Assembly: GCF_000517085.1 (NCBI RefSeq)
Contig: NZ_KI912107.1
Coordinates: 318,425-382,424 of the forward strand
DNA length: 64,000 nt
Source of the DNA: Saccharicrinis fermentans DSM 9555 = JCM 21142
GTDB taxonomy: Bacteria > Bacteroidota > Bacteroidia > Bacteroidales > Marinilabiliaceae
Direction: 5' to 3'
The position numbers and the translations under genes were made by a program. The number at the start of each line of letters is the position of its first letter. Positions within the stretch are counted from its first letter, which is position 1. The notes under the pieces are model-generated. The model was not told where the DNA came from and did no database searches. It worked only from the letters and a program-made list of their open reading frames with translations. Below, piece after piece: positions 1-64,000 of this stretch.

Positions 1-1028
1 TGGCTCAGATTATTTATACTTCAGGCTCAACAGCTATTCCCAAAGGAGTGATGATATCCCATAAAAACATCATCGCCAACACTTCCTCTATTATCTCTTA
101 TTTACAACTTACCTCAGACGATATCATGGAGTGTGTCTTACCTTTTTTTTATTGTTACGGATTATCTCTTTTACATACACATTTAAAAGTGAAAGGTAAA
201 ATAGTTTTGAATAATCGCTTTTTGTTTTTAGGTACGGTATTGGAAGATCTTGAAAAATATAGATGTACCGGCTTTGCCGGGGTTCCCAGTCATTTTCAGA
301 TTTTATTAAGAAAATCAGATACTTTCACATCGCAGACATTTCCGCATTTACGGTATGTAACACAGGCAGGAGGTAAATTACATGATGTTTTTATTGAGGA
401 ATTTCAGGAGGTACAACCGGGGGTAGAGTTTATTGTAATGTATGGTCAAACAGAGGCCACAGCACGTTTGTCATACTTGCCTTCGGAACGTTTAAAAGAT
501 AAACTTGGTTCTATAGGAAAAGGGATGCCCGGTGTGGAACTAAAGGTGGTGAATGAATGTGGGGATCCTATTCAGCCTGGTGAGGTGGGCGAAATAATTG
601 CCAGGGGAGATAATGTTATGTTAGGTTATTACCTTGATCCGCAAGAGACAGCGTCTACTATTAAAAATGGATGGTTGTATACTGGTGATTTAGGAAAAAT
701 AGATGAGGATGGTTTTATTTATCATGCAGCTAGAAAAAAGGAAATTATTAAGGCAGGCGGAAAAAGAGTAAGTCCCCGTGAAATAGAAGCTGTGCTTGTT
801 GAGATGCCAGGAGTGGTAGATTGTACTGTTAGTGCAGAGGCTGATGATATTCTGGGGGAAGCTATAAAAGCAACACTGGTGGTGAATAACTCTGATGTGG
901 TGTTAAACGAAACAATGGTAAAGGCATTTTGTAGCACCAGGTTGGCCGTCTACAAAATACCTCACATGATTGAATTCACTTCACGAATGAATGTGAATGC
1001 CGCAGGAAAGAAAGTGAAAAAACGCTGA
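1..1028 (+). CDS. AMP-binding acyl-CoA synthetase/ligase-like protein (5' end cut by window)
   Basis: Adenylate-forming enzyme that would activate a carboxylic acid as acyl-AMP and usually transfer it to CoA or a carrier protein. The reading frame is open from base 3, so the N-terminal part lies outside the window. Visible family motifs in order are the phosphate loop YTSGSTAIPKGV at the left edge, MYGQTEAT, YTGDLGKIDEDGF, the hinge KKEIIKAGGKRVSPREIE, and a C-terminal AAGKKVKKR carrying the catalytic lysine region. The phosphate loop has Ala where most members have the second Gly (STG). The substrate cannot be told from the sequence. It ends before a convergent nitroreductase gene, so it is probably the last gene of its operon. 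Family assignment is firm; the role is not. Confidence 0.9.
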   Translation, partial: AQIIYTSGSTAIPKGVMISHKNIIANTSSIISYLQLTSDDIMECVLPFFYCYGLSLLHTHLKVKGKIVLNNRFLFLGTVLEDLEKYRCTGFAGVPSHFQILLRKSDTFTSQTFPHLRYVTQAGGKLHDVFIEEFQEVQPGVEFIVMYGQTEATARLSYLPSERLKDKLGSIGKGMPGVELKVVNECGDPIQPGEVGEIIARGDNVMLGYYLDPQETASTIKNGWLYTGDLGKIDEDGFIYHAARKKEIIKAGGKRVSPREIEAVLVEMPGVVDCTVSAEADDILGEAIKATLVVNNSDVVLNETMVKAFCSTRLAVYKIPHMIEFTSRMNVNAAGKKVKKR

Positions 1029-1065
1029 ATTAAATTCTGGTGTAAAATGGTTTTTATTAGCTAGA

Positions 1066-1581
1066 TTACCAGCCGTTAAAGCTTAATACCTCTTCTATTG
1101 TTTTGCGTTTTTTATGTGGAGCCTTTAGTTCAACAGGGTAACCAATGGTGAGTATGGCCATGGGTTCCCAATATGGCTCATTTTGAATCACTTCCTGTAT
1201 TAATTGGGGGTTAAAGTGACAGACCCAACATGTTCCCAATCCAAGCTCTGTGGCCGCCAAGGTCATGTGATCGATCGCTATTGCGGTATCTATGTCGCAA
1301 TGATCTTTTCCATCGAATGATCTTTTCCATGATTCCTCGTGATTACCATATACAATGATAAGATTGGGGACTTTAGCAAACCACTCTCTGGGATATGCTG
1401 CATGAATTTTGTTCAGAATTTCATCATCGTCGACGGCAATGAATTTCCAGGGCTGACGGTTGGCAGCCGATGGAGCAAGCCTGCCTGCATTGACGACTTG
1501 TTTTATTAATGTTGGGTTTACCTTGTTCTCGTGATATGTCCGAACGGCATATCTCGATTTTATTAGCTCTTTAAAATGCAT
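1066..1581 (-). CDS. Nitroreductase family protein
   Basis: FMN-dependent NAD(P)H oxidoreductase of the short nitroreductase type, cytoplasmic. The N-terminus FKELIKSRYAVRTY is the typical FMN-binding opening (SRxSxRxY-like), followed by APSAANRQPWKF, the middle motif LAATELGLGTCWV, and the closing ILTIGYP. The frame runs upstream to 1668, but the ATG at 1581 starts exactly where family members start (about 172 residues), so the extra 29 codons are left out. It is divergent from the YdcF-type gene with about 90 bases between them. The physiological substrate is unknown; such proteins reduce nitro compounds, quinones or flavins. Confidence 0.88.
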   Translation of the reverse strand: MHFKELIKSRYAVRTYHENKVNPTLIKQVVNAGRLAPSAANRQPWKFIAVDDDEILNKIHAAYPREWFAKVPNLIIVYGNHEESWKRSFDGKDHCDIDTAIAIDHMTLAATELGLGTCWVCHFNPQLIQEVIQNEPYWEPMAILTIGYPVELKAPHKKRKTIEEVLSFNGW

Positions 1582-1670
1582 GATAATTTTTGTTTTGCTT
1601 CCATCTGAAATGATTTTACAATATATCAAATCTTCTTTGTATTTTTCAAGCATTAAAATAATTTTCATAC

Positions 1671-2435
1671 ATGTTTTTTATTCTTTCTAAAATATTGTTA
1701 TTCCTTATATCCCCCATTTGGTGGGTTCTGAGCTTGTTGTGGGCGTATGTTGTTTTTAAAAGATTCAAATGGCGAAGATGGTTATTGTTAGGGGCTTTGG
1801 GTATTTTGATTGTTTTTTCTAACCAACTTTTGTATTATCATGTGAGTGGGTGGTGGGAAGGTGAGTTGGAAGACACCAGTGGATTGAATCAGTTTGAAGG
1901 TATTATTTTGTTGGGTGGATTTTCAAATTATCGTGCAAAATCTCAACGGATTCAATTTACCCGCAGTAGCGACCGTTTGTTGCAAGCTTTGCGTTTGTAT
2001 AAAGAAGGCAAAGCACAGCGTTTTATATTTACAGGCGGTTCTAGTCGGATTATTGTTAGGCAAAAAAGTAGTGGTGAGTTTTTGAAGGATTACCTTGTTG
2101 GGTTGGGAGTGCCGGAAGATTCTATTTTAACGGAATGGAAATCCAGAAATACTCATGAAAATGCAATAGAAACATTAAAGATGCTACAGAGAGAAGGTAT
2201 AGCAGATAAAAAGTTTTTGTTGGTGACATCGGGTTTTCATATGAAAAGAGCTTTGGGCTGCTTTGCTAAAGCAGGCATAGATGTGACTCCTTTTAAGACT
2301 GACGCCTTGCAAGCCAATAGACCACCTGAAGTTTGGGAATGCTTGATTCCATCGGCATCTGTGATGGCTACTTGGGAACTGTTATTTAAAGAATGGTTAG
2401 GATACCTTGTATATAAGATACGTGGGTATGCCTGA
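1671..2435 (+). CDS. YdcF/SanA/ElyC family (DUF218) membrane protein
   Basis: Membrane-anchored protein of 254 residues. Two hydrophobic segments at about residues 5-25 and 36-55 are followed by a DUF218 domain. Recognisable motifs are GIILLGG at the domain start, RLLQALRLYKEGKA, FTGGSS, the ESRNT-like KSRNTHENA, and VTSGFHMKRA. In other bacteria members of this family act in envelope or peptidoglycan-precursor homeostasis, but their biochemistry is poorly defined. It is followed after about 90 bases by the U32 peptidase gene in the same direction, with a TACTTTTG -7-like element at 2487-2494 between them, so the two may be transcribed separately. Confidence 0.85.
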   Translation: MFFILSKILLFLISPIWWVLSLLWAYVVFKRFKWRRWLLLGALGILIVFSNQLLYYHVSGWWEGELEDTSGLNQFEGIILLGGFSNYRAKSQRIQFTRSSDRLLQALRLYKEGKAQRFIFTGGSSRIIVRQKSSGEFLKDYLVGLGVPEDSILTEWKSRNTHENAIETLKMLQREGIADKKFLLVTSGFHMKRALGCFAKAGIDVTPFKTDALQANRPPEVWECLIPSASVMATWELLFKEWLGYLVYKIRGYA

Positions 2436-2526
2436 TTTGTTTTTCCTTCTGTTGGCTATGGGGATGTAATCTGCAGACTTTTTTATTACTTTTGCAAAAA
2501 TATTTGTAGCACAGAAAATTTATTAG

Positions 2527-4506
2527 ATGGATTTTAAACCTGAGTTGTTAATCCCGGCAGGGAATATTGAGTCGTTTCATGCGGCAGTTGAGGGTGGGGC
2601 AGATGCCATATTTTTGGGATTAAAGCAGTTTAATGCACGCGGTCGCGCCGTTAACTTTTCAAATGCCCAATTGATTACCATGTTGGATATTGCAGGGAAG
2701 AAGAATGTTAAAATCTATGTAACACTCAATACAGTCATCAAGAACTATGAGATTCCGGAATTGTTGGATGTACTAAATTTTCTGTCTCAGACCTCGGTGA
2801 GTGCTGTTATTATTCAGGATTGGGGGATATGGTATCTGGCAAAAAAATTCTTTCCTTCTTTGGTTCTTCATGCCAGTACACAAATGGCTAATCATAACTC
2901 TATTGGGGCTAACTTTTCGAAAAAAGCTGGGATTGATAGGGTGATTATGGCGCGGGAGCTGACCCATGCTGAGTTACAGCTGATAATGCAAAAAGCACAA
3001 ATTGAGGTGGAGGTTTTTGTGCATGGAGCCTTGTGTTATTCATTTTCTGGATTGTGTTTGTTTAGTAGTTATCTAGGGGGTAAAGGTGCGAACCGGGGAC
3101 AGTGTACCCAGCCTTGTAGACGGGTCTTTAAGGATGATGGTAAAAAGCATGCTATATTTTCGTTGAAGGATAACCAGCAAGTTAAGTTGGTACCTGATTT
3201 CACCAAGATGAAAGTAGCCTCTTTGAAAATTGAGGGGAGAATGAAGTCCTCTGCCTATGTCTATCGGGTGGCTCAGGCATACCGGATGGTCATTGATGAT
3301 CCCGACAAGCTGCCTGAAGCAGAAGAAATGCTGAAGTGGGATTTCGGTCGTGAAAAAACTGAATATTTCATGGGAGGTAAAGTGAAAGGAGCTATTTCTA
3401 ATAATACGAATAATGGGATTTTTCTGGGTGCGGTAAAAAAATTATGTGATGATGGTTTTTTTGTTCAATCAAAACTCTCCATTGAGGCGGGACAACAGTT
3501 GCGTGTTGTTAATAAATTGGGAGAGTCTGTTTCTGTAAAGGTGAAAGAGGTGCGTGAGGAGAATGACGTTTATCACGTATTTACCAGTAAACACATCAGA
3601 AAGGGAGACGATGTTTATTTAATAGGTTTACCATCACGTAACTTTTCCAATAAGTTTGATGCTTTAAAACATCAGAATGTAAAGTCGCTTAGTGGTGCCT
3701 ATAAGAGGAAAATTAGACAGGACATACAGATTAAAAATCAACAAGGTAGCCATCTTGAGTTTTTTGTACGTATTGATAATATTGAATGGTTGCGTAAACT
3801 GAGGGTGGATGATTTTAAAGGAATATTATTGGATATTCCCAGAAAAGATTGGCGAAAAATACCATTTGATAGTCCCTTCTTTAAGAAAAATTTGTCACGT
3901 TTTTATGTGGAACTTCCGGGTTTTATTCCAGAAACCCATTTGCAGGAAATGTTACAAGATATCAAGTGGCTATGTCGGAGTGGGATGAAAAATTTTGTAC
4001 TGAGTCATTTATCCCAATTGGATATGTTGCCAAAGGGGTGTCGAGTGATTACCAACGAGCGGGTATATGTGTATAATGATGCAGCTGTCAGAGGTATCAA
4101 GTCCTTGGGTGTGCAGTGTATTACCTATCCTGTTGAAAATGACTTCGAAAACCTGCAGAATGGTACGTCCAGAGATGGTATTGTGCCGGTGTATGCCAAC
4201 CCTGAGCTGTTTTTTGCACGTATGCCCGTGGAAGTTTATCATCCTGAAAATGAATTTATGGATAATACAGATAAAGCGTTCAAGCGTTATGTGCGTAATG
4301 GCATGACTTCGGTGTATTCAAATACTCCAGTGGCTTTATTGCAGTATGCTCAACTCCTCAAAAAAGAAGGTTTTTTTAGGTTTATGTTTGATTTACGCAC
4401 AGAGTCACCATCCAAACATTTACCAGCAAAATTGTTCAAGAAATTTAAAGCTTCGGAACAACTGCAACCTTCTACTACCTTCAATTTTAAACGAGGTTTG
4501 AGCTAG
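2527..4506 (+). CDS. Peptidase U32 family protein
   Basis: Member of the U32 family (659 residues), which includes RlhA/TrhP-type RNA hydroxylation proteins and so-called collagenases. It opens with ELLIPAGNIESFHAAVEGGADAI (quoted in part: ELLIPAGN, GGADAIFLG), the TIM-barrel start of the family. The signature follows as VEVFVHGALCYSFSG, then GANRGQCTQPCRR, supplying the clustered cysteines. The C-terminal third matches the extra domain seen in long Bacteroidota members. In several U32 proteins the function is now thought to be tRNA or rRNA modification rather than proteolysis; for this subgroup it is unknown. Its stop codon overlaps the end of the convergent AraC-TPR gene by 20 bases. A TACTTTTG element at 2487-2494 could be its -7 box. 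Confidence 0.85.
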   Translation: MDFKPELLIPAGNIESFHAAVEGGADAIFLGLKQFNARGRAVNFSNAQLITMLDIAGKKNVKIYVTLNTVIKNYEIPELLDVLNFLSQTSVSAVIIQDWGIWYLAKKFFPSLVLHASTQMANHNSIGANFSKKAGIDRVIMARELTHAELQLIMQKAQIEVEVFVHGALCYSFSGLCLFSSYLGGKGANRGQCTQPCRRVFKDDGKKHAIFSLKDNQQVKLVPDFTKMKVASLKIEGRMKSSAYVYRVAQAYRMVIDDPDKLPEAEEMLKWDFGREKTEYFMGGKVKGAISNNTNNGIFLGAVKKLCDDGFFVQSKLSIEAGQQLRVVNKLGESVSVKVKEVREENDVYHVFTSKHIRKGDDVYLIGLPSRNFSNKFDALKHQNVKSLSGAYKRKIRQDIQIKNQQGSHLEFFVRIDNIEWLRKLRVDDFKGILLDIPRKDWRKIPFDSPFFKKNLSRFYVELPGFIPETHLQEMLQDIKWLCRSGMKNFVLSHLSQLDMLPKGCRVITNERVYVYNDAAVRGIKSLGVQCITYPVENDFENLQNGTSRDGIVPVYANPELFFARMPVEVYHPENEFMDNTDKAFKRYVRNGMTSVYSNTPVALLQYAQLLKKEGFFRFMFDLRTESPSKHLPAKLFKKFKASEQLQPSTTFNFKRGLS

Positions 4507-6415
4507 CTTTCTGTTTTATTTCCATTTTGCTAATTTTTGCATATTGTAGTGGGGTCATACCTACAAATTCTTTAAATGTTGCGTAGAATGTTGATTGTGA
4601 TTTAAATCCTGCATTGAGACCAATACTTTTCATGGGTATTTTTTCCTCATTATCCTTTATGCAGCTTTTGCAATAATTTATACGGTGCTGGTTAATGAGG
4701 GTATTGAAGTTGCAATTAAATTCACTGTTAACAAGTTTAGAAACATATGTAATGTTTGTGGCCAGTTTATTGGCCACAAATTCAAGAGATACATCTTGAT
4801 TTTTATAAATCTCTTGTTTCTCAAGTAACTCCACTAAACGGGAACGTAATACGCTTTCTGATTTTTCGGGTTTTATTGTGTTCACTTCTTTAAGCAGACT
4901 CTCGATTACGCGCTTTTGATCATTTACGAGTAATTGCTGTCGGTAGATAGCCCTAAAAGCTCTTAATCTCGCTGCTTTATGAATGAAAATAAATACGGTG
5001 ATTGAAATTACAAAAATTAGAGATATACTTATGATTATCAGAAGAAGTCTGCCGATTTTAAGTTGGTTGGCCTGCATTGCAATAATGGCCTCATTATGCT
5101 TTTTTTCGTACTGTAAAGTGAGCTTATTAAATTTGGTGTTTTGTACTTCACTGTTCCACCTGTCTTTATAACTAACATACTGTTCCAGTGCTTTTGTATG
5201 TTTTTTATAGTCGTTTGTTTTTTTATAGATATCAACAAGGCGTTTACTTGCAGTAACAGCCCAGCCAATGAGGTTTGCTGAATCGGCCAGAAAAACGGCT
5301 TTTTTTAAGTTGGCTTCACTTGATTTGAAATTTTGATTTACCAGATCGAGGTCTCCAAGGTGGAATAAGCTAGATATAATTGACAAAGGTTTATTATAGT
5401 GTTTTTTTCTGTGTTCATAGCTTTTTTGATAATAGTGATGTGCATTATCATAATCGCCCCTGAGATAGTAAAAATTTCCGGTATTGCTCAAGGCATCGCC
5501 AACACTTGCGGGTTCATTTATCTCAATAGCCATCTTTAATGATTTTTTGAAATATGTTTCTGCTGTATCCCAATCTTTTTTTCCAGCATGAATAATCCCC
5601 ATGTTTTCATAGCCCCTTTGTATTTGCTCCCTGTTTTGGTGTGCGGTAGCAAGGTCGAGATGCTTTTGTTCCCATTTTAGTGCTTCATCAAACCGTTGCG
5701 CATCTCTGTACATCCTGCTAATGTCCAGTAGGTTCAAGGTTAACCTGTAGTTGTTGTTTAATTGGGTGGAAAAGGAGATGGATTTTTTTATATGGTCAAA
5801 TGCCTGAGAATATTTAGATAAGCGACGATAAGAAAATCCAATGCGGTATTGAAAATACTCGCGGCCTATTAGAATATCGTGGTTTTCTAATATACTATCG
5901 GCTTTGGTGAAAAACGGGATCGCTTTTTCGTATGCTGCAATTTCAATATAATACTCACCTTTTTTAGCCTGGAATGCTGCAAGATGAATGGGGTCATTCA
6001 ACTTATTTACCAATTTTTCTGCATCTGCCATTATGTGATTGTACTTCTTATATTCTTGGTTTGTTAATACATCAACTGCCGACCGTAATAGTAAGGTGGC
6101 TTTCAAAGTATGGTCGTTTAATAGCGAGGCAGCATTTAAAAAGGTAATGCCTGCACTGTCATAATTTAATTTTGCCTCATAGTCAAGACCTTTTATATGA
6201 AGAATACGGGCCTTAGATAAATCAGATAACTGAAGTGTATCATATTTTAAACACTCATTAAGAAAGTATGGGATAGAATCTCGTGATGTTCTATGATTTT
6301 TCACCGCTTGTTCATGGATGATTTCAATTTGAGAATCGTATGTGCTGTTCTTTCCACATGCAGACATGATGACTAAGAGCAGAGCAATAATAGAAGTTGT
6401 AATAGTTGAATTCAT
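4487..6415 (-). CDS. Membrane-bound TPR protein with C-terminal AraC-type DNA-binding domain
   Basis: One-component regulator with its sensor outside the cytoplasm. The N-terminus is a lipoprotein-like signal (LLLVIMSACG, possible lipobox Cys), followed by many tetratricopeptide repeats over about residues 30-420. A single membrane helix follows (GRLLLIIISISLIFVISITV, near 450-475), then a coiled linker, then an AraC-type double helix-turn-helix ending in SQSTFYATFKEFVGMTPLQY. Translation is placed at the ATG at 6415, not the frame-extending ATG at 6448, because a good promoter (6436-6465) overlaps the upstream one. It is divergent from the secreted-protein genes at 6.6-9.5 kb, which are therefore plausible targets (inference). 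The signal sensed is unknown. Confidence 0.85.
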   Translation of the reverse strand: MNSTITTSIIALLLVIMSACGKNSTYDSQIEIIHEQAVKNHRTSRDSIPYFLNECLKYDTLQLSDLSKARILHIKGLDYEAKLNYDSAGITFLNAASLLNDHTLKATLLLRSAVDVLTNQEYKKYNHIMADAEKLVNKLNDPIHLAAFQAKKGEYYIEIAAYEKAIPFFTKADSILENHDILIGREYFQYRIGFSYRRLSKYSQAFDHIKKSISFSTQLNNNYRLTLNLLDISRMYRDAQRFDEALKWEQKHLDLATAHQNREQIQRGYENMGIIHAGKKDWDTAETYFKKSLKMAIEINEPASVGDALSNTGNFYYLRGDYDNAHHYYQKSYEHRKKHYNKPLSIISSLFHLGDLDLVNQNFKSSEANLKKAVFLADSANLIGWAVTASKRLVDIYKKTNDYKKHTKALEQYVSYKDRWNSEVQNTKFNKLTLQYEKKHNEAIIAMQANQLKIGRLLLIIISISLIFVISITVFIFIHKAARLRAFRAIYRQQLLVNDQKRVIESLLKEVNTIKPEKSESVLRSRLVELLEKQEIYKNQDVSLEFVANKLATNITYVSKLVNSEFNCNFNTLINQHRINYCKSCIKDNEEKIPMKSIGLNAGFKSQSTFYATFKEFVGMTPLQYAKISKMEIKQKASSNLV

Positions 6416-6435
6416 AGATTTTTTTTGAAAGGAGG

Positions 6436-6465
6436 CAAAAATATTCAAAAGCCTTCTAATTCAAA
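6436..6465 (-). promoter_or_regulatory. Bacteroidota-type promoter of the AraC-TPR gene
   Basis: On the minus strand TTTG (6465-6462), an 18-base spacer and TATTTTTG (6443-6436) match the Bacteroidota -33/-7 consensus TTTG / TAnnTTTG. Transcription would start near 6429, about 14 bases before the ATG at 6415. This excludes the in-frame ATG at 6448 as the start. Confidence 0.6.
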
Positions 6466-6628
6466 AACTTTTTTTTGCGATGTGTATACATTCCGAAATC
6501 TTTAAAAATATTCCAGAATCTTTAAATCCTAGTGTTGACGGGTAGTTTGTGGCTATTTGTCTCCTATATTTGGCCTTCGATATAAGTCCGATATATGGAT
6601 GTTTTATTTGAAATTTAGCTTAAAAAAC

Positions 6629-7474
6629 ATGATAAAAAAAGTAATGAACATGAGAAAAAGAATCAAAATCCTAGGTGTTTTAATTGGGTTGACTTCCGTA
6701 TTGTGGGCACAGAACCCGACGGTTGAATGTGTATCGTTCAGAGATGGTTTTGAAAAATTTCCCCTGCCAGGTACAGGTGTTATCACACTTCGTTCAGGAG
6801 AGTCGATTAAAGGAGAATTTAAACAGGGAATGACCATTAAAATGAATAAATGGCAATGGCATGGAACAGATGGAGAATTGCATCAAATTAAAGAAGCTGA
6901 TGTGCAACGTGTTGTTTTTAATCCCGACATGAAGTTTGTTGACAAGGATATTGCTATTAATGTTGGTATAAGTATTGGCGGGAAAAATGCCAGTGATGTA
7001 AGCAATAAAAATCTTCCTTTTAATATCTCCCAATTTGATTCCTTTAATAAGGAGAAATATTATAAGCCACTTATCCTCGAAAGGGTGGTTACAAAAGTAT
7101 CAGCTAAAGGAAAGGAAAACTCACAATTAATGTTGCTGGTAAATAATGGTTTTGCGGATAAATATAAGGTTTACGTGAGTCTTGGTCATATGAAATCTGA
7201 GTTTGGAAAAGATTTTAATTTATTCTCGCTCCTGTTTGGTGGGGGAGAAATGGGAGATTATTACTCTTCTTTCCGAGTGCAAAAGAAAGGTACCAGAGAG
7301 AGCTTGTTGATTAAAAAACCTGGTCTCATTCCTTTTTTGTTTGGTTCATTTAGAAATAAAGAGTTTGTAGAACTTTTTGGCGATAACCCCGATTTCATGG
7401 CTTGTTATCCCAAATCATTTAAAAGGAAGTTTAAATATACTCCAGAGTTTTTTTGGGTGTATAACCATAAATAA
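6629..7474 (+). CDS. Secreted hypothetical protein
   Basis: Not recognised. The N-terminus MRKRIKILGVLIGLTSVLWA followed by Q is a clear signal peptide, so the mature protein is exported. In-frame ATGs at 6629, 6644 and 6650 are all possible starts; 6629 is used here, and 6650 gives the most classical signal peptide. The frame extends up to a TTG at 6557, but a TATATTTG -7-like box at 6565-6572 lies inside that extension. The mature part (about 270 residues) has few cysteines and mixed charge. A segment near residues 45-90 (GVITLRSGESIKGEF) resembles a small beta-barrel or SH3-like opening. It is followed after 36 bases by a lipoprotein gene, so the two probably form an operon. Confidence 0.7.
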   Translation: MIKKVMNMRKRIKILGVLIGLTSVLWAQNPTVECVSFRDGFEKFPLPGTGVITLRSGESIKGEFKQGMTIKMNKWQWHGTDGELHQIKEADVQRVVFNPDMKFVDKDIAINVGISIGGKNASDVSNKNLPFNISQFDSFNKEKYYKPLILERVVTKVSAKGKENSQLMLLVNNGFADKYKVYVSLGHMKSEFGKDFNLFSLLFGGGEMGDYYSSFRVQKKGTRESLLIKKPGLIPFLFGSFRNKEFVELFGDNPDFMACYPKSFKRKFKYTPEFFWVYNHK

Positions 7475-7510
7475 TACTTAAGATAAATTACTTAACAAAA
7501 AAAACAAATC

Positions 7511-8788
7511 ATGAACAAAATTCAATTATTTACGATTCTTCTCTTTACTCTTGTGATGATGTCGTGTAGTAAAGATGATGACAATGAAGTGCAAATCGGA
7601 GAGATTACAGGTGGAAATATTACAGAAAATCATGGTACGGTGCTTCTGCAATGGAATGCTTATGAAGGTGCTCTTGCCTATTATGTATTTGTGGGAGGTC
7701 AGAGTATATCTGATATTCCTTATACAGGTACACAGGCAGTGATTACTGAAATTGAAGATAATGATATTGTTGAAGTAAAAGCGTATGCTGATTCTGAAGC
7801 TAGTAAATTGCTGGCTATCTTACAAATAACTTACGAGGAAGCACCTCTTGTTGCTCCTTCTTCCCCAACGGAAGCGACCGCACTTTCTCCAGAAAAAACG
7901 AGTGTTGATATTCAATTCACCTATAGTGGGACATGTGATGGTATAAGCATATATGCCGAGACCAGAACTGGAGAGTCGGTCCCTCTAATAACCATCGACG
8001 ATGTTACCGAAGGTGAGAATAATGTTCGGATCTCATCCTTAGAGGCAGATACTGAATATACTTTGTTTTTGTATGCTTTTAATAAAAGAAATGAAGAGTT
8101 GGTTTTTTCTGATGCAGCAACAGTATCTTTTACAACTGCCAGTGAAATTGTAGATTTGAAGATAGAGTCTTATGGATATGAGGAGAGCTATGGAAAAGGT
8201 TTAAGAATGAAGGTCTTGATAGTCGCTTCAGATTTATTTGCAGATCAAAGTGATTGGACAGGATATGGCGACTTAGTACTTGAGATGTATAGTTCATCTG
8301 AACCAGATGGTGATTTTAAGTTAGCTGCAACCGATAAATACTTTTATCCAGATTGGGAGTATAGCCAATTAGTGGATATGATTGCCTATACAAAAGATAT
8401 GGGTTGGGAGAATGGACAAACTTATTATTTACAGGTAGTGGCCAAAAATAAAGATGGAGAAATATTAGGACAAACTGTTGTGCAGGATATGGTTTATGAA
8501 GAACCTGTTTCGAATGAGATTATTCCGGGTAAACCTGAGGGAGTGTCTCTTAGTTTGAATGAAAATTGTGTGTCTATTAGCTGGGATAAGGCTAGCGACG
8601 CAGTTAAATATTGGGTGTATGTGGCTAGTTCAAAGAATATGGCTTATAAATCAAAGGTAGGTGAAGTAAGCGGTACTTCTATAAAAGATTGTGATAGGGG
8701 TAAAAACGTTAAGATGTACTATCAGGTGGTCGCTATATCTTCGACAGGAAATAAATCTTATAGTAGTGTAATAGATATTTGGCTGTAA
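7511..8788 (+). CDS. Lipoprotein with fibronectin type III-like domains
   Basis: Exported lipoprotein of 425 residues. The signal peptide ends in LVMMSCSKDDD, a typical Bacteroidota lipobox followed by acidic residues, which favours surface exposure. The rest looks like three to four Ig/FN3-like beta sandwiches, for example GTVLLQWNAYEGALAYYVFV, TSVDIQFTYSG, LEADTEYTLFLYAFN and the final VSISWDKASDAVKYWVYV. These carry the tryptophan/tyrosine spacing of FN3 repeats. No catalytic motif is seen, so a binding or scaffold role is likely. It is last in the pair with the secreted protein upstream and is followed by a strong terminator. Confidence 0.8.
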   Translation: MNKIQLFTILLFTLVMMSCSKDDDNEVQIGEITGGNITENHGTVLLQWNAYEGALAYYVFVGGQSISDIPYTGTQAVITEIEDNDIVEVKAYADSEASKLLAILQITYEEAPLVAPSSPTEATALSPEKTSVDIQFTYSGTCDGISIYAETRTGESVPLITIDDVTEGENNVRISSLEADTEYTLFLYAFNKRNEELVFSDAATVSFTTASEIVDLKIESYGYEESYGKGLRMKVLIVASDLFADQSDWTGYGDLVLEMYSSSEPDGDFKLAATDKYFYPDWEYSQLVDMIAYTKDMGWENGQTYYLQVVAKNKDGEILGQTVVQDMVYEEPVSNEIIPGKPEGVSLSLNENCVSISWDKASDAVKYWVYVASSKNMAYKSKVGEVSGTSIKDCDRGKNVKMYYQVVAISSTGNKSYSSVIDIWL

Positions 8789-8823
8789 GGCTTATTGTGA
8801 GATCGAACTGTTTGAAAATTAAT

Positions 8824-8858
8824 ACGAAGGCTTGTGGAAAAAAACAGCCTTCGTTTAT
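8824..8858 (+). terminator. Rho-independent terminator after the FN3 lipoprotein gene
   Basis: A perfect 9-bp stem, ACGAAGGCT (8824-8832) pairing with AGCCTTCGT (8846-8854), has a 13-base A-rich loop and is followed by a short T/A run. Confidence 0.7.
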
Positions 8859-9064
8859 ATATGAACAATCGTATTTTCATCAATTTCTTGATTTTTGAAT
8901 ATTTTAGTAACTGTTCGTGAGGTATAGCGTATACCATTTTAGTAGGATTTAAAATATATGAATCTACTTGTATAAGTGGCTTATAATGAAGAGTAATGGG
9001 TTGTTCTAAGGCGAATGCATAAGTAGAAGATTATATGTGTATTATTAATAATTAAAAAGTTTAA

Positions 9065-9553
9065 ATGATGAAAAATGTTTTTACAGTGTTATTTCTTTTT
9101 GTTGCAGTAACCATTGTACAGGCACAAGTTAAAGAAGGTGTTAAATATCAAATTGTGAACAAGTCAGGACGAGTTCTCGATGTACACAAAGGTAGTAAAG
9201 ACAATGGAGCTAATGTTCAGTTGTGGGATAATAATAAATCTACAGGTCAGCAGTTTACTTTTATAAATGCTACCGGAGGGTATTATTATATTAAAAATGT
9301 AAATTCAGGTAAGGCACTTGATTTTTATAAAGGAATTGATAAAAGAAAAACCAATGTCACTCAATATCAAATTAATCTTACTGATGCTCAAAGATTTAAG
9401 ATTGTTAATGATAAAGATGGCTATGTTTATATCATGACAAAGGGTGGCAATTGTCTTTCGTCTGAAACGGTTCACGGTCAGAAAGGTTCTAACGTATTAT
9501 TATGGTCTAAGAACAATGTGGCACGATGGAAGCTTGTTGAATTTAAAAAATAA
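9065..9553 (+). CDS. Small secreted ricin-type beta-trefoil lectin-like protein
   Basis: Short exported protein (162 residues). The signal peptide MMKNVFTVLFLFVAVTIVQA precedes a single RICIN/beta-trefoil domain that fills the mature chain. Three subdomain repeats are visible, each with a QxW-like end: NVQLWDNNKSTGQQFTF, NVTQYQINLTDAQRFKI and NVLLWSKNNVARWKL. Such domains bind galactose- or GalNAc-type sugars. Here no enzyme domain is attached, so it would be a stand-alone lectin or decoy. Either ATG (9065 or 9068) may start it. It is monocistronic between two hairpin terminators, and the IS701-type element inserted just downstream leaves it intact. Confidence 0.8.
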   Translation: MMKNVFTVLFLFVAVTIVQAQVKEGVKYQIVNKSGRVLDVHKGSKDNGANVQLWDNNKSTGQQFTFINATGGYYYIKNVNSGKALDFYKGIDKRKTNVTQYQINLTDAQRFKIVNDKDGYVYIMTKGGNCLSSETVHGQKGSNVLLWSKNNVARWKLVEFKK

Positions 9554-9562
9554 AATTTTTAA

Positions 9563-9600
9563 AAGAAGCTGTTCATTCATGAACGGTTTCTTCCGTTTTT
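9563..9600 (+). terminator. Rho-independent terminator after the ricin-type lectin gene
   Basis: A 13-bp stem with two G-T wobbles (9563-9575 with 9580-9592, core GTTCA/TGAAC), loop TTCA, is followed by CCG and five T residues. Confidence 0.75.
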
Positions 9601-9643
9601 GGGATATTGCTTATTGTGATATCCTTTTTTTGTTTACAATTAG

Positions 9644-9660
9644 TTCTACTTTAACAGATT
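9644..9660 (+). repeat. Left terminal inverted repeat of the IS701-type element
   Basis: 17 bp, perfect complement of the right end. The preceding TTAG (9640-9643) is the target duplication. Confidence 0.9.
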
Positions 9661-9841
9661 AAAATGATCACTGAAAAAACGATAATTTAGTATTGTTTTT
9701 CTTTCGTAATAAACAGTAAATTAGTATATTGCAATTGAAACAAAGAACAAAACTCAAGTTTGCAATGGGTAACGGGCGAAAAACTTAAAAAAATATACGA
9801 ATAATGGTAAAACACTGCTAGCGGTCAACAACCGACTTGAA

Positions 9842-11149
9842 GTGTATTTATCTGAATTTCAGCACCATTTTAAAAATAGAACAAAATCCAACTTCGACAA
9901 AGCTACTCAATACGTCGAAGGTCTAGCTTTAAGCGATTTGAAAAACATCGAACGCATCACTGAGACATTAAACGCAGACTACCATAAGATGCAGCATTTT
10001 ATCACCGAATCCAATTGGGATGCAAGAGCTGTCATCGACCAAATAGCAAATCAGGTAGACCAATCACTCCCAAACCAAAAATTAAAAGGATTACTCATAG
10101 ACGAAAGCGGATGGGTGAAAAAAGGTGACAAAAGCATTGGTGTTGATCACCAGTATTGCGGGAACGTTGGGAAGACTGCAAACTCGCAGGTTGCAGTTTT
10201 TGGTTGCTTGTGCACGGACAAATATGCAGCGTTGGTCGACACGAGACTGTACCTTCCAAGGTCATGGTGTACTAACAACGCCAGGTGTGAAACTGCTGGC
10301 ATCCCCAAAGAGGACAGGGTTTTCAAGACAAAACCGGAGCTGGCTACAGATATTGTGAAGCACCAACTGGAAATGGGTATCGAGTTCGATTACGTTGGGG
10401 GGGATGGACTTTATGGCAATGACCTTGCGTTTACCCGTTCGGTTGAGGATATGGGTTTGGTGTACATGCTTGACATTCATAGCGATCAAAAAATCCACCT
10501 TGAAAAACCAGAACTACATATTCCAGAGCGAAAGAGCAATCGTGGGCGCCCACCCAAAAGGCCGAAGGCAAGCACCCCATCGGTAAACGCTAACGAATAT
10601 ATAGAAACGCTTACAAACAAGGACTGGAAAAAGCTTGACATTCGTGATTCTGCCAAGGGAAAGCTGAAGGGATTGTTCCATTTTAAGACAGTTTACATTT
10701 GGGATAAGGTTCAGAACATTGTTGAGAAACGGTTGCTGGTCATTTCGAAAAGAAAGACAAAGCAGGGAGTAGAAATAAAATATTCGTTCACTAACGCAGA
10801 ACTTGCTCAATACACGCATCAGGCGCTGGCATACATGCAGGCACAACGCTTTTTCATTGAGCATAGCTTCAAAGAGCAAAAACAGATAGTAGGCTTGGAT
10901 CAGTTCCAAACCCGCAAATGGCTGTCATGGCATCACCAAGTAGCCCTCAACTTAATGGTGGGCAGCTTTATGCTGAAAGAAAAACTATTGAATCAAGACG
11001 AAGTCCCATTGTTGTCGGCAAGAGACATTATGGATTTTATGGTATACAAATTTTATCGTGAAATGACCGATGAACGGATGCTGGAAAAACTGCAGCAGCG
11101 ACATGAAAAGCGACAGCGTGACATAGACCTCTGTTATTCAAAGCAATAA
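9842..11149 (+). CDS. IS701-family DDE transposase
   Basis: Transposase of 435 residues with an IS701-like DDE domain. The likely catalytic triad is D87 in LLIDESGW, D188 in VGGDGLYGND and E340 in FFIEHSFKEQKQ; the last is a typical IS701/IS4-type third motif. No ATG is in frame after the stop at 9770-9772, so translation would begin at the GTG at 9842 (MYLSEFQHHF) or another non-ATG codon. The stop codon runs one base into the right inverted repeat. Wording and codon use differ from the neighbouring host genes. The frame is uninterrupted. Confidence 0.88.
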   Translation: MYLSEFQHHFKNRTKSNFDKATQYVEGLALSDLKNIERITETLNADYHKMQHFITESNWDARAVIDQIANQVDQSLPNQKLKGLLIDESGWVKKGDKSIGVDHQYCGNVGKTANSQVAVFGCLCTDKYAALVDTRLYLPRSWCTNNARCETAGIPKEDRVFKTKPELATDIVKHQLEMGIEFDYVGGDGLYGNDLAFTRSVEDMGLVYMLDIHSDQKIHLEKPELHIPERKSNRGRPPKRPKASTPSVNANEYIETLTNKDWKKLDIRDSAKGKLKGLFHFKTVYIWDKVQNIVEKRLLVISKRKTKQGVEIKYSFTNAELAQYTHQALAYMQAQRFFIEHSFKEQKQIVGLDQFQTRKWLSWHHQVALNLMVGSFMLKEKLLNQDEVPLLSARDIMDFMVYKFYREMTDERMLEKLQQRHEKRQRDIDLCYSKQ

Positions 11150-11165
11150 ATCTGTTAAAGTAGAA
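11149..11165 (-). repeat. Right terminal inverted repeat of the IS701-type element
   Basis: 17 bp, perfect complement of the left end, followed by the target duplication TTAG (11166-11169). Confidence 0.9.
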
Positions 11166-11265
11166 TTAGGCTGTTTCTTTTTTTATCATTCATCGTTGTA
11201 ACAGCAATTTTTTTTCAGAGTTTAACCAATATGTTTGGATGCTAGTATTTTATTTCAAGTTTCCT

Positions 11266-13065
11266 CTATAAGTTCTTTTTTACCCCATTTTTCATGTGGA
11301 ATATCTTTTTGACGTGAAGATCATGGTCGTAAGTGTAAAAGGTTCCATCGTAAGGTTGGCCATCGCGATAGCTTCCTTGTGCTATTACTTTTCCCCATTT
11401 GTTATAATATTTAACAGACCCGTTAAAATCTGCTTCATATAATACATTGCCCCCAGAAGTAAATTGTTTTTTGTATACGACGGTGTCGTTTCTGTAGCGG
11501 GTAATATTATCAATGATGTCATTGTCAAAGTCGTATAGGTCGCCATTTTTTACATGGTCTCTCTTTTCAAAAATAGCTATTACATGACCCTCTTTGCTAA
11601 AATAGGTCCATTTTTCAAGATTACTATTCGGACTTTCAATCTTTGCAAATATTTCACCGCTTGAATAATATGCAATTCCTTTTGTTTTTCTCCCATCTTC
11701 GTAGTAGTATTCCAGCTTTAAACTTCCATCATATTTTCTATATTTTAGCGTCTTAAATAAACGTCCGTTTCGGTAGAAGTTTTTACTGTCGATATTACCA
11801 TTGTTTCTAAAACGGGCACTTGTCCCATTATAAACGCGGTTATTCTTATCGCTTGATCGTGCAATTTCGTTTCCTTGTTTGTCATAATATAGGCGCAATG
11901 AATCTATGATGACATGTTCTTTAAGTACCCCATTTTTATGATGTGTATATCCTTCTATAAACGTCCCATCTTTGTATATTTTTTTATCCAAGTAGTTGGT
12001 ATATGAACCAAATTCACCATTCATTTTTTTCCCTTTTTTAAACCAGCCTTCACAATATAAATTACCCTGCTCATCGTAATATTTAAAAAGGCCATCTTTA
12101 TCTCCTTCGGTATATTGACCAACTTCGCGAGGCAGACCATTGGTGTGGTATTCGATGTATTGACCATGTAAATAACCGTTTTTGTATTTCATATAACGGG
12201 ACACATGGTCACAATAAACATGCATATTAACCGGAAATTCAAGTTTTAAACCCTCATAAGGATACTTACCTTTGTAGTGTAATGTACCCATTTGTTTACC
12301 TGATTGATCGAAGTAGGTGTCTGTTTTGTTATCACCTTCACCCTTAGTTATTTGTTTAATCAAACCATTTCTATAAAAATAGCATGTAGAATCCACTTTG
12401 CCCTCTGTTACATATTCTAAACTAAATATTTGCATGGGTCTGAACATTATATCGGCAAATATCCCGTTCTTTTTATGGCCATCTTGGTCAAATTCACCTT
12501 TACCAATATATTCACCTTTGATATTGAATATCTTCTGCTGGTAGTGATCATTCAGCAGTTCAACCATAATTTTTGCCTTGCCCTGCGCATTGATGTCTGT
12601 TATTTCATCTAATGTAGATATGCCATTTTTAATATGACTAAAAACACTGATATCTTTTTTTTGGGTATAGTAAATTCCATGGTAAGCTTTGTTGTCTTTA
12701 TAGAGGCATTTTGCCAAAAGTTGTCCTGTGGAATCGTATTGGCATACATATCCTTCCATTAAACCATTTTTGTAATTGGCAGTTTCTTTCAGCTTTCCGG
12801 ATTTGTAATACCACCTTACTTCACCCTCGAAAATATCTTCTTCTATGGAGGAGGATTGGGCTGACATCTCTAATTCGCCACTGATGAAATAGTTATTTAT
12901 CAAAAAAAAGTCATTGTTTTTAACTGGTTTTGGTCTAAAATATTCAGCTCTTTCTTTTATTGTTTCGTACCAATAACTGTTATAATAAAGCGTGTCGATT
13001 TGTGCATTTATATAAATAGTTTTAGTGAATATAAATAAAATAGCACATAATGTTTTAGTCTTCAT
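11266..13065 (-). CDS. Secreted MORN-variant repeat protein
   Basis: Exported protein of 599 residues. The signal peptide MKTKTLCAILFIFTKTIYINA precedes about fifteen degenerate repeats of the MORN_2/YwqK type, about 20-23 residues each with the pattern YY.NG.L...G.Y..G...G, for example VRWYYKSGKLKETANYKNG and FKYYDEQGNLYCEGWFKKGK. In other bacteria such repeats form long beta-solenoid surfaces, and the annotation as antitoxin of toxin-antitoxin systems attached to some YwqK relatives does not fit an exported protein. No toxin gene is adjacent. It stands alone between the IS element and the TonB receptor gene. The function is unknown. Confidence 0.8.
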   Translation of the reverse strand: MKTKTLCAILFIFTKTIYINAQIDTLYYNSYWYETIKERAEYFRPKPVKNNDFFLINNYFISGELEMSAQSSSIEEDIFEGEVRWYYKSGKLKETANYKNGLMEGYVCQYDSTGQLLAKCLYKDNKAYHGIYYTQKKDISVFSHIKNGISTLDEITDINAQGKAKIMVELLNDHYQQKIFNIKGEYIGKGEFDQDGHKKNGIFADIMFRPMQIFSLEYVTEGKVDSTCYFYRNGLIKQITKGEGDNKTDTYFDQSGKQMGTLHYKGKYPYEGLKLEFPVNMHVYCDHVSRYMKYKNGYLHGQYIEYHTNGLPREVGQYTEGDKDGLFKYYDEQGNLYCEGWFKKGKKMNGEFGSYTNYLDKKIYKDGTFIEGYTHHKNGVLKEHVIIDSLRLYYDKQGNEIARSSDKNNRVYNGTSARFRNNGNIDSKNFYRNGRLFKTLKYRKYDGSLKLEYYYEDGRKTKGIAYYSSGEIFAKIESPNSNLEKWTYFSKEGHVIAIFEKRDHVKNGDLYDFDNDIIDNITRYRNDTVVYKKQFTSGGNVLYEADFNGSVKYYNKWGKVIAQGSYRDGQPYDGTFYTYDHDLHVKKIFHMKNGVKKNL

Positions 13066-13450
13066 GTTGTTTGTGTGTTGTTTTTGAATATGTAATGATT
13101 ATGGAGCCTGTAAAAAATATGATAAAACATCGTTGATAGATTGTATCAACAGGATAGGTCTCAAAAATAATATTTATATCACTTACTCGCAAATAGTTTT
13201 CATTTGGAGGTTTCTCTATCCATGGTTCCATCATTTAGTGTTCAACATCCAATGCTTTACTTTGAATTATTTTGCATTGTTATGGGGAGATGTAATGAAT
13301 GTTAAATTGGAATATCTCATTATTGCAGTGTGCCTTTTGTATTGGTTAAACATGCACCGTTCATCCTGAAAAAACAACAGCTCAGTAATCTCTTTTTTTT
13401 CATCTGTGAGTTTGTTGGCAATTTTGAATTGTCATTAACATTAAAAGATT
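13066..13450. other. Intergenic region between the MORN gene and the TonB receptor gene
   Basis: This 385-base AT-rich divergent spacer should hold the promoters of both flanking genes. I see no full TTTG/TAnnTTTG pair. A perfect 7-bp inverted repeat GTTGATA-gattg-TATCAAC (13132-13150) could be an operator. The open frames in it are short and start without a plausible ribosome site, so no gene is called. Confidence 0.5.
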
Positions 13451-15589
13451 ATGAAGACAGTTTTTCTTATTATATTATCCTTTATACTATCGGTTCAGCT
13501 TACTGCGCAAACGCGTGTTGTTGGAGAAGTAAGCGATATAGAGGGAGACCCATTGGTAGGTGTTAATATCTATTTTAAAGATACCTACGATGGGAATATT
13601 TCAGGTTTAAATGGTGGGTTTGATGTTTTTACCCAAGAAGAAGGTGAGGTGGTTTTGGTGGCTCGATTTGTTGGTTATCAACTATTTGAGCAGGTTTTGA
13701 AACCTGGGCGGTATACAATAGATATTGTTCTCAAAGAAAGTTTTCAAAGTATAGAAGGAGTAACGGTAACGGCAGGTAGTTTTGCTGCAGGGGATAAGTA
13801 CAAAGGATCTGTCATGAAATCTCGGGATATTTATACAACTGCTGGTGCTTTGGGGGATGTGACAGGTGCTTTAAATACACTACCCGGAACCCAACATGCC
13901 AATGATGACGGACGCTTGTTGGTGAGAGGAGGAGAGGCTTATGAAACCAAAACACTTATTGATGGAGTTTTAGCAGGTAAGCCTTATTATTCTAAAGTAC
14001 CTGATGTACCAACACGTGGACGTTTTTCGCCTTCTTTGTTTTCGGGTGTCATGTTTAATACGGGTGGATATTCTGCGGAATATGGACAGGCTTTGTCTTC
14101 GGTATTGGTACTGGAAAGTAATGATCTGATGACCGAAGATGTTTTGTCACTGTCGTTAATGAGTCTTGGGATGGAAGCTAATTATACCGATGCATGGGAG
14201 AATAATTCTATTTCTATAATTGGCAGTTATATTAATATGTTGCCCTACTATGGTATGGTCGATACTAAATTAGATTGGGAAAAGCCCACGGAGGCTACCA
14301 GTGGTAGTGTTATTTATCGGCATAAAACAAAAAAGAACGGAATGTTGAAAGCTTATTTTACGGCTGATGTGGGAGAAAGCCGTTTTAAGACCAATAGTGA
14401 GAGGGAGGATTTGAATTATATCACCGACTCGAAAAATCATAATTACTATGGAAATATAACCTATCGACAACCATTAAATGATAAGACGTCCATAAAGGCA
14501 GGCGTTTCGCTCACCTTTGATCATCCAAATATTATTTATGGCTGGCAACATATTGAAAACAAGGAGGCCAATATAGAAATGAGGATGATGGTGGTTCATG
14601 CCTTGGGTGATGATATAAAGTTGAGATATGGAGTTAGTCATACATTGAGTGATTTTGCACAAACTTATAGGGCACATCCCGATTCAATGGAATATAAACC
14701 CGGGTTTCGAGATTTTTTAACCGGGATATTTGCAGAAACACAGATTCAGTTATCTAAAAATGTGGCCTTATCTACAGGACTCAGGTATGAATACTCTTCT
14801 TTGTTAAAAAGAAGTAGTGTAGCGCCTCGACTGGGTATTGCTATGGCAACAGGTAAGCGGAGCCAGTTATCTGCTTCTTATGGTCATTTTTATCAGAATC
14901 CGCACCCTGATGCCTTAAAATTTTCATCCAATCTAACTTTTGAAAGTGCCCGTCACTATATATTAGCTTATCAGGCCGGCCGTGTGGATGAACGTTTCTT
15001 GAGGATAGAGTCCTATTACAAAAAATACAGCCACCTGGTAAAATATGAAGGGAATGAATATGCCGATCCTGATTATTATCGTAGCACAGGTTATGGCGAA
15101 GCCGCTGGTGTGGATGTGTTTTGGCGCGATAATACGTCCATCAAGAATCTGGAATACTGGTTGTCATATTCCTTGATGGATACGCATCGTAAATATAAAA
15201 ATTTTGACTTTTATGCACGACCTTCTTTCGTGTCCAAACATAATGCTTCAGTAGTTGGGAAATATTGGTTTTCGGCTATTAGATGTTTGCTGGGAGGAAC
15301 GTATTGGGTGGCCAGTGGAAGAAATTGGTATGAGGATAGCTCTCAAGGCACTGTGACACATCATGGAGCATGTACACATGGACTGGATATGAACCTGAGT
15401 TACCTCACTCAGGTGTTAGGCAACCAAACCATTGTTTATTTGTCTTTATCTAATGTGTTAGGGACAAATAATATTTATGGATATCAACAAAGTCCTATCT
15501 CCAGACCTGACGGATCTTCTGTTTACCTTCCCATAAGAAATGACATACAACAGTCTGCTTTTATAGGAATATTTATAACTTTAAAATAA
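13451..15589 (+). CDS. TonB-dependent receptor with carboxypeptidase-like N-terminal domain
   Basis: Outer-membrane receptor for TonB-energised uptake. After the signal peptide (MKTVFLIILSFILSVQLTAQ) comes a CarboxypepD-reg-like domain at about 22-105 (VVGEVSDIEGDPLVGVNIYF), then a plug domain (GDVTGALNTLPGTQHANDDGR in part; LLVRGGEAYETKTLIDGV) at about 120-235, then a beta barrel to the C-terminus. At 712 residues it is shorter than SusC-type receptors and has no SusD partner beside it, so polysaccharide uptake is not implied. The next genes encode a small secreted protein and a LytS/LytTR pair in the same direction, which suggests that the receptor and its regulators are produced together. 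Confidence 0.88.
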   Translation: MKTVFLIILSFILSVQLTAQTRVVGEVSDIEGDPLVGVNIYFKDTYDGNISGLNGGFDVFTQEEGEVVLVARFVGYQLFEQVLKPGRYTIDIVLKESFQSIEGVTVTAGSFAAGDKYKGSVMKSRDIYTTAGALGDVTGALNTLPGTQHANDDGRLLVRGGEAYETKTLIDGVLAGKPYYSKVPDVPTRGRFSPSLFSGVMFNTGGYSAEYGQALSSVLVLESNDLMTEDVLSLSLMSLGMEANYTDAWENNSISIIGSYINMLPYYGMVDTKLDWEKPTEATSGSVIYRHKTKKNGMLKAYFTADVGESRFKTNSEREDLNYITDSKNHNYYGNITYRQPLNDKTSIKAGVSLTFDHPNIIYGWQHIENKEANIEMRMMVVHALGDDIKLRYGVSHTLSDFAQTYRAHPDSMEYKPGFRDFLTGIFAETQIQLSKNVALSTGLRYEYSSLLKRSSVAPRLGIAMATGKRSQLSASYGHFYQNPHPDALKFSSNLTFESARHYILAYQAGRVDERFLRIESYYKKYSHLVKYEGNEYADPDYYRSTGYGEAAGVDVFWRDNTSIKNLEYWLSYSLMDTHRKYKNFDFYARPSFVSKHNASVVGKYWFSAIRCLLGGTYWVASGRNWYEDSSQGTVTHHGACTHGLDMNLSYLTQVLGNQTIVYLSLSNVLGTNNIYGYQQSPISRPDGSSVYLPIRNDIQQSAFIGIFITLK

Positions 15590-15623
15590 CCGCCGGTATA
15601 GTTCGGCATAAAATACCATTATC

Positions 15624-16268
15624 ATGAAAATATTGACTGTTACAATTACTGTGTTTATGATCGTTTCTATATGTGGAGCAAATGCATCGGCAGAAACTTA
15701 TGAAGAGATAATGCGAAATAATATAAAACAAATGTATAAGGTGCAGACAGCACGAGAGTTACAGGCTATCTCTGCATCTTTTTATCGAGTAGCTAATAAG
15801 GAGCAGGATAAATGGTTGCCCTTGTATTATGCCTCATATTCGTTAGTGCGTATAGCTTTTTTTGTGAAAGCGGATGAAGAAATAGCTCGGCACCTGGATG
15901 TGGCACAAAGCTATATGGACAGGTTATTGGAATTTAAGCCGAAGGAATCAGAAATATATGTTTTACAGGCTTTACTTTATTCTATGCGTATCACAGGTCC
16001 GGCTAGTGGCATGAAGTATTCTATATTGTCCAACTCTTCGTTGGATAGGGCTGAAGAACTGGACAACGAAAATCCTCGCTTGTATTACTGTAGGGCGAAT
16101 AATATATATCATACGCCCACCATGTTTGGTGGGGGAAAGAAAAAAGCCAAACCCTTGTTTGAAAAAGCCAATGCACTCTTTAATCAACAAAGCCCCAAAG
16201 GAGATTTGTGGCCTTCATGGGGACAATGGCATACACAAGAAATGTTGAAACAATATGTAGTAGAATAG
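15624..16268 (+). CDS. Secreted hypothetical protein with TPR-like helices
   Basis: Exported protein of 214 residues with signal peptide MKILTVTITVFMIVSICGANASA. The mature part is helical and contains segments spaced like tetratricopeptide repeats (YMDRLLEFKPKESEIYVLQA and DRAEELDNENPRLYYCRAN). A glycine-rich turn TMFGGGKKKAKPLFEKANAL precedes the last helix pair. No catalytic motif is seen. It lies 34 bases after the TonB receptor gene and very probably in the same transcript, so a periplasmic role next to the receptor is likely (inference). Relatives with this layout occur beside TonB receptors in Bacteroidota, to my recollection, without a known function. Confidence 0.75.
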   Translation: MKILTVTITVFMIVSICGANASAETYEEIMRNNIKQMYKVQTARELQAISASFYRVANKEQDKWLPLYYASYSLVRIAFFVKADEEIARHLDVAQSYMDRLLEFKPKESEIYVLQALLYSMRITGPASGMKYSILSNSSLDRAEELDNENPRLYYCRANNIYHTPTMFGGGKKKAKPLFEKANALFNQQSPKGDLWPSWGQWHTQEMLKQYVVE

Positions 16269-16376
16269 AAGATGATATTTTTTCGCTATTTTTCTGCAGG
16301 TTTTATATCTGAAGAAGGGTGATAGAAAGGAGTAGATGAATATAAACAAATATGACCTTTGAAAATTTAATTTAAT

Positions 16377-16443
16377 CATATGAAACGAGCCATGAGAGTG
16401 ATCTCTCACACAGGTGAATGATTATCACGGCGAGTTCCATATG
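16377..16443 (+). repeat. Dispersed palindromic element, copy 1
   Basis: A 67-base element between the small secreted protein gene and the LytS-type kinase gene. The ends CATATGAAAC (16377-16386) and GTTCCATATG (16434-16443) form a 10-bp stem with one A/C mismatch. Inside lies a perfect hairpin TGAGAG-tgat-CTCTCA (16393-16408). The same element, at about 75 percent identity by eye with one indel, is found on the minus strand at 26622-26689. The left flank ATGACCTTTGAAA (16352-16364 region) resembles the right flank of copy 2, as if both derive from a tandem array. Confidence 0.7.
16380..16421 (+). CDS. Possible 13-residue micro-ORF inside the dispersed element
   Basis: ATG to TGA, encoding MKRAMRVISHTGE. 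The second copy of the element holds an ORF of the same length and register, MKQAMKMVSHTGG. The ORF lies between the stem arms, with its ATG within the 5' arm. No clear ribosome site precedes it. It could be a leader peptide for the downstream kinase gene, or simply part of a mobile repeat. Differences between the copies are not concentrated at third codon positions, so coding is unproven. Confidence 0.25.
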   Translation: MKRAMRVISHTGE

Positions 16444-16469
16444 ACCATTAAGAAACAAATTATAAACAT

Positions 16470-17522
16470 ATGAAAAATAGTAGGTGGAGTTTTAAGCGCT
16501 TTTTAATAATAGGAGGTGTTTGTATTCTTATAGGAATATTATCAAGCTTACTATTAAGTGGGCATCTGCCTTCCAACTTTAGGAATTTCATACGTAATGT
16601 AGGTTATTCTTTGATGATTGGATATGGTCTTTTTGCCAATGGTTACGTTTTTTCCTTGGTAGATGAGCGATGGTTATCATGGATCAAGCGTCCTGTTACT
16701 AGTTTTTTGGTAGCCTTGGGGGTAACTACGATGTATTCGTCCATTGTGATATTTTTTACCAATTGGTTTTGGTTTGGTTTTTTAATGGACTTAAGCTGGG
16801 AACAGTTTTGGCCCTTTGGAAAAGGAATATTGATTGTTGAGTATGTGGTTCTGTATTTTATCACTCAGTTTTTTTATGCCAGGGCTTTCTTTTTTGAATG
16901 GAAAAAATCCTTGGTGGCTAAGGAAGAGCTTAAACAGGAGGCGATATCGTTGCAATATAAAGTATTGCGGAACCAGGTAAATCCACATTTTTTATTTAAT
17001 AGCTTGAATGTATTAAGCTCATTGATTCGTATAGATGCTGTAAGAGCAGGGGTGTTTGTGGATAAGTTGTCGGGATTTTATAGAGACTTGCTGGGATTTA
17101 GAGGAAGAGATATTATTTCAGTTGAAGAAGAAATGCATTTCGTAAAAAAATATCTAGATCTGCAGATGGAACGGTTTGGGTCTAATATGGTTGTAGAGAC
17201 GCACTTTGATCAATCGAAAGCTTATCGGCTGATTCCAATGACTTTACAGATGTTGGTTGAAAATGCCATTAAGCATAATCAAGTTAGTCAAAAGAATAAA
17301 TTAGTGATTAAGATATACCCGGAGGATGATTATTTAGTGGTAGAAAATAACTATCAACCTTATCTGAATCCTATAGATGGTGAAAAAGTGGGTTTGAAAA
17401 ATTTAAGTGAGCGATATCACTATTTAACAGATAAACCTTTTGTGGTGGATAAAACGGATAGATATTTTAGGGTGAAAGTACCCTTGTTGAAAATGGAAAA
17501 TAAGCTTGAGGGAATACTGTGA
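16470..17522 (+). CDS. LytS-type sensor histidine kinase
   Basis: Membrane sensor kinase of 350 residues. Four hydrophobic segments fill about residues 10-145 (for example FLIIGGVCILIGILSSLLL and ILIVEYVVLYFITQFFY). The His_kinase (PF06580) domain follows, with the phosphoacceptor motif QVNPHFLFNSLNVLSSLIR near 168-188. A degenerate HATPase region contains MLVENAIKHNQ (N box) and GLKNLSERY (G box). No sensory domain other than the membrane part is visible, so a membrane or envelope signal is likely. It pairs with the LytTR regulator 55 bases downstream. The 5' spacer carries the dispersed palindromic element. Confidence 0.9.
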   Translation: MKNSRWSFKRFLIIGGVCILIGILSSLLLSGHLPSNFRNFIRNVGYSLMIGYGLFANGYVFSLVDERWLSWIKRPVTSFLVALGVTTMYSSIVIFFTNWFWFGFLMDLSWEQFWPFGKGILIVEYVVLYFITQFFYARAFFFEWKKSLVAKEELKQEAISLQYKVLRNQVNPHFLFNSLNVLSSLIRIDAVRAGVFVDKLSGFYRDLLGFRGRDIISVEEEMHFVKKYLDLQMERFGSNMVVETHFDQSKAYRLIPMTLQMLVENAIKHNQVSQKNKLVIKIYPEDDYLVVENNYQPYLNPIDGEKVGLKNLSERYHYLTDKPFVVDKTDRYFRVKVPLLKMENKLEGIL

Positions 17523-17577
17523 TGGTGTTGATGGATTTTCTAATTCTTATGTCTGATGACTAAATAGTTAACTTATT

Positions 17578-18345
17578 ATGCAAGTATTGATTGTAGAAGA
17601 TGAGCCCTTGGCTGCTACACATCTTACATTATTAATCAAAGAATGTGATCAAGATGTTGAAGTGCTAGATGTGTTGGATAGTGTTGATGGTGCAGAGGCG
17701 TGGTTAAAGTCGAATTCACATCCACCATTGATCTTTATGGATGTGCACTTGGGTGATGGTATTTGTTTCGAAATATTTAAACGGGTCCCCATTTCTTCAT
17801 TTATCATTTTTACCACAGCCTATGATCAATATGCATTGCAGGCTTTTAAGGTAAATAGTGTTGATTATTTGTTGAAACCGCTGACCCGGGAAAATGTGAG
17901 TGATGCTTTGATGAAGTATCAGAAATTCTCTAAAAAGAAAGATGACCTAGTCTTGAAGCCGGATATTTCAAAACTATTGGATACCATTCAAAATATACCA
18001 TCCCAATATAAAGAACGTTTTGTTGTAAAAGTAGGTGCGCATATTCGTCCTGTTTACACCAAGGAAATTGCTTGCTTCTATAGTCATGAAAAGGCCAGTT
18101 ATCTATTGACTCAAACAGGAAGAAATTACCTGATAGATTTTGCTTTGGATAAATTGCAAGACATGTTGGATCCAAAAAAGTTTTTCAGAATCAGTAGAAA
18201 ATACATTGTCAGCCTGAGTGCCATTGAGGATGTTATTGTGCAGGGACCATCGCGTCTTAAAATTAAAATAGTAGCCGGTACCAATGAAGGTGTTATGGTG
18301 TCGCGCGAAAGAATAAAAGAGTTCAAGTGTTGGTTAGAAGGGTAA
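17578..18345 (+). CDS. LytTR-family response regulator
   Basis: Cytoplasmic response regulator of 255 residues and partner of the preceding kinase. The receiver domain covers about 1-120, with acidic pair DE at 8-9, phosphoacceptor Asp in LIFMDVHLGDG, the Thr in FTTAYDQYA and Lys in YLLKPL. The LytTR DNA-binding domain covers about 145-255 (IRPVYTKEIACFYSHEKASY, then FFRISRKYIVSLSAIE). LytTR proteins bind imperfect direct repeats upstream of their targets. Targets here probably include the TonB receptor operon (inference). It is the last gene of the block. Confidence 0.92.
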   Translation: MQVLIVEDEPLAATHLTLLIKECDQDVEVLDVLDSVDGAEAWLKSNSHPPLIFMDVHLGDGICFEIFKRVPISSFIIFTTAYDQYALQAFKVNSVDYLLKPLTRENVSDALMKYQKFSKKKDDLVLKPDISKLLDTIQNIPSQYKERFVVKVGAHIRPVYTKEIACFYSHEKASYLLTQTGRNYLIDFALDKLQDMLDPKKFFRISRKYIVSLSAIEDVIVQGPSRLKIKIVAGTNEGVMVSRERIKEFKCWLEG

Positions 18346-18447
18346 ACGTGTGAAGCGTTACAGCATTGATCCTTTGACATAGTGGCTAAAAACCTTATTT
18401 TTATTAAGTATAAATTACAGCTTTTGTCAAAAAATGTAATGTGGAGA

Positions 18448-18479
18448 TTGCAATTTAATGTTTGCGAATATTACATTTG
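18448..18479 (+). promoter_or_regulatory. Candidate promoter of the AAA ATPase gene
   Basis: TACATTTG (18472-18479) matches the TAnnTTTG -7 box. A TTG at 18448-18450, 21 bases upstream, is a weak -33 box. The GTG start at 18507 would follow a leader of about 20 bases containing AAAAGGACAAG. Confidence 0.4.
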
Positions 18480-18506
18480 TCGTGTAAATAATTACAAAAG
18501 GACAAG

Positions 18507-19682
18507 GTGCAGTCATTTTTTGAAACACATAAATATCTGATTGAGAACTTACAAGTTCCTTTGCGGCGTAAGTTAATGGACGAGATTGATTGGAGTCATC
18601 GTCTAATTGGGATTAAAGGGACCAGGGGAGTAGGTAAAACCGATTTTCTGTTGGATTTTGCCAAGCGTACTTATGGGACTGATAAGGCTTGTTTGTATGT
18701 GAATTTGAACAATCTATATTTTACCGAAAATACCATTATTTCCTTTGCCGATCAGTTTCGAAAAACAGGTGGTAAAACATTGGTGTTAGATCAAGTCTAT
18801 AAATATCCGGGTTGGTCGAAAGAATTGAAATACTGCTATGATAATTTTACCGACCTACAAATCGTATTCTCCGGTTCAACCGTAATGAGGTTACGTGAAG
18901 AGAACCCCCATCTTAAAGAAATCGTTCATTCTTATAAACTAGAAGGTTTTTCTTTTCGTGAGTTTTTGGAACTTAAAACCGGCATTGACTTTGAGTCCTA
19001 TAGTTTTTCTGAAATTTTAGAGAGGCATGAAGAAATAGCTGGCGATATTGTAACCAAAATACGGCCATTGGCATATTTTGATGATTATTTGAAGCATGGT
19101 TACTATCCGTTTTTTTTGGATGATACGCATTACGCAGAGAATTTGATGAAGAGTCTTAATTTCATATTGGAAATTGATATTAGTTTTCTCCGTCAGATTG
19201 AGTTGAAGTATTTACCTCGGTTGAGGAAGTTGCTAAATAGAGTTGGAGGAGAGGCGCCTTTTCAACCCAATGTAAGTAAGCTAAGTGCTCATATCAATAC
19301 TTCCAGAGCCACGGTCATGAATTACCTTTATTATCTTCGCCAGGCTCGTTTGGTGAAATTATTGTACGATGGTCCCGAAGATATGCAAAAGAAGCCTTCT
19401 TTGATTTATTTGCATAATCCTAACCTGGTGTATGTGATACGTAGAGAGGAACCAGCTAAAGATGTTTTGCATAAAACATTTTTTTATAACCAGGTGGGAT
19501 GTAATCATGAATTAACTTATTCAAAAATAGCGGATTTTAAGGTGGATGACAAGGATCATTTTGTGATCTGTGGAAATGGGGACTGTCCTAAATATAAACC
19601 AGGCGTTTTGCAAGCGCGTGATATGATAGAAATAGGAAGTCCAGGGAATATTCCCTTATGGCTTTTTGGATTTTTGTATTAA
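18507..19682 (+). CDS. AAA-type ATPase with DUF4143 domain
   Basis: ATP-binding protein of 391 residues of the AAA_14/DUF4143 class. The P-loop is GIKGTRGVGKTDFLL (about residues 32-46), with the Walker B-like TLVLDQVYKYPGW, the sensor stretch IVFSGSTVMRL, and the conserved LEGFSFREFLEL. The C-terminal DUF4143 part includes a winged-helix-like segment (KLSAHINTSRATVMNYLYYL). Such genes are common single-gene accessory loci in Bacteroidota, and their function is unknown. Translation starts at GTG, just after a purine-rich AAAAGGACAAG. It is not in an operon with the PFOR gene, which is about 100 bases away with its own leader. Confidence 0.82.
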   Translation: MQSFFETHKYLIENLQVPLRRKLMDEIDWSHRLIGIKGTRGVGKTDFLLDFAKRTYGTDKACLYVNLNNLYFTENTIISFADQFRKTGGKTLVLDQVYKYPGWSKELKYCYDNFTDLQIVFSGSTVMRLREENPHLKEIVHSYKLEGFSFREFLELKTGIDFESYSFSEILERHEEIAGDIVTKIRPLAYFDDYLKHGYYPFFLDDTHYAENLMKSLNFILEIDISFLRQIELKYLPRLRKLLNRVGGEAPFQPNVSKLSAHINTSRATVMNYLYYLRQARLVKLLYDGPEDMQKKPSLIYLHNPNLVYVIRREEPAKDVLHKTFFYNQVGCNHELTYSKIADFKVDDKDHFVICGNGDCPKYKPGVLQARDMIEIGSPGNIPLWLFGFLY

Positions 19683-19783
19683 AATTTAAATGCAATTAGG
19701 AAATTGTTGTATTTTTATTACCTGATATTCAGTAAATTAGAGTAGTTCTAAATAATAGTAGTTAAAACTTAAATATTAAACAA

Positions 19784-22700
19784 ATGGCTAAAGAAAAGAA
19801 GTTTATTACCTGCGATGGTAATTATGCCGCTTCACACATCGCTTATATGTTTAGCGAAGTAGCTGCAATCTATCCCATTACGCCTTCATCTACTATGGCA
19901 GAGTACATCGACGAGTGGGCTGCTGGTGGAAGAAAAAACATTTTTGGAGAGACAGTAAAAGTGGAAGAGATGCAATCCGAGGCTGGTGCTGCAGGAGCAG
20001 TACACGGTTCGTTACAAGCAGGTGCATTAACTTCAACGTTTACCGCTTCACAGGGATTACTTTTGATGATCCCAAATATGTACAAAATTTCAGGTGAGTT
20101 ATTGCCTGCAGTATTTCACGTAAGTGCGCGTTCACTGGCCGCGCAAGCATTATCTATTTTTGGTGACCACAGTGATGTGATGGCCGCACGTCAAACCGGA
20201 TTTGCTATGTTAGCAACAGGTAGCGTGCAAGAAGTAATGGACTTGGCTGGTATTGCTCACTTAGCTTCGATTGAGTCAAGAATTCCATTTATGCATTTCT
20301 TTGATGGTTTCCGTACTTCTCATGAGATTCAGAAGATTGAAAGCATCGATATGGAAGATCTTAAAGGTCTTATTGATCAGGAAAAACTTCAAGCCTTCCG
20401 TGATAATGCTTTAAATCCAGAACATCCTGTTACCAGAGGTACTGCTCAAAACCCAGATATCTACTTCCAAACACGTGAAGCATCTAATAAATATTACGAT
20501 GCAATACCTGATATGGTAGCCAGGTATATGGATGAGATTACGAAGATAACAGGTCGTAAATATGCTCCATTTACCTACTACGGAGCAGAGGATGCCGAAG
20601 ACGTAGTGATTGCTATGGGGTCGATCACAGATACCATTAAAGAAGCCATTGACTATTTGAATGCTCAAGGCAAAAAGGTGGGACTGATTTCCGTACACCT
20701 TTATCGTCCTTTCTCTGCTGAATATTTTATGAAGGCTGTACCTGCTACTGTGAAAAACTTATGTGTTCTGGACAGAACAAAAGAACCAGGAGCTAATGGT
20801 GATCCTTTGTATTTAGATATTGTGGAAGTTTTTAACGGAAAAGCAAATGCACCAAGAATCATCGGTGGACGTTATGGACTTTCATCTAAAGATACTACCC
20901 CAACACAAATTATATCGGTATACGAGAACTTAGCTGCTGCTGAACCTAAAAATCAATTTACTTTAGGTATTGTGGATGATGTTACTTTCAAGTCATTACC
21001 TATGAAAGAAGAAATTTCTTTTGCTCAGGAAGGAACTTTTGAAGGTAAATTTTATGGTTTAGGTTCTGATGGTACGGTAGGTGCCAATAAAAATTCTATC
21101 AAAATTATTGGTGATAACACAGATAAATATGCACAAGCTTACTTTGCATATGACTCTAAAAAATCAGGAGGTATTACTATTTCTCACCTTCGTTTTGGTG
21201 ATACTCCAATTCGTTCCCCTTATTTGGTAAATACACCGGACTTTGTTGCATGTCACGTTCCTGCATATCTTCAGCAGTATGATGTGCTTAAAGGACTTAA
21301 AAAGGGAGGTACTTTCCTTCTGAATTCTATCTGGGATGCCGAAGAAACAAAAAATCGTTTGCCAGAGAATGTTAAGAAATACCTGGCTGCCAACGAAATA
21401 AAATTCTATATCATTAATGCTACCAAAATAGCCGAGGAAATAGGATTAGGAAGCCGTACTAATACCATTATGCAGTCTGCTTTCTTTAAAATTGCAGAGG
21501 TGATTCCTTACGATTTTGCAGTGGAGAAAATGAAAGAAGCAATTGTGAAGTCTTTTGGTAAAAAAGGTGAAGACATTGTTAATATGAACTACAAAGCAGT
21601 TGAGTGTGGTGGTGCTGTTACTGAGGTTGCTGTTCCTGCAGAGTGGGCTAAGCTTGAGGGTAAAGCTGTAGAGCACTCCAATGATGTGCCTGCTTTTATT
21701 AAGGATATTGTTTTTCCTATTAATGCGCAAAAAGGTGATGATCTTCCTGTGTCTGCATTTAATGGATATGAAGATGGTACTTTCCCTGCTGGTACAACGG
21801 CATACGAGAAACGTGGTGTTGCTGTAAATATTCCTGAGTGGCAAGTAGACAACTGTATTCAGTGTAACCAATGTTCTTACGTTTGTCCTCATGCTGCTAT
21901 TCGTCCTTTCTTATTAGATTCTGATGAGTTGGCGGGCGCTCCTGAGGGTACTGTGGCTAAAAAAGCCAATGGTAAAGGTTTTGATGGCTTACAATATAAA
22001 ATACAAATTTCTGCACTAGACTGTACTGGTTGTGGAAACTGTGCAGATGTTTGTCCTGCTAAAACCAAAGCGCTTGTGATGAAGCCATTGGATACACAGC
22101 GTGTTGAAGCAGAACGTTGGGATTATATGGTGAAAAACGTATCTATAAAGGATACAATTATGCCTAAACAACAAAACGTGAAAGCTTCTCAGTTTGCTCA
22201 ACCTTTGTTTGAGTTCTCTGGTGCTTGTGCTGGTTGTGGTGAAACTCCTTATATCAAATTGATTACTCAGTTGTATGGCGATCGTATGATGGTAGCTAAT
22301 GCTACAGGTTGTTCTTCAATTTATGGTGGTTCGGCTCCTGCTACTCCATATTGTAAAAATTCAGAAGGTAAAGGGCCGGCTTGGGCTAACTCTTTATTTG
22401 AAGATAATGCTGAATATGGACTTGGTATGGCTACCGGAGTGAATAAATTACGCGATCGTATTGAACGTTTGATGAACGAAAATATGGATGCCGTTAATGC
22501 TGACACGAAAGTAGCTTTTGAGGCTTGGTTAGCTAATAAAGAGAATGGAGATACAACAACTTCCGTTTCTAAAGCTGTGGTGGCTGCCTTAGAGGTAGAG
22601 TCGGCTCCAGTGGCTAAAGAAATACTTGCATTGAAAGATTACCTGGTGAAAAAATCAGTGTGGATCTTCGGTGGTGACGGATGGGCTTATGATATCGGTT

Positions 22701-23320
22701 ACGGTGGTGTGGATCATGTTTTGGCCTCTGGTCAGGATGTGAACATTTTAGTGATGGATACCGAGGTTTATTCAAATACAGGTGGACAAGCTTCTAAATC
22801 TACTCCTGTGGGTGCAGTGGCTAAGTTTGCAGCTTCAGGTAAGAAAATACGTAAAAAAGATCTTGGTTTAATGGCAACTACTTATGGTTATGTTTATGTA
22901 GCTCAAGTGGCCATGGGGTCAAACCAAGCACAGTATTTTAAAGCACTTAAAGAGGCAGAGGCCTATCCTGGACCTTCTTTAATTATCGCATATTCACCAT
23001 GTATTAACCATGGTCTGCGTGCAGGTATGGGTGCTTCGCAAGCTGAGAGTAAAAAAGCTGTTGAATGTGGATACTGGCATCTATATCGTTACAACCCACA
23101 ATTGGAAGAAGAAGGAAAGAATCCATTCCAGTTAGACTCTAAAGAACCACAATGGGATTTATTCCAGCAGTTCTTGAAAGGAGAGGTTAGATATACTGCT
23201 TTGCTTAAAGCATTCCCTGCTGAGGCTGCTGAACTATTCAATGCCGCAGAACAAAATGCGAAATGGCGTTATAGTACTTATAAGCGTTTTTCTGAACTGA
23301 ACTACGAAGTTGTTAAGTAA
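19784..23320 (+). CDS. nifJ: Pyruvate:ferredoxin (flavodoxin) oxidoreductase, single-chain
   Basis: Oxidises pyruvate with CoA to acetyl-CoA and CO2, reducing ferredoxin or flavodoxin; central to anaerobic catabolism and an oxygen-sensitive enzyme. All family parts occur in one 1178-residue chain: the N-terminal pyruvate-binding domain (YPITPSSTMAEYIDEW), the CoA/transketolase-like domain, and the two-cluster ferredoxin domain (CIQCNQCSYVCPHAAI near 688 and CTGCGNCADVCPAKT near 746). The C-terminal TPP domain has the proximal cluster cysteines CAGCGETPY near 815 and TPP/Mg-binding GDGWAYDIGYGG near 964. The length is standard. Codon choice looks biased as in highly expressed genes. The gene stands alone, with a strong terminator. 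Confidence 0.97.
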   Translation: MAKEKKFITCDGNYAASHIAYMFSEVAAIYPITPSSTMAEYIDEWAAGGRKNIFGETVKVEEMQSEAGAAGAVHGSLQAGALTSTFTASQGLLLMIPNMYKISGELLPAVFHVSARSLAAQALSIFGDHSDVMAARQTGFAMLATGSVQEVMDLAGIAHLASIESRIPFMHFFDGFRTSHEIQKIESIDMEDLKGLIDQEKLQAFRDNALNPEHPVTRGTAQNPDIYFQTREASNKYYDAIPDMVARYMDEITKITGRKYAPFTYYGAEDAEDVVIAMGSITDTIKEAIDYLNAQGKKVGLISVHLYRPFSAEYFMKAVPATVKNLCVLDRTKEPGANGDPLYLDIVEVFNGKANAPRIIGGRYGLSSKDTTPTQIISVYENLAAAEPKNQFTLGIVDDVTFKSLPMKEEISFAQEGTFEGKFYGLGSDGTVGANKNSIKIIGDNTDKYAQAYFAYDSKKSGGITISHLRFGDTPIRSPYLVNTPDFVACHVPAYLQQYDVLKGLKKGGTFLLNSIWDAEETKNRLPENVKKYLAANEIKFYIINATKIAEEIGLGSRTNTIMQSAFFKIAEVIPYDFAVEKMKEAIVKSFGKKGEDIVNMNYKAVECGGAVTEVAVPAEWAKLEGKAVEHSNDVPAFIKDIVFPINAQKGDDLPVSAFNGYEDGTFPAGTTAYEKRGVAVNIPEWQVDNCIQCNQCSYVCPHAAIRPFLLDSDELAGAPEGTVAKKANGKGFDGLQYKIQISALDCTGCGNCADVCPAKTKALVMKPLDTQRVEAERWDYMVKNVSIKDTIMPKQQNVKASQFAQPLFEFSGACAGCGETPYIKLITQLYGDRMMVANATGCSSIYGGSAPATPYCKNSEGKGPAWANSLFEDNAEYGLGMATGVNKLRDRIERLMNENMDAVNADTKVAFEAWLANKENGDTTTSVSKAVVAALEVESAPVAKEILALKDYLVKKSVWIFGGDGWAYDIGYGGVDHVLASGQDVNILVMDTEVYSNTGGQASKSTPVGAVAKFAASGKKIRKKDLGLMATTYGYVYVAQVAMGSNQAQYFKALKEAEAYPGPSLIIAYSPCINHGLRAGMGASQAESKKAVECGYWHLYRYNPQLEEEGKNPFQLDSKEPQWDLFQQFLKGEVRYTALLKAFPAEAAELFNAAEQNAKWRYSTYKRFSELNYEVVK

Positions 23321-23349
23321 TTATTTACTGACATCATTATATGTATGTA

Positions 23350-23378
23350 GGGTGTTCCGTTAGGGACACCCTTTTTTT
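23350..23378 (+). terminator. Rho-independent terminator after nifJ
   Basis: A 9-bp stem GGGTGTTCC (23350-23358) / GGGACACCC (23363-23371) with one G-T pair has loop GTTA and is followed by seven T residues. Confidence 0.85.
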
Positions 23379-23405
23379 GTATGTCGGGCATGGAATGAAA
23401 GTGCT

Positions 23406-23438
23406 GGCTCTATTTTTACCAGAAGGGATATGTAGTTG
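23406..23438 (+). repeat. Dispersed 33-bp repeat, copy 1
   Basis: Begins GGCTCTATTTTTACCAGAAG and is matched at 30 of 33 positions by 55929-55961. Both copies lie just downstream of the 3' end of a minus-strand gene. No function is recognised. Confidence 0.6.
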
Positions 23439-23530
23439 GTGCGTTGTTATAGTTGCCGGGTAAGTTTTGGGTCATTGCCAAAAGTTTATTATACAGGGGT
23501 TACTCAAACAGACAACCAACGATCATTGGT

Positions 23531-24539
23531 TTAATGGGATAGTAGTTTAATTTTGAAGGAGACCAGTGGGGAATCATTGCGATAGATGGTTAAATAATCG
23601 TATTTTTTCTTTTTTGTAGGTATCTGAAGTATAATTTGATCTTCGTCTATATGAACTTCTAAGAAAGCTGGTTTTCGATCTTCTTCATAAGCATAACTAA
23701 ATGATGATTCAAAGCTATTCATTGGATTTTGCAGTTTGAATTGTATCTGCAATGTGTCGCCGTAGGAGGGTGTTAATAGTCCTACCGAGGGACTTTTTAG
23801 AATAATATCGGAGTTTAAATAGATGGGATGGAACAATGGTAGTATGGCAAATTCCTCTTTGCTACGATCGCATAATAACCACTTTTTGTTTTTTGGATAG
23901 TGATGGAGGAAAAAATAAGCAGGGCTTGTCATGAAAAAAGCTTCATTGTAGTGAGGGATGAATTTTTTACTTTTCTCACTTACCATACCTGCACCCCAAG
24001 TTACATCTACCAAATGCCATCGTTTATTAATCTTAACTACATTCCAAATATGATTGCTTCGTCCTGCTTTGCGCCCTATATATTTTAATGTTTGTTTAGA
24101 ACTGCCTTCCACTACCTCGCATTCAAGTCCGGCATTATTACATAGTTTTTTAAACAGCAGGGCATAACCTTTGGCAAGGGCTTTTTTACGTTTGAAGGCT
24201 TCCTCGGCCAATCCCATGTTTATCTTTTGTATCTTCTGTTTTTTTTTCATCCTGTGTTTTATACCTGAAATTATAGGTGAATTTCTTCTTTTTAGCAAAA
24301 TGTTCCTTGGAATCAAATGCTATGTTTTTAGCTATCCAGTAATATATTGCAGCAGTCATATCTTCTTGGTTAGAAAAACGATGGTGAATGTGCGCTGCCA
24401 AGTTACCTATGCTGGGTAGTTTATCGGGTAGAGAATCCATACTCAGCTTTACTTCTGTCCGAATTTGAGCTGTGGTGTAAATGCCAGATTGTGTAGTCAA
24501 AAATATGACTAATATGAAATATCTCCACATAAATGACAT
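23531..24539 (-). pseudogene. Transglutaminase-like secreted protein, frameshifted and lacking the catalytic Cys
   Basis: Two overlapping frames make one gene. The first (24539 to 24186) starts with a signal-like N-terminus (YFILVIFLTTQSGIYTTAQ) and contains MTAAIYYWIAKNIAFD. The second (to 23531) has GYALLFKKLCNNAGL, SNHIWNVVKINKRWHLVDVTWG and a C-terminal beta-rich part. They join if one A is removed from a run of nine at 24239-24247 (minus strand), giving about 335 residues, the usual form of Bacteroidota transglutaminase-core proteins. The expected Cys before GY is Ala (KALAKGY), while the His (NHIWN) and Asp (VDVTW) are kept. So even the repaired protein would be non-catalytic. Sequencing error or slippage expression cannot be excluded. 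Confidence 0.75.
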
Positions 24540-24764
24540 TCTTGTATGAACTAAATCGATTGGTATATGAATAAAAAAATAATTTATTTTTTTCGAATTA
24601 ATTGTCTGTGCTAATATAATAATTCTTTTTAATGGTATTGCTTTGTTTATTTGTTAGGGAATGTAAAACAGAAAAATGCATTAGTAAATATATAACTCAT
24701 TTAAATGGCTATCAATCAAGTGTTCGCCAACTTGTTTTATTTACCATAACGATGCTATGCCTTA

Positions 24765-25706
24765 TTAATTGAGTTCAAAATGATAGGTAATGGTTCCTTT
24801 TTGATAGGCAGCTGCATTGGTATCTGAATTAAATTTTGCTTTTTTAGCAGCAGTTATGGCCGATTTTACTAAAGTGGAGTTCTGAATTGTTGAGCCCTTG
24901 AGCTGATATTCAGCACTGATTACCTTACCATACTTGTCAACGGTCACCAATATCACTATGATTCCGGATTCATTGGCATTGTACGAAGGGTATGGAAGAG
25001 AACCGATCAGAGAACGACCATCCAGAGAGAATCCAGTGCCAGAATCTCCTAGTCCACTACCTGAGCGGTTCTTGCTGTTGGGGTCGCCAGTCACATAACC
25101 TTGATTACCTGAGCCACCGGCATCTCCCTCTGAAGTGCTGTTGCTATTGGATTTTCCAAAGGCGTTACCTACGGTATTTCTGGTTTGATCAGCGATTCTT
25201 TTTTCTTCTTCTTTCCTCTTTCTTTCAGCTTCCAGTTTGCGTTGTTGTTCCAGTTCTGCTTGTCTTTTTGCCTCTGCTTCGGCCTTAGCTATTCGCTCAG
25301 CCTCGGCCTGTTTTTTTCTTTCTTCCTCCAGTTGTTTAATGCGAGCTTCTTCCTCTTGTTGCTTTTTAAGTTTTTCTTCTTTCTCTTTTTTTAATTGTTC
25401 AGCACTCTTTATCTCAGGAGCTTCGTCAAAGTCTTGTGTTTTTATTGATTCTTCCGCTTTGGGAGTGGATGACTCCCTGGGGGTTGGTGGAGGGGGAGTA
25501 GTCTGTGGTTCTGTGGGGCTAGGACTTGGACTGGATTTGGGGGGCTCAACGGCACCAAGGCCTGTCTCAACATTGCCTAAATTCACTAATATGCCCTCTT
25601 CTTCCTGAGGAAGCGTGGTTAATCCAAAGAAAATTAACAACAAAAGAATCAATACATGAAAAATTACGGATCCAATTACACCTTGACTGTTATATTTTTT
25701 TTCCAT
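24765..25706 (-). CDS. TonB family energy transducer
   Basis: Links the inner-membrane ExbB-ExbD motor to outer-membrane receptors. Residues 1-30 hold one membrane anchor (IFHVLILLLLIFFGLTTL). A Pro-rich part (PPKSSPSPSPTEPQTTPPPP) comes next, then a long charged coiled coil with Glu/Lys/Ala heptads (about 110-180), then a Gly/Ser linker. A TonB C-terminal domain follows (IVILVTVDKYGKVISAEYQL with YHFELN at the end). The C-terminal domain is short and TolA/TonB-like, so a Tol-type role is the alternative. It is the last gene of the exbB-exbD-exbD-tonB operon. Confidence 0.85.
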   Translation of the reverse strand: MEKKYNSQGVIGSVIFHVLILLLLIFFGLTTLPQEEEGILVNLGNVETGLGAVEPPKSSPSPSPTEPQTTPPPPTPRESSTPKAEESIKTQDFDEAPEIKSAEQLKKEKEEKLKKQQEEEARIKQLEEERKKQAEAERIAKAEAEAKRQAELEQQRKLEAERKRKEEEKRIADQTRNTVGNAFGKSNSNSTSEGDAGGSGNQGYVTGDPNSKNRSGSGLGDSGTGFSLDGRSLIGSLPYPSYNANESGIIVILVTVDKYGKVISAEYQLKGSTIQNSTLVKSAITAAKKAKFNSDTNAAAYQKGTITYHFELN

Positions 25707-25732
25707 TGTTTTAAACTTTGATAAACCTTGTG

Positions 25733-26128
25733 TTATCTTGCTTGTGTGGCCAGAATAAGTTTGTATTTGTTTCGGATGGCTATGTCCCTGATTTTACCAA
25801 CCACAGAAAAAGGCACTGTTTCATCCACATGTAGCGCTATGTATGTTTCTGGTTCGGCAGCCATAATTTCTTTCAATCGACGTTCTATTTTCCAAAAAGA
25901 AATCTCTTCTCCTGCAATAAAGTACTTCAAATCTTTTGTCACCGATATGGTAGTATTGGGCTTGGCCGATACTTGATGGTCGCTCTTGGGCAGAACCAGG
26001 TCCTTATTGGCCGGTGGAGTAACCATGGTAGAGGTGATCATAAAGAATATCAAGAGCAAAAACACAATGTCGGTCATACTCGACATGCTAAAGCCGGAAT
26101 CTACTTTACTTCTTCTTTTTAAAGCCAT
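25733..26128 (-). CDS. exbD: ExbD/TolR family biopolymer transporter, second copy
   Basis: Small inner-membrane motor subunit of 131 residues. It has a single membrane helix carrying the conserved proton-path Asp (SSMTDIVFLLLIFFMITST) and a periplasmic domain. The N-terminal 38 residues are nearly the same as in the preceding exbD, showing a tandem duplication followed by divergence of the periplasmic part. It lies 26 bases upstream of the tonB-like gene and would form the ExbB-ExbD complex with the exbB product. Confidence 0.9.
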   Translation of the reverse strand: MALKRRSKVDSGFSMSSMTDIVFLLLIFFMITSTMVTPPANKDLVLPKSDHQVSAKPNTTISVTKDLKYFIAGEEISFWKIERRLKEIMAAEPETYIALHVDETVPFSVVGKIRDIAIRNKYKLILATQAR

Positions 26129-26154
26129 TTTTTAGTTGTTTATTCGTTATTGGC

Positions 26155-26544
26155 CTACCTAATATCCAATACTACTTTTATTTGATGCGATTCAGCAATG
26201 TCTAACACTTTGGCCACCTCTCCGGTAGGCGCATTTTTATCGGTTCTCAATTTAATGAATGTTTTATCACTGGAATTAAATGTTTTCAGCAGTGCATCTT
26301 CCAAGGTCGCTTCCGACACTCTTTTGTTGTTCACATAAAAATTACCAGCAGACGAAACGCGGGCATTGATAAACTTTTCAATCACCACTTTTTTAGTTGC
26401 CTGTTTCGGTATTAATAATTTGATGGCATTGGGATGCACCATGGTGGATGTTATCATAAAAAATATCAGTAACAAAAACACGATGTCCGTCATACTTGAC
26501 ATGCTGAAACTGGCACTTATTTTGGTTCTTCTTTTTAAAGCCAT
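26155..26544 (-). CDS. exbD: ExbD/TolR family biopolymer transporter, first copy
   Basis: A 129-residue motor subunit with the same membrane segment and conserved Asp (SMTDIVFLLLIFFMITSTMV) as the next gene. Its periplasmic part differs (ATKKVVIEKFINARVSSAGN against LPKSDHQVSAKP). Two ExbD paralogues per operon are common in Bacteroidota, probably forming a mixed dimer in the motor. It is separated from exbB by a 167-base spacer that contains copy 2 of the dispersed palindromic element. Confidence 0.9.
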   Translation of the reverse strand: MALKRRTKISASFSMSSMTDIVFLLLIFFMITSTMVHPNAIKLLIPKQATKKVVIEKFINARVSSAGNFYVNNKRVSEATLEDALLKTFNSSDKTFIKLRTDKNAPTGEVAKVLDIAESHQIKVVLDIR

Positions 26545-26621
26545 ATCTTTTGGATTAAAAGAAATTTAGGTAAGAGATAAGTAAAGATAGTTTCATATGG
26601 TTAATTTTACCTTTCAAAGGC

Positions 26622-26689
26622 CATATGGAACTCTCCAACATTAATTATCCTCCTGTGTGTGAAACCATTTTCATGGCTTGTTTCATATG
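26622..26689 (-). repeat. Dispersed palindromic element, copy 2
   Basis: A 68-base minus-strand element in the exbB-exbD spacer, homologous to 16377-16443. The arms CATATGAAAC (26689-26680) and GTTCCATATG (26631-26622) are identical to copy 1, and the inner hairpin is TGAAA-atgg-TTTCA. A further half-site, CCATATGAAAC, follows at 26600-26590 after GCCTTTGAAAGG, so part of a second unit is present. Confidence 0.7.
26645..26686 (-). CDS. Possible 13-residue micro-ORF inside the dispersed element
   Basis: Encodes MKQAMKMVSHTGG with stop TAA, in the same register as MKRAMRVISHTGE in copy 1. Start, length and stop position are kept although the element has diverged. The frame is open upstream of the ATG into the exbB end. 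No clear ribosome site is seen. Confidence 0.25.
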   Translation of the reverse strand: MKQAMKMVSHTGG

Positions 26690-26711
26690 AATACTTAAAA
26701 TCTTTGGTCTG

Positions 26712-27404
26712 TTATGCCGCTGGTTCGTTTAATAGATCCATAAACTCCATGGTTCTGGCTTCGAGTTTAAAGACTACTTTTTCCACTCTGGCTACCAGGA
26801 AGTTATATGCAAAGTATGCAATAATACCCACTACCAGTCCGGTTACTGTTGTTACCATTGCAGTATATATACCTGATGAGAGCAGACTAACATCAATATT
26901 ATTACCTGCGTTGGCCATATCAAAAAATGCTTTTATCATTCCTATAACGGTTCCCAGAAAGCCAATCATGGGGGCGCCACCGGCTACGGTTGCCAGGGTA
27001 GGTAATCCTTTTTCTAAGCGACTTATTTCTAAGTTTCCAACATTTTCAATGGCTGTGTTTACATCTTGGAGCGGACGTCCGATTCTGCTAATTCCTTTTT
27101 CGATCATGCGGCTAACTGGATTATCCACTTGTTGACAAAGGGAGTAAGCGGAGTCAATTTTTCCTTCATGGATATATTCTTTCATTTTATTCATGAAGCT
27201 TAAATCTTCCGAAGCTGCTTTTTTGATGGCAAAATATCTTTCAAAGAAGATATAAACAGCCACAAAAGAAAGAAGAACCAGTGGAATCATAATCCATCCA
27301 CCTTTAATAGCCATGTCAATATAATTCATTTGGTTTTCAGCAACAGCTTCTGCCAGTTCAGCAGTTTGTTCCGTTGCATTTTGTATCAATAATATAGGAT
27401 TCAT
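26712..27404 (-). CDS. exbB: MotA/TolQ/ExbB proton channel family protein
   Basis: Inner-membrane motor subunit of 230 residues. The first membrane segment is at about 31-53 (GGWIMIPLVLLSFVAVYIFF). A cytoplasmic loop follows, then two helices near 130-155 and 165-195 (LATVAGGAPMIGFLGTVIGM and VTTVTGLVVGIIAYFAYNFL), with the family residues in GAPMIGFLGTVIGM. It is the first gene of the exbB-exbD-exbD-tonB operon and would energise the TonB receptor at 13.4 kb and others in the cell. A TATTTTTA box lies upstream (one base off the -7 consensus). Confidence 0.9.
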   Translation of the reverse strand: MNPILLIQNATEQTAELAEAVAENQMNYIDMAIKGGWIMIPLVLLSFVAVYIFFERYFAIKKAASEDLSFMNKMKEYIHEGKIDSAYSLCQQVDNPVSRMIEKGISRIGRPLQDVNTAIENVGNLEISRLEKGLPTLATVAGGAPMIGFLGTVIGMIKAFFDMANAGNNIDVSLLSSGIYTAMVTTVTGLVVGIIAYFAYNFLVARVEKVVFKLEARTMEFMDLLNEPAA

Positions 27405-27522
27405 GAATATATGGTATTTTTTATTTTGCGTAAAAATATAAATAGTTTATGAATGTAAAACGAATATCTTCATATAAAAGTATTTTTTGTCTGGTGCTCT
27501 TTCTCACATCAAAAAAAGTACC

Positions 27523-27560
27523 AAAAAATGGCTTCCCTGAATGAACGGAGAAGCCATTTT
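27523..27560 (-). terminator. Rho-independent terminator after rho
   Basis: A perfect 11-bp stem AAAATGGCTTC (27525-27535) / GAAGCCATTTT (27550-27560) has a 14-base loop. Reading on the minus strand, it is followed by a T-rich stretch. Confidence 0.7.
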
Positions 27561-27583
27561 ATTATTTTCTTTTACAAAGAGAA

Positions 27584-29302
27584 TTAACCATCATTCATAG
27601 AAATCAAGAACTCTTCGTTATTTCTGGTTTTTCTTAACCTATCCTGAAGGAAATTCATTGCCTCGATAGGCGTCATATCCGATAGATAATTACGTAAAAT
27701 CCACAGACGGTTCATATTTTCTTTTTCAATCAGCAAGTCTTCGCGACGTGTGCTGGATAATGTTACGTCCACAGCTGGATAAATACGTTTGTTAGATAAT
27801 TTTCTATCCAGTTGGAGCTCCATGTTACCGGTACCTTTAAATTCTTCAAAGATTACTTCGTCCATTTTTGAGCCTGTTTCTGTTAAGGCGGTTGCCAAAA
27901 TAGTTAAAGAACCTCCACCTTCAATGTTACGTGCTGCTCCAAAGAAACGTTTGGGTTTATGAAGAGCATTGGCATCCACACCGCCTGAAAGAACTTTACC
28001 AGAAGCTGGAGATACCGTATTGTATGCACGTGCTAGACGGGTGATAGAATCTAATAGTACAACCACGTCATGTCCACATTCAACCATTCTTTTGGCTTTT
28101 TCCAATACTATATTGGCTACTTTAACGTGACGCTCTGCGGGTTCGTCAAATGTAGACGAAATAACCTCTGCGTTTACACTACGTGCCATGTCTGTTACCT
28201 CTTCAGGACGTTCGTCCACCAAAAGGATGATCATGAAAACTTCAGGGTGGTTAGCCGCAATTGCGTTGGCAACCTCTTTTAATAATACAGTTTTACCCGT
28301 TTTAGGCTGGGCTACAATTAAACCACGTTGTCCTTTACCAATAGGAGCAAACATATCTACAATACGTGTAGATAAGCTTTCCTTACCATTTCCTGTTAAC
28401 TTGAATTTCTCGTCAGGGAAGATGGGGGTCAGGTGATCAAAAGGAACACGGTCACGAACGATCTGTGGAGACCTACCGTTGATTTGTTCTACTTTGATCA
28501 GTGGGAAATATTTTTCACCTTCTTTGGGAGGACGAATGGTTCCTAGAACTGTATCCCCGGTTTTCAACCCAAATAATTTAATTTGTGATTGAGACACATA
28601 AATATCGTCGGGAGAGTTAAGGTAATTGTAGTCAGATGATCTTAAAAATCCATACCCATCTTGCATGATTTCCAATACACCGGATGCTGAGATAATACCA
28701 TCAAAATCGAATGATTTATCTTGTTTATCCTGACGACGGTAACCGTTGTTGTCTTTTCCACCTCTTTGATCGCGGTTGTCATGAGGACGACGACGACCTC
28801 CATCTTCATTGTTTTGGCGATGTTGGCGACGGTTTTCAGGACTGTCCTTGGTCTTTTCTCGTGCTTCCTCATGTTTTTGAGCTTGGGCAGGAGCCTTCTG
28901 CTCTTTCTTAACTTCTTCAACTACTTTTTCTGCTGGTTTTTTATCCTGCGGCTTTTTATCCTGCGGTTTTTTATCCGCCTTGACCATTTTTTTCTCCGAA
29001 GGAGCTTCAGGTGTTTCAACAGCCTTTCGTTCCTTTGTTTCTGGTTTTGGTTTAGTTTCTGCCTCTACCTTAGTAGTAGTTGTTGCTTTTTGAACCTTTG
29101 GAGTACGTGCTCTCTTTACAGGTTTTTTTTCTGAAGGTTTTTCGCTTTGTTTCTTTTCTGAGGCTGCAATAGCCTGCTCATCAAGAATCTTATAGATTAA
29201 GTCTTGCTTTTTAAAAGAATCCACGCGTTTAATTTTTAGCCCCTTGGCAATTTCCTTCAATTCAGTAAGGAGCTTTTTATTCAATTCAAGAATATCGTAC
29301 AT
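27584..29302 (-). CDS. rho: Transcription termination factor Rho
   Basis: RNA-dependent hexameric ATPase that terminates transcription. The N-terminal Rho_N helix bundle ([20 protein letters not shown]) starts at the ATG at 29302; a TTG four codons upstream is rejected. Next comes a long, basic, low-complexity insertion (about 50-200) with a tandem 15-bp repeat coding QDKKP (28936-28975 region) and an RGG/Arg-Asn-rich tail. Such insertions are usual for Bacteroidota Rho. The RNA-binding OSB fold and ATPase domain follow, with P-loop [11 protein letters not shown], Walker [18 protein letters not shown] and the Q/R-loop region GGVDANAL. The 5' leader may exceed 150 bases, because a TAATTTTG box lies at 29477-29484; self-regulation is possible. 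Confidence 0.96.
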
Positions 29303-29628
29303 AATTTTTACCAATAAATTCTCTTGGGGGAATTATTTAAATGAAATGAACTACTGTTCAACGTTGTTATATTGTTTTTACTTGATTTTTTGTATTCTGA
29401 AAGGCCAACTGATTCTATTTTTAAAGAATGATGCCTAGAAGATTTGATGCAAACTTAATCAATATGAACTAAATCGCAAAATTATTTTGATAATTTTCCT
29501 TTATCTGAATATTTTACACATTCATGTAAAGCTTGTAATTTTTATTCAATATGTAAAACTATAACTTACTTTTTTTGTTATATTTACCGTAAACATATTA
29601 TACACAATACACCCTAAGCTATCTACTT

Positions 29629-30492
29629 ATGCGACAACTTAAGATAACGAAACAGGTTACAAACAGAGAGACTCCTTCATTGGATAAGTACCTTCATGAG
29701 ATAGGTAAGGTTAAATTAATAAGTGCTGAAGAAGAAGTCAAGCTGGCCAAAAAAATTAAACAGGGCGATCAATCTGCATTGGAGAAACTCATTAATTCAA
29801 ACCTGCGATTTGTAGTTTCTGTTTCTAAACAATATCAAAACCAAGGTTTAAGTTTGCCGGATTTAATTAACGAGGGTAACCTGGGGTTGATAAAAGCAGC
29901 TCAGCGCTTTGATGAGACCCGTGGGTTTAAGTTTATTTCGTATGCCGTTTGGTGGATTCGTCAATCTATTCTGCAGGCATTGGCAGAGCAGGCTCGGATT
30001 GTTAGATTACCCTTGAATAAAATTGGTTCGATGAATAAGGTGAACAACACCTTTTCGAGGCTGGAGCAGGAGTATCAGCGAGAACCCACCTCTGAGGAGA
30101 TCGCACAGGTGCTCAATCTGGCACCTAAAGAGGTGAAAGAGTCATTGAAGGCTATGAGCAAGCATATATCGATGGATGCACCCTTACGTAAGGATGAGGA
30201 CAATAATATGTATGATACCTTGCTGTCTACAGATTCTGTGAGTCCGGATAATCAACTCTTATCAGATTCTTTACGGAGAGAGATAGATCGTTCGCTTTCA
30301 ACTTTATCGGCTCGGGAGGCGGATATTATCAGGTTGTATTATGGACTGAATGGGGAGCCTCCATATTCGTTGGAGGAGATTGGAAATTTGTTTAATCTTA
30401 CCCGAGAAAGAGTGCGACAAATAAAAGAAAAGGCCATAAAGCGATTGAAGCACACGTACCGGAGTAAAATACTGAGATCTTATTTGGGATAA
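29629..30492 (+). CDS. rpoD: RNA polymerase sigma factor, RpoD/SigA type
   Basis: Primary-type sigma-70 factor of 287 residues. It lacks region 1.1, as in other Bacteroidota, and begins with [22 protein letters not shown]. Region 1.2 ([15 protein letters not shown]), region 2 ([20 protein letters not shown], then [20 protein letters not shown], the -10 recognition helix), region 3 and region 4.2 ([20 protein letters not shown]) are all complete. It directs transcription from the TTTG/TAnnTTTG promoters seen in this window (known for the family). It is divergent from rho, with about 330 bases between start codons that hold the rho leader, and is followed by rpe. Confidence 0.95.
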
Positions 30493-30641
30493 TCTTGTGC
30501 TTTTTTTCTTTCATTATTCCTTACTACTTTTGTGACGGGAAAAGAATAATGATATGATTGTACCGCGTTGATCGTTTTTTTACTTGGTATGCATATTGTT
30601 TCCATGAGACAGACGTTTGGTTCAATAGAAAATAAATTAAA

Positions 30642-31322
30642 ATGAAGCACTTAATAGCCCCATCTTTATTGGCTGCCGATTTCAGCAAGATGGAATCGCA
30701 AATAGAAATTATTAATAGAAGTGAGGCAGATTGGCTTCATTTGGATATTATGGACGGTGTGTTTGTTCCTAATATATCCTTTGGTTTACCTGTGATTAAA
30801 TCTTTACGTCCGCATATTGATAAACCTTTTGATGTGCATTTAATGATTGTGGATCCGGATAGGTATATTCGTGACTTTAAACTAGCAGGTGCTGATTTGT
30901 TGAATGTTCACTACGAGGCTTGTACGCATTTGTATCGTACCATTGATGCCATTAAAAAAGAAGGTATGCAAGTGGGAGTAACACTTAATCCCCATACGCC
31001 AGTTTTTCTATTGGAAGAAATTATCACAGAGGTCGATTTGGTGTTGTTGATGTCTGTTAATCCCGGGTTTGGTGGTCAAAAGTTTATTGAGAATACCTTT
31101 AAAAAACTGACGGATCTAAAAAGGCTTATTGAGAAAAAAGGAAGTAGAGCCCTTATTGAGGTTGATGGTGGGGTTACCGTGGCCAATGCCCAGCGCTTAA
31201 TCAATGCTGGAGCTGATGTTTTGGTGGCTGGAAGTGCTGTTTTTAATGCGCCTGACCCCATTCAAGCGGTGAAGGAATTAAAGCATTTTTTACCGGAGCC
31301 GCCTTTGTCTGACCTAAGGTAA
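30642..31322 (+). CDS. rpe: Ribulose-phosphate 3-epimerase
   Basis: Interconverts ribulose 5-phosphate and xylulose 5-phosphate in the pentose phosphate pathway; cytoplasmic TIM barrel. Family motifs in order: PSLLAADFSKM, LDIMDGVFVPNISFG (metal-binding His replaced in the usual position pattern LHLDIMDG), DVHLMI, MSVNPGFGGQKF and EVDGGV. The standard length is 226 residues. A TACTTTTG box at 30525-30532 suggests its own transcript with a leader of about 100 bases. It is followed by a long inverted repeat before the convergent acetyltransferase-like gene. Confidence 0.96.
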   Translation: MKHLIAPSLLAADFSKMESQIEIINRSEADWLHLDIMDGVFVPNISFGLPVIKSLRPHIDKPFDVHLMIVDPDRYIRDFKLAGADLLNVHYEACTHLYRTIDAIKKEGMQVGVTLNPHTPVFLLEEIITEVDLVLLMSVNPGFGGQKFIENTFKKLTDLKRLIEKKGSRALIEVDGGVTVANAQRLINAGADVLVAGSAVFNAPDPIQAVKELKHFLPEPPLSDLR

Positions 31323-31325
31323 TAG

Positions 31326-31404
31326 GGTTTCGGTCATAGAGAATAGGCATGCTTCTGCATCTATATTATACAAAAGAGCAAGATGATTGTCTATGACCGA
31401 AACC
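31326..31404. repeat. Long inverted repeat between rpe and the convergent gene
   Basis: Perfect 15-bp arms GGTTTCGGTCATAGA (31326-31340) and TCTATGACCGAAACC (31390-31404) enclose 49 bases. With one gap the match extends to about 19 bp (ATAGG on both sides). There is no T run, so a plain terminator is only one reading; a small inverted-repeat element is another. Confidence 0.6.
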
Positions 31405-31411
31405 TATGAAA

Positions 31412-32534
31412 TTAAAAAATCTTTTTATAACAGCGTTTACGCTTATGTTGGATATGTTCAAATGATTTCCACATTTGAATAGCCACATGGTTATCTTCCA
31501 GCATACCTGTCGTTTCTACAAATTTAATTCCGTCAGCATTGGCGGTTTCCCACAGATCATTCATCAATAAAGAAACGCCTCCCATCTTTTGCAATTCAGG
31601 TTTTACTCCTGTTAACATCAAATCCATTTCTTTGGGCTTGGCCAAGGCTTGTTTTATATACCACCATCCCAAGGGCCATAATTTCCCTTCTGCTTTCTGC
31701 AGTGCTTTAGACAAGGAAGGTAGTGCCACAAGGAATCCGGCCAATTGTTCATCTTTGTCGAGCATTACCTTTACGTAACGGGGGTTTACTGCCGGAAAAA
31801 ATTTATCGATATAAAATTTAACCAATCTATCAGGCAATTTGAATGTCCCGAATAAACCGACAAAAGCCTCATTAAAAACCTTAAATATCATTTCTCGATA
31901 GGGTTCTAGTTCGCTGCTTTTCTTAAAGTTTAAGTGTTTTTAAACCATAGCGTTTCTTTATCATGGCAGCTACTTTAAAAGCTTTTTCGGGTAGTGCATC
32001 TGGAAAGGTGATTCTAAATTCCAGCCAATCACGTTCTTTGGTGTATCCGAGCTTTTCAATATGCTCCTTATAGTAGTCGAAATGATAATCGCTGGCCATG
32101 CAAGGTATTCTGTCGTGGCCTTCGATCAGCACGCCTGAATGATCTAGGTTGGAAAAACCCAAAGGTCCCATTACTCCTTCCATACCTTGAGATTTCAACC
32201 ATTCTTCGGCTGTTTGGGTCAACTGCTTAACTACCTCATGGTCGTTGATAAATTCAATACGTGTAATTCGCCCAATTTTTCTTTGTATTTTCTCAATCCA
32301 AAGGTCATTAACAATTGCACCAATACGACCAACCACATTACCATTGCTATATGCCAACCAAAATTTGGCCTTACAAAAGTCATATGCAGGATTCTTCTCG
32401 GGCGTGATGGAACTTAGTTCGTCAGCCTTCATGGGAGGAACCCAGTATTTATTATTCTTATATAGTTGGTACGGGAAAGCAACAAACTTCTTTCTTTGAC
32501 CTTGGTTTACGACTTCTTCAATTTTAATACTCAT
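31412..32534 (-). pseudogene. GNAT-like acyltransferase-fold protein, single frameshift
   Basis: Two adjacent frames correspond to one family of about 370-380 residues that is usual in Bacteroidota. The N-terminal part (32534 to 31923) has FPYQLYKNNKYWVPPMKADE, GPLGFSNLDHSGVLIEG and KRYGLKTLKL. The C-terminal part (31891 to 31412) has NPRYVKVMLDKDEQLAGF, LPSLSKALQKAEGKLWPLG and a closing HIQHKRKRCYKKI. Removing one T of the CTTT near 31926-31928 joins them as LKKSSELEPYREMIFKVFN without loss. The ATG at 32534 is used as start (a TTG-like upstream extension is dropped). The biochemical function is not known; the fold resembles N-acetyltransferases. Either a true pseudogene or a sequencing indel. 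Confidence 0.75.
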
Positions 32535-32713
32535 ACCTAGCACTTGAATTTGTGCACGAAAATAACTAAAAAATACAATGTTTTGTACATTCCAACCATA
32601 TGATATGTACTAATTTGAAAAATGATGGATTTTATGCGAAGTAACTGTTTGTTTAAGAGTGGGTTTGGTAGCAGTGTTGCTGTTGAGGTTATTGCTTTGA
32701 TACAGGAGTGTGA

Positions 32714-35700
32714 TTACTCTTCTTTTACCGTGTTTTGTTGATTCTTTCTTTGGTTTTCCTTTTCCTTTCGTCGGGGTCTAAACCAGTTCCAGTATTTGCG
32801 GATAAGTTCACCAACGGTATCGAATTCTTCTTGGTAGGATAGGCCTACTCCCTGGGTGGTAGGGGAGTTGTCAAAACTAAAATCATCATTGCTATGTGTA
32901 TAGGCCTTTGCACGTAGACTGCCTGATTTGTTTAGTTTTACATCTAAATCAAAATCACCTACTATATTGCTTGAGTTGGGATTGATGGTACTTAGCTTGT
33001 CGTATTTTCCATATTCAACATTTCCGTTCAGGGTAACCCGGTCATTAAAAATCTGGGTTGATAGTGCTACTTCTATCTGCTCACTAGATATTTCATCTTC
33101 AGGACGGTAACTAATGCCCACGTCTACGTCATCGATCATTTGCGAAACCAGATTGCTCAGTTGACCGGATAATAGTTCGTAGGTGTATGTGTTAGCCGGA
33201 CTGGCGCTATTGACTACACTTCCGCTGTAATTGGAAGTATTGTAACTTGGGGTATAGAATTTATTGAGAACCAATAGCGAAAGGACTTGTCTATTGAGTT
33301 CTTCGTTTGTACTAATGGCTTCTTGTATGATATTTTGTGTGCTTTGTTCCAGTGTTGGTGCACTTATGTTGAAATTAATTTTTGGCTGAGATAGACGCTC
33401 GCTCAATATAAGTTCGCAGTTAATGGGCACCCTGGTTGAAACATCGTTTTCTTCGCTATAAGCACTGGAAACGCTGGTGAGAGGTTGAAGTGAGGTTTTT
33501 AACTTGTAGGTGGCGGTTATATCTATAATAGCATTGTATGGGTCACCTTCCCAAATAACCGATCCTCCTTTGTTTATATCGAACCTTTTGTTTACAATGT
33601 TTTCTAAAGAGAATAGATAATCTCCCTTTTCAGCCTTGTATTCTCCTAAGAAACTTACTTCTCCTTCTTTGTTGATCTGTATTTGCAGGTTTCCTTTGCC
33701 CCAGCTTTTTAGTATGTTTCCCACTGAGGGGTCAAAGATTACCTGAACTTGCGCATCCGGAGTAACTTCAATGCCCATATTTAAGGCGAAGTTAGACAAG
33801 TCAACTTTGTATTCCTCATCTTTTTCTTCTTGAGTAGAAATCACCAAATCGGTTTTATTGGGCGTGATGAAGCGAATAAAATTATTGTCCAGTGATTCCT
33901 CATCGTCGGAAATAGGTATGTATAGCTTTGTGTTTTTTTGCGTTTTTGCGTTTAAGTCAAGTGTTAAATCATAGGTGGAACCAGTGATGGCCATATCTCC
34001 AGTGGCATAAACAGTACCATAATACAAGGGGTTGTCATTACTCTTGGTGTTGAGTAATAGCATATTGTTTGCATGTACATATAAATCAAAATCCATATCA
34101 CGGAAGTTGCGGTGATCGATGGTACCGTTAAATTTTCCTTTTTTGCCTTTGGGGTCTGTAACGGTCATGTTTTTAAAGTGAATTCTTTCTGGTGTAAATA
34201 ATACCGAGTCTTCCAGGTTAAAGGAACACTTAAGTAAATCAACATTGAATTTAGCCTTATTTACTTGAACACCACCTTCCAATCCTAATCCAAAGTCTGT
34301 TTTTAATAACTTTATATTTCCCGATGCGGTACCTTTAAGGTCCTGAATAACCTTGCTTATGTACAGATCCAGAAAGCTGATGGGAAGACTGTCCAAAGCG
34401 AAGTTAAAGCTGAAATCTTTGGAAGAAGGTTTGAAATAACCCATTCCGTTAAGTGATGTTAGACGATCTTTTTTTATTTGGGTACTTACTATCACTGCTT
34501 TTTGCATGTTGTTCCAATTGGATTCCACTGTAAGATGGCCAATGTCTTCTTGGTTTATTCGAAAACCATTGAGTGATAAACTACTGGTTATGATCGGTTG
34601 TGTAAAATTATTCTTTAAGCGTATCCAGCCATTTAATGTTCCTTCCAGATTAATTTTTTCAATGTTGAATATGGAGCTTAGGTTATTTAGATCCATATTT
34701 TGGATGAAAGTTACCAGTGTACCCTCTTTGTCTTTATGAACAGAGCCATTGATATTAATTTCTTGATTGAGATGGTGAACCCGAAAGGTATTTACTCTTA
34801 AACTGTTGGGGCTAATGTTTATTTGGGATTCTTGTATTTGCCATACCGAATCTTTTACAGTAATGGTTGAAGGAAGTAATTCAATGAGTGTGAATAGCTG
34901 TCCTTCTTTGCTTTTGTTTATTCGTGTTTGGGTATGGATATTTCCTTTGCTCGCTTTTTCTGCTTTATCGTCCCAGTTTATTTGAAGTTGAATAGAATCA
35001 TTATTAATATATTGAGCAGTACTCAGGTTGTGCAGCGGCAGTAGGTTTTCGATGCCAAATAATTCGCTGGATAGTTGCGAGTTTAGCTTGTTGTTGGCCG
35101 TTTCTAAATGAAAAGATAAATTTTGGCCTATGATGGAGTTGTATTTAATTTCACCAAAATCAGCGGTCATATGGAGTTGATTGCTCTCTCCATCCACGTT
35201 GGCGACGATTTGGCTGCCATCTGAAATCTTTACCTTTTGTGTGAGGGCTTGTAATAGAGACGAAAATTCTTTGGTCTTTAGAAAGAAATTAAATTGATCA
35301 GAATATTTAATCGCCTCCGGAACCGCAAATGCCGAGGGTAAATACTGTGCTAAAATTTGATGGAGTACATCCGGAATGGAGCTAATATTATAGCGACCGG
35401 AAAGCTCGGCGTCAAATAGCTCTGAAAAGACGGATATTCTTTTGGATAACTGATCTTGTTTTGAAACAATGATCAATGAATCAATCACATGTTCCATATT
35501 GTCCACAAAAATTTTTCCACTGTGGAGTAATATGTCGCCGGAGAGGGTGTTGATATTTTGCCCGCTTAATTTGGAGTCAAGCTTGAAATCTATTTTGCTG
35601 TTGAATAGATTTGGGGCAATGTTTAATTTGTCTAACCTCACATTGCTTAAGGTAGCTCCAAAATTAAATTGGGGTATTTTACCGCTGAAATCAACCTTGC

Positions 35701-37291
35701 CATTAAACAAAAGTTGTGCGTTGGGATCATTGAGTTTTATTTTTCCGTCGAACTTACGATTGGATATGAGTCCATTGAGTTCTATTTTTTCGTATTTATA
35801 CCCTTTGATATCTATGGAGTCAATGGTGCCTTTAATAAATGAATTAAATTTGTTTTTTCCGGCCCTGTATCCTTGCAAAGACACGTCCATTGTGACCTTG
35901 TTCAGGTTGTTTTCTGAGTTTAAGATTTTGCCAATATTAAAACTCTCGGTATTAATAAAACCAGAATAAACCAGTTTGTCGTCATCGGTTATTTTTAATC
36001 CAATATCTGTGTTGATAGTGCCTAAAGAGGTATTGAATTTTCCGTAGGCAACCAGGTTATCGGTAAAGCCGGAAAATTTTCCACTGTATTGGATTTCACC
36101 CATTTGTTTAAAGGATTCGGGTAGTTTGATGCTTTGAGGGTTGGCGCTGAGTGAAAATAACTTGGAGATATCATCCACATTGGTTGTTAACTTTTTTACA
36201 TTTAAAAACAGGTAAGCCTCTTTGGTATTGGGTAAACCAGTAATGTCGAAATTGGTTTCTAACTGTGTATGATTGCCGGCTTTTATGGTAATGTTTTGTC
36301 CTTTTAAGTCAGCAAGGGTGCCATTTAAATTACCTTTGAGATTAATTTTTTCTCGTAGTTTTGGAAAGTTTGGGAAGAAAATTTCAAGATCCCTGTAGTC
36401 TGCCGAGAAAGAGTTGACTTCTAGTTCTATGGGTGATTTTGCAAACAGGTCTTGTGTTTGATACGTGGTGTCAAATGTAATGCTGAATTTTTTTAGATTT
36501 ATGAAGGACTGTTTGGCGATTAGAACAAAATTAGAAAGATGTAAACCAGAGGGTTTTATGTCAAAGGTGCCATTGGCTTCTTTGATAACGAGTCCGGACT
36601 GTTCATGTGCCGAGAAATTCTTGATGCGAAATGAAAAATGATCCTCTTCCATCTTTATCTTATCCACATATAAGTCCAAAGACGATACCTTTACGTGGTT
36701 TGTATTGAATTTAGACTTGGGTGTGGGAGCGTTTTGCCGTACAAAGGAAATAGCGCTGTTTTTTAGTTGGATGCCTTTTATGGCGTATTTCCAGTTGCTT
36801 TGCTTGCCCTGTCTGCTGCGAAGTGAGTCTAAAATAAATGAATAATTGTTACTGATAGAATCAGTGGTGATGCTTGTGTTAAGTTGATGGATGGAGATAG
36901 CTCCTAAGTAAACCCGCTTGTTAGCGAATACAATACTATCAATTGGAGCAACCAGTTGATCCAGGTATAGTAATGAGTCTTGTTGACTGTCTTTGATCAA
37001 TACTTCATTTAAAACAAGTTTTTTTATGGGGTAAAAACGAACATTGCCGATGGATACCTCGGCTCCCAGATCATTAGATAGCCTTGTGGTCAGTATATTA
37101 CCTATGGAGTTTTGGACGCTGGGAATCAGTACCACGAAATATAATAATATCGGGGACATTATCAGCGCAAGTAGGCAATAGAATAATATTTTAAAGGATT
37201 TTTTAATAGCTTTGTCGTTTAATTTGCAAAAATAGGTAAAAAGGTCTGAATTAATTACATTAATTAGGGCGAACAAGAAAAATATTGACAA
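32714..37291 (-). CDS. tamB: TamB-like translocation and assembly module protein
   Basis: Very large envelope protein of 1525 residues. One N-terminal membrane helix (KKSFKILFYCLLALIMSPIL) is followed by an all-beta AsmA/TamB repeat region. The DUF490 domain fills the last about 450 residues (LFTPERIHFKNMTVTDPKGKK and YKLKTSLQPLTSV). TamB proteins form hydrophobic grooves that carry lipids or outer-membrane proteins between membranes. No ATG precedes the membrane helix. In-frame candidates are TTG at 37291 (used here) and an ATT at 37207 that would give a classic TamB start. A TATTTTTG box at 37234-37227 lies between them. It is divergent from tsaD, an arrangement I recall as common in Bacteroidota. 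Confidence 0.88.
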   Translation of the reverse strand: MSIFFLFALINVINSDLFTYFCKLNDKAIKKSFKILFYCLLALIMSPILLYFVVLIPSVQNSIGNILTTRLSNDLGAEVSIGNVRFYPIKKLVLNEVLIKDSQQDSLLYLDQLVAPIDSIVFANKRVYLGAISIHQLNTSITTDSISNNYSFILDSLRSRQGKQSNWKYAIKGIQLKNSAISFVRQNAPTPKSKFNTNHVKVSSLDLYVDKIKMEEDHFSFRIKNFSAHEQSGLVIKEANGTFDIKPSGLHLSNFVLIAKQSFINLKKFSITFDTTYQTQDLFAKSPIELEVNSFSADYRDLEIFFPNFPKLREKINLKGNLNGTLADLKGQNITIKAGNHTQLETNFDITGLPNTKEAYLFLNVKKLTTNVDDISKLFSLSANPQSIKLPESFKQMGEIQYSGKFSGFTDNLVAYGKFNTSLGTINTDIGLKITDDDKLVYSGFINTESFNIGKILNSENNLNKVTMDVSLQGYRAGKNKFNSFIKGTIDSIDIKGYKYEKIELNGLISNRKFDGKIKLNDPNAQLLFNGKVDFSGKIPQFNFGATLSNVRLDKLNIAPNLFNSKIDFKLDSKLSGQNINTLSGDILLHSGKIFVDNMEHVIDSLIIVSKQDQLSKRISVFSELFDAELSGRYNISSIPDVLHQILAQYLPSAFAVPEAIKYSDQFNFFLKTKEFSSLLQALTQKVKISDGSQIVANVDGESNQLHMTADFGEIKYNSIIGQNLSFHLETANNKLNSQLSSELFGIENLLPLHNLSTAQYINNDSIQLQINWDDKAEKASKGNIHTQTRINKSKEGQLFTLIELLPSTITVKDSVWQIQESQINISPNSLRVNTFRVHHLNQEININGSVHKDKEGTLVTFIQNMDLNNLSSIFNIEKINLEGTLNGWIRLKNNFTQPIITSSLSLNGFRINQEDIGHLTVESNWNNMQKAVIVSTQIKKDRLTSLNGMGYFKPSSKDFSFNFALDSLPISFLDLYISKVIQDLKGTASGNIKLLKTDFGLGLEGGVQVNKAKFNVDLLKCSFNLEDSVLFTPERIHFKNMTVTDPKGKKGKFNGTIDHRNFRDMDFDLYVHANNMLLLNTKSNDNPLYYGTVYATGDMAITGSTYDLTLDLNAKTQKNTKLYIPISDDEESLDNNFIRFITPNKTDLVISTQEEKDEEYKVDLSNFALNMGIEVTPDAQVQVIFDPSVGNILKSWGKGNLQIQINKEGEVSFLGEYKAEKGDYLFSLENIVNKRFDINKGGSVIWEGDPYNAIIDITATYKLKTSLQPLTSVSSAYSEENDVSTRVPINCELILSERLSQPKINFNISAPTLEQSTQNIIQEAISTNEELNRQVLSLLVLNKFYTPSYNTSNYSGSVVNSASPANTYTYELLSGQLSNLVSQMIDDVDVGISYRPEDEISSEQIEVALSTQIFNDRVTLNGNVEYGKYDKLSTINPNSSNIVGDFDLDVKLNKSGSLRAKAYTHSNDDFSFDNSPTTQGVGLSYQEEFDTVGELIRKYWNWFRPRRKEKENQRKNQQNTVKEE

Positions 37292-37329
37292 ATATTGTGC
37301 AAAAAAGAATGTTTATTAGCTAAAGTTTT

Positions 37330-38349
37330 ATGAGTGTATATATTTTAGGAATAGAATCGTCATGTGATGATACTTCTGCGGCTGTGTTTAAAGACGAAAC
37401 CATATTGTCGAATAGGGTGGCAAATCAGGATGTGCACAAGGATTTTGGGGGAGTGGTTCCTGAGTTGGCTTCGCGGGCACATCAGCAAAATATAATTCCA
37501 GTTGTAGATAAAGCATTAAAGGAATCGGGCGTGAAGGCCTGTGATATTGCGGCTGTGGCCTTTACCAGAGGTCCTGGTCTCATGGGGTCGCTTTTGGTGG
37601 GTACTTCCTTTGCCAAGGGCTTTGCCTTGGCGCACGATATTCCTCTGGTGGATGTGAATCACCTTCACGCCCATGTGCTGGCACATTTTATTAAAGAACC
37701 GGATCAGGATAATAAACATCCGGAGTTTCCATTCTTGTGTTTGTTAGTGTCAGGTGGTAATAGCCAGATTGTATTGGTGAAAGATTATATGAATATGGAA
37801 GTGATCGGACAAACCATCGACGATGCAGCCGGGGAAGCATTTGATAAATGTGCCAAGGTGATGGGTCTTCCATACCCGGGAGGACCATGGGTTGATAAGC
37901 TGGCAAAAGAAGGAGATCCCCATGCCTTTCAATTTGCGAAACCAAAGATAAAGAATTATGATTATAGTTTTAGTGGGTTGAAAACCTCATTTTTGTATTT
38001 TTTGAGAGACCGCATTAAAGAAGATCCAAATTTTATAGAGGCGCATAAAAAAGACCTGTGTGCATCCTTGCAACATACGATAGTGGAAATACTTTTGAAT
38101 AAATTGGAGAAGGCGGCTGATGATTTGAATATAAGCCAAGTCGCCCTGGCAGGGGGTGTTTCTGCTAACTCAGGATTGCGCATTGGTCTTGAAAAATTGG
38201 CCGTTCGTAAAAACTGGATAACTTTTATACCTAAATTTGCGTACACCACAGACAATGCGGCAATGGTAGCCATATCAGGATATTATAAGTATCGAGCAGG
38301 GGATTTTGTGAATCATGATGCAGCTCCCTTTTCAAGAGTGGTGTTTTAG
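37330..38349 (+). CDS. tsaD: tRNA N6-adenosine threonylcarbamoyltransferase
   Basis: Transfers threonylcarbamoyl to A37 of ANN-decoding tRNAs; essential in most bacteria. The 339-residue chain has the family opening ILGIESSCDDTSAAV, the metal-binding HLHAHVLAH, the ligand loop LCLLVSGGNSQIVLV, DDAAGEAFDKCAK and the C-terminal ALAGGVSANSGLR. Full length and start are standard. It is divergent from tamB and followed after about 125 bases by the peptide-modification cluster, which has its own leader. Confidence 0.97.
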   Translation: MSVYILGIESSCDDTSAAVFKDETILSNRVANQDVHKDFGGVVPELASRAHQQNIIPVVDKALKESGVKACDIAAVAFTRGPGLMGSLLVGTSFAKGFALAHDIPLVDVNHLHAHVLAHFIKEPDQDNKHPEFPFLCLLVSGGNSQIVLVKDYMNMEVIGQTIDDAAGEAFDKCAKVMGLPYPGGPWVDKLAKEGDPHAFQFAKPKIKNYDYSFSGLKTSFLYFLRDRIKEDPNFIEAHKKDLCASLQHTIVEILLNKLEKAADDLNISQVALAGGVSANSGLRIGLEKLAVRKNWITFIPKFAYTTDNAAMVAISGYYKYRAGDFVNHDAAPFSRVVF

Positions 38350-38473
38350 TCGCATTGATTTTGTTATTTAAACAGCATATAAGGTAGCTTTATCAAAGCA
38401 AACGTTATAGAAAGTTATAAAATAAGGATTGTTTGTTGTTTTTTATAATTTTGTGCAATAATTTGAGGTAATT

Positions 38474-38764
38474 ATGGATGTATCGCTTGTATATCGGAAG
38501 AATGAGCGTTTTGTGGAGAAAGCGATTGGTGAAGAAAAAGTGTTGGTTCCGCTAACGGATAATGTGGCTGATATGAATAAGGTCTATAATTTAAACGAAG
38601 TGGCCTCGTTTATTTATGATGCCATAGATGGAGTGAAGTCTATGGCAGATTTGAAATCAGTATTGTTAGAAAATTACGAAGTGACTGAGGAAGTGGCTTT
38701 GAATGATATTAAGTATTTTATTACCGATATGGTTGATAAAGGTGTTTTATCCATAAAATCATAG
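38474..38764 (+). CDS. PqqD-like peptide-recognition domain protein
   Basis: Stand-alone 96-residue protein with the PqqD/RRE fold. It begins with a beta hairpin (LVYRKNERFVEKAIGEEKVL), then DMNKVYNLNEVASFIYDAID, the family signature LNxxAxxIWxxxD with Tyr for Trp, then helical KSVLLENYEVTEEVALNDIK and FITDMVDKGVL. RRE domains bind the leaders of ribosomally made peptides and present them to tailoring enzymes. Here it is the first gene of a cluster with a short precursor, an HPr-kinase-like protein, a signal-peptidase-like protein and an ABC exporter. A TAATTTTG -7-like box lies at 38446-38453 with no clear -33 box. Confidence 0.85.
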   Translation: MDVSLVYRKNERFVEKAIGEEKVLVPLTDNVADMNKVYNLNEVASFIYDAIDGVKSMADLKSVLLENYEVTEEVALNDIKYFITDMVDKGVLSIKS

Positions 38765-38779
38765 TTGAGAATAGAATTT

Positions 38780-39016
38780 ATGATGATGAAAGGGAAAAAA
38801 TTGACAAAGAAAATATATTCAAAGCCCCAATTAGAGGTTGTTAATGTGGATCATGAGATCTCATTGGTGATGGCAAGTGTTCCGGACCCTGGAGAAGGAG
38901 GTGGAGGAGGTGATTTACCAAGTGCTAGTGCTGTGACATCCAGTCCGATTCCGGAATTTAATTCGTCTTCAGAAAGCAGTGTATTTGGAGGAAGTGCTCC
39001 GGACTATTCAAACTAG
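38780..39016 (+). CDS. Candidate RiPP-type precursor peptide with Ser-rich tail
   Basis: A 78-residue peptide encoded 15 bases after the PqqD-like gene. It has a basic start (MMMKGKKLTKKIYSKP), a hydrophobic/acidic leader motif (LEVVNVDHEISLVMAS), then a Pro/Gly hinge (PDPGEGGGGG). The 34-residue C-terminal part holds 11 Ser and one Thr but no Cys or Lys, ending in PDYSN. Leaders of the form KPxLExVxxDxEISL followed by a Gly-rich hinge recur in Bacteroidota beside PqqD and HPr-kinase-like genes, to my recollection. The TTG-initiated extension to 38765 is dropped in favour of the ATG at 38780 (38786 is also possible). Precursor identity is inferred from context and composition. Confidence 0.75.
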   Translation: MMMKGKKLTKKIYSKPQLEVVNVDHEISLVMASVPDPGEGGGGGDLPSASAVTSSPIPEFNSSSESSVFGGSAPDYSN

Positions 39017-39021
39017 GATGG

Positions 39022-39936
39022 ATGATGGTGGGTGAGCAGTGTTTTAGTGCGCAAATAGCAGACTTACATTTTACTTTCCAATGTCAAGATTCTCGAATTT
39101 TCTTGGATCGCCAAGGATCCATTCAAGCCTATTGCATAGATGGGGATGTTGAAAATTCTGATTATTTGTTTTCTTATGCTGTACGATCCGTTATCGATTT
39201 ATTCGATTATCAACTTACCTTTAGGGGAGAACCCATCAGTAACGATTTTCTTAATTACAGTTGGTATGTGTATACCCTGGGTGAGAAGGTGGCCATACGG
39301 GTGGAATTTAAAGATCATTCTGAAATTAAAAGTGTGTTAGCTGAGTTTGAGAAAGGTAAAACTCAGGTGAAGATAAGTCTTGTTTTAAAAACGGATTGCC
39401 ACAAAGCAGTGCGCTTGGACCCATTGATGCATCCGCTGGGATCTCTGTTGATGTTATATCTTGTGCAGGAGAAACAGGGACTGTTGATACATGCTTCGGC
39501 CATTGAAGATGGGGGACAGGGTATTTTATTCACAGGTGTTTCCGGCATAGGTAAATCTACCATGGCCCGTTTGTGGGGTGAGTGTGGAGCTTGTGTTTTA
39601 AATGATGATCGTCTGGTGCTTCGCCTGTTTGATCGTGAAGTGAGATTGTACAATAACCCCATGCCTTACTACAAACAAGCACCTAAACAGTCCATATTAA
39701 AAAAGATATTTTTATTAAAGCAGTCACCGCTTAACTATATACAGCCCTTGAAGGGTGTTCAAGCCTATTCGCGTGTATTGGGTAACTTTATTCAGCAATT
39801 TTATGAGCCCGCTATGGTGAAAAAGCACCTGGATATTGCGGAAGAGATCATAGCTAAGGTGGCTGTATACGAGGTGGGGTTTAAACCAGATACCGATATT
39901 GTACGTATGATGAGGGAAATGGACAGGTATGAATGA
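39022..39936 (+). CDS. HPr-kinase-like ATP-binding protein (putative peptide Ser kinase)
   Basis: Protein of 304 residues. The C-terminal half resembles the kinase domain of HPr kinase/phosphorylase and of lasso-peptide kinases such as PadeK. Its motifs are LLIHASAI (about 154-161), P-loop GVSGIGKS (172-179), then VLNDDRLVLR (192-201) with acidic residues expected to bind Mg, and YNNPMPYY. The N-terminal half is not recognised. No HPr or PTS gene is near, whereas a Ser-rich precursor is, so phosphorylation of that peptide is the natural guess. Its last codons overlap the next gene by 8 bases, so translation is coupled. Confidence 0.82.
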   Translation: MMVGEQCFSAQIADLHFTFQCQDSRIFLDRQGSIQAYCIDGDVENSDYLFSYAVRSVIDLFDYQLTFRGEPISNDFLNYSWYVYTLGEKVAIRVEFKDHSEIKSVLAEFEKGKTQVKISLVLKTDCHKAVRLDPLMHPLGSLLMLYLVQEKQGLLIHASAIEDGGQGILFTGVSGIGKSTMARLWGECGACVLNDDRLVLRLFDREVRLYNNPMPYYKQAPKQSILKKIFLLKQSPLNYIQPLKGVQAYSRVLGNFIQQFYEPAMVKKHLDIAEEIIAKVAVYEVGFKPDTDIVRMMREMDRYE

Positions 39937-40390
39937 TGCAAAAAAAAATAAGAAGTTATTTGAGCAGACATTTATTTCCTTATTAAATAAGGGTTGCGAT
40001 ATAGTATTGCCTGTGTTTGGTTTAAGTATGTTTCCTTTTATACTGCCTGGCGATGAAGTACGGGTGAGTCCGGTGAATTATGATGCCTTACAAGTAGGTG
40101 ATGTGATTGTTTTTGAGAATGGTGGACGCCTGGTGGCGCATCGTTTATTAAAAATAGATGTCTCAAAGGGATGGTTTATTTCAAAGGGAGACGGACTGAT
40201 GAAAGTGGATGGGAACAATAGATTGTCGGACGTTTACGGCTTGGTGGTTGGGCAATTCCGTCATCAACGAGCTATTAAATGGAGCAATACCTTATTTTTT
40301 AAGAAGAGCATGGCTTTTTTATCTCCGCTTGTGGGATATTTGAATTTTTATCTGGGGTTGGTATGGCATAAATATTTTAGAAGATCGTGA
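39929..40390 (+). CDS. S24/S26 family peptidase, SipW-like Ser/His type
   Basis: A 153-residue signal-peptidase-like protein. Catalytic Ser33 sits in PVFGLSMFPFILPGDEV, the S26 box. The position of the usual general-base Lys is occupied by His71 in RLVAHRLLKI, as in SipW and ER-type signal peptidases. One C-terminal hydrophobic segment (MAFLSPLVGYLNFYLGLVWH) may anchor it in the membrane. In this context it may cut the precursor leader (inference), acting before or during export by the ABC transporter 50 bases downstream. Confidence 0.8.
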   Translation: MNDAKKNKKLFEQTFISLLNKGCDIVLPVFGLSMFPFILPGDEVRVSPVNYDALQVGDVIVFENGGRLVAHRLLKIDVSKGWFISKGDGLMKVDGNNRLSDVYGLVVGQFRHQRAIKWSNTLFFKKSMAFLSPLVGYLNFYLGLVWHKYFRRS

Positions 40391-40440
40391 CAGTGCCTTT
40401 TCTTTTTTATTATCTTTTGGCTTTTATTTATTCATAAAGA

Positions 40441-42225
40441 ATGGCTCAGGTAAGTGGTAGAGATATAATACGATCATTACAATTAATATGGCAGAGTTCG
40501 AGATGGTGGACCATTGCTAATGGGCTGGTGCTGTTGTTAAAGGGGGTGATACCCCTCTTTCTGATCTTTATTATTCAACATTTGGTGGATCAGATTGGTC
40601 TCGTACTTTCGTCCGGAAATAAGGAAGTAGCCTTTGAAACGATAGGACAAGTATTGTTTTATGCAGGAGGTGTTTTTGTTTTAAATGCTGTTTTAAATTC
40701 GTTGGGCGGAATCATTAGAGAAAAACACTCCTTTTATATCAACGATGCAGTGCAGGATCTGATTCATCATAGAACGGTGAATCTGGATTTTGTAAATTAT
40801 GATGATTATCATTTCCAAAATATATATTACCGCGCAGTGAATGAGGCTGCCTACAGACCTTCGCGCATATATTACGGATTTATTCATCTACTTCAGAATA
40901 CGATTACTTTATTGTTGATAGGAGGTCTGCTGGCTAGTTTGCACTGGTTGATGTTGGTAGGACTTGTAATGGTTTCTATTCCGATTATTGTCATTCGTTT
41001 AAGATTTTCGCATAAAATTTATTCTTTTAAGAGAGAGCATACGCAAGAGGAGCGGTATGTTAACTATTATAACCGATTGCTTACAGGTAAGGAATTTGCA
41101 AAGGAGCGGCGGGTATTTAATTTATCTACGCTTTTTAAGAAAAGATATGAGGAGGCAAAAGTGGGGCTGCGTTACAAGCGGTTTAGATTATTAAAGTTAA
41201 AGACAAGCTATGAATTGCTTGTGCAGCTTATCACTGCGTTTACTTTGATTGCTGTGTTTGCTTATATTTCGAGGGAAGCTGTGGAAGGGAATATCTCTCA
41301 GGGGCAAACGGTCATGTTTTTTCTGGCATTGTATAGAGGTTATAGTTTCTTGCAGGATCTGTTGGGACAAATATCCGCTTTGTATGAGGATGGTCTATTC
41401 TTGAAAAACTTTTTTGAATTTGTGGACTATGAGGTTGTCAGTAGTAGAAAGGAAAGGTCTGCTACTTTTCCTGAGCCCATGAAGGAAGGTTTGCTGATTG
41501 ATCATATAAGTTTTAAATATCCCAACAGTTCCCGTCAGGTGTTTAAAAATCTTCACCTAAAGATCAATAAAGGAGAAACAGTTGCCTTGGTGGGGGCAAA
41601 TGGTGCAGGGAAATCTACACTGGTAAAGTTGCTTTGTGGTCTTTATGAGCCAGATAGTGGCGAGATATTTATAGATGATATAGCAATGTCTGATATTCGC
41701 TTGGAGTCTATGGCAGAAAATATAAGCGCTGTATTTCAAGATTTTATGCTGTATAATGTTTCGGCCAAAGAAAATATATGGTTTGGGAATATTACGAAAG
41801 ATAAAGACGATAAGGATCTTGTTTCTAGTGCAAAAAAATCAGGGGTACATCAGTTGTTGAAGGATCTCCCTCAGGGCTATGAGACTCCATTGGGCACTTT
41901 GTTTAAAAATAGTGAGATGTTAAGTGTGGGTGAGTGGCAACGTATTGCCTTGTCCCGTTCTTTCTTTAATGATGCGCAACTGGTTATTTTGGATGAGCCA
42001 ACTAGTTCGTTGGATGCATTTACCGAAGCAAAGTTGATTGATCATTTTAAAGCCATTACCGAAGGACGTACTGCTATTATAGTAAGTCATCGCATGTCTA
42101 CCATTCATATTGCAGACAGAGTAATTGTTCTAGATGATACAGGCGTGGCAGAGGAGGGGAGTCCTGAAGAATTGCTAAAGCAGAAAGGGGTATTCTATCA
42201 AATGTTAGCATCTTTCAAGAAGTGA
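40441..42225 (+). CDS. ABC exporter, fused membrane and ATPase domains
   Basis: Half-size exporter of 594 residues; it should act as a homodimer. The transmembrane domain has six helices over about 20-330, then an ATPase domain with Walker A LVGANGAGKSTLVKLL near 380-395. The signature LSVGEWQRIALSRSF has LSVGE in place of LSGGQ. Walker B is LVILDEPTSSLD, followed by the H-loop IIVSHRMSTI. There is no C39 leader peptidase domain, so leader removal would need the S26-like peptidase upstream. It is the last gene of the cluster and most likely exports the modified peptide. Confidence 0.9.
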   Translation: MAQVSGRDIIRSLQLIWQSSRWWTIANGLVLLLKGVIPLFLIFIIQHLVDQIGLVLSSGNKEVAFETIGQVLFYAGGVFVLNAVLNSLGGIIREKHSFYINDAVQDLIHHRTVNLDFVNYDDYHFQNIYYRAVNEAAYRPSRIYYGFIHLLQNTITLLLIGGLLASLHWLMLVGLVMVSIPIIVIRLRFSHKIYSFKREHTQEERYVNYYNRLLTGKEFAKERRVFNLSTLFKKRYEEAKVGLRYKRFRLLKLKTSYELLVQLITAFTLIAVFAYISREAVEGNISQGQTVMFFLALYRGYSFLQDLLGQISALYEDGLFLKNFFEFVDYEVVSSRKERSATFPEPMKEGLLIDHISFKYPNSSRQVFKNLHLKINKGETVALVGANGAGKSTLVKLLCGLYEPDSGEIFIDDIAMSDIRLESMAENISAVFQDFMLYNVSAKENIWFGNITKDKDDKDLVSSAKKSGVHQLLKDLPQGYETPLGTLFKNSEMLSVGEWQRIALSRSFFNDAQLVILDEPTSSLDAFTEAKLIDHFKAITEGRTAIIVSHRMSTIHIADRVIVLDDTGVAEEGSPEELLKQKGVFYQMLASFKK

Positions 42226-42657
42226 GGTGGTAAAAATACCTTACCATTTTATACCTATTGAAATGTGGATTAATCTTAGTTCGTAGGGCGTTATTTTTTG
42301 TCGGTTCATATCGCATGTAATTGAGGACAATTGTGCATGGAAAACTAGCGTAAGCTGGAAGATTTATTCTATAATGATTACTGCGATATTCATTGGGATG
42401 ATATATTTGTATTTTGATCTAAACAATGGAGTTGTTGGCTGTTTGTCAGGGAAATATAGTAATTGATATATATATAAATATGTATTTGTCCATTGGGTGT
42501 AACTTTTTGGAAGTTTTGCGTATAAAGATATGATTGGTTTTTTTAAAGTTTGTAGCTTACTTATTCAGGAATCAAGAGGAATATATTGTTGGAGGCGTTT
42601 TTACTATTTTATTTATTAGTTTTTTTGTTGTAGTAGCAGGGAGAGGAAAATATGATT
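42226..42657. other. Intergenic region before the first giant-protein gene
   Basis: 432 bases that should hold the ABC gene end and the promoter of the following gene. A 40-bp element (42487-42526) is shared with the upstream region of the second giant gene. Apart from that and a purine-rich GGGAGAGGAAAAT just before the start codon, nothing is recognised. Confidence 0.6.
42487..42526 (+). promoter_or_regulatory. Conserved upstream element of the giant-protein genes, copy A
   Basis: From TGTCCATT to GCGTATAAA, 32 of 40 bases match the element at 45440-45479. In both genes it lies about 130 bases before the start codon. It contains TGTAACTT and TTGCGTATAAA but no TAnnTTTG box, so it may be bound by an alternative sigma factor or a regulator (inference). 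Confidence 0.5.
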
Positions 42658-44937
42658 ATGAGGAAGATATGTAGTTTTTTGTTGGTGACTATTGGTGCCT
42701 TTATTGGTGTGTCTGGACAGGTTTATAGCACAACCGCAGATGGAGATTTTGATGGGGCAGTTTGGGATTATCCAAGTTGGGTTGGAGAGGGTCCACAAGA
42801 TGGGAAATTAAGTAAAGCGTGGCAAATTGATCATGTACTTACCCGAAACGGAGATGTTACTTCTACGCAGGCAGGAGCTATTTATGGAACCCTTAATGTG
42901 GTGGAGGGAGATTATAAAAAAAGCGGAGGAGGTTCGGATGTAATCTATGATGGAGGACGGCTTGAAATTTGGGGTAATTTAACGGCCACGCAGAAAATAG
43001 AAGTTAGAGACGGAGGATTGTTAATTGTACATGGTGATGCGAGTTTTAGCAACAGTGGTTCCCAACTGTCAGGAGATGTGATTGTGACGGGGAATGTTTA
43101 TTTGAAAAATACGGATGTGGTTAGCACCGGTAATTTAATTATAGGTGGAAATTTAGAAGTAGCGAATGGCGGTGGTAGTTTTAATGGAGATATCTATCAG
43201 TTGGATCCGGACGCTTCAACAACCTTTCCTAATTATAAGGATGTTGATGTTGGTGGGGAAGATGAGATGATGGAAGATGATGATATGGTTGATGTTTTGT
43301 TGGAGATTTTAGAGGATGCAGGTATGATAGAAGGGTCATTATTGCCGCCTCACCAATGGAATGGGGGAGAAAGTGATGATTGGTTTACTGCTGCTAACTG
43401 GACGTATGGAGTGGTACCAGATGCCAGTTCTGATATCACCATCGTCAATTCAGGAAATGCTCCTGTCATTGGTGATGGAGCTATTGCTTATGTAAATAAT
43501 CTGACCATTGAGGCAGATGCCTCTTTAACCTTGGAGCCGGGAGCACGTATGACCATTCAAGGCGATTTGATAACCAATGATCAGTTGACTGTAAAAAATA
43601 CGGTGGATGCTCCAGTATCTCTTATTGTGAATGGAAATGTAAATGGAGAGACTAATTATGAGTGGGAGGGAATGACTAAACAATTATGGTGGTATATTTC
43701 TCACCCTGTCACTGATGTTACGGAAACAGATTATGACAATTCGTATGGTGTAGGAAGATATGTTATAAACCGTTATTCTAAAGATAGTTGGTTTAGAGTG
43801 GCTGGTTATGTTAGTTCAGATGATATATATGATTTTAGTTCAGATCCAGATTCTGATGTCCAATTGGAAGGCTATGATTTGTACCCTGCTGAGGATGTTC
43901 CATTGAGATATGCAGGTGTATTAAATAATGAAGATTATTCACGGACTTATACCAAAGCACAATGGTGGCTAGTGGCAAACCCTTATCCATCCTATATGGA
44001 TGTGGAGGATGCTGGTTTTGATATGGGTAATTTTGGAAAGACGGTATATATCCGAAAAAGTGACAATTCCGTATCGGCCTATAATGTATTGAATGGAGTG
44101 GGGGTCAATGAAGGCTCGCGATATATCGCTCCTGGACAGAGTGTCTGGTTGAGAACCTACAATGCTACGGATTATGTGAATATTTCAACCACCGCACGGG
44201 TTCATGAAACGGGAGGGTATGGTTTAAAGAGTGGTAGCGCAGAAGAAAACGATCGACTTAGATTAGCGCTTTCTAGTGATCATGGGACAGACGAGATAGT
44301 GATGATTTTTAATGTAAATGGCTCGGAATTATATACGGCTTATGATTCAGAGAAATTATTTAATAGTGGAAACATTGCAAATCTTTATAGTGAAAAAGAT
44401 GGTAAGGATGTTGCAATTAATTTTTTACCTGAATTAGAGCCTGGTACCGTAATTCCTTTGTCTTACAAGGTGAATGAGGATGGTTTGAGTGATTTTACCA
44501 TTAGAGCTACGAATATAAACAGCTTTATTCCCGAGGTAGATGTATACTTGGAGGATAAAGAGGAAGGCGTTACCATCAATCTGAGAGAAACAGCTGAATA
44601 TACTTTTATACCTTTGGCAACCAGTACCAGTGATCGCTTTGAATTAAAATTCGAAGCATCTGTATCTACAGATATAGAAAGTAATGAGGCCGAAATTTCG
44701 CTGAATAATGTAACCATTTATGCGGTGAACCAAAAGGCTTATGTGGTAGTGTCTGAAGAGCTTTTGATGGCCGAAGACCGTGCGATTGAAGTCTATAATC
44801 TTTCTGGTCAGCTGAAGGCTCAGTATGTGTTGAATACCACAAAAACTGTGTTTGACTTACCTGAAAGTAAAACAATGTATATCATCAAGGTGAGTGTCGA
44901 TCAATCATCATATCAGGAGAAGGTGGTCGTATTTTAA
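42658..44937 (+). CDS. Large secreted protein with type IX-like C-terminal domain
   Basis: Exported protein of about 759 residues. The signal peptide MRKICSFLLVTIGAFIGVSG starts at the ATG at 42658, which aligns with the start of the paralogue; the ATG at 42652 is two codons earlier. Residues 20-200 form beta-strand repeats (NLTATQKIEVRDGGLLIVHG). A run of Asp/Glu/Met (EDEMMEDDDMVDVLLEILED) follows. Then come about 530 residues almost the same as the end of the 3334-residue neighbour, beginning PPHQWNGGESDDWFTAANWT. The last about 75 residues (EVYNLSGQLKA then MYIIKVSV) have the shape of a type IX secretion C-terminal signal. No enzyme motif is seen; a structural or adhesive role is likely. 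Confidence 0.85.
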   Translation: MRKICSFLLVTIGAFIGVSGQVYSTTADGDFDGAVWDYPSWVGEGPQDGKLSKAWQIDHVLTRNGDVTSTQAGAIYGTLNVVEGDYKKSGGGSDVIYDGGRLEIWGNLTATQKIEVRDGGLLIVHGDASFSNSGSQLSGDVIVTGNVYLKNTDVVSTGNLIIGGNLEVANGGGSFNGDIYQLDPDASTTFPNYKDVDVGGEDEMMEDDDMVDVLLEILEDAGMIEGSLLPPHQWNGGESDDWFTAANWTYGVVPDASSDITIVNSGNAPVIGDGAIAYVNNLTIEADASLTLEPGARMTIQGDLITNDQLTVKNTVDAPVSLIVNGNVNGETNYEWEGMTKQLWWYISHPVTDVTETDYDNSYGVGRYVINRYSKDSWFRVAGYVSSDDIYDFSSDPDSDVQLEGYDLYPAEDVPLRYAGVLNNEDYSRTYTKAQWWLVANPYPSYMDVEDAGFDMGNFGKTVYIRKSDNSVSAYNVLNGVGVNEGSRYIAPGQSVWLRTYNATDYVNISTTARVHETGGYGLKSGSAEENDRLRLALSSDHGTDEIVMIFNVNGSELYTAYDSEKLFNSGNIANLYSEKDGKDVAINFLPELEPGTVIPLSYKVNEDGLSDFTIRATNINSFIPEVDVYLEDKEEGVTINLRETAEYTFIPLATSTSDRFELKFEASVSTDIESNEAEISLNNVTIYAVNQKAYVVVSEELLMAEDRAIEVYNLSGQLKAQYVLNTTKTVFDLPESKTMYIIKVSVDQSSYQEKVVVF

Positions 44938-45027
44938 TCTGGATGAAGCCTTATTGGGTAATGGATTTTTTCATGCATTTTTCTGGTTTAGTAGCTATAC
45001 GGTCTTATTATATATAGGGGTAGTGAA

Positions 45028-45070
45028 AAAACAAAAGAGGGCTTTGCTTAGGTAAGGCCCTCTTGTTTTT
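45028..45070 (+). terminator. Terminator after the 759-residue giant-protein gene
   Basis: A GAGGGC / GCCCTC stem (45037-45042 and 45057-45062), extended by A-T pairs, has a 14-base loop and is followed by seven T residues. The loop and stem reappear, slightly changed, after the 3334-residue gene (55736-55773). Confidence 0.75.
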
Positions 45071-45439
45071 TTATGGGTTTTAGCTGAAGGAGTGATGGTT
45101 TATAATTAATGTACTGATCATTTACTGAATAGGGGAGTTGTGGTCTTGTTTTGATTGGTTGATAAGTAATTTGCTTTTATTCATACCCGTTAGTGCATAT
45201 CCTATGTACAACATAAATATTTAGTTTTTATATTTTCATAAGAAGGTGAAGGCATAAAGGAGATGACGGTTTGTGATAAGACTTATTTAGCATACTAAGG
45301 AAGCTTAGTTCTTGTCTTTTTGAGTTAGTAAAATATCTTGCTAGGTGGGTAAGTAACTTAAAAAGTGTTTTTGTCATGAACGAATTTACCAGCTGTTTGT
45401 CAGTATAAAACACAAATTGATGTATAAAATATATAAATC

Positions 45440-45479
45440 TGTCCATTTGCTGTAACTTAATTGAAATTCTGCGTACAAA
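45440..45479 (+). promoter_or_regulatory. Conserved upstream element of the giant-protein genes, copy B
   Basis: Homologous to 42487-42526 (32 of 40 bases), from TGTCCATT to GCGTACAAA, 126 bases before the ATG at 45605. A TGTTTGTCAG lies 30-60 bases upstream of both copies. Confidence 0.5.
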
Positions 45480-45604
45480 CTCCTAAATAGGGTTTTAAAA
45501 CTAATCTCTCAATTATTCAAATGAATATTTTCCGTGGATTTTTTTAAAATTGCTTTTTGATAGAATTATTTTGTTGAGGTAACAAGGGAGAGAAAAATAC
45601 GAAT

Positions 45605-48600
45605 ATGAGAAAAATATACGCTGTTTTATTTGGGATGTTGTTGTTTGCAAGTGTAACTAAAGCGCAGGTAACAACTATTTGGTCTGATGATTTTGAAACC
45701 GATAAAGGGTGGATTTTATCCGGAGAATTTGAGAGAGGAACGCCTGACGGAGGGGGAGGAGATCATGGAAATGATAATCCAACTTCGGCTTATAGTGGAA
45801 GTTATGTGTTAGGTACAAATTTAGATGGGGGGTATGCAGATGATTTAAATGAACGTGAATATGCAGCTGTATCTCCGGTAATTGACTGTAGTGGAAAACA
45901 AAATGTGATGCTTAATTTTCAACGTTGGTTAAATGTTGAGTCAAGTGATTATGATTTTGCTTATATCGATGTGTATGATGGTTCATCCTGGCAGAATATT
46001 TGGACCAATGAAACGTCGACATTGACTGAGAGTTCTTGGTCGGCACAATCTATAGATATTTCTGCTTATGCTGATGGCAATAGCGGATTGCAAGTTCGTT
46101 TTGCATTGGGGTCTACAGATTATGGTTGGAATTACTCTGGTTGGAATATTGACGATATTGAGATAGCAGGTGAAATTGCAACATCAATTTCAAATGTTTT
46201 TACCAGTTCAGGTACTTTTACTGTTCCCAATGGAGTTACATCCATTACTGTAGAGTGTTGGGGAGCCGGAGGTGCAGGAGGAGGTTCTACATCTAATAAG
46301 AAAGGAGGATCCGGAGGTGGAGGCGGAGGTTATACTACGTCGGATCTTGTTGTAACCCCGGGTGAAGTTATTTCTTATACAGTAGGTGTTGGCGGTGTGG
46401 CAAGTACCGGAAATGGTGGTGATGGTGGCTCAACTAGCTTTAAAAGTTTAATAGCTGATGGAGGAACTGGTGGAGGACGTAATAAAGGAACGGTAGGAAT
46501 TGGAGGTGCTGGTTCAGGAGGGACAACCAATGTAACCGGAGATTCTGGAACTCAAGGAGGAAATACTGGAGGAGCAGGAGGGGCAGGAGCTAATGGTGGT
46601 GACGGTGGTGTTGGAAATGTAAAAAATACAAACGGTAATGACGGTAGTTCTCCTGGAGGAGGAGGAAGTGGTGGTGAAGCAACTAATAGGAATTCCTTTG
46701 CCGGAGGTAATGGAGCCGATGGACAAATTAATATAAGTTATGACCTTCCATTGGAAGTAGTTAAAACAACCTATTATTCGTATCGTTCCGGTAACTGGAG
46801 TGATATATCAACATGGACCCATGATCCGGGTGGTACAACGCAAACGGCGACTGATATACCCGGTGATGATGCCAGAGTGGTAATATTAAATGGTAGAACA
46901 GTTACCATGGATGTTGATGTGAGTCAGTCAAACTTGAACTTGGTTATCAATGATGGTGGTTTTTTAGATATGTCAAGCCATGTCTTTACCAATACCTTAA
47001 CTGAGTTAAGTGGAAAAGGTACCTTAAAGTTGGCCTCGGTTCACTTTCCAGATGCTACCACTAATTATCTGGTAGAAGCCGATGGAGGTATTGTGGAATA
47101 TGACAATTCCTCAGACTTTGATTTGCCAGTGGCACAAACCAGTTACAATCATCTTGTAATAAATGGAGCAGCCATTGCCACACAAAAACATGATTTAAAT
47201 ATTTATGGTGACTTACACATAAAGCAAGGTACATATCGTATCAACGATGGATCAGCTAATCGTTATGCCTTAACCATTGATGGTAATGTAACGGTGGATA
47301 GTGGAGCTGCTTTGACGGTAGGGACTGGTAAAACAACGTCCAATGATACCAGTGGAGGTACTGCTCCGTTTACAGATTATTATGCCAATAATACCCATAC
47401 GATTGTTGTTAATGGTGATTTTACCAATAATGGTAGTGTTAGACTGACCAATCAAAATTATCCAGTATATAATGCATTTCCAGACAATGGAGCTGCCACC
47501 GTTTATTTTAAAGGAACGACCGATAATACGCTGCTGTGTAACGGAACGACCGATTTTTATAATTTGGTATTGGATAAGGGTGTTGATAAAACATTTAAAT
47601 TAACGGTTTATGCATCAGCATATGATCATTTTCGTTTGTTTGGACGAAATAATTTAGGTAAAGAAGGTTCTGGATCTAATCCTAACTTACGTAAGGCACT
47701 TTGGGTACGCACCGGAACCCTTGAATTAACAGGTTTAACGATTATCCCGTCTCTAACAGAGGGAGGAGAAGATTTTATCGTTCCTGCTAATGGTGCTTTT
47801 TTAATGAATGGTACGGATGTGATTGTGTTATCTACGGCCAATAATTATGCAGAGGTAAATGCAGCTTATGGCTTAAGTGAATCCTCGGGAAATATACATG
47901 GCGTTTATGTTGGTGGTAATCAGGCTTTCTCCATCTATGGAAAGCTTCAGGTGGATAAAGGTTATTTGTCCAGTAGACGTTCTGGTGGTTTTATTACTTG
48001 GTCCGAATCATCTGGTGAGTTTATTATCAATGGAGGTCATGTAGATGCGCGTCAGATCAGATCCAGTACAGCAGATGCTTTGTCTTCTTTTAGTCAAACG
48101 GGAGGTTTGCTTACCTTAAGGGGTAGATTGTCCTTAGAGGAGAATCCTTCGACGCCTGCAGAAATTAGCGGTGCTGCTTTGTCTGGTAGTAGTTATACTT
48201 CCGATATTTCTAACTCCTATGGTACTTTTAGTATGTTTTTACCAGCCAGTGTATTTGCTATGTCTGGTGGTGAAATTGAAATATTGGATGTGAGCGGTTC
48301 TAATGGATATGCATTTGATGTGGCATCAGCCGCTAAGAATATTAATGTTACCGGAGGTACCATACGTTTTAAACCACAAGGAAGTAGCAACGAAGTATTT
48401 AAAATTCGGTCTACCGCTCCGTTTTATAATATGGTGATTGAGAATGAAGGCAGCGGTTCGCCAAGTGTTCAGTTGGTAGCTTATAGTAGTGGTGGAACTG
48501 ATATCGAAGGAGATAGAATCGTATTGAATGATCTGAGTTTAAGTAGTGGAAGCTTTAATGCCAATGGGTATGATGTTACGGTAGGCGGTGATTTTTCCTT

Positions 48601-51600
48601 GGCAGATGGAACTTCTTATACTACAGGTGATAATAGTACCATATTTAATGGTACGGAGGAGCAAAAATTAACGGTTGAATGGTCTTCGGCTTTAAGCTTG
48701 CATAAATGGGTAGTGAATAAGTCTGCCAGTCGATTATTATTGGATGGTTCACAAACTATTATTGATGTAGCAGATTCCTTGATTATTTATGATGGTGAAT
48801 TAAATGATAATAGCAAGACTATTCAGGTGGCTGGTAATATATATAATGCTGGTGTGCATTCTGGAGATGGTCTATTGCTGATGTCCGGTTCTTCTATAAC
48901 AGGTAACGGTTCTGGACAGTTTCAAAACTTACAACTTGATAGGAATGGAGAAATTTCGCTAGATGCCAATATTATTGTGAATGGTACTCTTACTTTTGCA
49001 AAAGATTATGTGCTAAACATAGAAACCAATAATATTAGTTTTGCGGCGGATGCAAGTATTGTAGGAAGTTCTTCTTCCCGTTATATCAAAACAGCAGGTA
49101 ATGCGGGTGATGGTGGTGTAACCTTTTCTTATAGCGCCATAACAGAGAAAACATTTCCATTGGGGGTAGATGCTTATACACCCGCTACCATTGGCTTTAC
49201 TTCGGCACCTTCTACTTATGGTGATATTACCGTTGTACCTGTTAACTATGAGCATCCAACAACGACGAGTGATGATGAGGCATTGGATTACTTTTGGCGT
49301 ATTTCGTCTACGGGATTTACTGGGGTGAACGGAAAGGTTTCTCATGAGTTTCATTATGATCAGTCAGATGTAGCAGCTAATGAGTCTGCCTATTTACCGG
49401 CTCGTTATGACGCGGCTTCTTATGCCTGGAACAAAGGAACTACCGCAGATGTTGTGGAAACAAATACGATCAATGATTGGTTTTTACCGAGTATGAGTGC
49501 AGATTATATTGATGGTGATTATACGGCAGGTTTAAATTCTGCTTTCGGAACTCCTAAAAAATATTATAGTAGGCAGTCTGGTTACTGGTATCAAAGTTCT
49601 ACATGGTCTACCAGCAGTCATACTGGTGGAGCAGCTTCCAGTATTCCCGGATCAGGAGATATTGTGATTATTGGTAACGGGCATACTGTATCATTACTAC
49701 GTTGGGATACCTCTGCCGATAGGAGTCCTCAGTATTGTGCTAGCCTGCAGATTGAAACGGGGGCTGTTTTGGATGCCACTTATAATCCGTCCAGTGATTT
49801 TGGGATGGTGATTTCACACCCCTCGGGCAACGGTAAATTTAGGGTGTCGGTGAATGATAACTCACAAAGTATATTTGAGTTCCCTAATGGTGATTTCTCG
49901 GACTTTAATGCCAATCTGGGTACAACTGAGTTATATACCAATAATGCTACAGCTGGCACCACTTATTGGTTGCCAGATGGAGTGGAAGAATATGGTAATT
50001 TAATGTTAAGTCCATTGGGTGGATCAAATATTATTTTCCCAAATCAGGACGTAACGATTTTAGGTGATTTAACTGCCGATGGACAAAGTTCTGAGTCATG
50101 GTATTGTCCTACATGGAATAGTAATTACCCGAATGGTTTCGCAAATAGAACACGTCAGGCTAAAACGATTACCATCAAAGGTGATTTTAATCTTGTTGGT
50201 GGAGCCCTGATTTATTATGGAAATAATAGTCTGGCCCAGGATTTTGTGATTGAAGGAGATCTTGTGGTGGCCGAGGATGCTGGTATTACGGTGTATAGTA
50301 ATGCCAATAATCAGAGCATTGCTATTGGAGGTGATTTAATCAATAATTCTCGATCTTCTGGAGGAGGTGCAAATGCATACAGGGGATGCGATTTTGAGGA
50401 CATTCCATTGACCTTTTTTGGTGATACAAATGCCAAAATAACGCAATCGGATGGTGTGTCTTACACTACTTATACTAATGTAGAGTCTATTACGGTGAAT
50501 AAGGGTAGCTCTCAAGCTACCTCACTGACTATGGATATAGCTGGTACAGTTTCTTATGAATCTACTGAATGGCTAAGTTTGGTGAATGGTACTTTTATCT
50601 ATAATAGAGATGCGGATGTCACCGTCAATACCAACAATAGCTTTACCATCCCTGGAACTGCGGGTTTAACCATTGATAGTAATAATGATTTTAATTTATG
50701 TCAAGGAAATGATGATGATTATGATGTGTATTTGAATGGTAAGCTAACGCTTGTGGATGGATCTCTCAATATAGGGAATTCATCCAATAATCGAAATAAC
50801 GATATTGAATATTCCGGAGGAGGACTTTCTGAAATAGATGTACAGGGAGGGAATTTGTATGTGAACGGTCAGATACGACGTAATCCGGCCTCTTCCGCAG
50901 GTATATTAAAATATAGTCAAAGTGGTGGTGATGTGACCATTAATGGTAGAAGTGCTTTAGCGAGCAATGCCAAGCTTGAAATATTGAATGTAGGAAGTGA
51001 ATTTAATATGACAGATGGTACATTGACTATTATGCGAGGTGGAGGTACCAGCTATGGTGATTTATATCTACGACCTGAGAAATATAACGTAACAGGAGGT
51101 GAAATTATTTTTGATAACTCTGGGGTCGGCGCACAAAATTATCTTTTGGATGCTAATATTTCGTTGAATGACTTGACCATTGATGGTAGTGGAGATGATG
51201 CCAGTGTGAAATTGATGCTGAGTCCATTAATCTTAGATGGTGATTTAACATTAGCTAATGCCTATAGTATTTTGGATGCCAATGCAACTTATAATGTGGC
51301 CTTAACGGTGAATGGTGATTTTGAGAATTCGGGTGTGTATAATTACTACGAAAATACAACCACATTAAATGGTGTAACACAGTATATTACAGGCTCTTCG
51401 GATATTGAATTTTATGATTTGGTGATTGACCCTTTAACAAAAGTAGCTTTAAGTAAGGATATTACTGTATATCACGATCTTAATTTAAATAGCGGAACCT
51501 TAGATGTGGGGGCGCATTCTATTTATGTGAAAGGCGATGTAATCAATAACGCCACTTATTCCTCTACAGGAAATGGGCTTGTGTTAGATGGCTCTGTGAG

Positions 51601-54600
51601 TCAGGAGATTTCCGGTACAGGAACTTTCGCCAGATTGGAGCTTAAAAATACTTCAGGAGCTACTACAGCAAATGATATTTCATTACAAGGTGAACTAGCG
51701 TTGACAAAAGGTGTGTTAAATATTGGTAGTTACTCGCTTTCTCTGGGAGAAACTGCATCTATATCAGGAATATTTAGTGAGAATACTATGATTACCACCA
51801 ACGGGGTTTATAGTAATAAGGGGGTTCAAAAGGTAATGCCTGCCGGATCATCTTCCTTTACTTTTCCTGTTGGAGTATCCGGAAAATATACACCTGCGGT
51901 GTTAAATTTTACGGCCAGTAGCAATGTGTCTACAGTGAAGGTTCACCCGGTTAATTCAAAGCATCCGGCTAATATTGATGATGCCAATGTGTTGGAATAT
52001 TATTGGGCAGTGGAGAGTGTTGGTTTGGTGGGAGCCAGTGGTTCTTTGGTGTTGAATTATAAGGATGAGGATGTTCAGGGGGATGATGCCAATTACTACG
52101 CAGAACGTTTGTTGGTTCCTGGTACTGCTTGGTCCGAAAGTAACTCAGTGGATGAGACAGCGAACCAGATTACCTTTACCCTGTCGGGTGATGATATTAG
52201 TGGCGAGTACACCGCTGGTTTAGATGCTGCTTTCCCCGATAATATACCTCAATATACCAGTACGATGAATGGCGACTGGTCTGATCCGACTAGTTGGACA
52301 CAAACCGGTGGCGATGCCTATACCTTAAGTGGTGCACCCAATGGTTTTATTGTGTATATTCAACATGATATTACTTTGGATGAGAATTTTGTTCAGGCGA
52401 ATAAGGTCATCATAGAATCAGAAGGTACCTTGAAAATTGATAATACTACCTATGGACATATTTTAAATAATGTATCAGGATCAGGTACAATCTATCTGGA
52501 AGATGGACAATTGCCAGAGGGAAATTTCGATGAATTTTTGAGTTGTAGTAATACTTCTACCTTAGAATTCGGTGGTTCAGGTGATTATGGTATTATTGCC
52601 GATTTGTTTAATAATGCTGCGAATTTAGTATTCTCAGGTACAGGAAGTAGAATATTACCCAATGCAGACTTAACGGTTTGTAAACAGTTATTGATAGATG
52701 GGCCTGTTTTGGATAATAGTTTGTATAATAGGGCTTTATATATTAATGGAAGCTTTGAAAGAGTCGCTGGTAGTTTTATTAGTGGAAGTGGATCTTCAGC
52801 CATCGTATCTTTTATTGGTTCTACTGAACAAAATTTAGGCGGTTTTAGTGGGGCAGACAATATGTTGAATAACCTTGAGATAGATAATAGTGCTGGATTA
52901 AGGCTAAATGATGACGTGGAAGTGGCAGGTACTTTGATTTTAACCAATGGAGTAATTCATACTTCGTCAGAGAACAGCTTGACCCTTACCAACACTGTAG
53001 GTGTGGGTGTTACACCGTCGGCCGGTACAGCCAACTCTTATGTGAATGGCCCATTGCGTAAGTGGATGAATCAGAGTGATTCATTTACCTTTCCTATTAG
53101 CTCAGATGGTGAGTTGGGAAATAAGCTGACAATAACTGCGGTTCGGACAGGAACCAAATTGTGGACGGCTGAATATAAACGACCTAATGGTACTTATGAG
53201 GATTATGCTTTTCCATTAACTGCTATCAATGCCCATGAGTATTGGAATCTATCTACTCCGGGTGGAGGTGAGGCGAAAATCCAACTGGGATGGGATTCTG
53301 GAAGTGATATTACGCCTGTGATGACTGAACATGGTCTTACGGATATTAGAGTGGTGAATTATGATGCGAGTAGCTGGCAGGAAATAGCATCCAGCGCTAG
53401 TGGAGCTGATGCAGCAGGTATCGTGATTACCAATAGTAGGGTGTATGTGAATGAGTCTGGTAGTGATTTCACAACTGCTACAGTGAATACCAATAAGCCT
53501 AAGGTACGTTTTAATCCAGATGAGGCAGTATGTGACTTGAGTACAGGTATTAAAGTAGAAATGACTTCTACTGTACCAACAGCTGCAGATTATGAATTAT
53601 CGTACACGATCAATAATGGTGCTACTCAAACAGTTACCGTAAGTAGCTTCCCATATTATTTGCCTACTCCAACCATTGGGGTGTATGCTTTAACCGGCTT
53701 TAAGTACGATAATAAAGTGAGAGAGGGCGTAGTGGATGTCACCGAATTTGAGGTCTTTGAAACACCGACAGCTGCTTTAGCAGGAGATGACCAGAGTCAT
53801 CAGGGACTTTCGCAAACCACTCTTGAAGCAAATACTCCTGTAGTTGGTTATGGACAATGGAGTATTGTGAGTGGAACAGGTGGATCCTTAGTAGATCCTA
53901 CAGATCCAATGACTGTATTTAATGGTACCAATGGTTCGTCCTATTTATTAAGATGGACGATCACCAATGGCGATTGTCAGTCGGTAGATGAGGTAGCTAT
54001 CGCATTCCCCATATTACCTCCACATCAATGGCAAGGAGCTATAAGTGACGATTGGTTTACTGCCGGTAACTGGACAGATGGTGTGGTTCCTGATGGTGTT
54101 GCGGATATTACCATTGCCAATGCTGGAAATGAACCTGTTATTCGAAGTGGAGCTATTGCCTATGTAAATAACCTGACCATTGAAGCAGATGCTTCCTTGA
54201 CCTTGGAACCGGGAGCACGTATGACCATTAATGGTGATTTAATTACCAATGATCAGCTTACTGTAAAAAATACGGTGGATGCGCCAGTATCTCTTATTGT
54301 GAACGGAACGGTAAGTGGAGAAAGTAATTATGAGTGGGATGGAATGACAAAGTTAGGATGGTGGTATATTGCCCATCCTGTATCTGGTGTAACTGAAAGT
54401 GATTATGACAATTCGTATGGGGTTGGAAGATATGCTATGAATCGATATTCAAAAGATAGTTGGTTTCGAGTAGCAGGTTATGTTAGTTCAGATGATATAT
54501 ATGATTTTAGTTCAGATCCAGATCCTGACGCTCAATTAGAAGGATATGATTTGTACCCTGCAGAGGATGTTCCTTTGAAATATGCAGGTGTTTTAAATAA

Positions 54601-55609
54601 TGAAGATTATTCCCGCACCTATACTAAAGCTCAGTGGTGGCTTGTTGCAAATCCTTATCCATCATATATAGACGTGGAGGATGCCGGATTTGATATGGGT
54701 AATTTTAGAAAGACGGTGTATATACGTAAAAGTGATAATTCTGTATCAGCCTACAATGTATTGAATGGTGTGGGTATCAATGAAGGTTCAAGATATATCT
54801 CTCCAGGTCAGAGTGTTTGGATGAGAACGCATAGTGCCACGGACTATGTTAATATTTCAACCACTACTAGGGTACATGAAACGGGAGGATATGGTTTGAA
54901 GAGTGGTAGTGAAGAAGGAAATGATAGAGTTAGATTACAGCTTCAAAGTGATTATGGTACTGATGAAACAGTCGTCATATTTAATGAAAATGGGTCCGAG
55001 TTCTTTACCGCCTATGATTCAGAGAAGTTATTCAATAGTGGTAATATTGCCAATATATATAGTAATAAGGATGGTAAGGAAATCGCTATTAATTCATTAC
55101 CTGAGTTAGAATCGGGTATGGTGATTCCTTTGTCTTACAAGGTTGAAGAAGACGGGTTGAGTGATTTTACCATTAGAGCTACAAATTTAAATAGCTTCAT
55201 TCCTGAAGTAGATGTGTACTTGGAGGACAAAGTGGAAGGGCTTTCTGTTAACTTGCGTGAAACACCTGAATATACTTTTATGCCTTTGACTACTAGTGCC
55301 AGTGATCGTTTTGAATTAAGGTTTGTAGAATCAGTATCTACAGGTATAGAAAGTGCTGAGGCTGAGATCTTACAGAGTAATGTCACTATTTATGCGGTGA
55401 ATCAAAAGGCTTATGTGAAGGTTTCAGAAGAGCTTTTAATGGCCAATGATCGTGTGATTGAGGTGTATAATCTTTCTGGACAACTGAAGGCTCAGCATGA
55501 GTTGAATTCCACTAAAACGGTGTTCGATTTACCTGATAGTAAAACAATGTATATTATCAAAGTGAGTATCGATCAATCATCATATCAGGAAAAAGTGATC
55601 GCTTTTTAA
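45605..55609 (+). CDS. Giant secreted beta-repeat protein with type IX-like C-terminal domain
   Basis: 3334 residues. Signal peptide at 1-21 (MRKIYAVLFGMLLFASVTKA). A MAM/jelly-roll domain at about 25-188 (WSDDFETDKGW to WNIDDIEIAG). A Gly-rich segment at about 194-378 (ECWGAGGAGGGS, many GG pairs). Then come long arrays of beta-helix-like strands divided by G8-like openings, each beginning SGNWSDISTW, SGYWYQSSTWS or NGDWSDPTSW (about 390, 1320, 2215). Two modules near 1160-1315 and 2065-2215 are paralogous (FPLGVDAYTPA / FPVGVSGKYTPA; DYFWRISS / EYYWAVES). The last 531 residues are nearly the same as in the preceding gene and end in a type IX-like signal (YNLSGQLKAQ, YIIKVSI). Probably a surface adhesin or matrix protein; no catalytic motif seen. 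Confidence 0.88.
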   Translation: MRKIYAVLFGMLLFASVTKAQVTTIWSDDFETDKGWILSGEFERGTPDGGGGDHGNDNPTSAYSGSYVLGTNLDGGYADDLNEREYAAVSPVIDCSGKQNVMLNFQRWLNVESSDYDFAYIDVYDGSSWQNIWTNETSTLTESSWSAQSIDISAYADGNSGLQVRFALGSTDYGWNYSGWNIDDIEIAGEIATSISNVFTSSGTFTVPNGVTSITVECWGAGGAGGGSTSNKKGGSGGGGGGYTTSDLVVTPGEVISYTVGVGGVASTGNGGDGGSTSFKSLIADGGTGGGRNKGTVGIGGAGSGGTTNVTGDSGTQGGNTGGAGGAGANGGDGGVGNVKNTNGNDGSSPGGGGSGGEATNRNSFAGGNGADGQINISYDLPLEVVKTTYYSYRSGNWSDISTWTHDPGGTTQTATDIPGDDARVVILNGRTVTMDVDVSQSNLNLVINDGGFLDMSSHVFTNTLTELSGKGTLKLASVHFPDATTNYLVEADGGIVEYDNSSDFDLPVAQTSYNHLVINGAAIATQKHDLNIYGDLHIKQGTYRINDGSANRYALTIDGNVTVDSGAALTVGTGKTTSNDTSGGTAPFTDYYANNTHTIVVNGDFTNNGSVRLTNQNYPVYNAFPDNGAATVYFKGTTDNTLLCNGTTDFYNLVLDKGVDKTFKLTVYASAYDHFRLFGRNNLGKEGSGSNPNLRKALWVRTGTLELTGLTIIPSLTEGGEDFIVPANGAFLMNGTDVIVLSTANNYAEVNAAYGLSESSGNIHGVYVGGNQAFSIYGKLQVDKGYLSSRRSGGFITWSESSGEFIINGGHVDARQIRSSTADALSSFSQTGGLLTLRGRLSLEENPSTPAEISGAALSGSSYTSDISNSYGTFSMFLPASVFAMSGGEIEILDVSGSNGYAFDVASAAKNINVTGGTIRFKPQGSSNEVFKIRSTAPFYNMVIENEGSGSPSVQLVAYSSGGTDIEGDRIVLNDLSLSSGSFNANGYDVTVGGDFSLADGTSYTTGDNSTIFNGTEEQKLTVEWSSALSLHKWVVNKSASRLLLDGSQTIIDVADSLIIYDGELNDNSKTIQVAGNIYNAGVHSGDGLLLMSGSSITGNGSGQFQNLQLDRNGEISLDANIIVNGTLTFAKDYVLNIETNNISFAADASIVGSSSSRYIKTAGNAGDGGVTFSYSAITEKTFPLGVDAYTPATIGFTSAPSTYGDITVVPVNYEHPTTTSDDEALDYFWRISSTGFTGVNGKVSHEFHYDQSDVAANESAYLPARYDAASYAWNKGTTADVVETNTINDWFLPSMSADYIDGDYTAGLNSAFGTPKKYYSRQSGYWYQSSTWSTSSHTGGAASSIPGSGDIVIIGNGHTVSLLRWDTSADRSPQYCASLQIETGAVLDATYNPSSDFGMVISHPSGNGKFRVSVNDNSQSIFEFPNGDFSDFNANLGTTELYTNNATAGTTYWLPDGVEEYGNLMLSPLGGSNIIFPNQDVTILGDLTADGQSSESWYCPTWNSNYPNGFANRTRQAKTITIKGDFNLVGGALIYYGNNSLAQDFVIEGDLVVAEDAGITVYSNANNQSIAIGGDLINNSRSSGGGANAYRGCDFEDIPLTFFGDTNAKITQSDGVSYTTYTNVESITVNKGSSQATSLTMDIAGTVSYESTEWLSLVNGTFIYNRDADVTVNTNNSFTIPGTAGLTIDSNNDFNLCQGNDDDYDVYLNGKLTLVDGSLNIGNSSNNRNNDIEYSGGGLSEIDVQGGNLYVNGQIRRNPASSAGILKYSQSGGDVTINGRSALASNAKLEILNVGSEFNMTDGTLTIMRGGGTSYGDLYLRPEKYNVTGGEIIFDNSGVGAQNYLLDANISLNDLTIDGSGDDASVKLMLSPLILDGDLTLANAYSILDANATYNVALTVNGDFENSGVYNYYENTTTLNGVTQYITGSSDIEFYDLVIDPLTKVALSKDITVYHDLNLNSGTLDVGAHSIYVKGDVINNATYSSTGNGLVLDGSVSQEISGTGTFARLELKNTSGATTANDISLQGELALTKGVLNIGSYSLSLGETASISGIFSENTMITTNGVYSNKGVQKVMPAGSSSFTFPVGVSGKYTPAVLNFTASSNVSTVKVHPVNSKHPANIDDANVLEYYWAVESVGLVGASGSLVLNYKDEDVQGDDANYYAERLLVPGTAWSESNSVDETANQITFTLSGDDISGEYTAGLDAAFPDNIPQYTSTMNGDWSDPTSWTQTGGDAYTLSGAPNGFIVYIQHDITLDENFVQANKVIIESEGTLKIDNTTYGHILNNVSGSGTIYLEDGQLPEGNFDEFLSCSNTSTLEFGGSGDYGIIADLFNNAANLVFSGTGSRILPNADLTVCKQLLIDGPVLDNSLYNRALYINGSFERVAGSFISGSGSSAIVSFIGSTEQNLGGFSGADNMLNNLEIDNSAGLRLNDDVEVAGTLILTNGVIHTSSENSLTLTNTVGVGVTPSAGTANSYVNGPLRKWMNQSDSFTFPISSDGELGNKLTITAVRTGTKLWTAEYKRPNGTYEDYAFPLTAINAHEYWNLSTPGGGEAKIQLGWDSGSDITPVMTEHGLTDIRVVNYDASSWQEIASSASGADAAGIVITNSRVYVNESGSDFTTATVNTNKPKVRFNPDEAVCDLSTGIKVEMTSTVPTAADYELSYTINNGATQTVTVSSFPYYLPTPTIGVYALTGFKYDNKVREGVVDVTEFEVFETPTAALAGDDQSHQGLSQTTLEANTPVVGYGQWSIVSGTGGSLVDPTDPMTVFNGTNGSSYLLRWTITNGDCQSVDEVAIAFPILPPHQWQGAISDDWFTAGNWTDGVVPDGVADITIANAGNEPVIRSGAIAYVNNLTIEADASLTLEPGARMTINGDLITNDQLTVKNTVDAPVSLIVNGTVSGESNYEWDGMTKLGWWYIAHPVSGVTESDYDNSYGVGRYAMNRYSKDSWFRVAGYVSSDDIYDFSSDPDPDAQLEGYDLYPAEDVPLKYAGVLNNEDYSRTYTKAQWWLVANPYPSYIDVEDAGFDMGNFRKTVYIRKSDNSVSAYNVLNGVGINEGSRYISPGQSVWMRTHSATDYVNISTTTRVHETGGYGLKSGSEEGNDRVRLQLQSDYGTDETVVIFNENGSEFFTAYDSEKLFNSGNIANIYSNKDGKEIAINSLPELESGMVIPLSYKVEEDGLSDFTIRATNLNSFIPEVDVYLEDKVEGLSVNLRETPEYTFMPLTTSASDRFELRFVESVSTGIESAEAEILQSNVTIYAVNQKAYVKVSEELLMANDRVIEVYNLSGQLKAQHELNSTKTVFDLPDSKTMYIIKVSIDQSSYQEKVIAF

Positions 55610-55735
55610 TTGAAAAATGTAATAGATGATCAAAATCGAATTAGAATGGCTGTTTTAATACGCATGACAAGGTACTAATGGATTCATTTGGAATATCATA
55701 GTACTACCTCCAATTGGTAGTATGGAAATAAAAAA

Positions 55736-55773
55736 AAAGAGGGCTTTACTGAGGTAAGGCCCTTTTGTTTTTT
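55736..55773 (+). terminator. Terminator after the giant-protein gene
   Basis: A GAGGGC..GCCCTTTTGTTTTTT hairpin homologous to 45028-45070. A second hairpin, TACTACC..GGTAGTA, lies just upstream (55700-55721 region). Confidence 0.7.
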
Positions 55774-55928
55774 CACAAGCCTGGGAAATTCAAAAAGTAT
55801 AATATTACAATATAAGAAAGGATCACGCACAAAAGTTGGGTCTGTTGAAAAATAAGTATTTATTTAGCTGTTAAATAGAAACGGATAAAATAAATTGTGA
55901 AAGAAGAACTATCATTGGAGCTATCGGT

Positions 55929-55961
55929 GGCTCTATTTTTACCAGAAGAGATATTAAGTTG
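55929..55961 (+). repeat. Dispersed 33-bp repeat, copy 2
   Basis: Matches 23406-23438 at 30 of 33 positions. It lies 6 bases beyond the stop codon of the minus-strand beta-barrel gene, within an otherwise featureless 357-base convergent spacer (55610-55966) that also holds the giant-gene terminator. Confidence 0.6.
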
Positions 55962-55966
55962 ACGAG

Positions 55967-57454
55967 TTAAAAGGTATAACTAATACCGGTGTAGATGCCT
56001 ACGGAGTATGGTTTATAACTGCTTCCTTTTTCTGTTACTGAGTTCATGAAATACTTAATTCTCGGTTCAAAGTTAAAGTCCAAAGATTTGAATAAGGGAG
56101 TTCGTAATCCTAAACCAATGATAGCGGAATAGTTGATATTGTTTATATCTTCCATTTCCCCTATTTTATTTTTCGAGCTGTTTTCTAATTTATAGGCGCT
56201 ATTGCCTATTAAGAAATGCGTACTCATACCACCAGAGATAGAAAGCCCCACTGACCTATCTAAAATGTTGTAGCGTAAAAGGAAGGGGACTTCAATATAG
56301 TCCAGTTCTTGTTGCACTTTTATAAGATCAAGATCTTTTGAAGTATAGGTATTTTTGCTGTCGGCATTGACTTGCATATTGGCACTGGATTTGGACACAT
56401 CCATAATCAGGTCCTGTTGTGCTGTGCTTTTAAGTTTGATTTGACCCATGGAGTTTTGCAAGTTGGGTTCTGTACTGCGCACGCCTGCACTAAAGGAGGC
56501 ACTGTAGAGCATGTTTTCTGATCGGCCAAGGAGAGGGTTGCTAAATTTTTGACCCATACGAGAATAGTATAAGCCGGTTTCTACACCCCATCTTTTTCTG
56601 GTTTTGATATGTAGATGGATACCACCTGTATAAGTCATAATTCCATCTTCGTCAACCGCTTTTGTTTGATTGGCGGTTGATGCTTGTGTTTCTCGATAAG
56701 AATAACTGGGGGAAAATTGACCTCCTAAGGCAAACTGGAGCGCTCTTTTTTTATTCTCTTCGTTCTCATCAGAGGGATTGTTTGTGCTAAAGAGTGGCTT
56801 GATGGTAGCTTGTTTCATTAAATGAATAATGGCTTGTTGGTTTTGAGAATAGAAGAGTTGGGTAGCATCAACAGGTAATGCCCTGGCAATATGAAGGTCT
56901 TGTGCCGTTCTTAAAGGGTGAGCAGTAGAGAGCGCGTGTGTAGTTGTTTTGTCTGGTATATGGTTGCTGGTCATGGGCGCAGATTGTGGTGCACTGCCTT
57001 TGGGTGGAGTGATTGGCTTCGCTTGGTTGCTACTGCTTGCTTTGTGTGATATTGTTTGTGTGTTATTTTCGTAGGCCACTAGGGCTTCATGGGTAGTATA
57101 TCTTGTTGTTGGTTTTGGTTTATCTGTAATCTCGTTTATTTCTTTGGTATAGCCTATATGTGCAGTGTCATTCGTACTATCAGTACTTTCGAGTGCTGTT
57201 GTGATGTTTGTGTTTATACTATTTTTGTCCGCGATGAGGCTGTTGTTTGTTGTGTGACGATACAATAGTCCTCCCAATACTATAAGTCCAATAAATGCAG
57301 CAGCTATGCTTCTCCAAAAAACGATGACTTTTTTATTGTTTTGGGTAGCTTGTAGCTCTTTCTGAATTGCATCCCACACATGGGCAGGAGGTGTCTCCGA
57401 GAAGTTGGCAAGTCCATCTTTAAATATATGATCTATATCTTTGTTCGTATTCAT
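55967..57454 (-). CDS. Anti-sigma-like membrane protein fused to an outer-membrane beta-barrel domain
   Basis: 495 residues. The first about 40 (NKDIDHIFKDGLANFSETPPAHVWDAI) have the acidic helical look of Bacteroidota anti-sigma regions. One membrane helix follows at about 43-63 (FWRSIAAAFIGLIVLGGLLY), then a Thr/Ser/Asn-rich linker of about 150 residues. The rest is a PorT-type beta barrel from about 235 (ALQFALGGQFSPSYSY) to the C-terminal aromatic GIYTGISYTF. It directly follows the ECF sigma gene (7 bases), so it probably controls that factor. An inner-membrane helix plus an outer-membrane barrel in one chain would span the periplasm. The alternative is that the barrel-like part stays periplasmic. 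Confidence 0.75.
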   Translation of the reverse strand: MNTNKDIDHIFKDGLANFSETPPAHVWDAIQKELQATQNNKKVIVFWRSIAAAFIGLIVLGGLLYRHTTNNSLIADKNSINTNITTALESTDSTNDTAHIGYTKEINEITDKPKPTTRYTTHEALVAYENNTQTISHKASSSNQAKPITPPKGSAPQSAPMTSNHIPDKTTTHALSTAHPLRTAQDLHIARALPVDATQLFYSQNQQAIIHLMKQATIKPLFSTNNPSDENEENKKRALQFALGGQFSPSYSYRETQASTANQTKAVDEDGIMTYTGGIHLHIKTRKRWGVETGLYYSRMGQKFSNPLLGRSENMLYSASFSAGVRSTEPNLQNSMGQIKLKSTAQQDLIMDVSKSSANMQVNADSKNTYTSKDLDLIKVQQELDYIEVPFLLRYNILDRSVGLSISGGMSTHFLIGNSAYKLENSSKNKIGEMEDINNINYSAIIGLGLRTPLFKSLDFNFEPRIKYFMNSVTEKGSSYKPYSVGIYTGISYTF

Positions 57455-57461
57455 CTTTTGT

Positions 57462-58013
57462 TCATGCTGTTTGCGATTCTTTATTGCTTTTTTTTATTAG
57501 CTTTTGTTTTAAAATTTTTCTGGCTCGTGATAGGTTCGATTTGGAAGTGCCCACTGATATCCCCAGTGATGCTGCAATTTCTTGATGAGTAAGTCCTTCC
57601 AGTGCATATAAATTAAATACAAGTTTATATTTAGGAGGCAAAGATTCTATTAACTCAAGCAGTTCTTTGGTTGAATATGCAGGTGGTTCAGGACTGGTGT
57701 CTTCGTATTCTATCTGATATTGTTCTATGGAGTCCACCAAATAAAGGGGGTTCTTCTTACGGAAGGATTCAATAATTGTGTTTACCATTATTCTACGCAT
57801 CCAGCCTTCGAATGAGCCTTCAAACCTAAACTTATGTATGTTTTTAAATATTTTGATGAACCCTTCTTGTAAATTATCCTCTGCCTCCGTTCTGTCTTTA
57901 CAATATTGAATACAGACACCCAGTAACCACGGCGAAAAATTCTGGTACAGAATTTTTTGCGCTTTAGCACTGTTTTTTTGACATCGTTTTATAATTTCAA
58001 CCAGATTCTCCAC
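57462..58013 (-). CDS. ECF-type RNA polymerase sigma factor
   Basis: 183 residues. Region 2 (LYQNFSPWLLGVCIQYCKDRTEAEDNLQEGFIK in part: CIQYCKDRTEAEDNLQEGF, and FEGWMRRIMVNTIIESFRKK for 2.4) and region 4 (LPPKYKLVFNLYALEGLTHQ then EIAASLGISVGTSKSNLSRA) are both complete. It starts at GTG (58013). Factors of this type in Bacteroidota are usually paired with an anti-sigma factor, here the fused barrel protein 7 bases downstream. The regulon is unknown. Confidence 0.92.
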   Translation of the reverse strand: MENLVEIIKRCQKNSAKAQKILYQNFSPWLLGVCIQYCKDRTEAEDNLQEGFIKIFKNIHKFRFEGSFEGWMRRIMVNTIIESFRKKNPLYLVDSIEQYQIEYEDTSPEPPAYSTKELLELIESLPPKYKLVFNLYALEGLTHQEIAASLGISVGTSKSNLSRARKILKQKLIKKSNKESQTA

Positions 58014-58137
58014 GCTTTTTAAATTATCCTCATTGCTTCTAAGTTAAATCTTTACAGCTTTTGCTCAAAAAAAATTGAAGATAATGTTTTAGGCTAGATG
58101 AATCTGGTTCACAAAGGTTGCGTGTGGGGCATGCAAA

Positions 58138-58596
58138 CTAGTAGTTTTTTTTAATGCGATCTATTTCGCGCTTGGCATCTTTGGTTTTAAGTGTTTCTCT
58201 TTTGTCATGGCTTTTCTTACCCTTGGCCAGTCCTATTTCTAATTTGGCCCATCCTTTTTCTGTAATAAATACTTGAAGAGGAATAATGGTGAGACCTGAT
58301 TCTTTTGTCTTCCTGTCTAGTTTGCTGAGTTCTTTTTTATGCAACAAAAGCTTCCGTTCGCGCAATGGCATGTGGTTGTTGTATGTGCCAAAAAAATATT
58401 CAGATATATTAAAGCCCCTTACCCAAAGCTCATTGTTTATAAAGTAGCAGTAGGCTTCTACCAAGCTTGCTTTTCCTAGTCTTAAGGATTTTATTTCGGT
58501 GCCGGACAATTGTACTCCTGCTACGAATTTCTCTAGTATTTCGTAATCGAAGTAGGCTTTTTTGTTGCGTATGTTAATTTTATTTTGTTTCGACAT
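58138..58596 (-). CDS. smpB: SsrA-binding protein
   Basis: Binds tmRNA and directs it to stalled ribosomes for trans-translation. 152 residues from the ATG at 58596; a 21-codon upstream extension is dropped because SmpB proteins begin close to NIRNKKAYFDYEI. Motifs: FVAGVQLSGTEIKSLR, EAYCYFINNELWVRGFNI, HMPLRERKLLLHKKEL, then KGWAKLEIGLAKGKKSHDKR with the basic tail. It follows the Yip1-like gene, with a 49-base spacer. Confidence 0.95.
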   Translation of the reverse strand: MSKQNKINIRNKKAYFDYEILEKFVAGVQLSGTEIKSLRLGKASLVEAYCYFINNELWVRGFNISEYFFGTYNNHMPLRERKLLLHKKELSKLDRKTKESGLTIIPLQVFITEKGWAKLEIGLAKGKKSHDKRETLKTKDAKREIDRIKKNY

Positions 58597-58645
58597 GATG
58601 GTTGCAATAGATGTTGATAATTGGACGGAAATAAAGTGGAATTTT

Positions 58646-59254
58646 TTAATAAAATCCAACTATTTCGATAAATATAATTGAAATAAAGTAAGGAACAAAC
58701 ATCAGTAGTAAACTTACTATTATGGTAAAAACAACTCGGAGGTCACGTGATTCAAACTCTCCCATACCTTTGGTGGCCAGCCAAACCAAATATATGGTAT
58801 ATATCCCTATAAATTGTAAAAAGTATATCTGAGGGATTAGCGAAGTGATAATTACTATGAGATATAAAATAATAGAATTATACGCCGAAATCTTAAATGA
58901 TAGAAGCTTTAAATTGTTGCTGAAGGTGTTTAATGTAAACTTAGGTATGATTTTAAGGATTATAAAATGAGAAATGTATAGACCAAAAAAGAAGGAGGCA
59001 AACTGCGACAGTGCTTTTTTTAGCGCTGTTTCAAATGGGTAGCCCTGGTGTGAAGCAATATAGCTGATAAATGTAATCAACGATAACGTCGCAAGGTAGG
59101 GCAATACATAATCACTTAAAATATTATTGATGTCAGACTTTTCTTTATGAATGGAATCCCATTCTTGTTTGGGTGCAATAAGAAGATTCTTGGTTCTTAC
59201 CAATAATTTTTTATACTTTTCGCCTAGGCTTTCCTGTTTTTTTGTGGCTTCCAT
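58646..59254 (-). CDS. Yip1-family membrane protein
   Basis: 202 residues with a cytoplasmic N-terminus carrying LLVRTKNLLIAPKQEWDSI, the Yip1 opening in bacteria. Five hydrophobic segments follow (for example YVLPYLATLSLITFISYIA and SIILYLIVIITSLIPQIYFL), with KGMGEFESRDLRVVF between the last two. The bacterial function is unknown. It is probably cotranscribed with smpB. A TACTTTTG -7-like box lies at 59325-59318 upstream. Confidence 0.8.
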   Translation of the reverse strand: MEATKKQESLGEKYKKLLVRTKNLLIAPKQEWDSIHKEKSDINNILSDYVLPYLATLSLITFISYIASHQGYPFETALKKALSQFASFFFGLYISHFIILKIIPKFTLNTFSNNLKLLSFKISAYNSIILYLIVIITSLIPQIYFLQFIGIYTIYLVWLATKGMGEFESRDLRVVFTIIVSLLLMFVPYFISIIFIEIVGFY

Positions 59255-59348
59255 ATTATCCTTATTTAAAACCTATGTGCATTAAAAAAACGTACTAAAT
59301 TAATTAGCTTTGTGGGGCAAAAGTATAAAAAATCGAGTCAATTGCTTT

Positions 59349-60275
59349 ATGATTAATTCTAATAAATATAATTTACTGGTAGTATTGGGACCTACAGCCA
59401 GTGGAAAGACCGCCTTAGCAGTGCCCTTAGCATATGAGATCAACGGAGAAATTATCAGTGCTGACTCTCGTCAGGTATATCGAAATATGGACTTGGGTAC
59501 AGGGAAAGACTTAGATGAATATGTGGTGGAGGGGCAGCAAGTACCTTATCACCTGATTAATATAGCTGATGCAGGTTATAAATACAATGTTTATGAATAT
59601 CAGAGAGATTTTTTTAAGGCATTTGAAGATATCCATCGTAGAGATAAATTTCCGGTGATGTGCGGAGGAACGGGTATGTACATAGAGGCTGTGTTAAATG
59701 GTTATAAAATGATCCAGGTGCCTTCAAACCCAATGCTGCGCAAGAAATTGGAAAGTAATACCCTGGATGAGTTGGCGGGTGTTTTGTCTTCGATGAAGCG
59801 CTTGCATAATACCACTGAAGTGGATACAAAAAAGAGAGCAATCAGGGCCATTGAAATAGAGACCTACTATCAGAGTCATCCGGAAATAGAGGTGGAATTG
59901 CCAGAACTACGTCCTTTAATCATAGGCGTGCATATTGATAGAGAAAAAAGACGAGAGAAGATTACCCAACGTTTGCGATCCAGATTAAAAGAAGGGATGG
60001 TGGAAGAGGTAAAAAGGATATTGGAGGCTGGTGTAAATGCCGAAGATTTATTATATTATGGTCTGGAATATAAATATTTGACGCTATACGTAATGGGAGA
60101 GCTATCCTTCGAGCAAATGTTCGAAAGATTAAATATCGCTATTCATCAGTTTGCGAAACGTCAGATGACATGGTTTAGAAAAATGGAAAGAAATGGTTTT
60201 CAGATTCATTGGGTAGACGCCAATGATTCTATTGAAGATAGATTATCTAAGATTAAAGAATTGTTACAAGGCTGA
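59349..60275 (+). CDS. miaA: tRNA dimethylallyltransferase
   Basis: Adds a dimethylallyl group to A37 of tRNAs reading UNN codons. 308 residues from the ATG at 59349; a GTG-initiated extension of 13 codons is dropped. Motifs: P-loop LGPTASGKTALAVPLA, IISADSRQVYRNMDLGTGK, YHLINIADAGYKYNVYEYQ, MCGGTGMYIEAVLNG, the RRAIR-like KKRAIRAIEIE, and FAKRQMTWFRKM near the end. The sequence is complete. It is divergent from the Yip1-like gene, with about 95 bases between start codons. Confidence 0.95.
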   Translation: MINSNKYNLLVVLGPTASGKTALAVPLAYEINGEIISADSRQVYRNMDLGTGKDLDEYVVEGQQVPYHLINIADAGYKYNVYEYQRDFFKAFEDIHRRDKFPVMCGGTGMYIEAVLNGYKMIQVPSNPMLRKKLESNTLDELAGVLSSMKRLHNTTEVDTKKRAIRAIEIETYYQSHPEIEVELPELRPLIIGVHIDREKRREKITQRLRSRLKEGMVEEVKRILEAGVNAEDLLYYGLEYKYLTLYVMGELSFEQMFERLNIAIHQFAKRQMTWFRKMERNGFQIHWVDANDSIEDRLSKIKELLQG

Positions 60276-60445
60276 TCTTGTATTATGTGTAAGTTAAGTT
60301 TATTTTTATTTGATCAGTGAAATAGGAGGGTTTAAAGGAAAAAAGCATGGTTTGATGCAAATATTCTGCTCTGTAGTAAACAATTTCTTCTGATGTCCGT
60401 AAGCTATGTTACGCTGCATTCAAACGTAGATAGAATTGAGGATTT

Positions 60446-61846
60446 ATGGATAATATAGATTTATATATAGGTAGAATTTCAAAGCTTGCCAACCGAAATA
60501 AGGAACTTAAGCGCAAAATGAATGAGATTGTAAGTCGATACAATTTTATTCAGAAACAAAACGACAAGTACCTGAGTTTATTATCCAGCTTTTCGTTCGA
60601 TGATGAAGATCAAAAGATATCCCGAAAAAAAATTCATCGTTTTAAAAGAGCTTCCTTACTTTATGCTTCCATTGAGGGCTTTCATAAGCTGAGTGGTCAT
60701 CCGAATGCAGAACGACTCATGGATAAGTTGGATGAGCTTCAATTAACCATTGATACCATTGCTAAAAGGTATCATATTGTAAAAATTAAAACGGTGGGTG
60801 ATGTGTTTATCTATGGTGGCGGTATGATGGAAGAAAACAGTACAAATCCCATAGATGTTATTTTAGCGGCTTTTGAAATGCGACAGGCAGCTATCGATAT
60901 TAATGGAGGAGAGAATAATACGGCATTTTGGGAATTAAGCATCGGCATACATACAGGACCCGTTTTGGCAGAACCAACAGGAAGAAAGGCTACGCCATTC
61001 CGCTTGGCAGGCGAGGCGGTTAATTTTACCAGTCGTATTGGTAAGGCCAGCTCCTCTAATAAAGTAAATATTTCAGCCATGACTTACGAATTGGTAAAGG
61101 AATTTTTTAGTTGTGGTATGTTGGGGGATATTCCCGTTAAGTATAAGGGATTTGTGGAAGTGTACCAAGTAGATGGTATACTACCTCAACTGGAGGATGC
61201 TGAACATAAAGGAAAAAAGAACAAGACCTTTGATGTTAAGTATTCGTTGATTCAGTTTTTAGATATCCAAGAAGAAGTGCTGGATATGATGGAGCAGAAT
61301 TTGCCAGAAAACCTCTTTTATCACAACATAAAGCATACCATTGATGTGGTTACAGAAGTTGAGTTGATTGGCTGGGCCGAGGGACTGAGTGAAGAGGAGA
61401 TTTTGATGGTGAAACTGGCTGCTTTGTTTCACGACTCAGGACATGTGATTAGTTATGATGAGCATGAGCTACATGGAACGGTGATAGCCAGAAATATGTT
61501 GGCCAAATATGATTTTTCAGACGATATGATGGCTACGATCTGTGATTTGATTATGGCGACTAAGTTTCCACCTGAACCTAAAAATATTTTAGAAAAGGTA
61601 ATTTGTGATTCAGATTTGGATTATCTGGGAAGAACAGATTTTATTCCGGTATCAAATATGCTTTACGAAGAGTTAAAAGTACGGAATATGATTGGCTCCT
61701 TTAATGAGTGGAACCAAAGACAATTGACTTTTATTCGTAAGCATCAATATTATACCAATACAGCACAACATCTCCGAGAGGTAAACAAAAATAAGCAGAT
61801 TGAACGATTGGAACTTTTATTGGCTTCTGCATCCATGGATCAATAG
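60446..61846 (+). CDS. Class III nucleotide cyclase-like domain fused to HD phosphohydrolase domain
   Basis: 466 residues. The N-terminal coiled coil (about 10-45) is followed by a class III cyclase homology domain at about 68-245: LLYASIEGFHKLSG, VKIKTVGDVFIYGGG, SIGIHTGPVLAE and GEAVNFTSRIGKAS. The first metal-binding Asp is replaced (Y-A-S75-I where F-A-D-I is usual), while D119 is retained. A C-terminal HD domain at about 285-410 has H297, H329-D330 and the D388/D390 region intact, as in cyclic-nucleotide phosphodiesterases. The protein could thus be a ligand-sensing pseudo-cyclase controlling an HD hydrolase, or a cyclase with altered metal use. No membrane segment. It is monocistronic, with GAGGA seven bases before the start. 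Confidence 0.82.
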   Translation: MDNIDLYIGRISKLANRNKELKRKMNEIVSRYNFIQKQNDKYLSLLSSFSFDDEDQKISRKKIHRFKRASLLYASIEGFHKLSGHPNAERLMDKLDELQLTIDTIAKRYHIVKIKTVGDVFIYGGGMMEENSTNPIDVILAAFEMRQAAIDINGGENNTAFWELSIGIHTGPVLAEPTGRKATPFRLAGEAVNFTSRIGKASSSNKVNISAMTYELVKEFFSCGMLGDIPVKYKGFVEVYQVDGILPQLEDAEHKGKKNKTFDVKYSLIQFLDIQEEVLDMMEQNLPENLFYHNIKHTIDVVTEVELIGWAEGLSEEEILMVKLAALFHDSGHVISYDEHELHGTVIARNMLAKYDFSDDMMATICDLIMATKFPPEPKNILEKVICDSDLDYLGRTDFIPVSNMLYEELKVRNMIGSFNEWNQRQLTFIRKHQYYTNTAQHLREVNKNKQIERLELLLASASMDQ

Positions 61847-62220
61847 GAATCCGTATTATTCTGTGTGGGGTTGAGGTTCCGTTTATGGTGATCGGATTCG
61901 CTTACGTTTTAAGTTGCATAGGTTGTTTGTAGTAGTCGTAAACTATTTAGTGGCTGCAAGAAAACGACTGTTTCAAAAATGAGAATAACGCAGTATTTGG
62001 AGTTTTCTTGCAAAGACTATTTACCTCTGTTTATACCATCACTTTGGGAGCTGTGATTTTGTTTATGCTTGAAAAATTCAGAAGAATACTTGTGGAATAA
62101 AAAAATACCTTAGTTTTGTGTCGCAAAATCAAAAACACGAGTGTAGGCAGTGTTGAAGAGAAGAATTGTGTTTATTTCAAATAGAAAAAGATCGGTGTAA
62201 GAATTCCTTATGGATGTTAT
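61847..62220. other. Intergenic region between the cyclase/HD gene and a short hypothetical gene
   Basis: 374 bases. Contains an 11-bp inverted repeat TGCAAGAAAAC / GTTTTCTTGCA (61955-61965, 62002-62012) and the promoter below. The CTGCAAGAAAA motif recurs at 62714-62724. No gene supported. Confidence 0.5.
62089..62118 (+). promoter_or_regulatory. Candidate promoter of the short hypothetical gene
   Basis: CTTG (62089-62092), an 18-base spacer and TAGTTTTG (62111-62118) fit the Bacteroidota -33/-7 pattern, with a leader of about 95 bases before the ATG at 62221. Confidence 0.45.
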
Positions 62221-62484
62221 ATGAAGAAAGTAATTATTTGGGTGGAGTTTGAGAACTTATTAAGCATTGGAGACTTGTCCAATAAAGCAGATCTTAAAAT
62301 CACCATTGAAGGAGATGCAAAAAAAGTGGATATCGTATCCCAGATGGATCTGAAATCGGGATATGAGTTTGAATTTGAGGAGTATGGAGAGTATTGTGTC
62401 TCGTTGGAGAATGAGAAGATTAACTACAAAGAAAATTTTATATTTGATAAGCATACGGATGATTTAGAGATTGTTGTGCCGTAA
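62221..62484 (+). CDS. Short acidic hypothetical protein
   Basis: Not recognised. 87 residues, acidic, no signal peptide, no membrane segment, one cysteine. Alternating hydrophobic and charged stretches (DLKITIEGDAKKVDIVSQMD, then YEFEFEEYGEYCVSLENEKI) suggest a small all-beta fold. A promoter of the Bacteroidota type lies upstream, and no gene partner is obvious. Coding status rests on composition, length and the promoter. Confidence 0.55.
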   Translation: MKKVIIWVEFENLLSIGDLSNKADLKITIEGDAKKVDIVSQMDLKSGYEFEFEEYGEYCVSLENEKINYKENFIFDKHTDDLEIVVP

Positions 62485-62928
62485 GGGATGTATATGCCAT
62501 CGTATTGTCCTTATTGTTTGTCAAGTCTGATATTGGTGGCAATGAAGGAATAGTTGAAGGTATGGAAGGGTAATGATATTTTTATATTCATTATTTTTGG
62601 AATGTTTCTGTCGAATGTTTGTATTCTATCTGAAATTTATTAAAATTGCACTTCACAAACATTTATTCGTATTAAGGAGATAGTAGCTCTTAAATCTGCA
62701 TCTGCAATAGTGTCTGCAAGAAAAACAGTTGTTTTTTCTAATACTAGCTAAGAAAAGGGTAAAAATTAGGCTTTATGGCTATTGAGTAATGGGTAGTTTA
62801 CTTTTTGTAAATATCTGTTTCTTGGTGGATCATATGCTGTGTTGTAGCTTTTTTTTAAATAAAGTATTAAATCTGTCTGACATTGTAAACCATCAGAATA
62901 TTATTTACCTAAAGGTAGGGAGAAAAAT
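62485..62928. other. Intergenic region before the XRE-cupin gene
   Basis: 444 AT-rich bases. A CTGCAAGAAAAACAG stretch at 62714 repeats one at 61954. A purine-rich GGTAGGGAGAAAAAT lies just before the next start. No gene or clear promoter seen. Confidence 0.5.
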
Positions 62929-63483
62929 ATGAATCAAGATAAAATTAAAGCCATTGCCGCACGCATGAAAGTTCTGCGTGAGGTGTGTGATTGTAGTATG
63001 GATGCCGCTTGTGAGGCATTAGGTATCGATAAAGATACGTACAGTAGTTATGAAGAAGGACTTGTGGACATTCCGGTTGGTTTTCTTTATAGTTTCGCCA
63101 GTTATTTTAAGGTAGAACTAGTTGCCTTATTGACAGGTAGCGAGCCGCGTCTGCAAGATTTTTCTGTGGTAAGAGCTGGTCGCGGACTTAAAGTGAATAG
63201 GAATAAACCATATAGTTATATGAATCTGGCCTATAATTTCCAAGGAAAGAAGGCTGAACCATTTTTGGTGACGGTCTTTCCTAAGCATGAAAGGTTAGAA
63301 CAGAGTAGCCACGAAGGGCAGGAAATCAATTATGTGATTGAAGGCAGGCTAATGGTAAAAATTGAAGATCATGAAGTGATACTGGAAGAAGGTGATTGTT
63401 TGTATTTTCATTGTAGCAAACAGCATGGAATGAAAGCGTTAGATAATAAAGAAGCTAAATTTTTAGCAATAATAATAGCATAG
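62929..63483 (+). CDS. XRE-type helix-turn-helix regulator with cupin domain
   Basis: 184 residues. The N-terminal helix-turn-helix is at about 8-65 (IAARMKVLREVCDCSMDAAC then EALGIDKDTYSSYEEGLVDI). The C-terminal cupin is at about 105-180 (HEGQEINYVIEGRLMVKIED, ILEEGDCLYFHCSKQHGMKA), with His and Glu where cupins bind a metal or ligand. Proteins of this layout are ligand-responsive repressors or activators, often of the adjacent gene. Here an acyl-CoA synthetase starts 10 bases later, so the cupin may sense the substrate or product of that enzyme (inference). Confidence 0.9.
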   Translation: MNQDKIKAIAARMKVLREVCDCSMDAACEALGIDKDTYSSYEEGLVDIPVGFLYSFASYFKVELVALLTGSEPRLQDFSVVRAGRGLKVNRNKPYSYMNLAYNFQGKKAEPFLVTVFPKHERLEQSSHEGQEINYVIEGRLMVKIEDHEVILEEGDCLYFHCSKQHGMKALDNKEAKFLAIIIA

Positions 63484-63492
63484 TAAGAGCAG

Positions 63493-64000
63493 ATGTATTA
63501 TAAAGATTACATTAATAATTTTAGAGAATATAATTCGTATGAAGATTTTTATCAACATTATGAATTAAATGTACCCGATGAGTTTAATTTTGCCTATGAT
63601 GTGGTGGAGCGAGCCGGACTGGAATTTCCGGATAGAGAAGCTTTGGTATGGCATGATCAAGAGGATGTAAAAAGGTTTACTTTTGCAGACTTGAGTAAAG
63701 CAAGTAGTCGGACAGCGCATTATTTTAAGTCTTTAGGAATCAATAAGGGTGATGCGGTGATGGTAATGCTAAAAAATCGTTATGAATTTTGGTTTTGTTT
63801 GCTTGCGCTGCACCGTATTGGTGCCATCGCTGTGCCAGCTACACATATGTTGACTAAAAAAGATATTTTATACAGAAATACAAAGGCGAGTATAAAGGCG
63901 ATCGTATCTATTCATGATGAGCGTTTGTTGCAAGCAGTGGATGAAACGATGGAAGTTTCCGATTCATTAAAAATACGGGTGCTTATTGAAGGTCAAAGGG
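63493..64000 (+). CDS. AMP-binding acyl-CoA synthetase (3' end cut by window)
   Basis: N-terminal 169 residues of an adenylate-forming ligase. Visible features are an N-terminal domain start EFNFAYDVVERAGLEFPDRE, the helix LSKASSRTAHYFKSLGINKG, DAVMVMLKNRYEFWFCLLAL and RIGAIAVPATHMLTKKDI. The order matches medium-chain acyl-CoA or acetyl-CoA synthetases. The catalytic motifs lie beyond the window. It forms an operon with the XRE-cupin regulator. It is a different gene from the AMP-binding gene at the left edge, as the latter shows only the C-terminal half. Confidence 0.9.
   Translation, partial: MYYKDYINNFREYNSYEDFYQHYELNVPDEFNFAYDVVERAGLEFPDREALVWHDQEDVKRFTFADLSKASSRTAHYFKSLGINKGDAVMVMLKNRYEFWFCLLALHRIGAIAVPATHMLTKKDILYRNTKASIKAIVSIHDERLLQAVDETMEVSDSLKIRVLIEGQR

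Follow-up and report, generated by a model that had tools for sequence, protein, structure and literature searches.

A probable ~90-nt non-autonomous mobile element with a guide-like internal arm, found mostly at start codons in Saccharicrinis fermentans

A family of short repeats in Saccharicrinis fermentans most probably represents a non-autonomous mobile element of ~90 nt that carries a guide-like internal arm, is moved in trans and inserts mostly at start codons. Two copies lie in the window, by which we mean the whole 64,000-nt stretch of DNA analyzed (contig C3, 318425-382424; genome size 5.98 Mb). An earlier sequence-only reading of the window had reported two intergenic elements on opposite strands with identical arms, and both are present with exact arms at 16377-16443 (+, 67 nt) and 26622-26689 (-, 68 nt), an arm pattern expected 0 times in shuffled sequence. 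The flanks of the two copies do resemble each other, as it had seen: the unit extends further than first described (16377-16473, +; 26593-26689, -), and the linker remnant of an older unit precedes copy 1. The features concerned are as follows.

15624-16268, + strand: gene upstream of unit 1; its orthologue in a relative (G005) abuts the downstream gene, with no unit
16350-16376, + strand: linker remnant of an older unit upstream of unit 1 (partial HMM match 63-97)
16377-16473, + strand: unit 1, the whole repeat including the left target ATGA and the right-end CATATGA (HMM match 1-97, 98 bits)
16377-16443, + strand: left hairpin of unit 1, with ATGAAAC:GTTCCAT and GCC:GGC paired and tandem GA.GA between them
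16380-16421, + strand: micro-ORF of unit 1, MKRAMRVISHTGE*, which opens at the old start codon (read from the sequence)
16434-16443, + strand: internal guide arm of unit 1, GTTCCAT-ATG; the guide triplet, 16441-16443, covaries with the right-end triplet
16444-16466, + strand: A-rich linker of unit 1, now part of the downstream gene's leader (sequence and alignment)
16467-16473, + strand: right end of unit 1, CATATGA, containing the start codon (16470-16472) of ORF 16470-17522
16470-17522, + strand: gene downstream of unit 1, sensor histidine kinase-like
26155-26544, - strand: ExbD-like gene (identity by eye)
26555-26596, - strand: 13-codon ORF MKLSLLISYLNFF* following the unit 2 right end
26593-26689, - strand: unit 2, an older diverged copy between exbB-like and exbD-like genes (HMM match 1-97, 76.9 bits)
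26622-26689, - strand: left hairpin of unit 2 (68 nt), with the guide triplet at 26622-26624
26645-26686, - strand: micro-ORF of unit 2, MKQAMKMVSHTGG* (read from the sequence)
26712-27404, - strand: ExbB/MotA-like gene (identity by eye)

Identical 97-nt copies of unit 1 occur at several further loci of the genome, and its 67-nt hairpin folds at -23.4 kcal/mol against a shuffled mean of -13.1 (z -3.5); the hairpin of the older unit 2 is not more stable than shuffles (z -0.87). The product of the gene behind unit 1 contains an NPHFLFNSLN motif, from which we take it to be sensor histidine kinase-like. Because the exbD start lies ~50 nt beyond the right end of unit 2, where the ORF MKLSLLISYLNFF* opens, unit 2 was not inserted at a real gene start; the exbB-exbD interval spans 15-154 nt in six relatives and is unit-free there. 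Elsewhere in the window, an ORF of 3334 aa occupies 45605-55609, a 300-nt repeat (82% identical) is found upstream of it at 43340-43639 and in its 3′ part at 54012-54311, and a hairpin-like 44-nt repeat (91% identical) is found at 45028-45071 and 55730-55773.

Units are ~90 nt long (up to ~110 nt in other species) and consist of a hairpin, a triplet, an A-rich linker of ~23 nt and a right end NNN-ATGA. The order is target ATGA, hairpin ATGAAAC GA GC...GGC GA GTTCCAT, triplet, linker and right end N'N'N'ATGA, the termini being ATGAAACGAG on the left and TATAAANNNATGA on the right; the hairpin loop of S. fermentans units carries CACACAGG.GAATGATTA. In an alignment of 35 matches, the ATG of the right end serves in most cases as the start codon of the gene that follows. 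The description of the element as dispersed, structured and array-forming was borne out by the genome search, the arrays and the pairing of the hairpin. Exact arms recur 35 times in the 5.98-Mb genome (reversed control pattern, 0), and a covariance-model search (model R2) found at least 150 units, a lower bound. Compensatory changes also came to light, with the hairpin 98% paired and showing three compensatory pairs in an alignment of 48 diverse units; an alignment confined to the units of one genome (A1) gave no covariation, because older copies there decay and covariation becomes visible only between lineages. In 1.63 Mb of the genome, units are laid out as 146 single, 25 double and 1 triple, with arrays running head-to-tail. 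In 22 of 26 neighboring pairs, the unit closer to the gene is also closer to the consensus; it is thus usually the younger of the two, and arrays tend to grow by additions next to the gene. CRISPR and integron arrays, considered on account of this one-ended growth, were rejected, as all units are versions of one sequence, with no differing spacers or cassettes.

Other repeats accompany these units, here called type 1. A second unit type of ~97 nt (ATGAAACTGGCATGGCCAGCGCAAAT...CACACAGGTGAATGATT...GTTTCGCTAATTTTTAACATATGA) has the same loop and the same kind of site, is mixed into type-1 arrays and was matched 25 times (E < 1e-6) over 1.63 Mb of the genome (e.g., L053 from 9336, +; L111 from 10092, +). 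A miniature element of ~260 nt, with ends TAGTGGCTGCAAGAAAA and TTTTCTTGCAAAGACTA, was found in six copies (e.g., L083 near 10090, +), all of which contain a type-1 unit. The linker goes with the guide triplet: CAG/CTG units have ACCAATAACTTAGA... and CCG/CGG units have ACCTTAATAAATAAA... (L238-L263, L305-L424), while the hairpin is common to both linker types, as if halves had been swapped between lineages.

That the repeat is a non-autonomous mobile element is strongly supported by its distribution and by its filled and empty sites. Units were found in 33 of 61 genomes (S. fermentans with relatives and other Bacteroidia; model R2) and, by model R3, in 26 of 197 genomes sampled from the class, the named carriers being Marinilabilia, Anaerophaga, Thermophagus, Paludibacter, Dysgonamonadaceae and Prolixibacteraceae. 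Among young units of S. fermentans, one set of 7 and one of 4 are identical over their full length and sit at unrelated genes; identical units also occur within Thermophagus xiamenensis and within Marinilabilia salmonicolor. The gene pairs flanking both window copies are unit-free in relatives, at an identity (~70-80%) too low for base-exact empty sites, and the starts of pepT, leuB, pspC, ksgA and aqpZ are likewise unit-free in relatives where readable. A base-exact comparison is offered by an unrelated repeat of ~260 nt with six copies, four of which read ...ataatCATATGAAAGCTTC, while the other two are longer by exactly 90 nt at CATATGAAA. This 90-nt insert has CATATGAAA as a direct repeat on both sides, yet the same sequence belongs to the element's right end. 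In a duplicated gene family, one or two units precede the same start. No longer, gene-bearing version of the element was found in 1.63 Mb of this genome. On a contig from a viral collection (L425, IMGVR_UViG_3300011323_000053; minus strand near 3992), a unit whose linker measures 63 nt precedes a gene; this diverging copy is a unit with a long linker and not a gene-bearing version. The contig looks Mu-like, a phage type assigned by eye from its ORFs, and a Mu-like phage is a possible vehicle for carrying units between cells.

The preferred insertion site is the beginning of a gene. The ATG at the right end is exact in 158 of the 199 units; at 105 of these an ORF of 50 aa or longer begins, and many other units lead into a further unit. 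Of the 43 young units, 35 lie at starts, 7 between genes and 1 inside a gene, compared with 8, 30 and 75, respectively, for empty CATATGAA sites. If only sites at which insertion leaves genes unbroken are compared, starts come out as strongly favored, whether by targeting or by selection. The three bases before the left ATGA vary in first units, as expected of a target, and the right-end triplet is the element's own. In clean first units, from which units preceded by other units, including the second unit type, were removed, the left triplet is CAT in 9 of 50 compared with 9 of 317 unit-free starts (p 1.5e-4), and T stands at -1 in 70% compared with 34% at unit-free starts (p 3e-6); the effect is smaller but still present once units preceded by the second unit type are taken out. 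In relatives, matches between left triplets and guides exceed those in shuffles, in a set that includes units preceded by the second unit type, and in the diverse set they do so weakly; the match is not significant in the named-genome set (115 matched bases vs. 107 shuffled, maximum 129). Matching of the target triplet amounts to no more than a preference.

The match between the guide and the element's own right end is tighter, and from the alignments it is strongly supported that the one is matched to the other. In relatives, the triplet following GTTCCAT varies in step with the one that precedes ATGA at the right end, mostly as its reverse complement. The pairs CCG/CGG, GTG/CAC, CTG/CAG, TCG/CGA, CAG/CTG, ATG/CAT, TAG/CTA and ACG/CGT were all found, so that at least 8 guide triplets occur naturally, every one paired with a right end of its own. 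The match is exact in 77 of 94 units from 17 genomes (2000 within-genome shuffles: mean 47, maximum 60) and in 97 of 131 units from mostly named genomes (shuffles: mean 25, maximum 39), the 131-unit set being largely separate from the 94-unit set, with some genomes common to both. Across the 48 diverse units, the three guide/right-end pairs form in 93% of cells vs. 62% when shuffled, and the covariation score of 0.80 falls to 0.18 on shuffling and to 0.105 or less on sliding. Among older units of S. fermentans, 31 depart from ATG/CAT. Twenty-seven of these are unmatched, and the other four are GTG/CAC or CTG/CAG, units that probably belong to other lineages. Because older copies lose the match without compensation, it would be needed for moving and not afterwards; it appears to be required when the element moves rather than to regulate a gene. 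Targeting steered by the guide is moderately supported.

The sites show that the element inserts at (n)ATGA(A), mostly at a gene's start codon and in sense orientation. One ATGA remains to the left of the insert, and the element supplies another at its right; the gene thus retains a start codon and acquires the element's A-rich leader, and the old start codon opens a short ORF that runs into the element. The arm 5′-GTTCCAT-NNN-3′ is complementary to N'N'N'-ATG at the right end of the same element and covaries with it. In the mechanism that we propose, this arm would act as a guide that base-pairs with both right end and target, the most likely substrate being single-stranded DNA folded into the left hairpin, in the manner of IS200/IS605 guide sequences. 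Start codons may be favored because ATGAAA is a common gene start in Bacteroidota and because insertion there leaves the gene usable. An enzyme acting in trans would move the element.

Several other explanations can be set against this mechanism. An RNA control element, in which the arm would pair with the old or the new start and translation of the micro-ORF would turn the downstream gene down, seems unlikely, although RNA folding gives it some basis. The layout had been thought suited to translational control, and the arm can indeed pair with either start codon: over 100 folded units, pairing averages 0.62 for the old start and 0.27 for the new one, and masking the left arm, as a ribosome would, shifts pairing to the new start (0.57) in a manner dependent on the guide triplet (0.02 when changed). 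The complementarity, however, decays uncompensated after insertion, as in the 27 of 31 departures above, the micro-ORF is not kept, and the target-triplet bias is left unexplained. The micro-ORF itself had been called conserved. Its 13 codons are present in both window copies and in 38 of 43 young units, and third codon positions change slightly more than the others (0.209 vs. 0.150 and 0.149), a point in favor of a peptide. But only 18 of 49 older units retain the 13 codons, and many units of Thermophagus and Dysgonamonadaceae stop after four (MKRA*), while those of other genera also encode unrelated peptides; the young units agree because they are recent copies. A conserved leader peptide was rejected on the grounds that the frame is lost in older units and differs among genera, and a leader peptide or small protein as the functional output is hardly credible. 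The micro-ORF is mostly a by-product of the old start codon reading into the element. Very improbable as well is the absence of any mobile element, with old 5′ leaders kept alike by gene conversion and tandem duplication. Arrays do exist, units could convert one another, and hairpin and linker modules may recombine; but the orthologous sites in relatives are empty, the filled and empty sites that differ by exactly 90 nt are found within an unrelated repeat, which is not a gene leader, and a unit is also present on the phage contig. As the origin of copies at new loci, gene conversion and duplication are refuted.

A further alternative concerns the enzyme. Guide sequences are used by IS200/IS605 and RAYT enzymes (PMC6006769, PMC8266576), and subclass 2.6 RAYTs have atypical flanking secondary structures in Bacteroidetes (Quentin et al., 2018; PMC6006769), which makes these enzymes the natural suspects. 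The units could be the cognate repeat of a RAYT-type Y1 (HUH) transposase, e.g., of subclass 2.6, that has since been lost here; the guide logic resembles IS608 and REP recognition (PMC6006769, PMC8266576), four Y1 genes are present in S. fermentans, and intact ones occur in many relatives. We consider this improbable, though not negligible. All four RAYT/Y1 copies of S. fermentans (L041-L044) are degenerate, yet its units are recent and identical, and no Y1 (PF01797) match was obtained in the unit-bearing genomes G014 (98% complete), G251 (100%) and G023 (95%). Two unit HMMs run over 50 Y1/RAYT loci of relatives (L185-L234) gave just a few scattered matches and did not reveal a pattern of units flanking these genes, and the units lack a GTAG foot. 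At one such locus (L228, genome G009; minus strand, ~2869-2954 and 5589-5667), decayed unit-like sequences lie in or beside RAYT remnants, amid REP-like repeats. A lagging-strand mechanism as in IS200/IS605 predicts a replication-strand bias. Unit arrays are co-directional with replication 114:58 (66%) and genes 614:341 (64%), i.e., units have no bias beyond that of genes. A mobilizing enzyme for the units was not found among the Y1/RAYT genes of the genome and its relatives.

The proposed guide-bearing element also differs from each known system to which it was compared. Rfam gave 0 family matches in the window at the gathering score; the one other match, to CRISPR-DR43 (E 1.7), is due to chance and falls outside the unit. 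Open-access papers on such Bacteroidota repeats contained nothing matching. Like IS200/IS605 elements, the units have a hairpin end, retain the target at the left flank, need no coding capacity when non-autonomous, and apparently have end and target picked via internal guide pairing. They have, however, one guide in the 3′ strand of the left hairpin, whereas the IS200/IS605 tetranucleotides lie 5′ of two subterminal hairpins, and they differ further in the missing linked Y1 and strand bias, the start-codon target and the length of ~90 nt; the element works like a guide-steered single-strand element, yet it is not placed in the IS200/IS605 family. With REP/REPIN-RAYT systems it shares short, structured intergenic repeats at high copy, single or clustered, with related sets in many species, but the foot is not GT[AG]G (consensus ATGAAAC/GTTCCAT), no RAYT is linked, units are mostly at start codons in directional head-to-tail arrays, and the right end covaries with an internal arm. 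MITEs are similarly tiny, non-autonomous and numerous; the units differ in having no terminal inverted repeats, and their direct repeat is the ATGA target plus end sequence, with no clear target duplication. IsrB/HEARO elements likewise insert next to ATGA but are far longer and carry a structured guide RNA, in many cases along with a nuclease gene. It is quite possible, though short of probable, that the units form a new class of mobile DNA, ~90 nt long, in which start codons would be found by a rewritable guide, an undiscovered non-Y1 enzyme would do the moving, and at least 100 genes would receive new leaders.

Small bacterial repeats usually land between genes. This element mostly inserts at the start codon itself; the gene stays usable, the leader of ~100 or more genes here has been swapped, and annotated starts and upstream ORFs in unit-bearing genomes need rereading. 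Its natural guide variants, which track their own end, are a ready test of short guides steering mobile DNA, and the element points to an undescribed recombination enzyme in Bacteroidota. If the new class holds true, at least 100 genes per genome would have been given a new leader and a new start, with the old start retired into a micro-ORF.

Follow-up and report, generated by a model that had tools for sequence, protein, structure and literature searches.

A near-core, LPP-like phosphopeptide pathway predicted in Bacteroidota, with precursor genes dispersed behind T9SS cargo genes

The window, a 64,000-nucleotide stretch of the Saccharicrinis fermentans genome, contains five co-directed, closely spaced open reading frames (ORFs) at positions 38474–42225, as given in the preliminary description of this DNA. 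Two T9SS cargo genes stand downstream of this cluster. The features are as follows.

38474..38764, + strand: discrete PqqD-like RRE, 96 amino acids (Pfam PqqD and orthologue profile; binding predicted)
38786..39016, + strand: precursor peptide, 76 amino acids (78 from the ATG at 38780), conserved in aligned relatives
38816..38833, + strand: YSKPQL, the putative RRE-binding motif YxxPx[LI] of the leader (motif conservation; function known for BsfA and LppA)
38876..38878, + strand: codon of Ser31 (Y+20), the predicted phospho-acceptor (Ser or Thr in 89 of 89 precursors)
39022..39936, + strand: HPrK-like peptide kinase, 304 amino acids (motifs, AlphaFold2 model, and fold matches)
39929..40390, + strand: S26 leader peptidase of the archaeal/Sec11/SipW type, 153 amino acids (Ser33, His71, and Asp94; fold)
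40441..42225, + strand: MsbA-like ABC exporter, 594 amino acids, without a C39 peptidase of its own (family searches)
42222..42244, + strand: terminator-like hairpin where the ABC gene ends (pattern match only)
42652..44937, + strand: T9SS cargo protein, 761 amino acids, 3' of the cluster, a possible partner (TIGR04183, 29.7 bits)
45605..55609, + strand: giant T9SS cargo protein, 3334 amino acids, with a C-terminal TIGR04183 match and a glycine-rich domain, a possible partner

A search for an RNA element found none, and promoter patterns showed no excess over shuffled sequences.

The PqqD-like protein matches the Pfam PqqD model at 51.9 bits (cut-off 23.4) and is encoded by the single PqqD gene in the window's genome. 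A profile of 18 orthologues matches the solved RREs of lasso peptide and linear polyphosphorylated peptide (LPP) systems (9x90, TbiB1, 9x8z, and TfuB1). The lasso RRE 9x90 scores level with or above 9x8z (LppB), and the window RRE is at least as close to lasso RREs as to LppB. The function of the YxxP motif has been shown for BsfA (PMC10368454) and LppA (PMC13381572). By analogy, the RRE is predicted to bind the YxxPx[LI] motif of the leader, which is YSKPQL here, rather than the sequence EISLVMAS that had been proposed previously.

The small ORF starts at the ATG at 38780 or 38786 and encodes a leader followed by an acidic core rich in Pro, Gly, and Ser. Read from the ATG at 38780, it has the 78 residues, and the 34-residue tail with 11 serines, that were originally reported. 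The peptide matches no known family in Pfam, NCBIfam, or PHROGs. Its alignment is conserved among 16, and then 30, relatives, with changes at the third codon position outnumbering those at the first and second, and a profile of it has matches in 56 of 100 relatives. Together with the conserved gene order, these observations indicate that the small ORF is more than a chance reading frame. In a 394-genome sample of the phylum, the only distant matches to the profile are two genomes of a single genus; in the order sample, precursor matches are limited to genomes that match the window RRE strongly.

The aligned small ORFs share the YxxPx[LI] motif, an Asp at Y+11, and Ile-Ser at Y+14/15. We collected 89 non-redundant precursors using the Tyr..Pro motif and the Asp as the anchor. 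The Pro and the Asp at Y+11 belonged to this anchor, and the Tyr is present in 88 of the 89. The residue at Y+20, which lies outside the anchor, is Ser in 55 and Thr in 34, with nothing else occurring, making it the sole hydroxyl residue fixed across all precursors. Ser or Thr without a third residue is the pattern expected of a kinase acceptor, and the phospho-acceptor is likely this single Ser/Thr, Ser31 at the leader/core border of the window precursor. The preliminary description had assigned this role to the tail serines. We rejected their phosphorylation as the defining reaction because the only fixed hydroxyl residue is at Y+20, and the number of tail serines varies. Each core does contain at least one further Ser or Thr, so a second phosphorylation site is possible.

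The kinase matches Hpr_kinase_C and HprK-related models, with scores under their cut-offs. It contains His157, a P-loop (residues 172–179, GVSGIGKS), and Asp195-Asp196-Arg197. His157, the P-loop, and Asp195-Asp196 are kept in an alignment of 22 kinase relatives, and the same His, P-loop, and Asp-Asp residues were needed in BsfK (PMC10368454). The AlphaFold2 model (pLDDT 93.4) resembles PEP carboxykinases (Z 14.0 over 239 residues), and its C-terminal domain resembles HPr kinases (Z 11.7, 2.4 Å over 116 residues). The features of the HPrK/PEPCK superfamily are all present, namely the His, the P-loop GxSGxGKS/T, the Asp-Asp pair, and the HPrK fold; the kinase assignment, against which a lack of ATP-binding geometry on modeling would have counted, holds up.

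The peptidase scores 42.1 bits against sigpep_I_arch, under the cut-off of 51.85. Its Ser33 and His71 are invariant and Asp94 is nearly so among 21 relatives; in LppS, residues S29, H68, and D93 are essential (PMC13381572). By sequence, SEC11 subunits are its nearest relatives of solved structure, with SEC11C at the top, and the fold matches signal peptidase I with a Z score of 10.3. Family searches identify the ABC protein as MsbA-like. In two genomes (loci L043 and L045), the S26 domain forms the N-terminal part of the ABC exporter, which suggests coupled cleavage and export. This fusion is a serine-protease counterpart of C39-containing exporters: as in the C39 PCATs, peptidase and exporter appear to act together, but the PCAT peptidase is a cysteine protease, whereas here it is an S26 serine protease, encoded separately from the exporter in the window. 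At another locus (L050:9616-13039), the kinase and S26 genes are separated by an HTH-methylase-TdeIII restriction-modification set, apparently an insertion.

Scanning with the kinase gave seven loci, all in related genomes (Labilibacter, Saccharicrinis, and Plebeiobacterium). In each of them the genes run tsaD-PqqD-small ORF-kinase-S26-ABC, and a TamB-sized gene on the opposite strand precedes tsaD. The locus is at fixed synteny in its family, in which 55 of 60 genomes have a PqqD match. On these grounds it behaves as a near-core, vertically inherited element, and the check that had been suggested for the small ORF, conservation in other copies of the cluster, comes out in its favor. Other families of the order have the gene set as well, with variations. 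No S26 or ABC gene adjoins the kinase in G219 and G309, which represent a distant family. A plasmid-borne system was considered and dropped, having come down to a single weak match, in Butyrivibrio.

The window's genome encodes a second precursor paralogue 3 Mb away, located 33 bp behind a gene whose 1558-residue product has a T9SS sorting domain; a terminator-like repeat comes after this precursor. Within the family, 25 of the 31 dispersed precursors examined are directly downstream of a T9SS cargo gene (–1 to 49 bp), a cargo call being a C-terminal match to TIGR04183. By the same call, the window's genome has 56 T9SS cargo genes, ~1% if a total of 5,000 is assumed. The dispersed loci are in many cases orthologous and hence not independent; grouping by neighbors leaves 12 separate contexts with T9SS versus ~10 dispersed copies without. 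Counting against the linkage, ten dispersed precursors are not immediately preceded by a T9SS gene. Six more cargo-precursor pairs occur in other families of the order, the distant family has a T9SS cargo gene directly upstream of the precursor in five of five cases, and at nine loci a T9SS gene is next to PqqD itself or immediately precedes it. These 20 C termini all match TIGR04183, some weakly. The dispersed precursors mostly share transcript direction with the cargo gene in front of them, and from this placement directly behind T9SS cargo genes we infer that the peptides most likely work with T9SS surface proteins, a role that is the main hypothesis on this system. A gene of ~240 codons before many dispersed cargo genes was rejected as a part of the system, as it codes for a methyltransferase and is part of a single syntenic locus.

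The dispersed and cluster precursors differ at their ends. Dispersed precursors (L087:9570-9764 and similar) end in NPFG/E, and cluster precursors in PFGG[SN]xPDY; both core types seem to be retained together in a single genome. In a distant family, precursors of 45–47 amino acids with proline-rich cores end in AQS, TQS, QEF, or QDF (L210-L214), and all of these short precursors are behind T9SS cargo genes.

The closest known system is the LPP pathway, shown experimentally in Bacillota (PMC13381572, Nat Commun 2026). The P. alginolyticus lpp cluster and the window have in common a discrete RRE, a YxxP leader, an HprK-like kinase, a SipW/archaeal-type leader protease with Ser, His, and Asp, an MsbA-like exporter, and a linear core for which no cyclase is needed. 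This parallel supports the original proposal that RRE, kinase, S26 peptidase, and exporter act on a linear precursor. Unlike the LPP clusters, the window has no NTP transferase among the five genes and their immediate neighbors. The LPP leader consensus YxxPxVLxHQxIxFETxxS is likewise not followed, the window family keeping YxxP only, with Asp at +11, Ile-Ser at +14/+15, and Ser/Thr at +20 in place of HQxIxFETxxS. Because the NTP transferase in the cluster and the full leader consensus are both lacking, we regard the system as an LPP-like variant rather than assigning it to the LPPs. The LPP paper describes these peptides as confined to Bacillota and without a known biological role, with a patchy, transfer-driven distribution typical of conflict genes (PMC13381572). 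In contrast, the window system belongs to Bacteroidota, is near-core and vertically inherited, lies outside a capsule locus, and has peptidase-exporter fusions as well as dispersed precursors behind T9SS cargo genes. As far as the open-access literature shows, neither the presence in Bacteroidota and the near-core inheritance nor the dispersed precursors and the T9SS linkage have been described, although a prior description is possible.

Similarities extend to phosphorylated lasso peptides. The Bsf system (BsfA/B1/K, PMC10368454) has a YxxPxL leader and the same kinase catalytic motif; BsfK is an RRE-stimulated HPrK-like kinase that phosphorylates core Ser3 and accepts Thr (PMC10368454). The spacing from the Tyr to the acceptor is 20 residues here, 19 in BsfA, and 18 in LppA. 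Bsf, however, has a B2 protease and a lasso cyclase, which the window cluster lacks. The paeninodin and pseudomycoidin kinases PadeK and ThcoK (PMC8498205) are likewise HPrK homologues that act on a RiPP precursor, but they target the C-terminal Ser of a lasso core, whereas the window precursors have no conserved C-terminal Ser.

We propose, with a probability of about 0.78, that the locus encodes an LPP-like pathway of RRE binding, phosphorylation, leader removal, and export, whose peptides most likely work with T9SS surface proteins. The discrete RRE would bind YSKPQL in the precursor, and the HPrK-like kinase would phosphorylate the one conserved Ser/Thr, Ser31, just beyond the leader. The S26 serine peptidase would then cut off the leader near residues 26–28, and not near the PDPGEGGGGG hinge as first suggested. 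By analogy, the cut would follow residue 26 (Y+15) when the distance is measured from the Tyr as for LppA, or residue 28 (Y+17) when the acceptor is taken as the third core residue, its place in BsfA and LppA. The MsbA-like exporter would carry the acidic core into the periplasm. Sequence evidence establishes the gene set, its conservation, the catalytic motifs and folds, and the T9SS linkage, from which phosphorylation and its site, the cut site, export, and the T9SS role are inferred. The same machinery would also serve precursors encoded elsewhere in the genome, as it must if these are to be matured with only one RRE gene available. The core of the earlier model is therefore retained, with the leader motif, acceptor, and cut site revised and with the additional precursors and T9SS coupling, which it had missed, now included.

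The lasso-type RRE and YxxPxL leader motif could also be accounted for by a degenerate lasso cluster in which an unlinked Asn-synthase-like enzyme cyclises the core and the S26 peptidase replaces B2, and Asn-synthase homologues do exist in the genome. However, a B2 protease was not found anywhere in the window's genome with a search that detects B2 in four other genomes (G006, G007, G033, and G037). Those four are the ones among 100 relatives in which B2 exceeded the cut-off, and none of them has a precursor match, so that B2 and the precursor family never occur together in this set. A lasso macrolactam cyclase was not found within the cluster, and the genome has two full-length Asn-synthase homologues besides fragments at L034-L036; the full-length pair, which was scored, reaches 520 and 414 bits versus an asparagine-synthase cut-off of 267, and 258 and 177 versus a lasso cyclase cut-off of 525. 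They look like ordinary glutamine-hydrolysing asparagine synthases. The earlier statement that the lasso enzymes are missing thus extends to the whole genome for the protease, and for the cyclase it agrees with the cluster and these two scores. A lasso cluster with an unlinked B2 or cyclase was rejected accordingly, and as the cores have no conserved ring-forming spacing either, we consider the degenerate lasso reading highly improbable.

An exporter and a small acidic core would equally suit a secreted antimicrobial or signaling phosphopeptide with incidental T9SS neighbors, and the patchy, conflict-gene-like occurrence of the Bacillota LPPs points in this direction. The near-core status and fixed synteny of the locus in its family argue otherwise, as do the lack of a recognised immunity gene and the recurrence of the T9SS linkage in 12 contexts, and we find this explanation unlikely. 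The evidence tying the small ORF to the enzymes is from sequence, and dispersed copies come after cargo genes; it is conceivable from this that the ORF encodes a protein that regulates or chaperones the enzymes or T9SS cargo and is neither cut nor phosphorylated. Such a protein would hardly be expected to have an RRE motif with an invariant Ser/Thr at a fixed distance, or to be confined, in the order sample, to genomes with a strong match to the window RRE, which makes this reading improbable.

Within the preferred LPP-like reading, a more specific and tentative idea is that the phosphopeptides are dedicated partners of T9SS cargo, made together with it, matured by one pathway, and needed for the cargo to fold or to be displayed, retained, or anchored on the cell surface. 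We hold this to be possible but short of probable. If true, a RiPP would here serve as part of a secretion or surface system and not as a diffusible product. A near-core Bacteroidota version with T9SS-tied precursors would extend the LPP class to another phylum, and the T9SS tie, in many contexts and a distant family, would give the first concrete, testable lead on function. RRE-Finder reported roughly 4,000 lasso-type RREs without lasso enzymes (PMC7470986), some of which the window-type pathway may account for.

Among class-level Bacteroidota relatives, S26, PqqD, HPrK, and ABC genes also occur inside a capsule/polysaccharide-export locus (L092:3306-12056 and L094:2642-11482) with glycosyltransferase, Poly_export, and Wzc-like genes. 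YxxP precursors were sought in the capsule-linked clusters L091, L092, L094, and L097, and none were found. NTP_transf_5 is also present in the L092 capsule locus, where it was checked, and the L092/L094 arrangement is close to that of the Bacillota LPPs.
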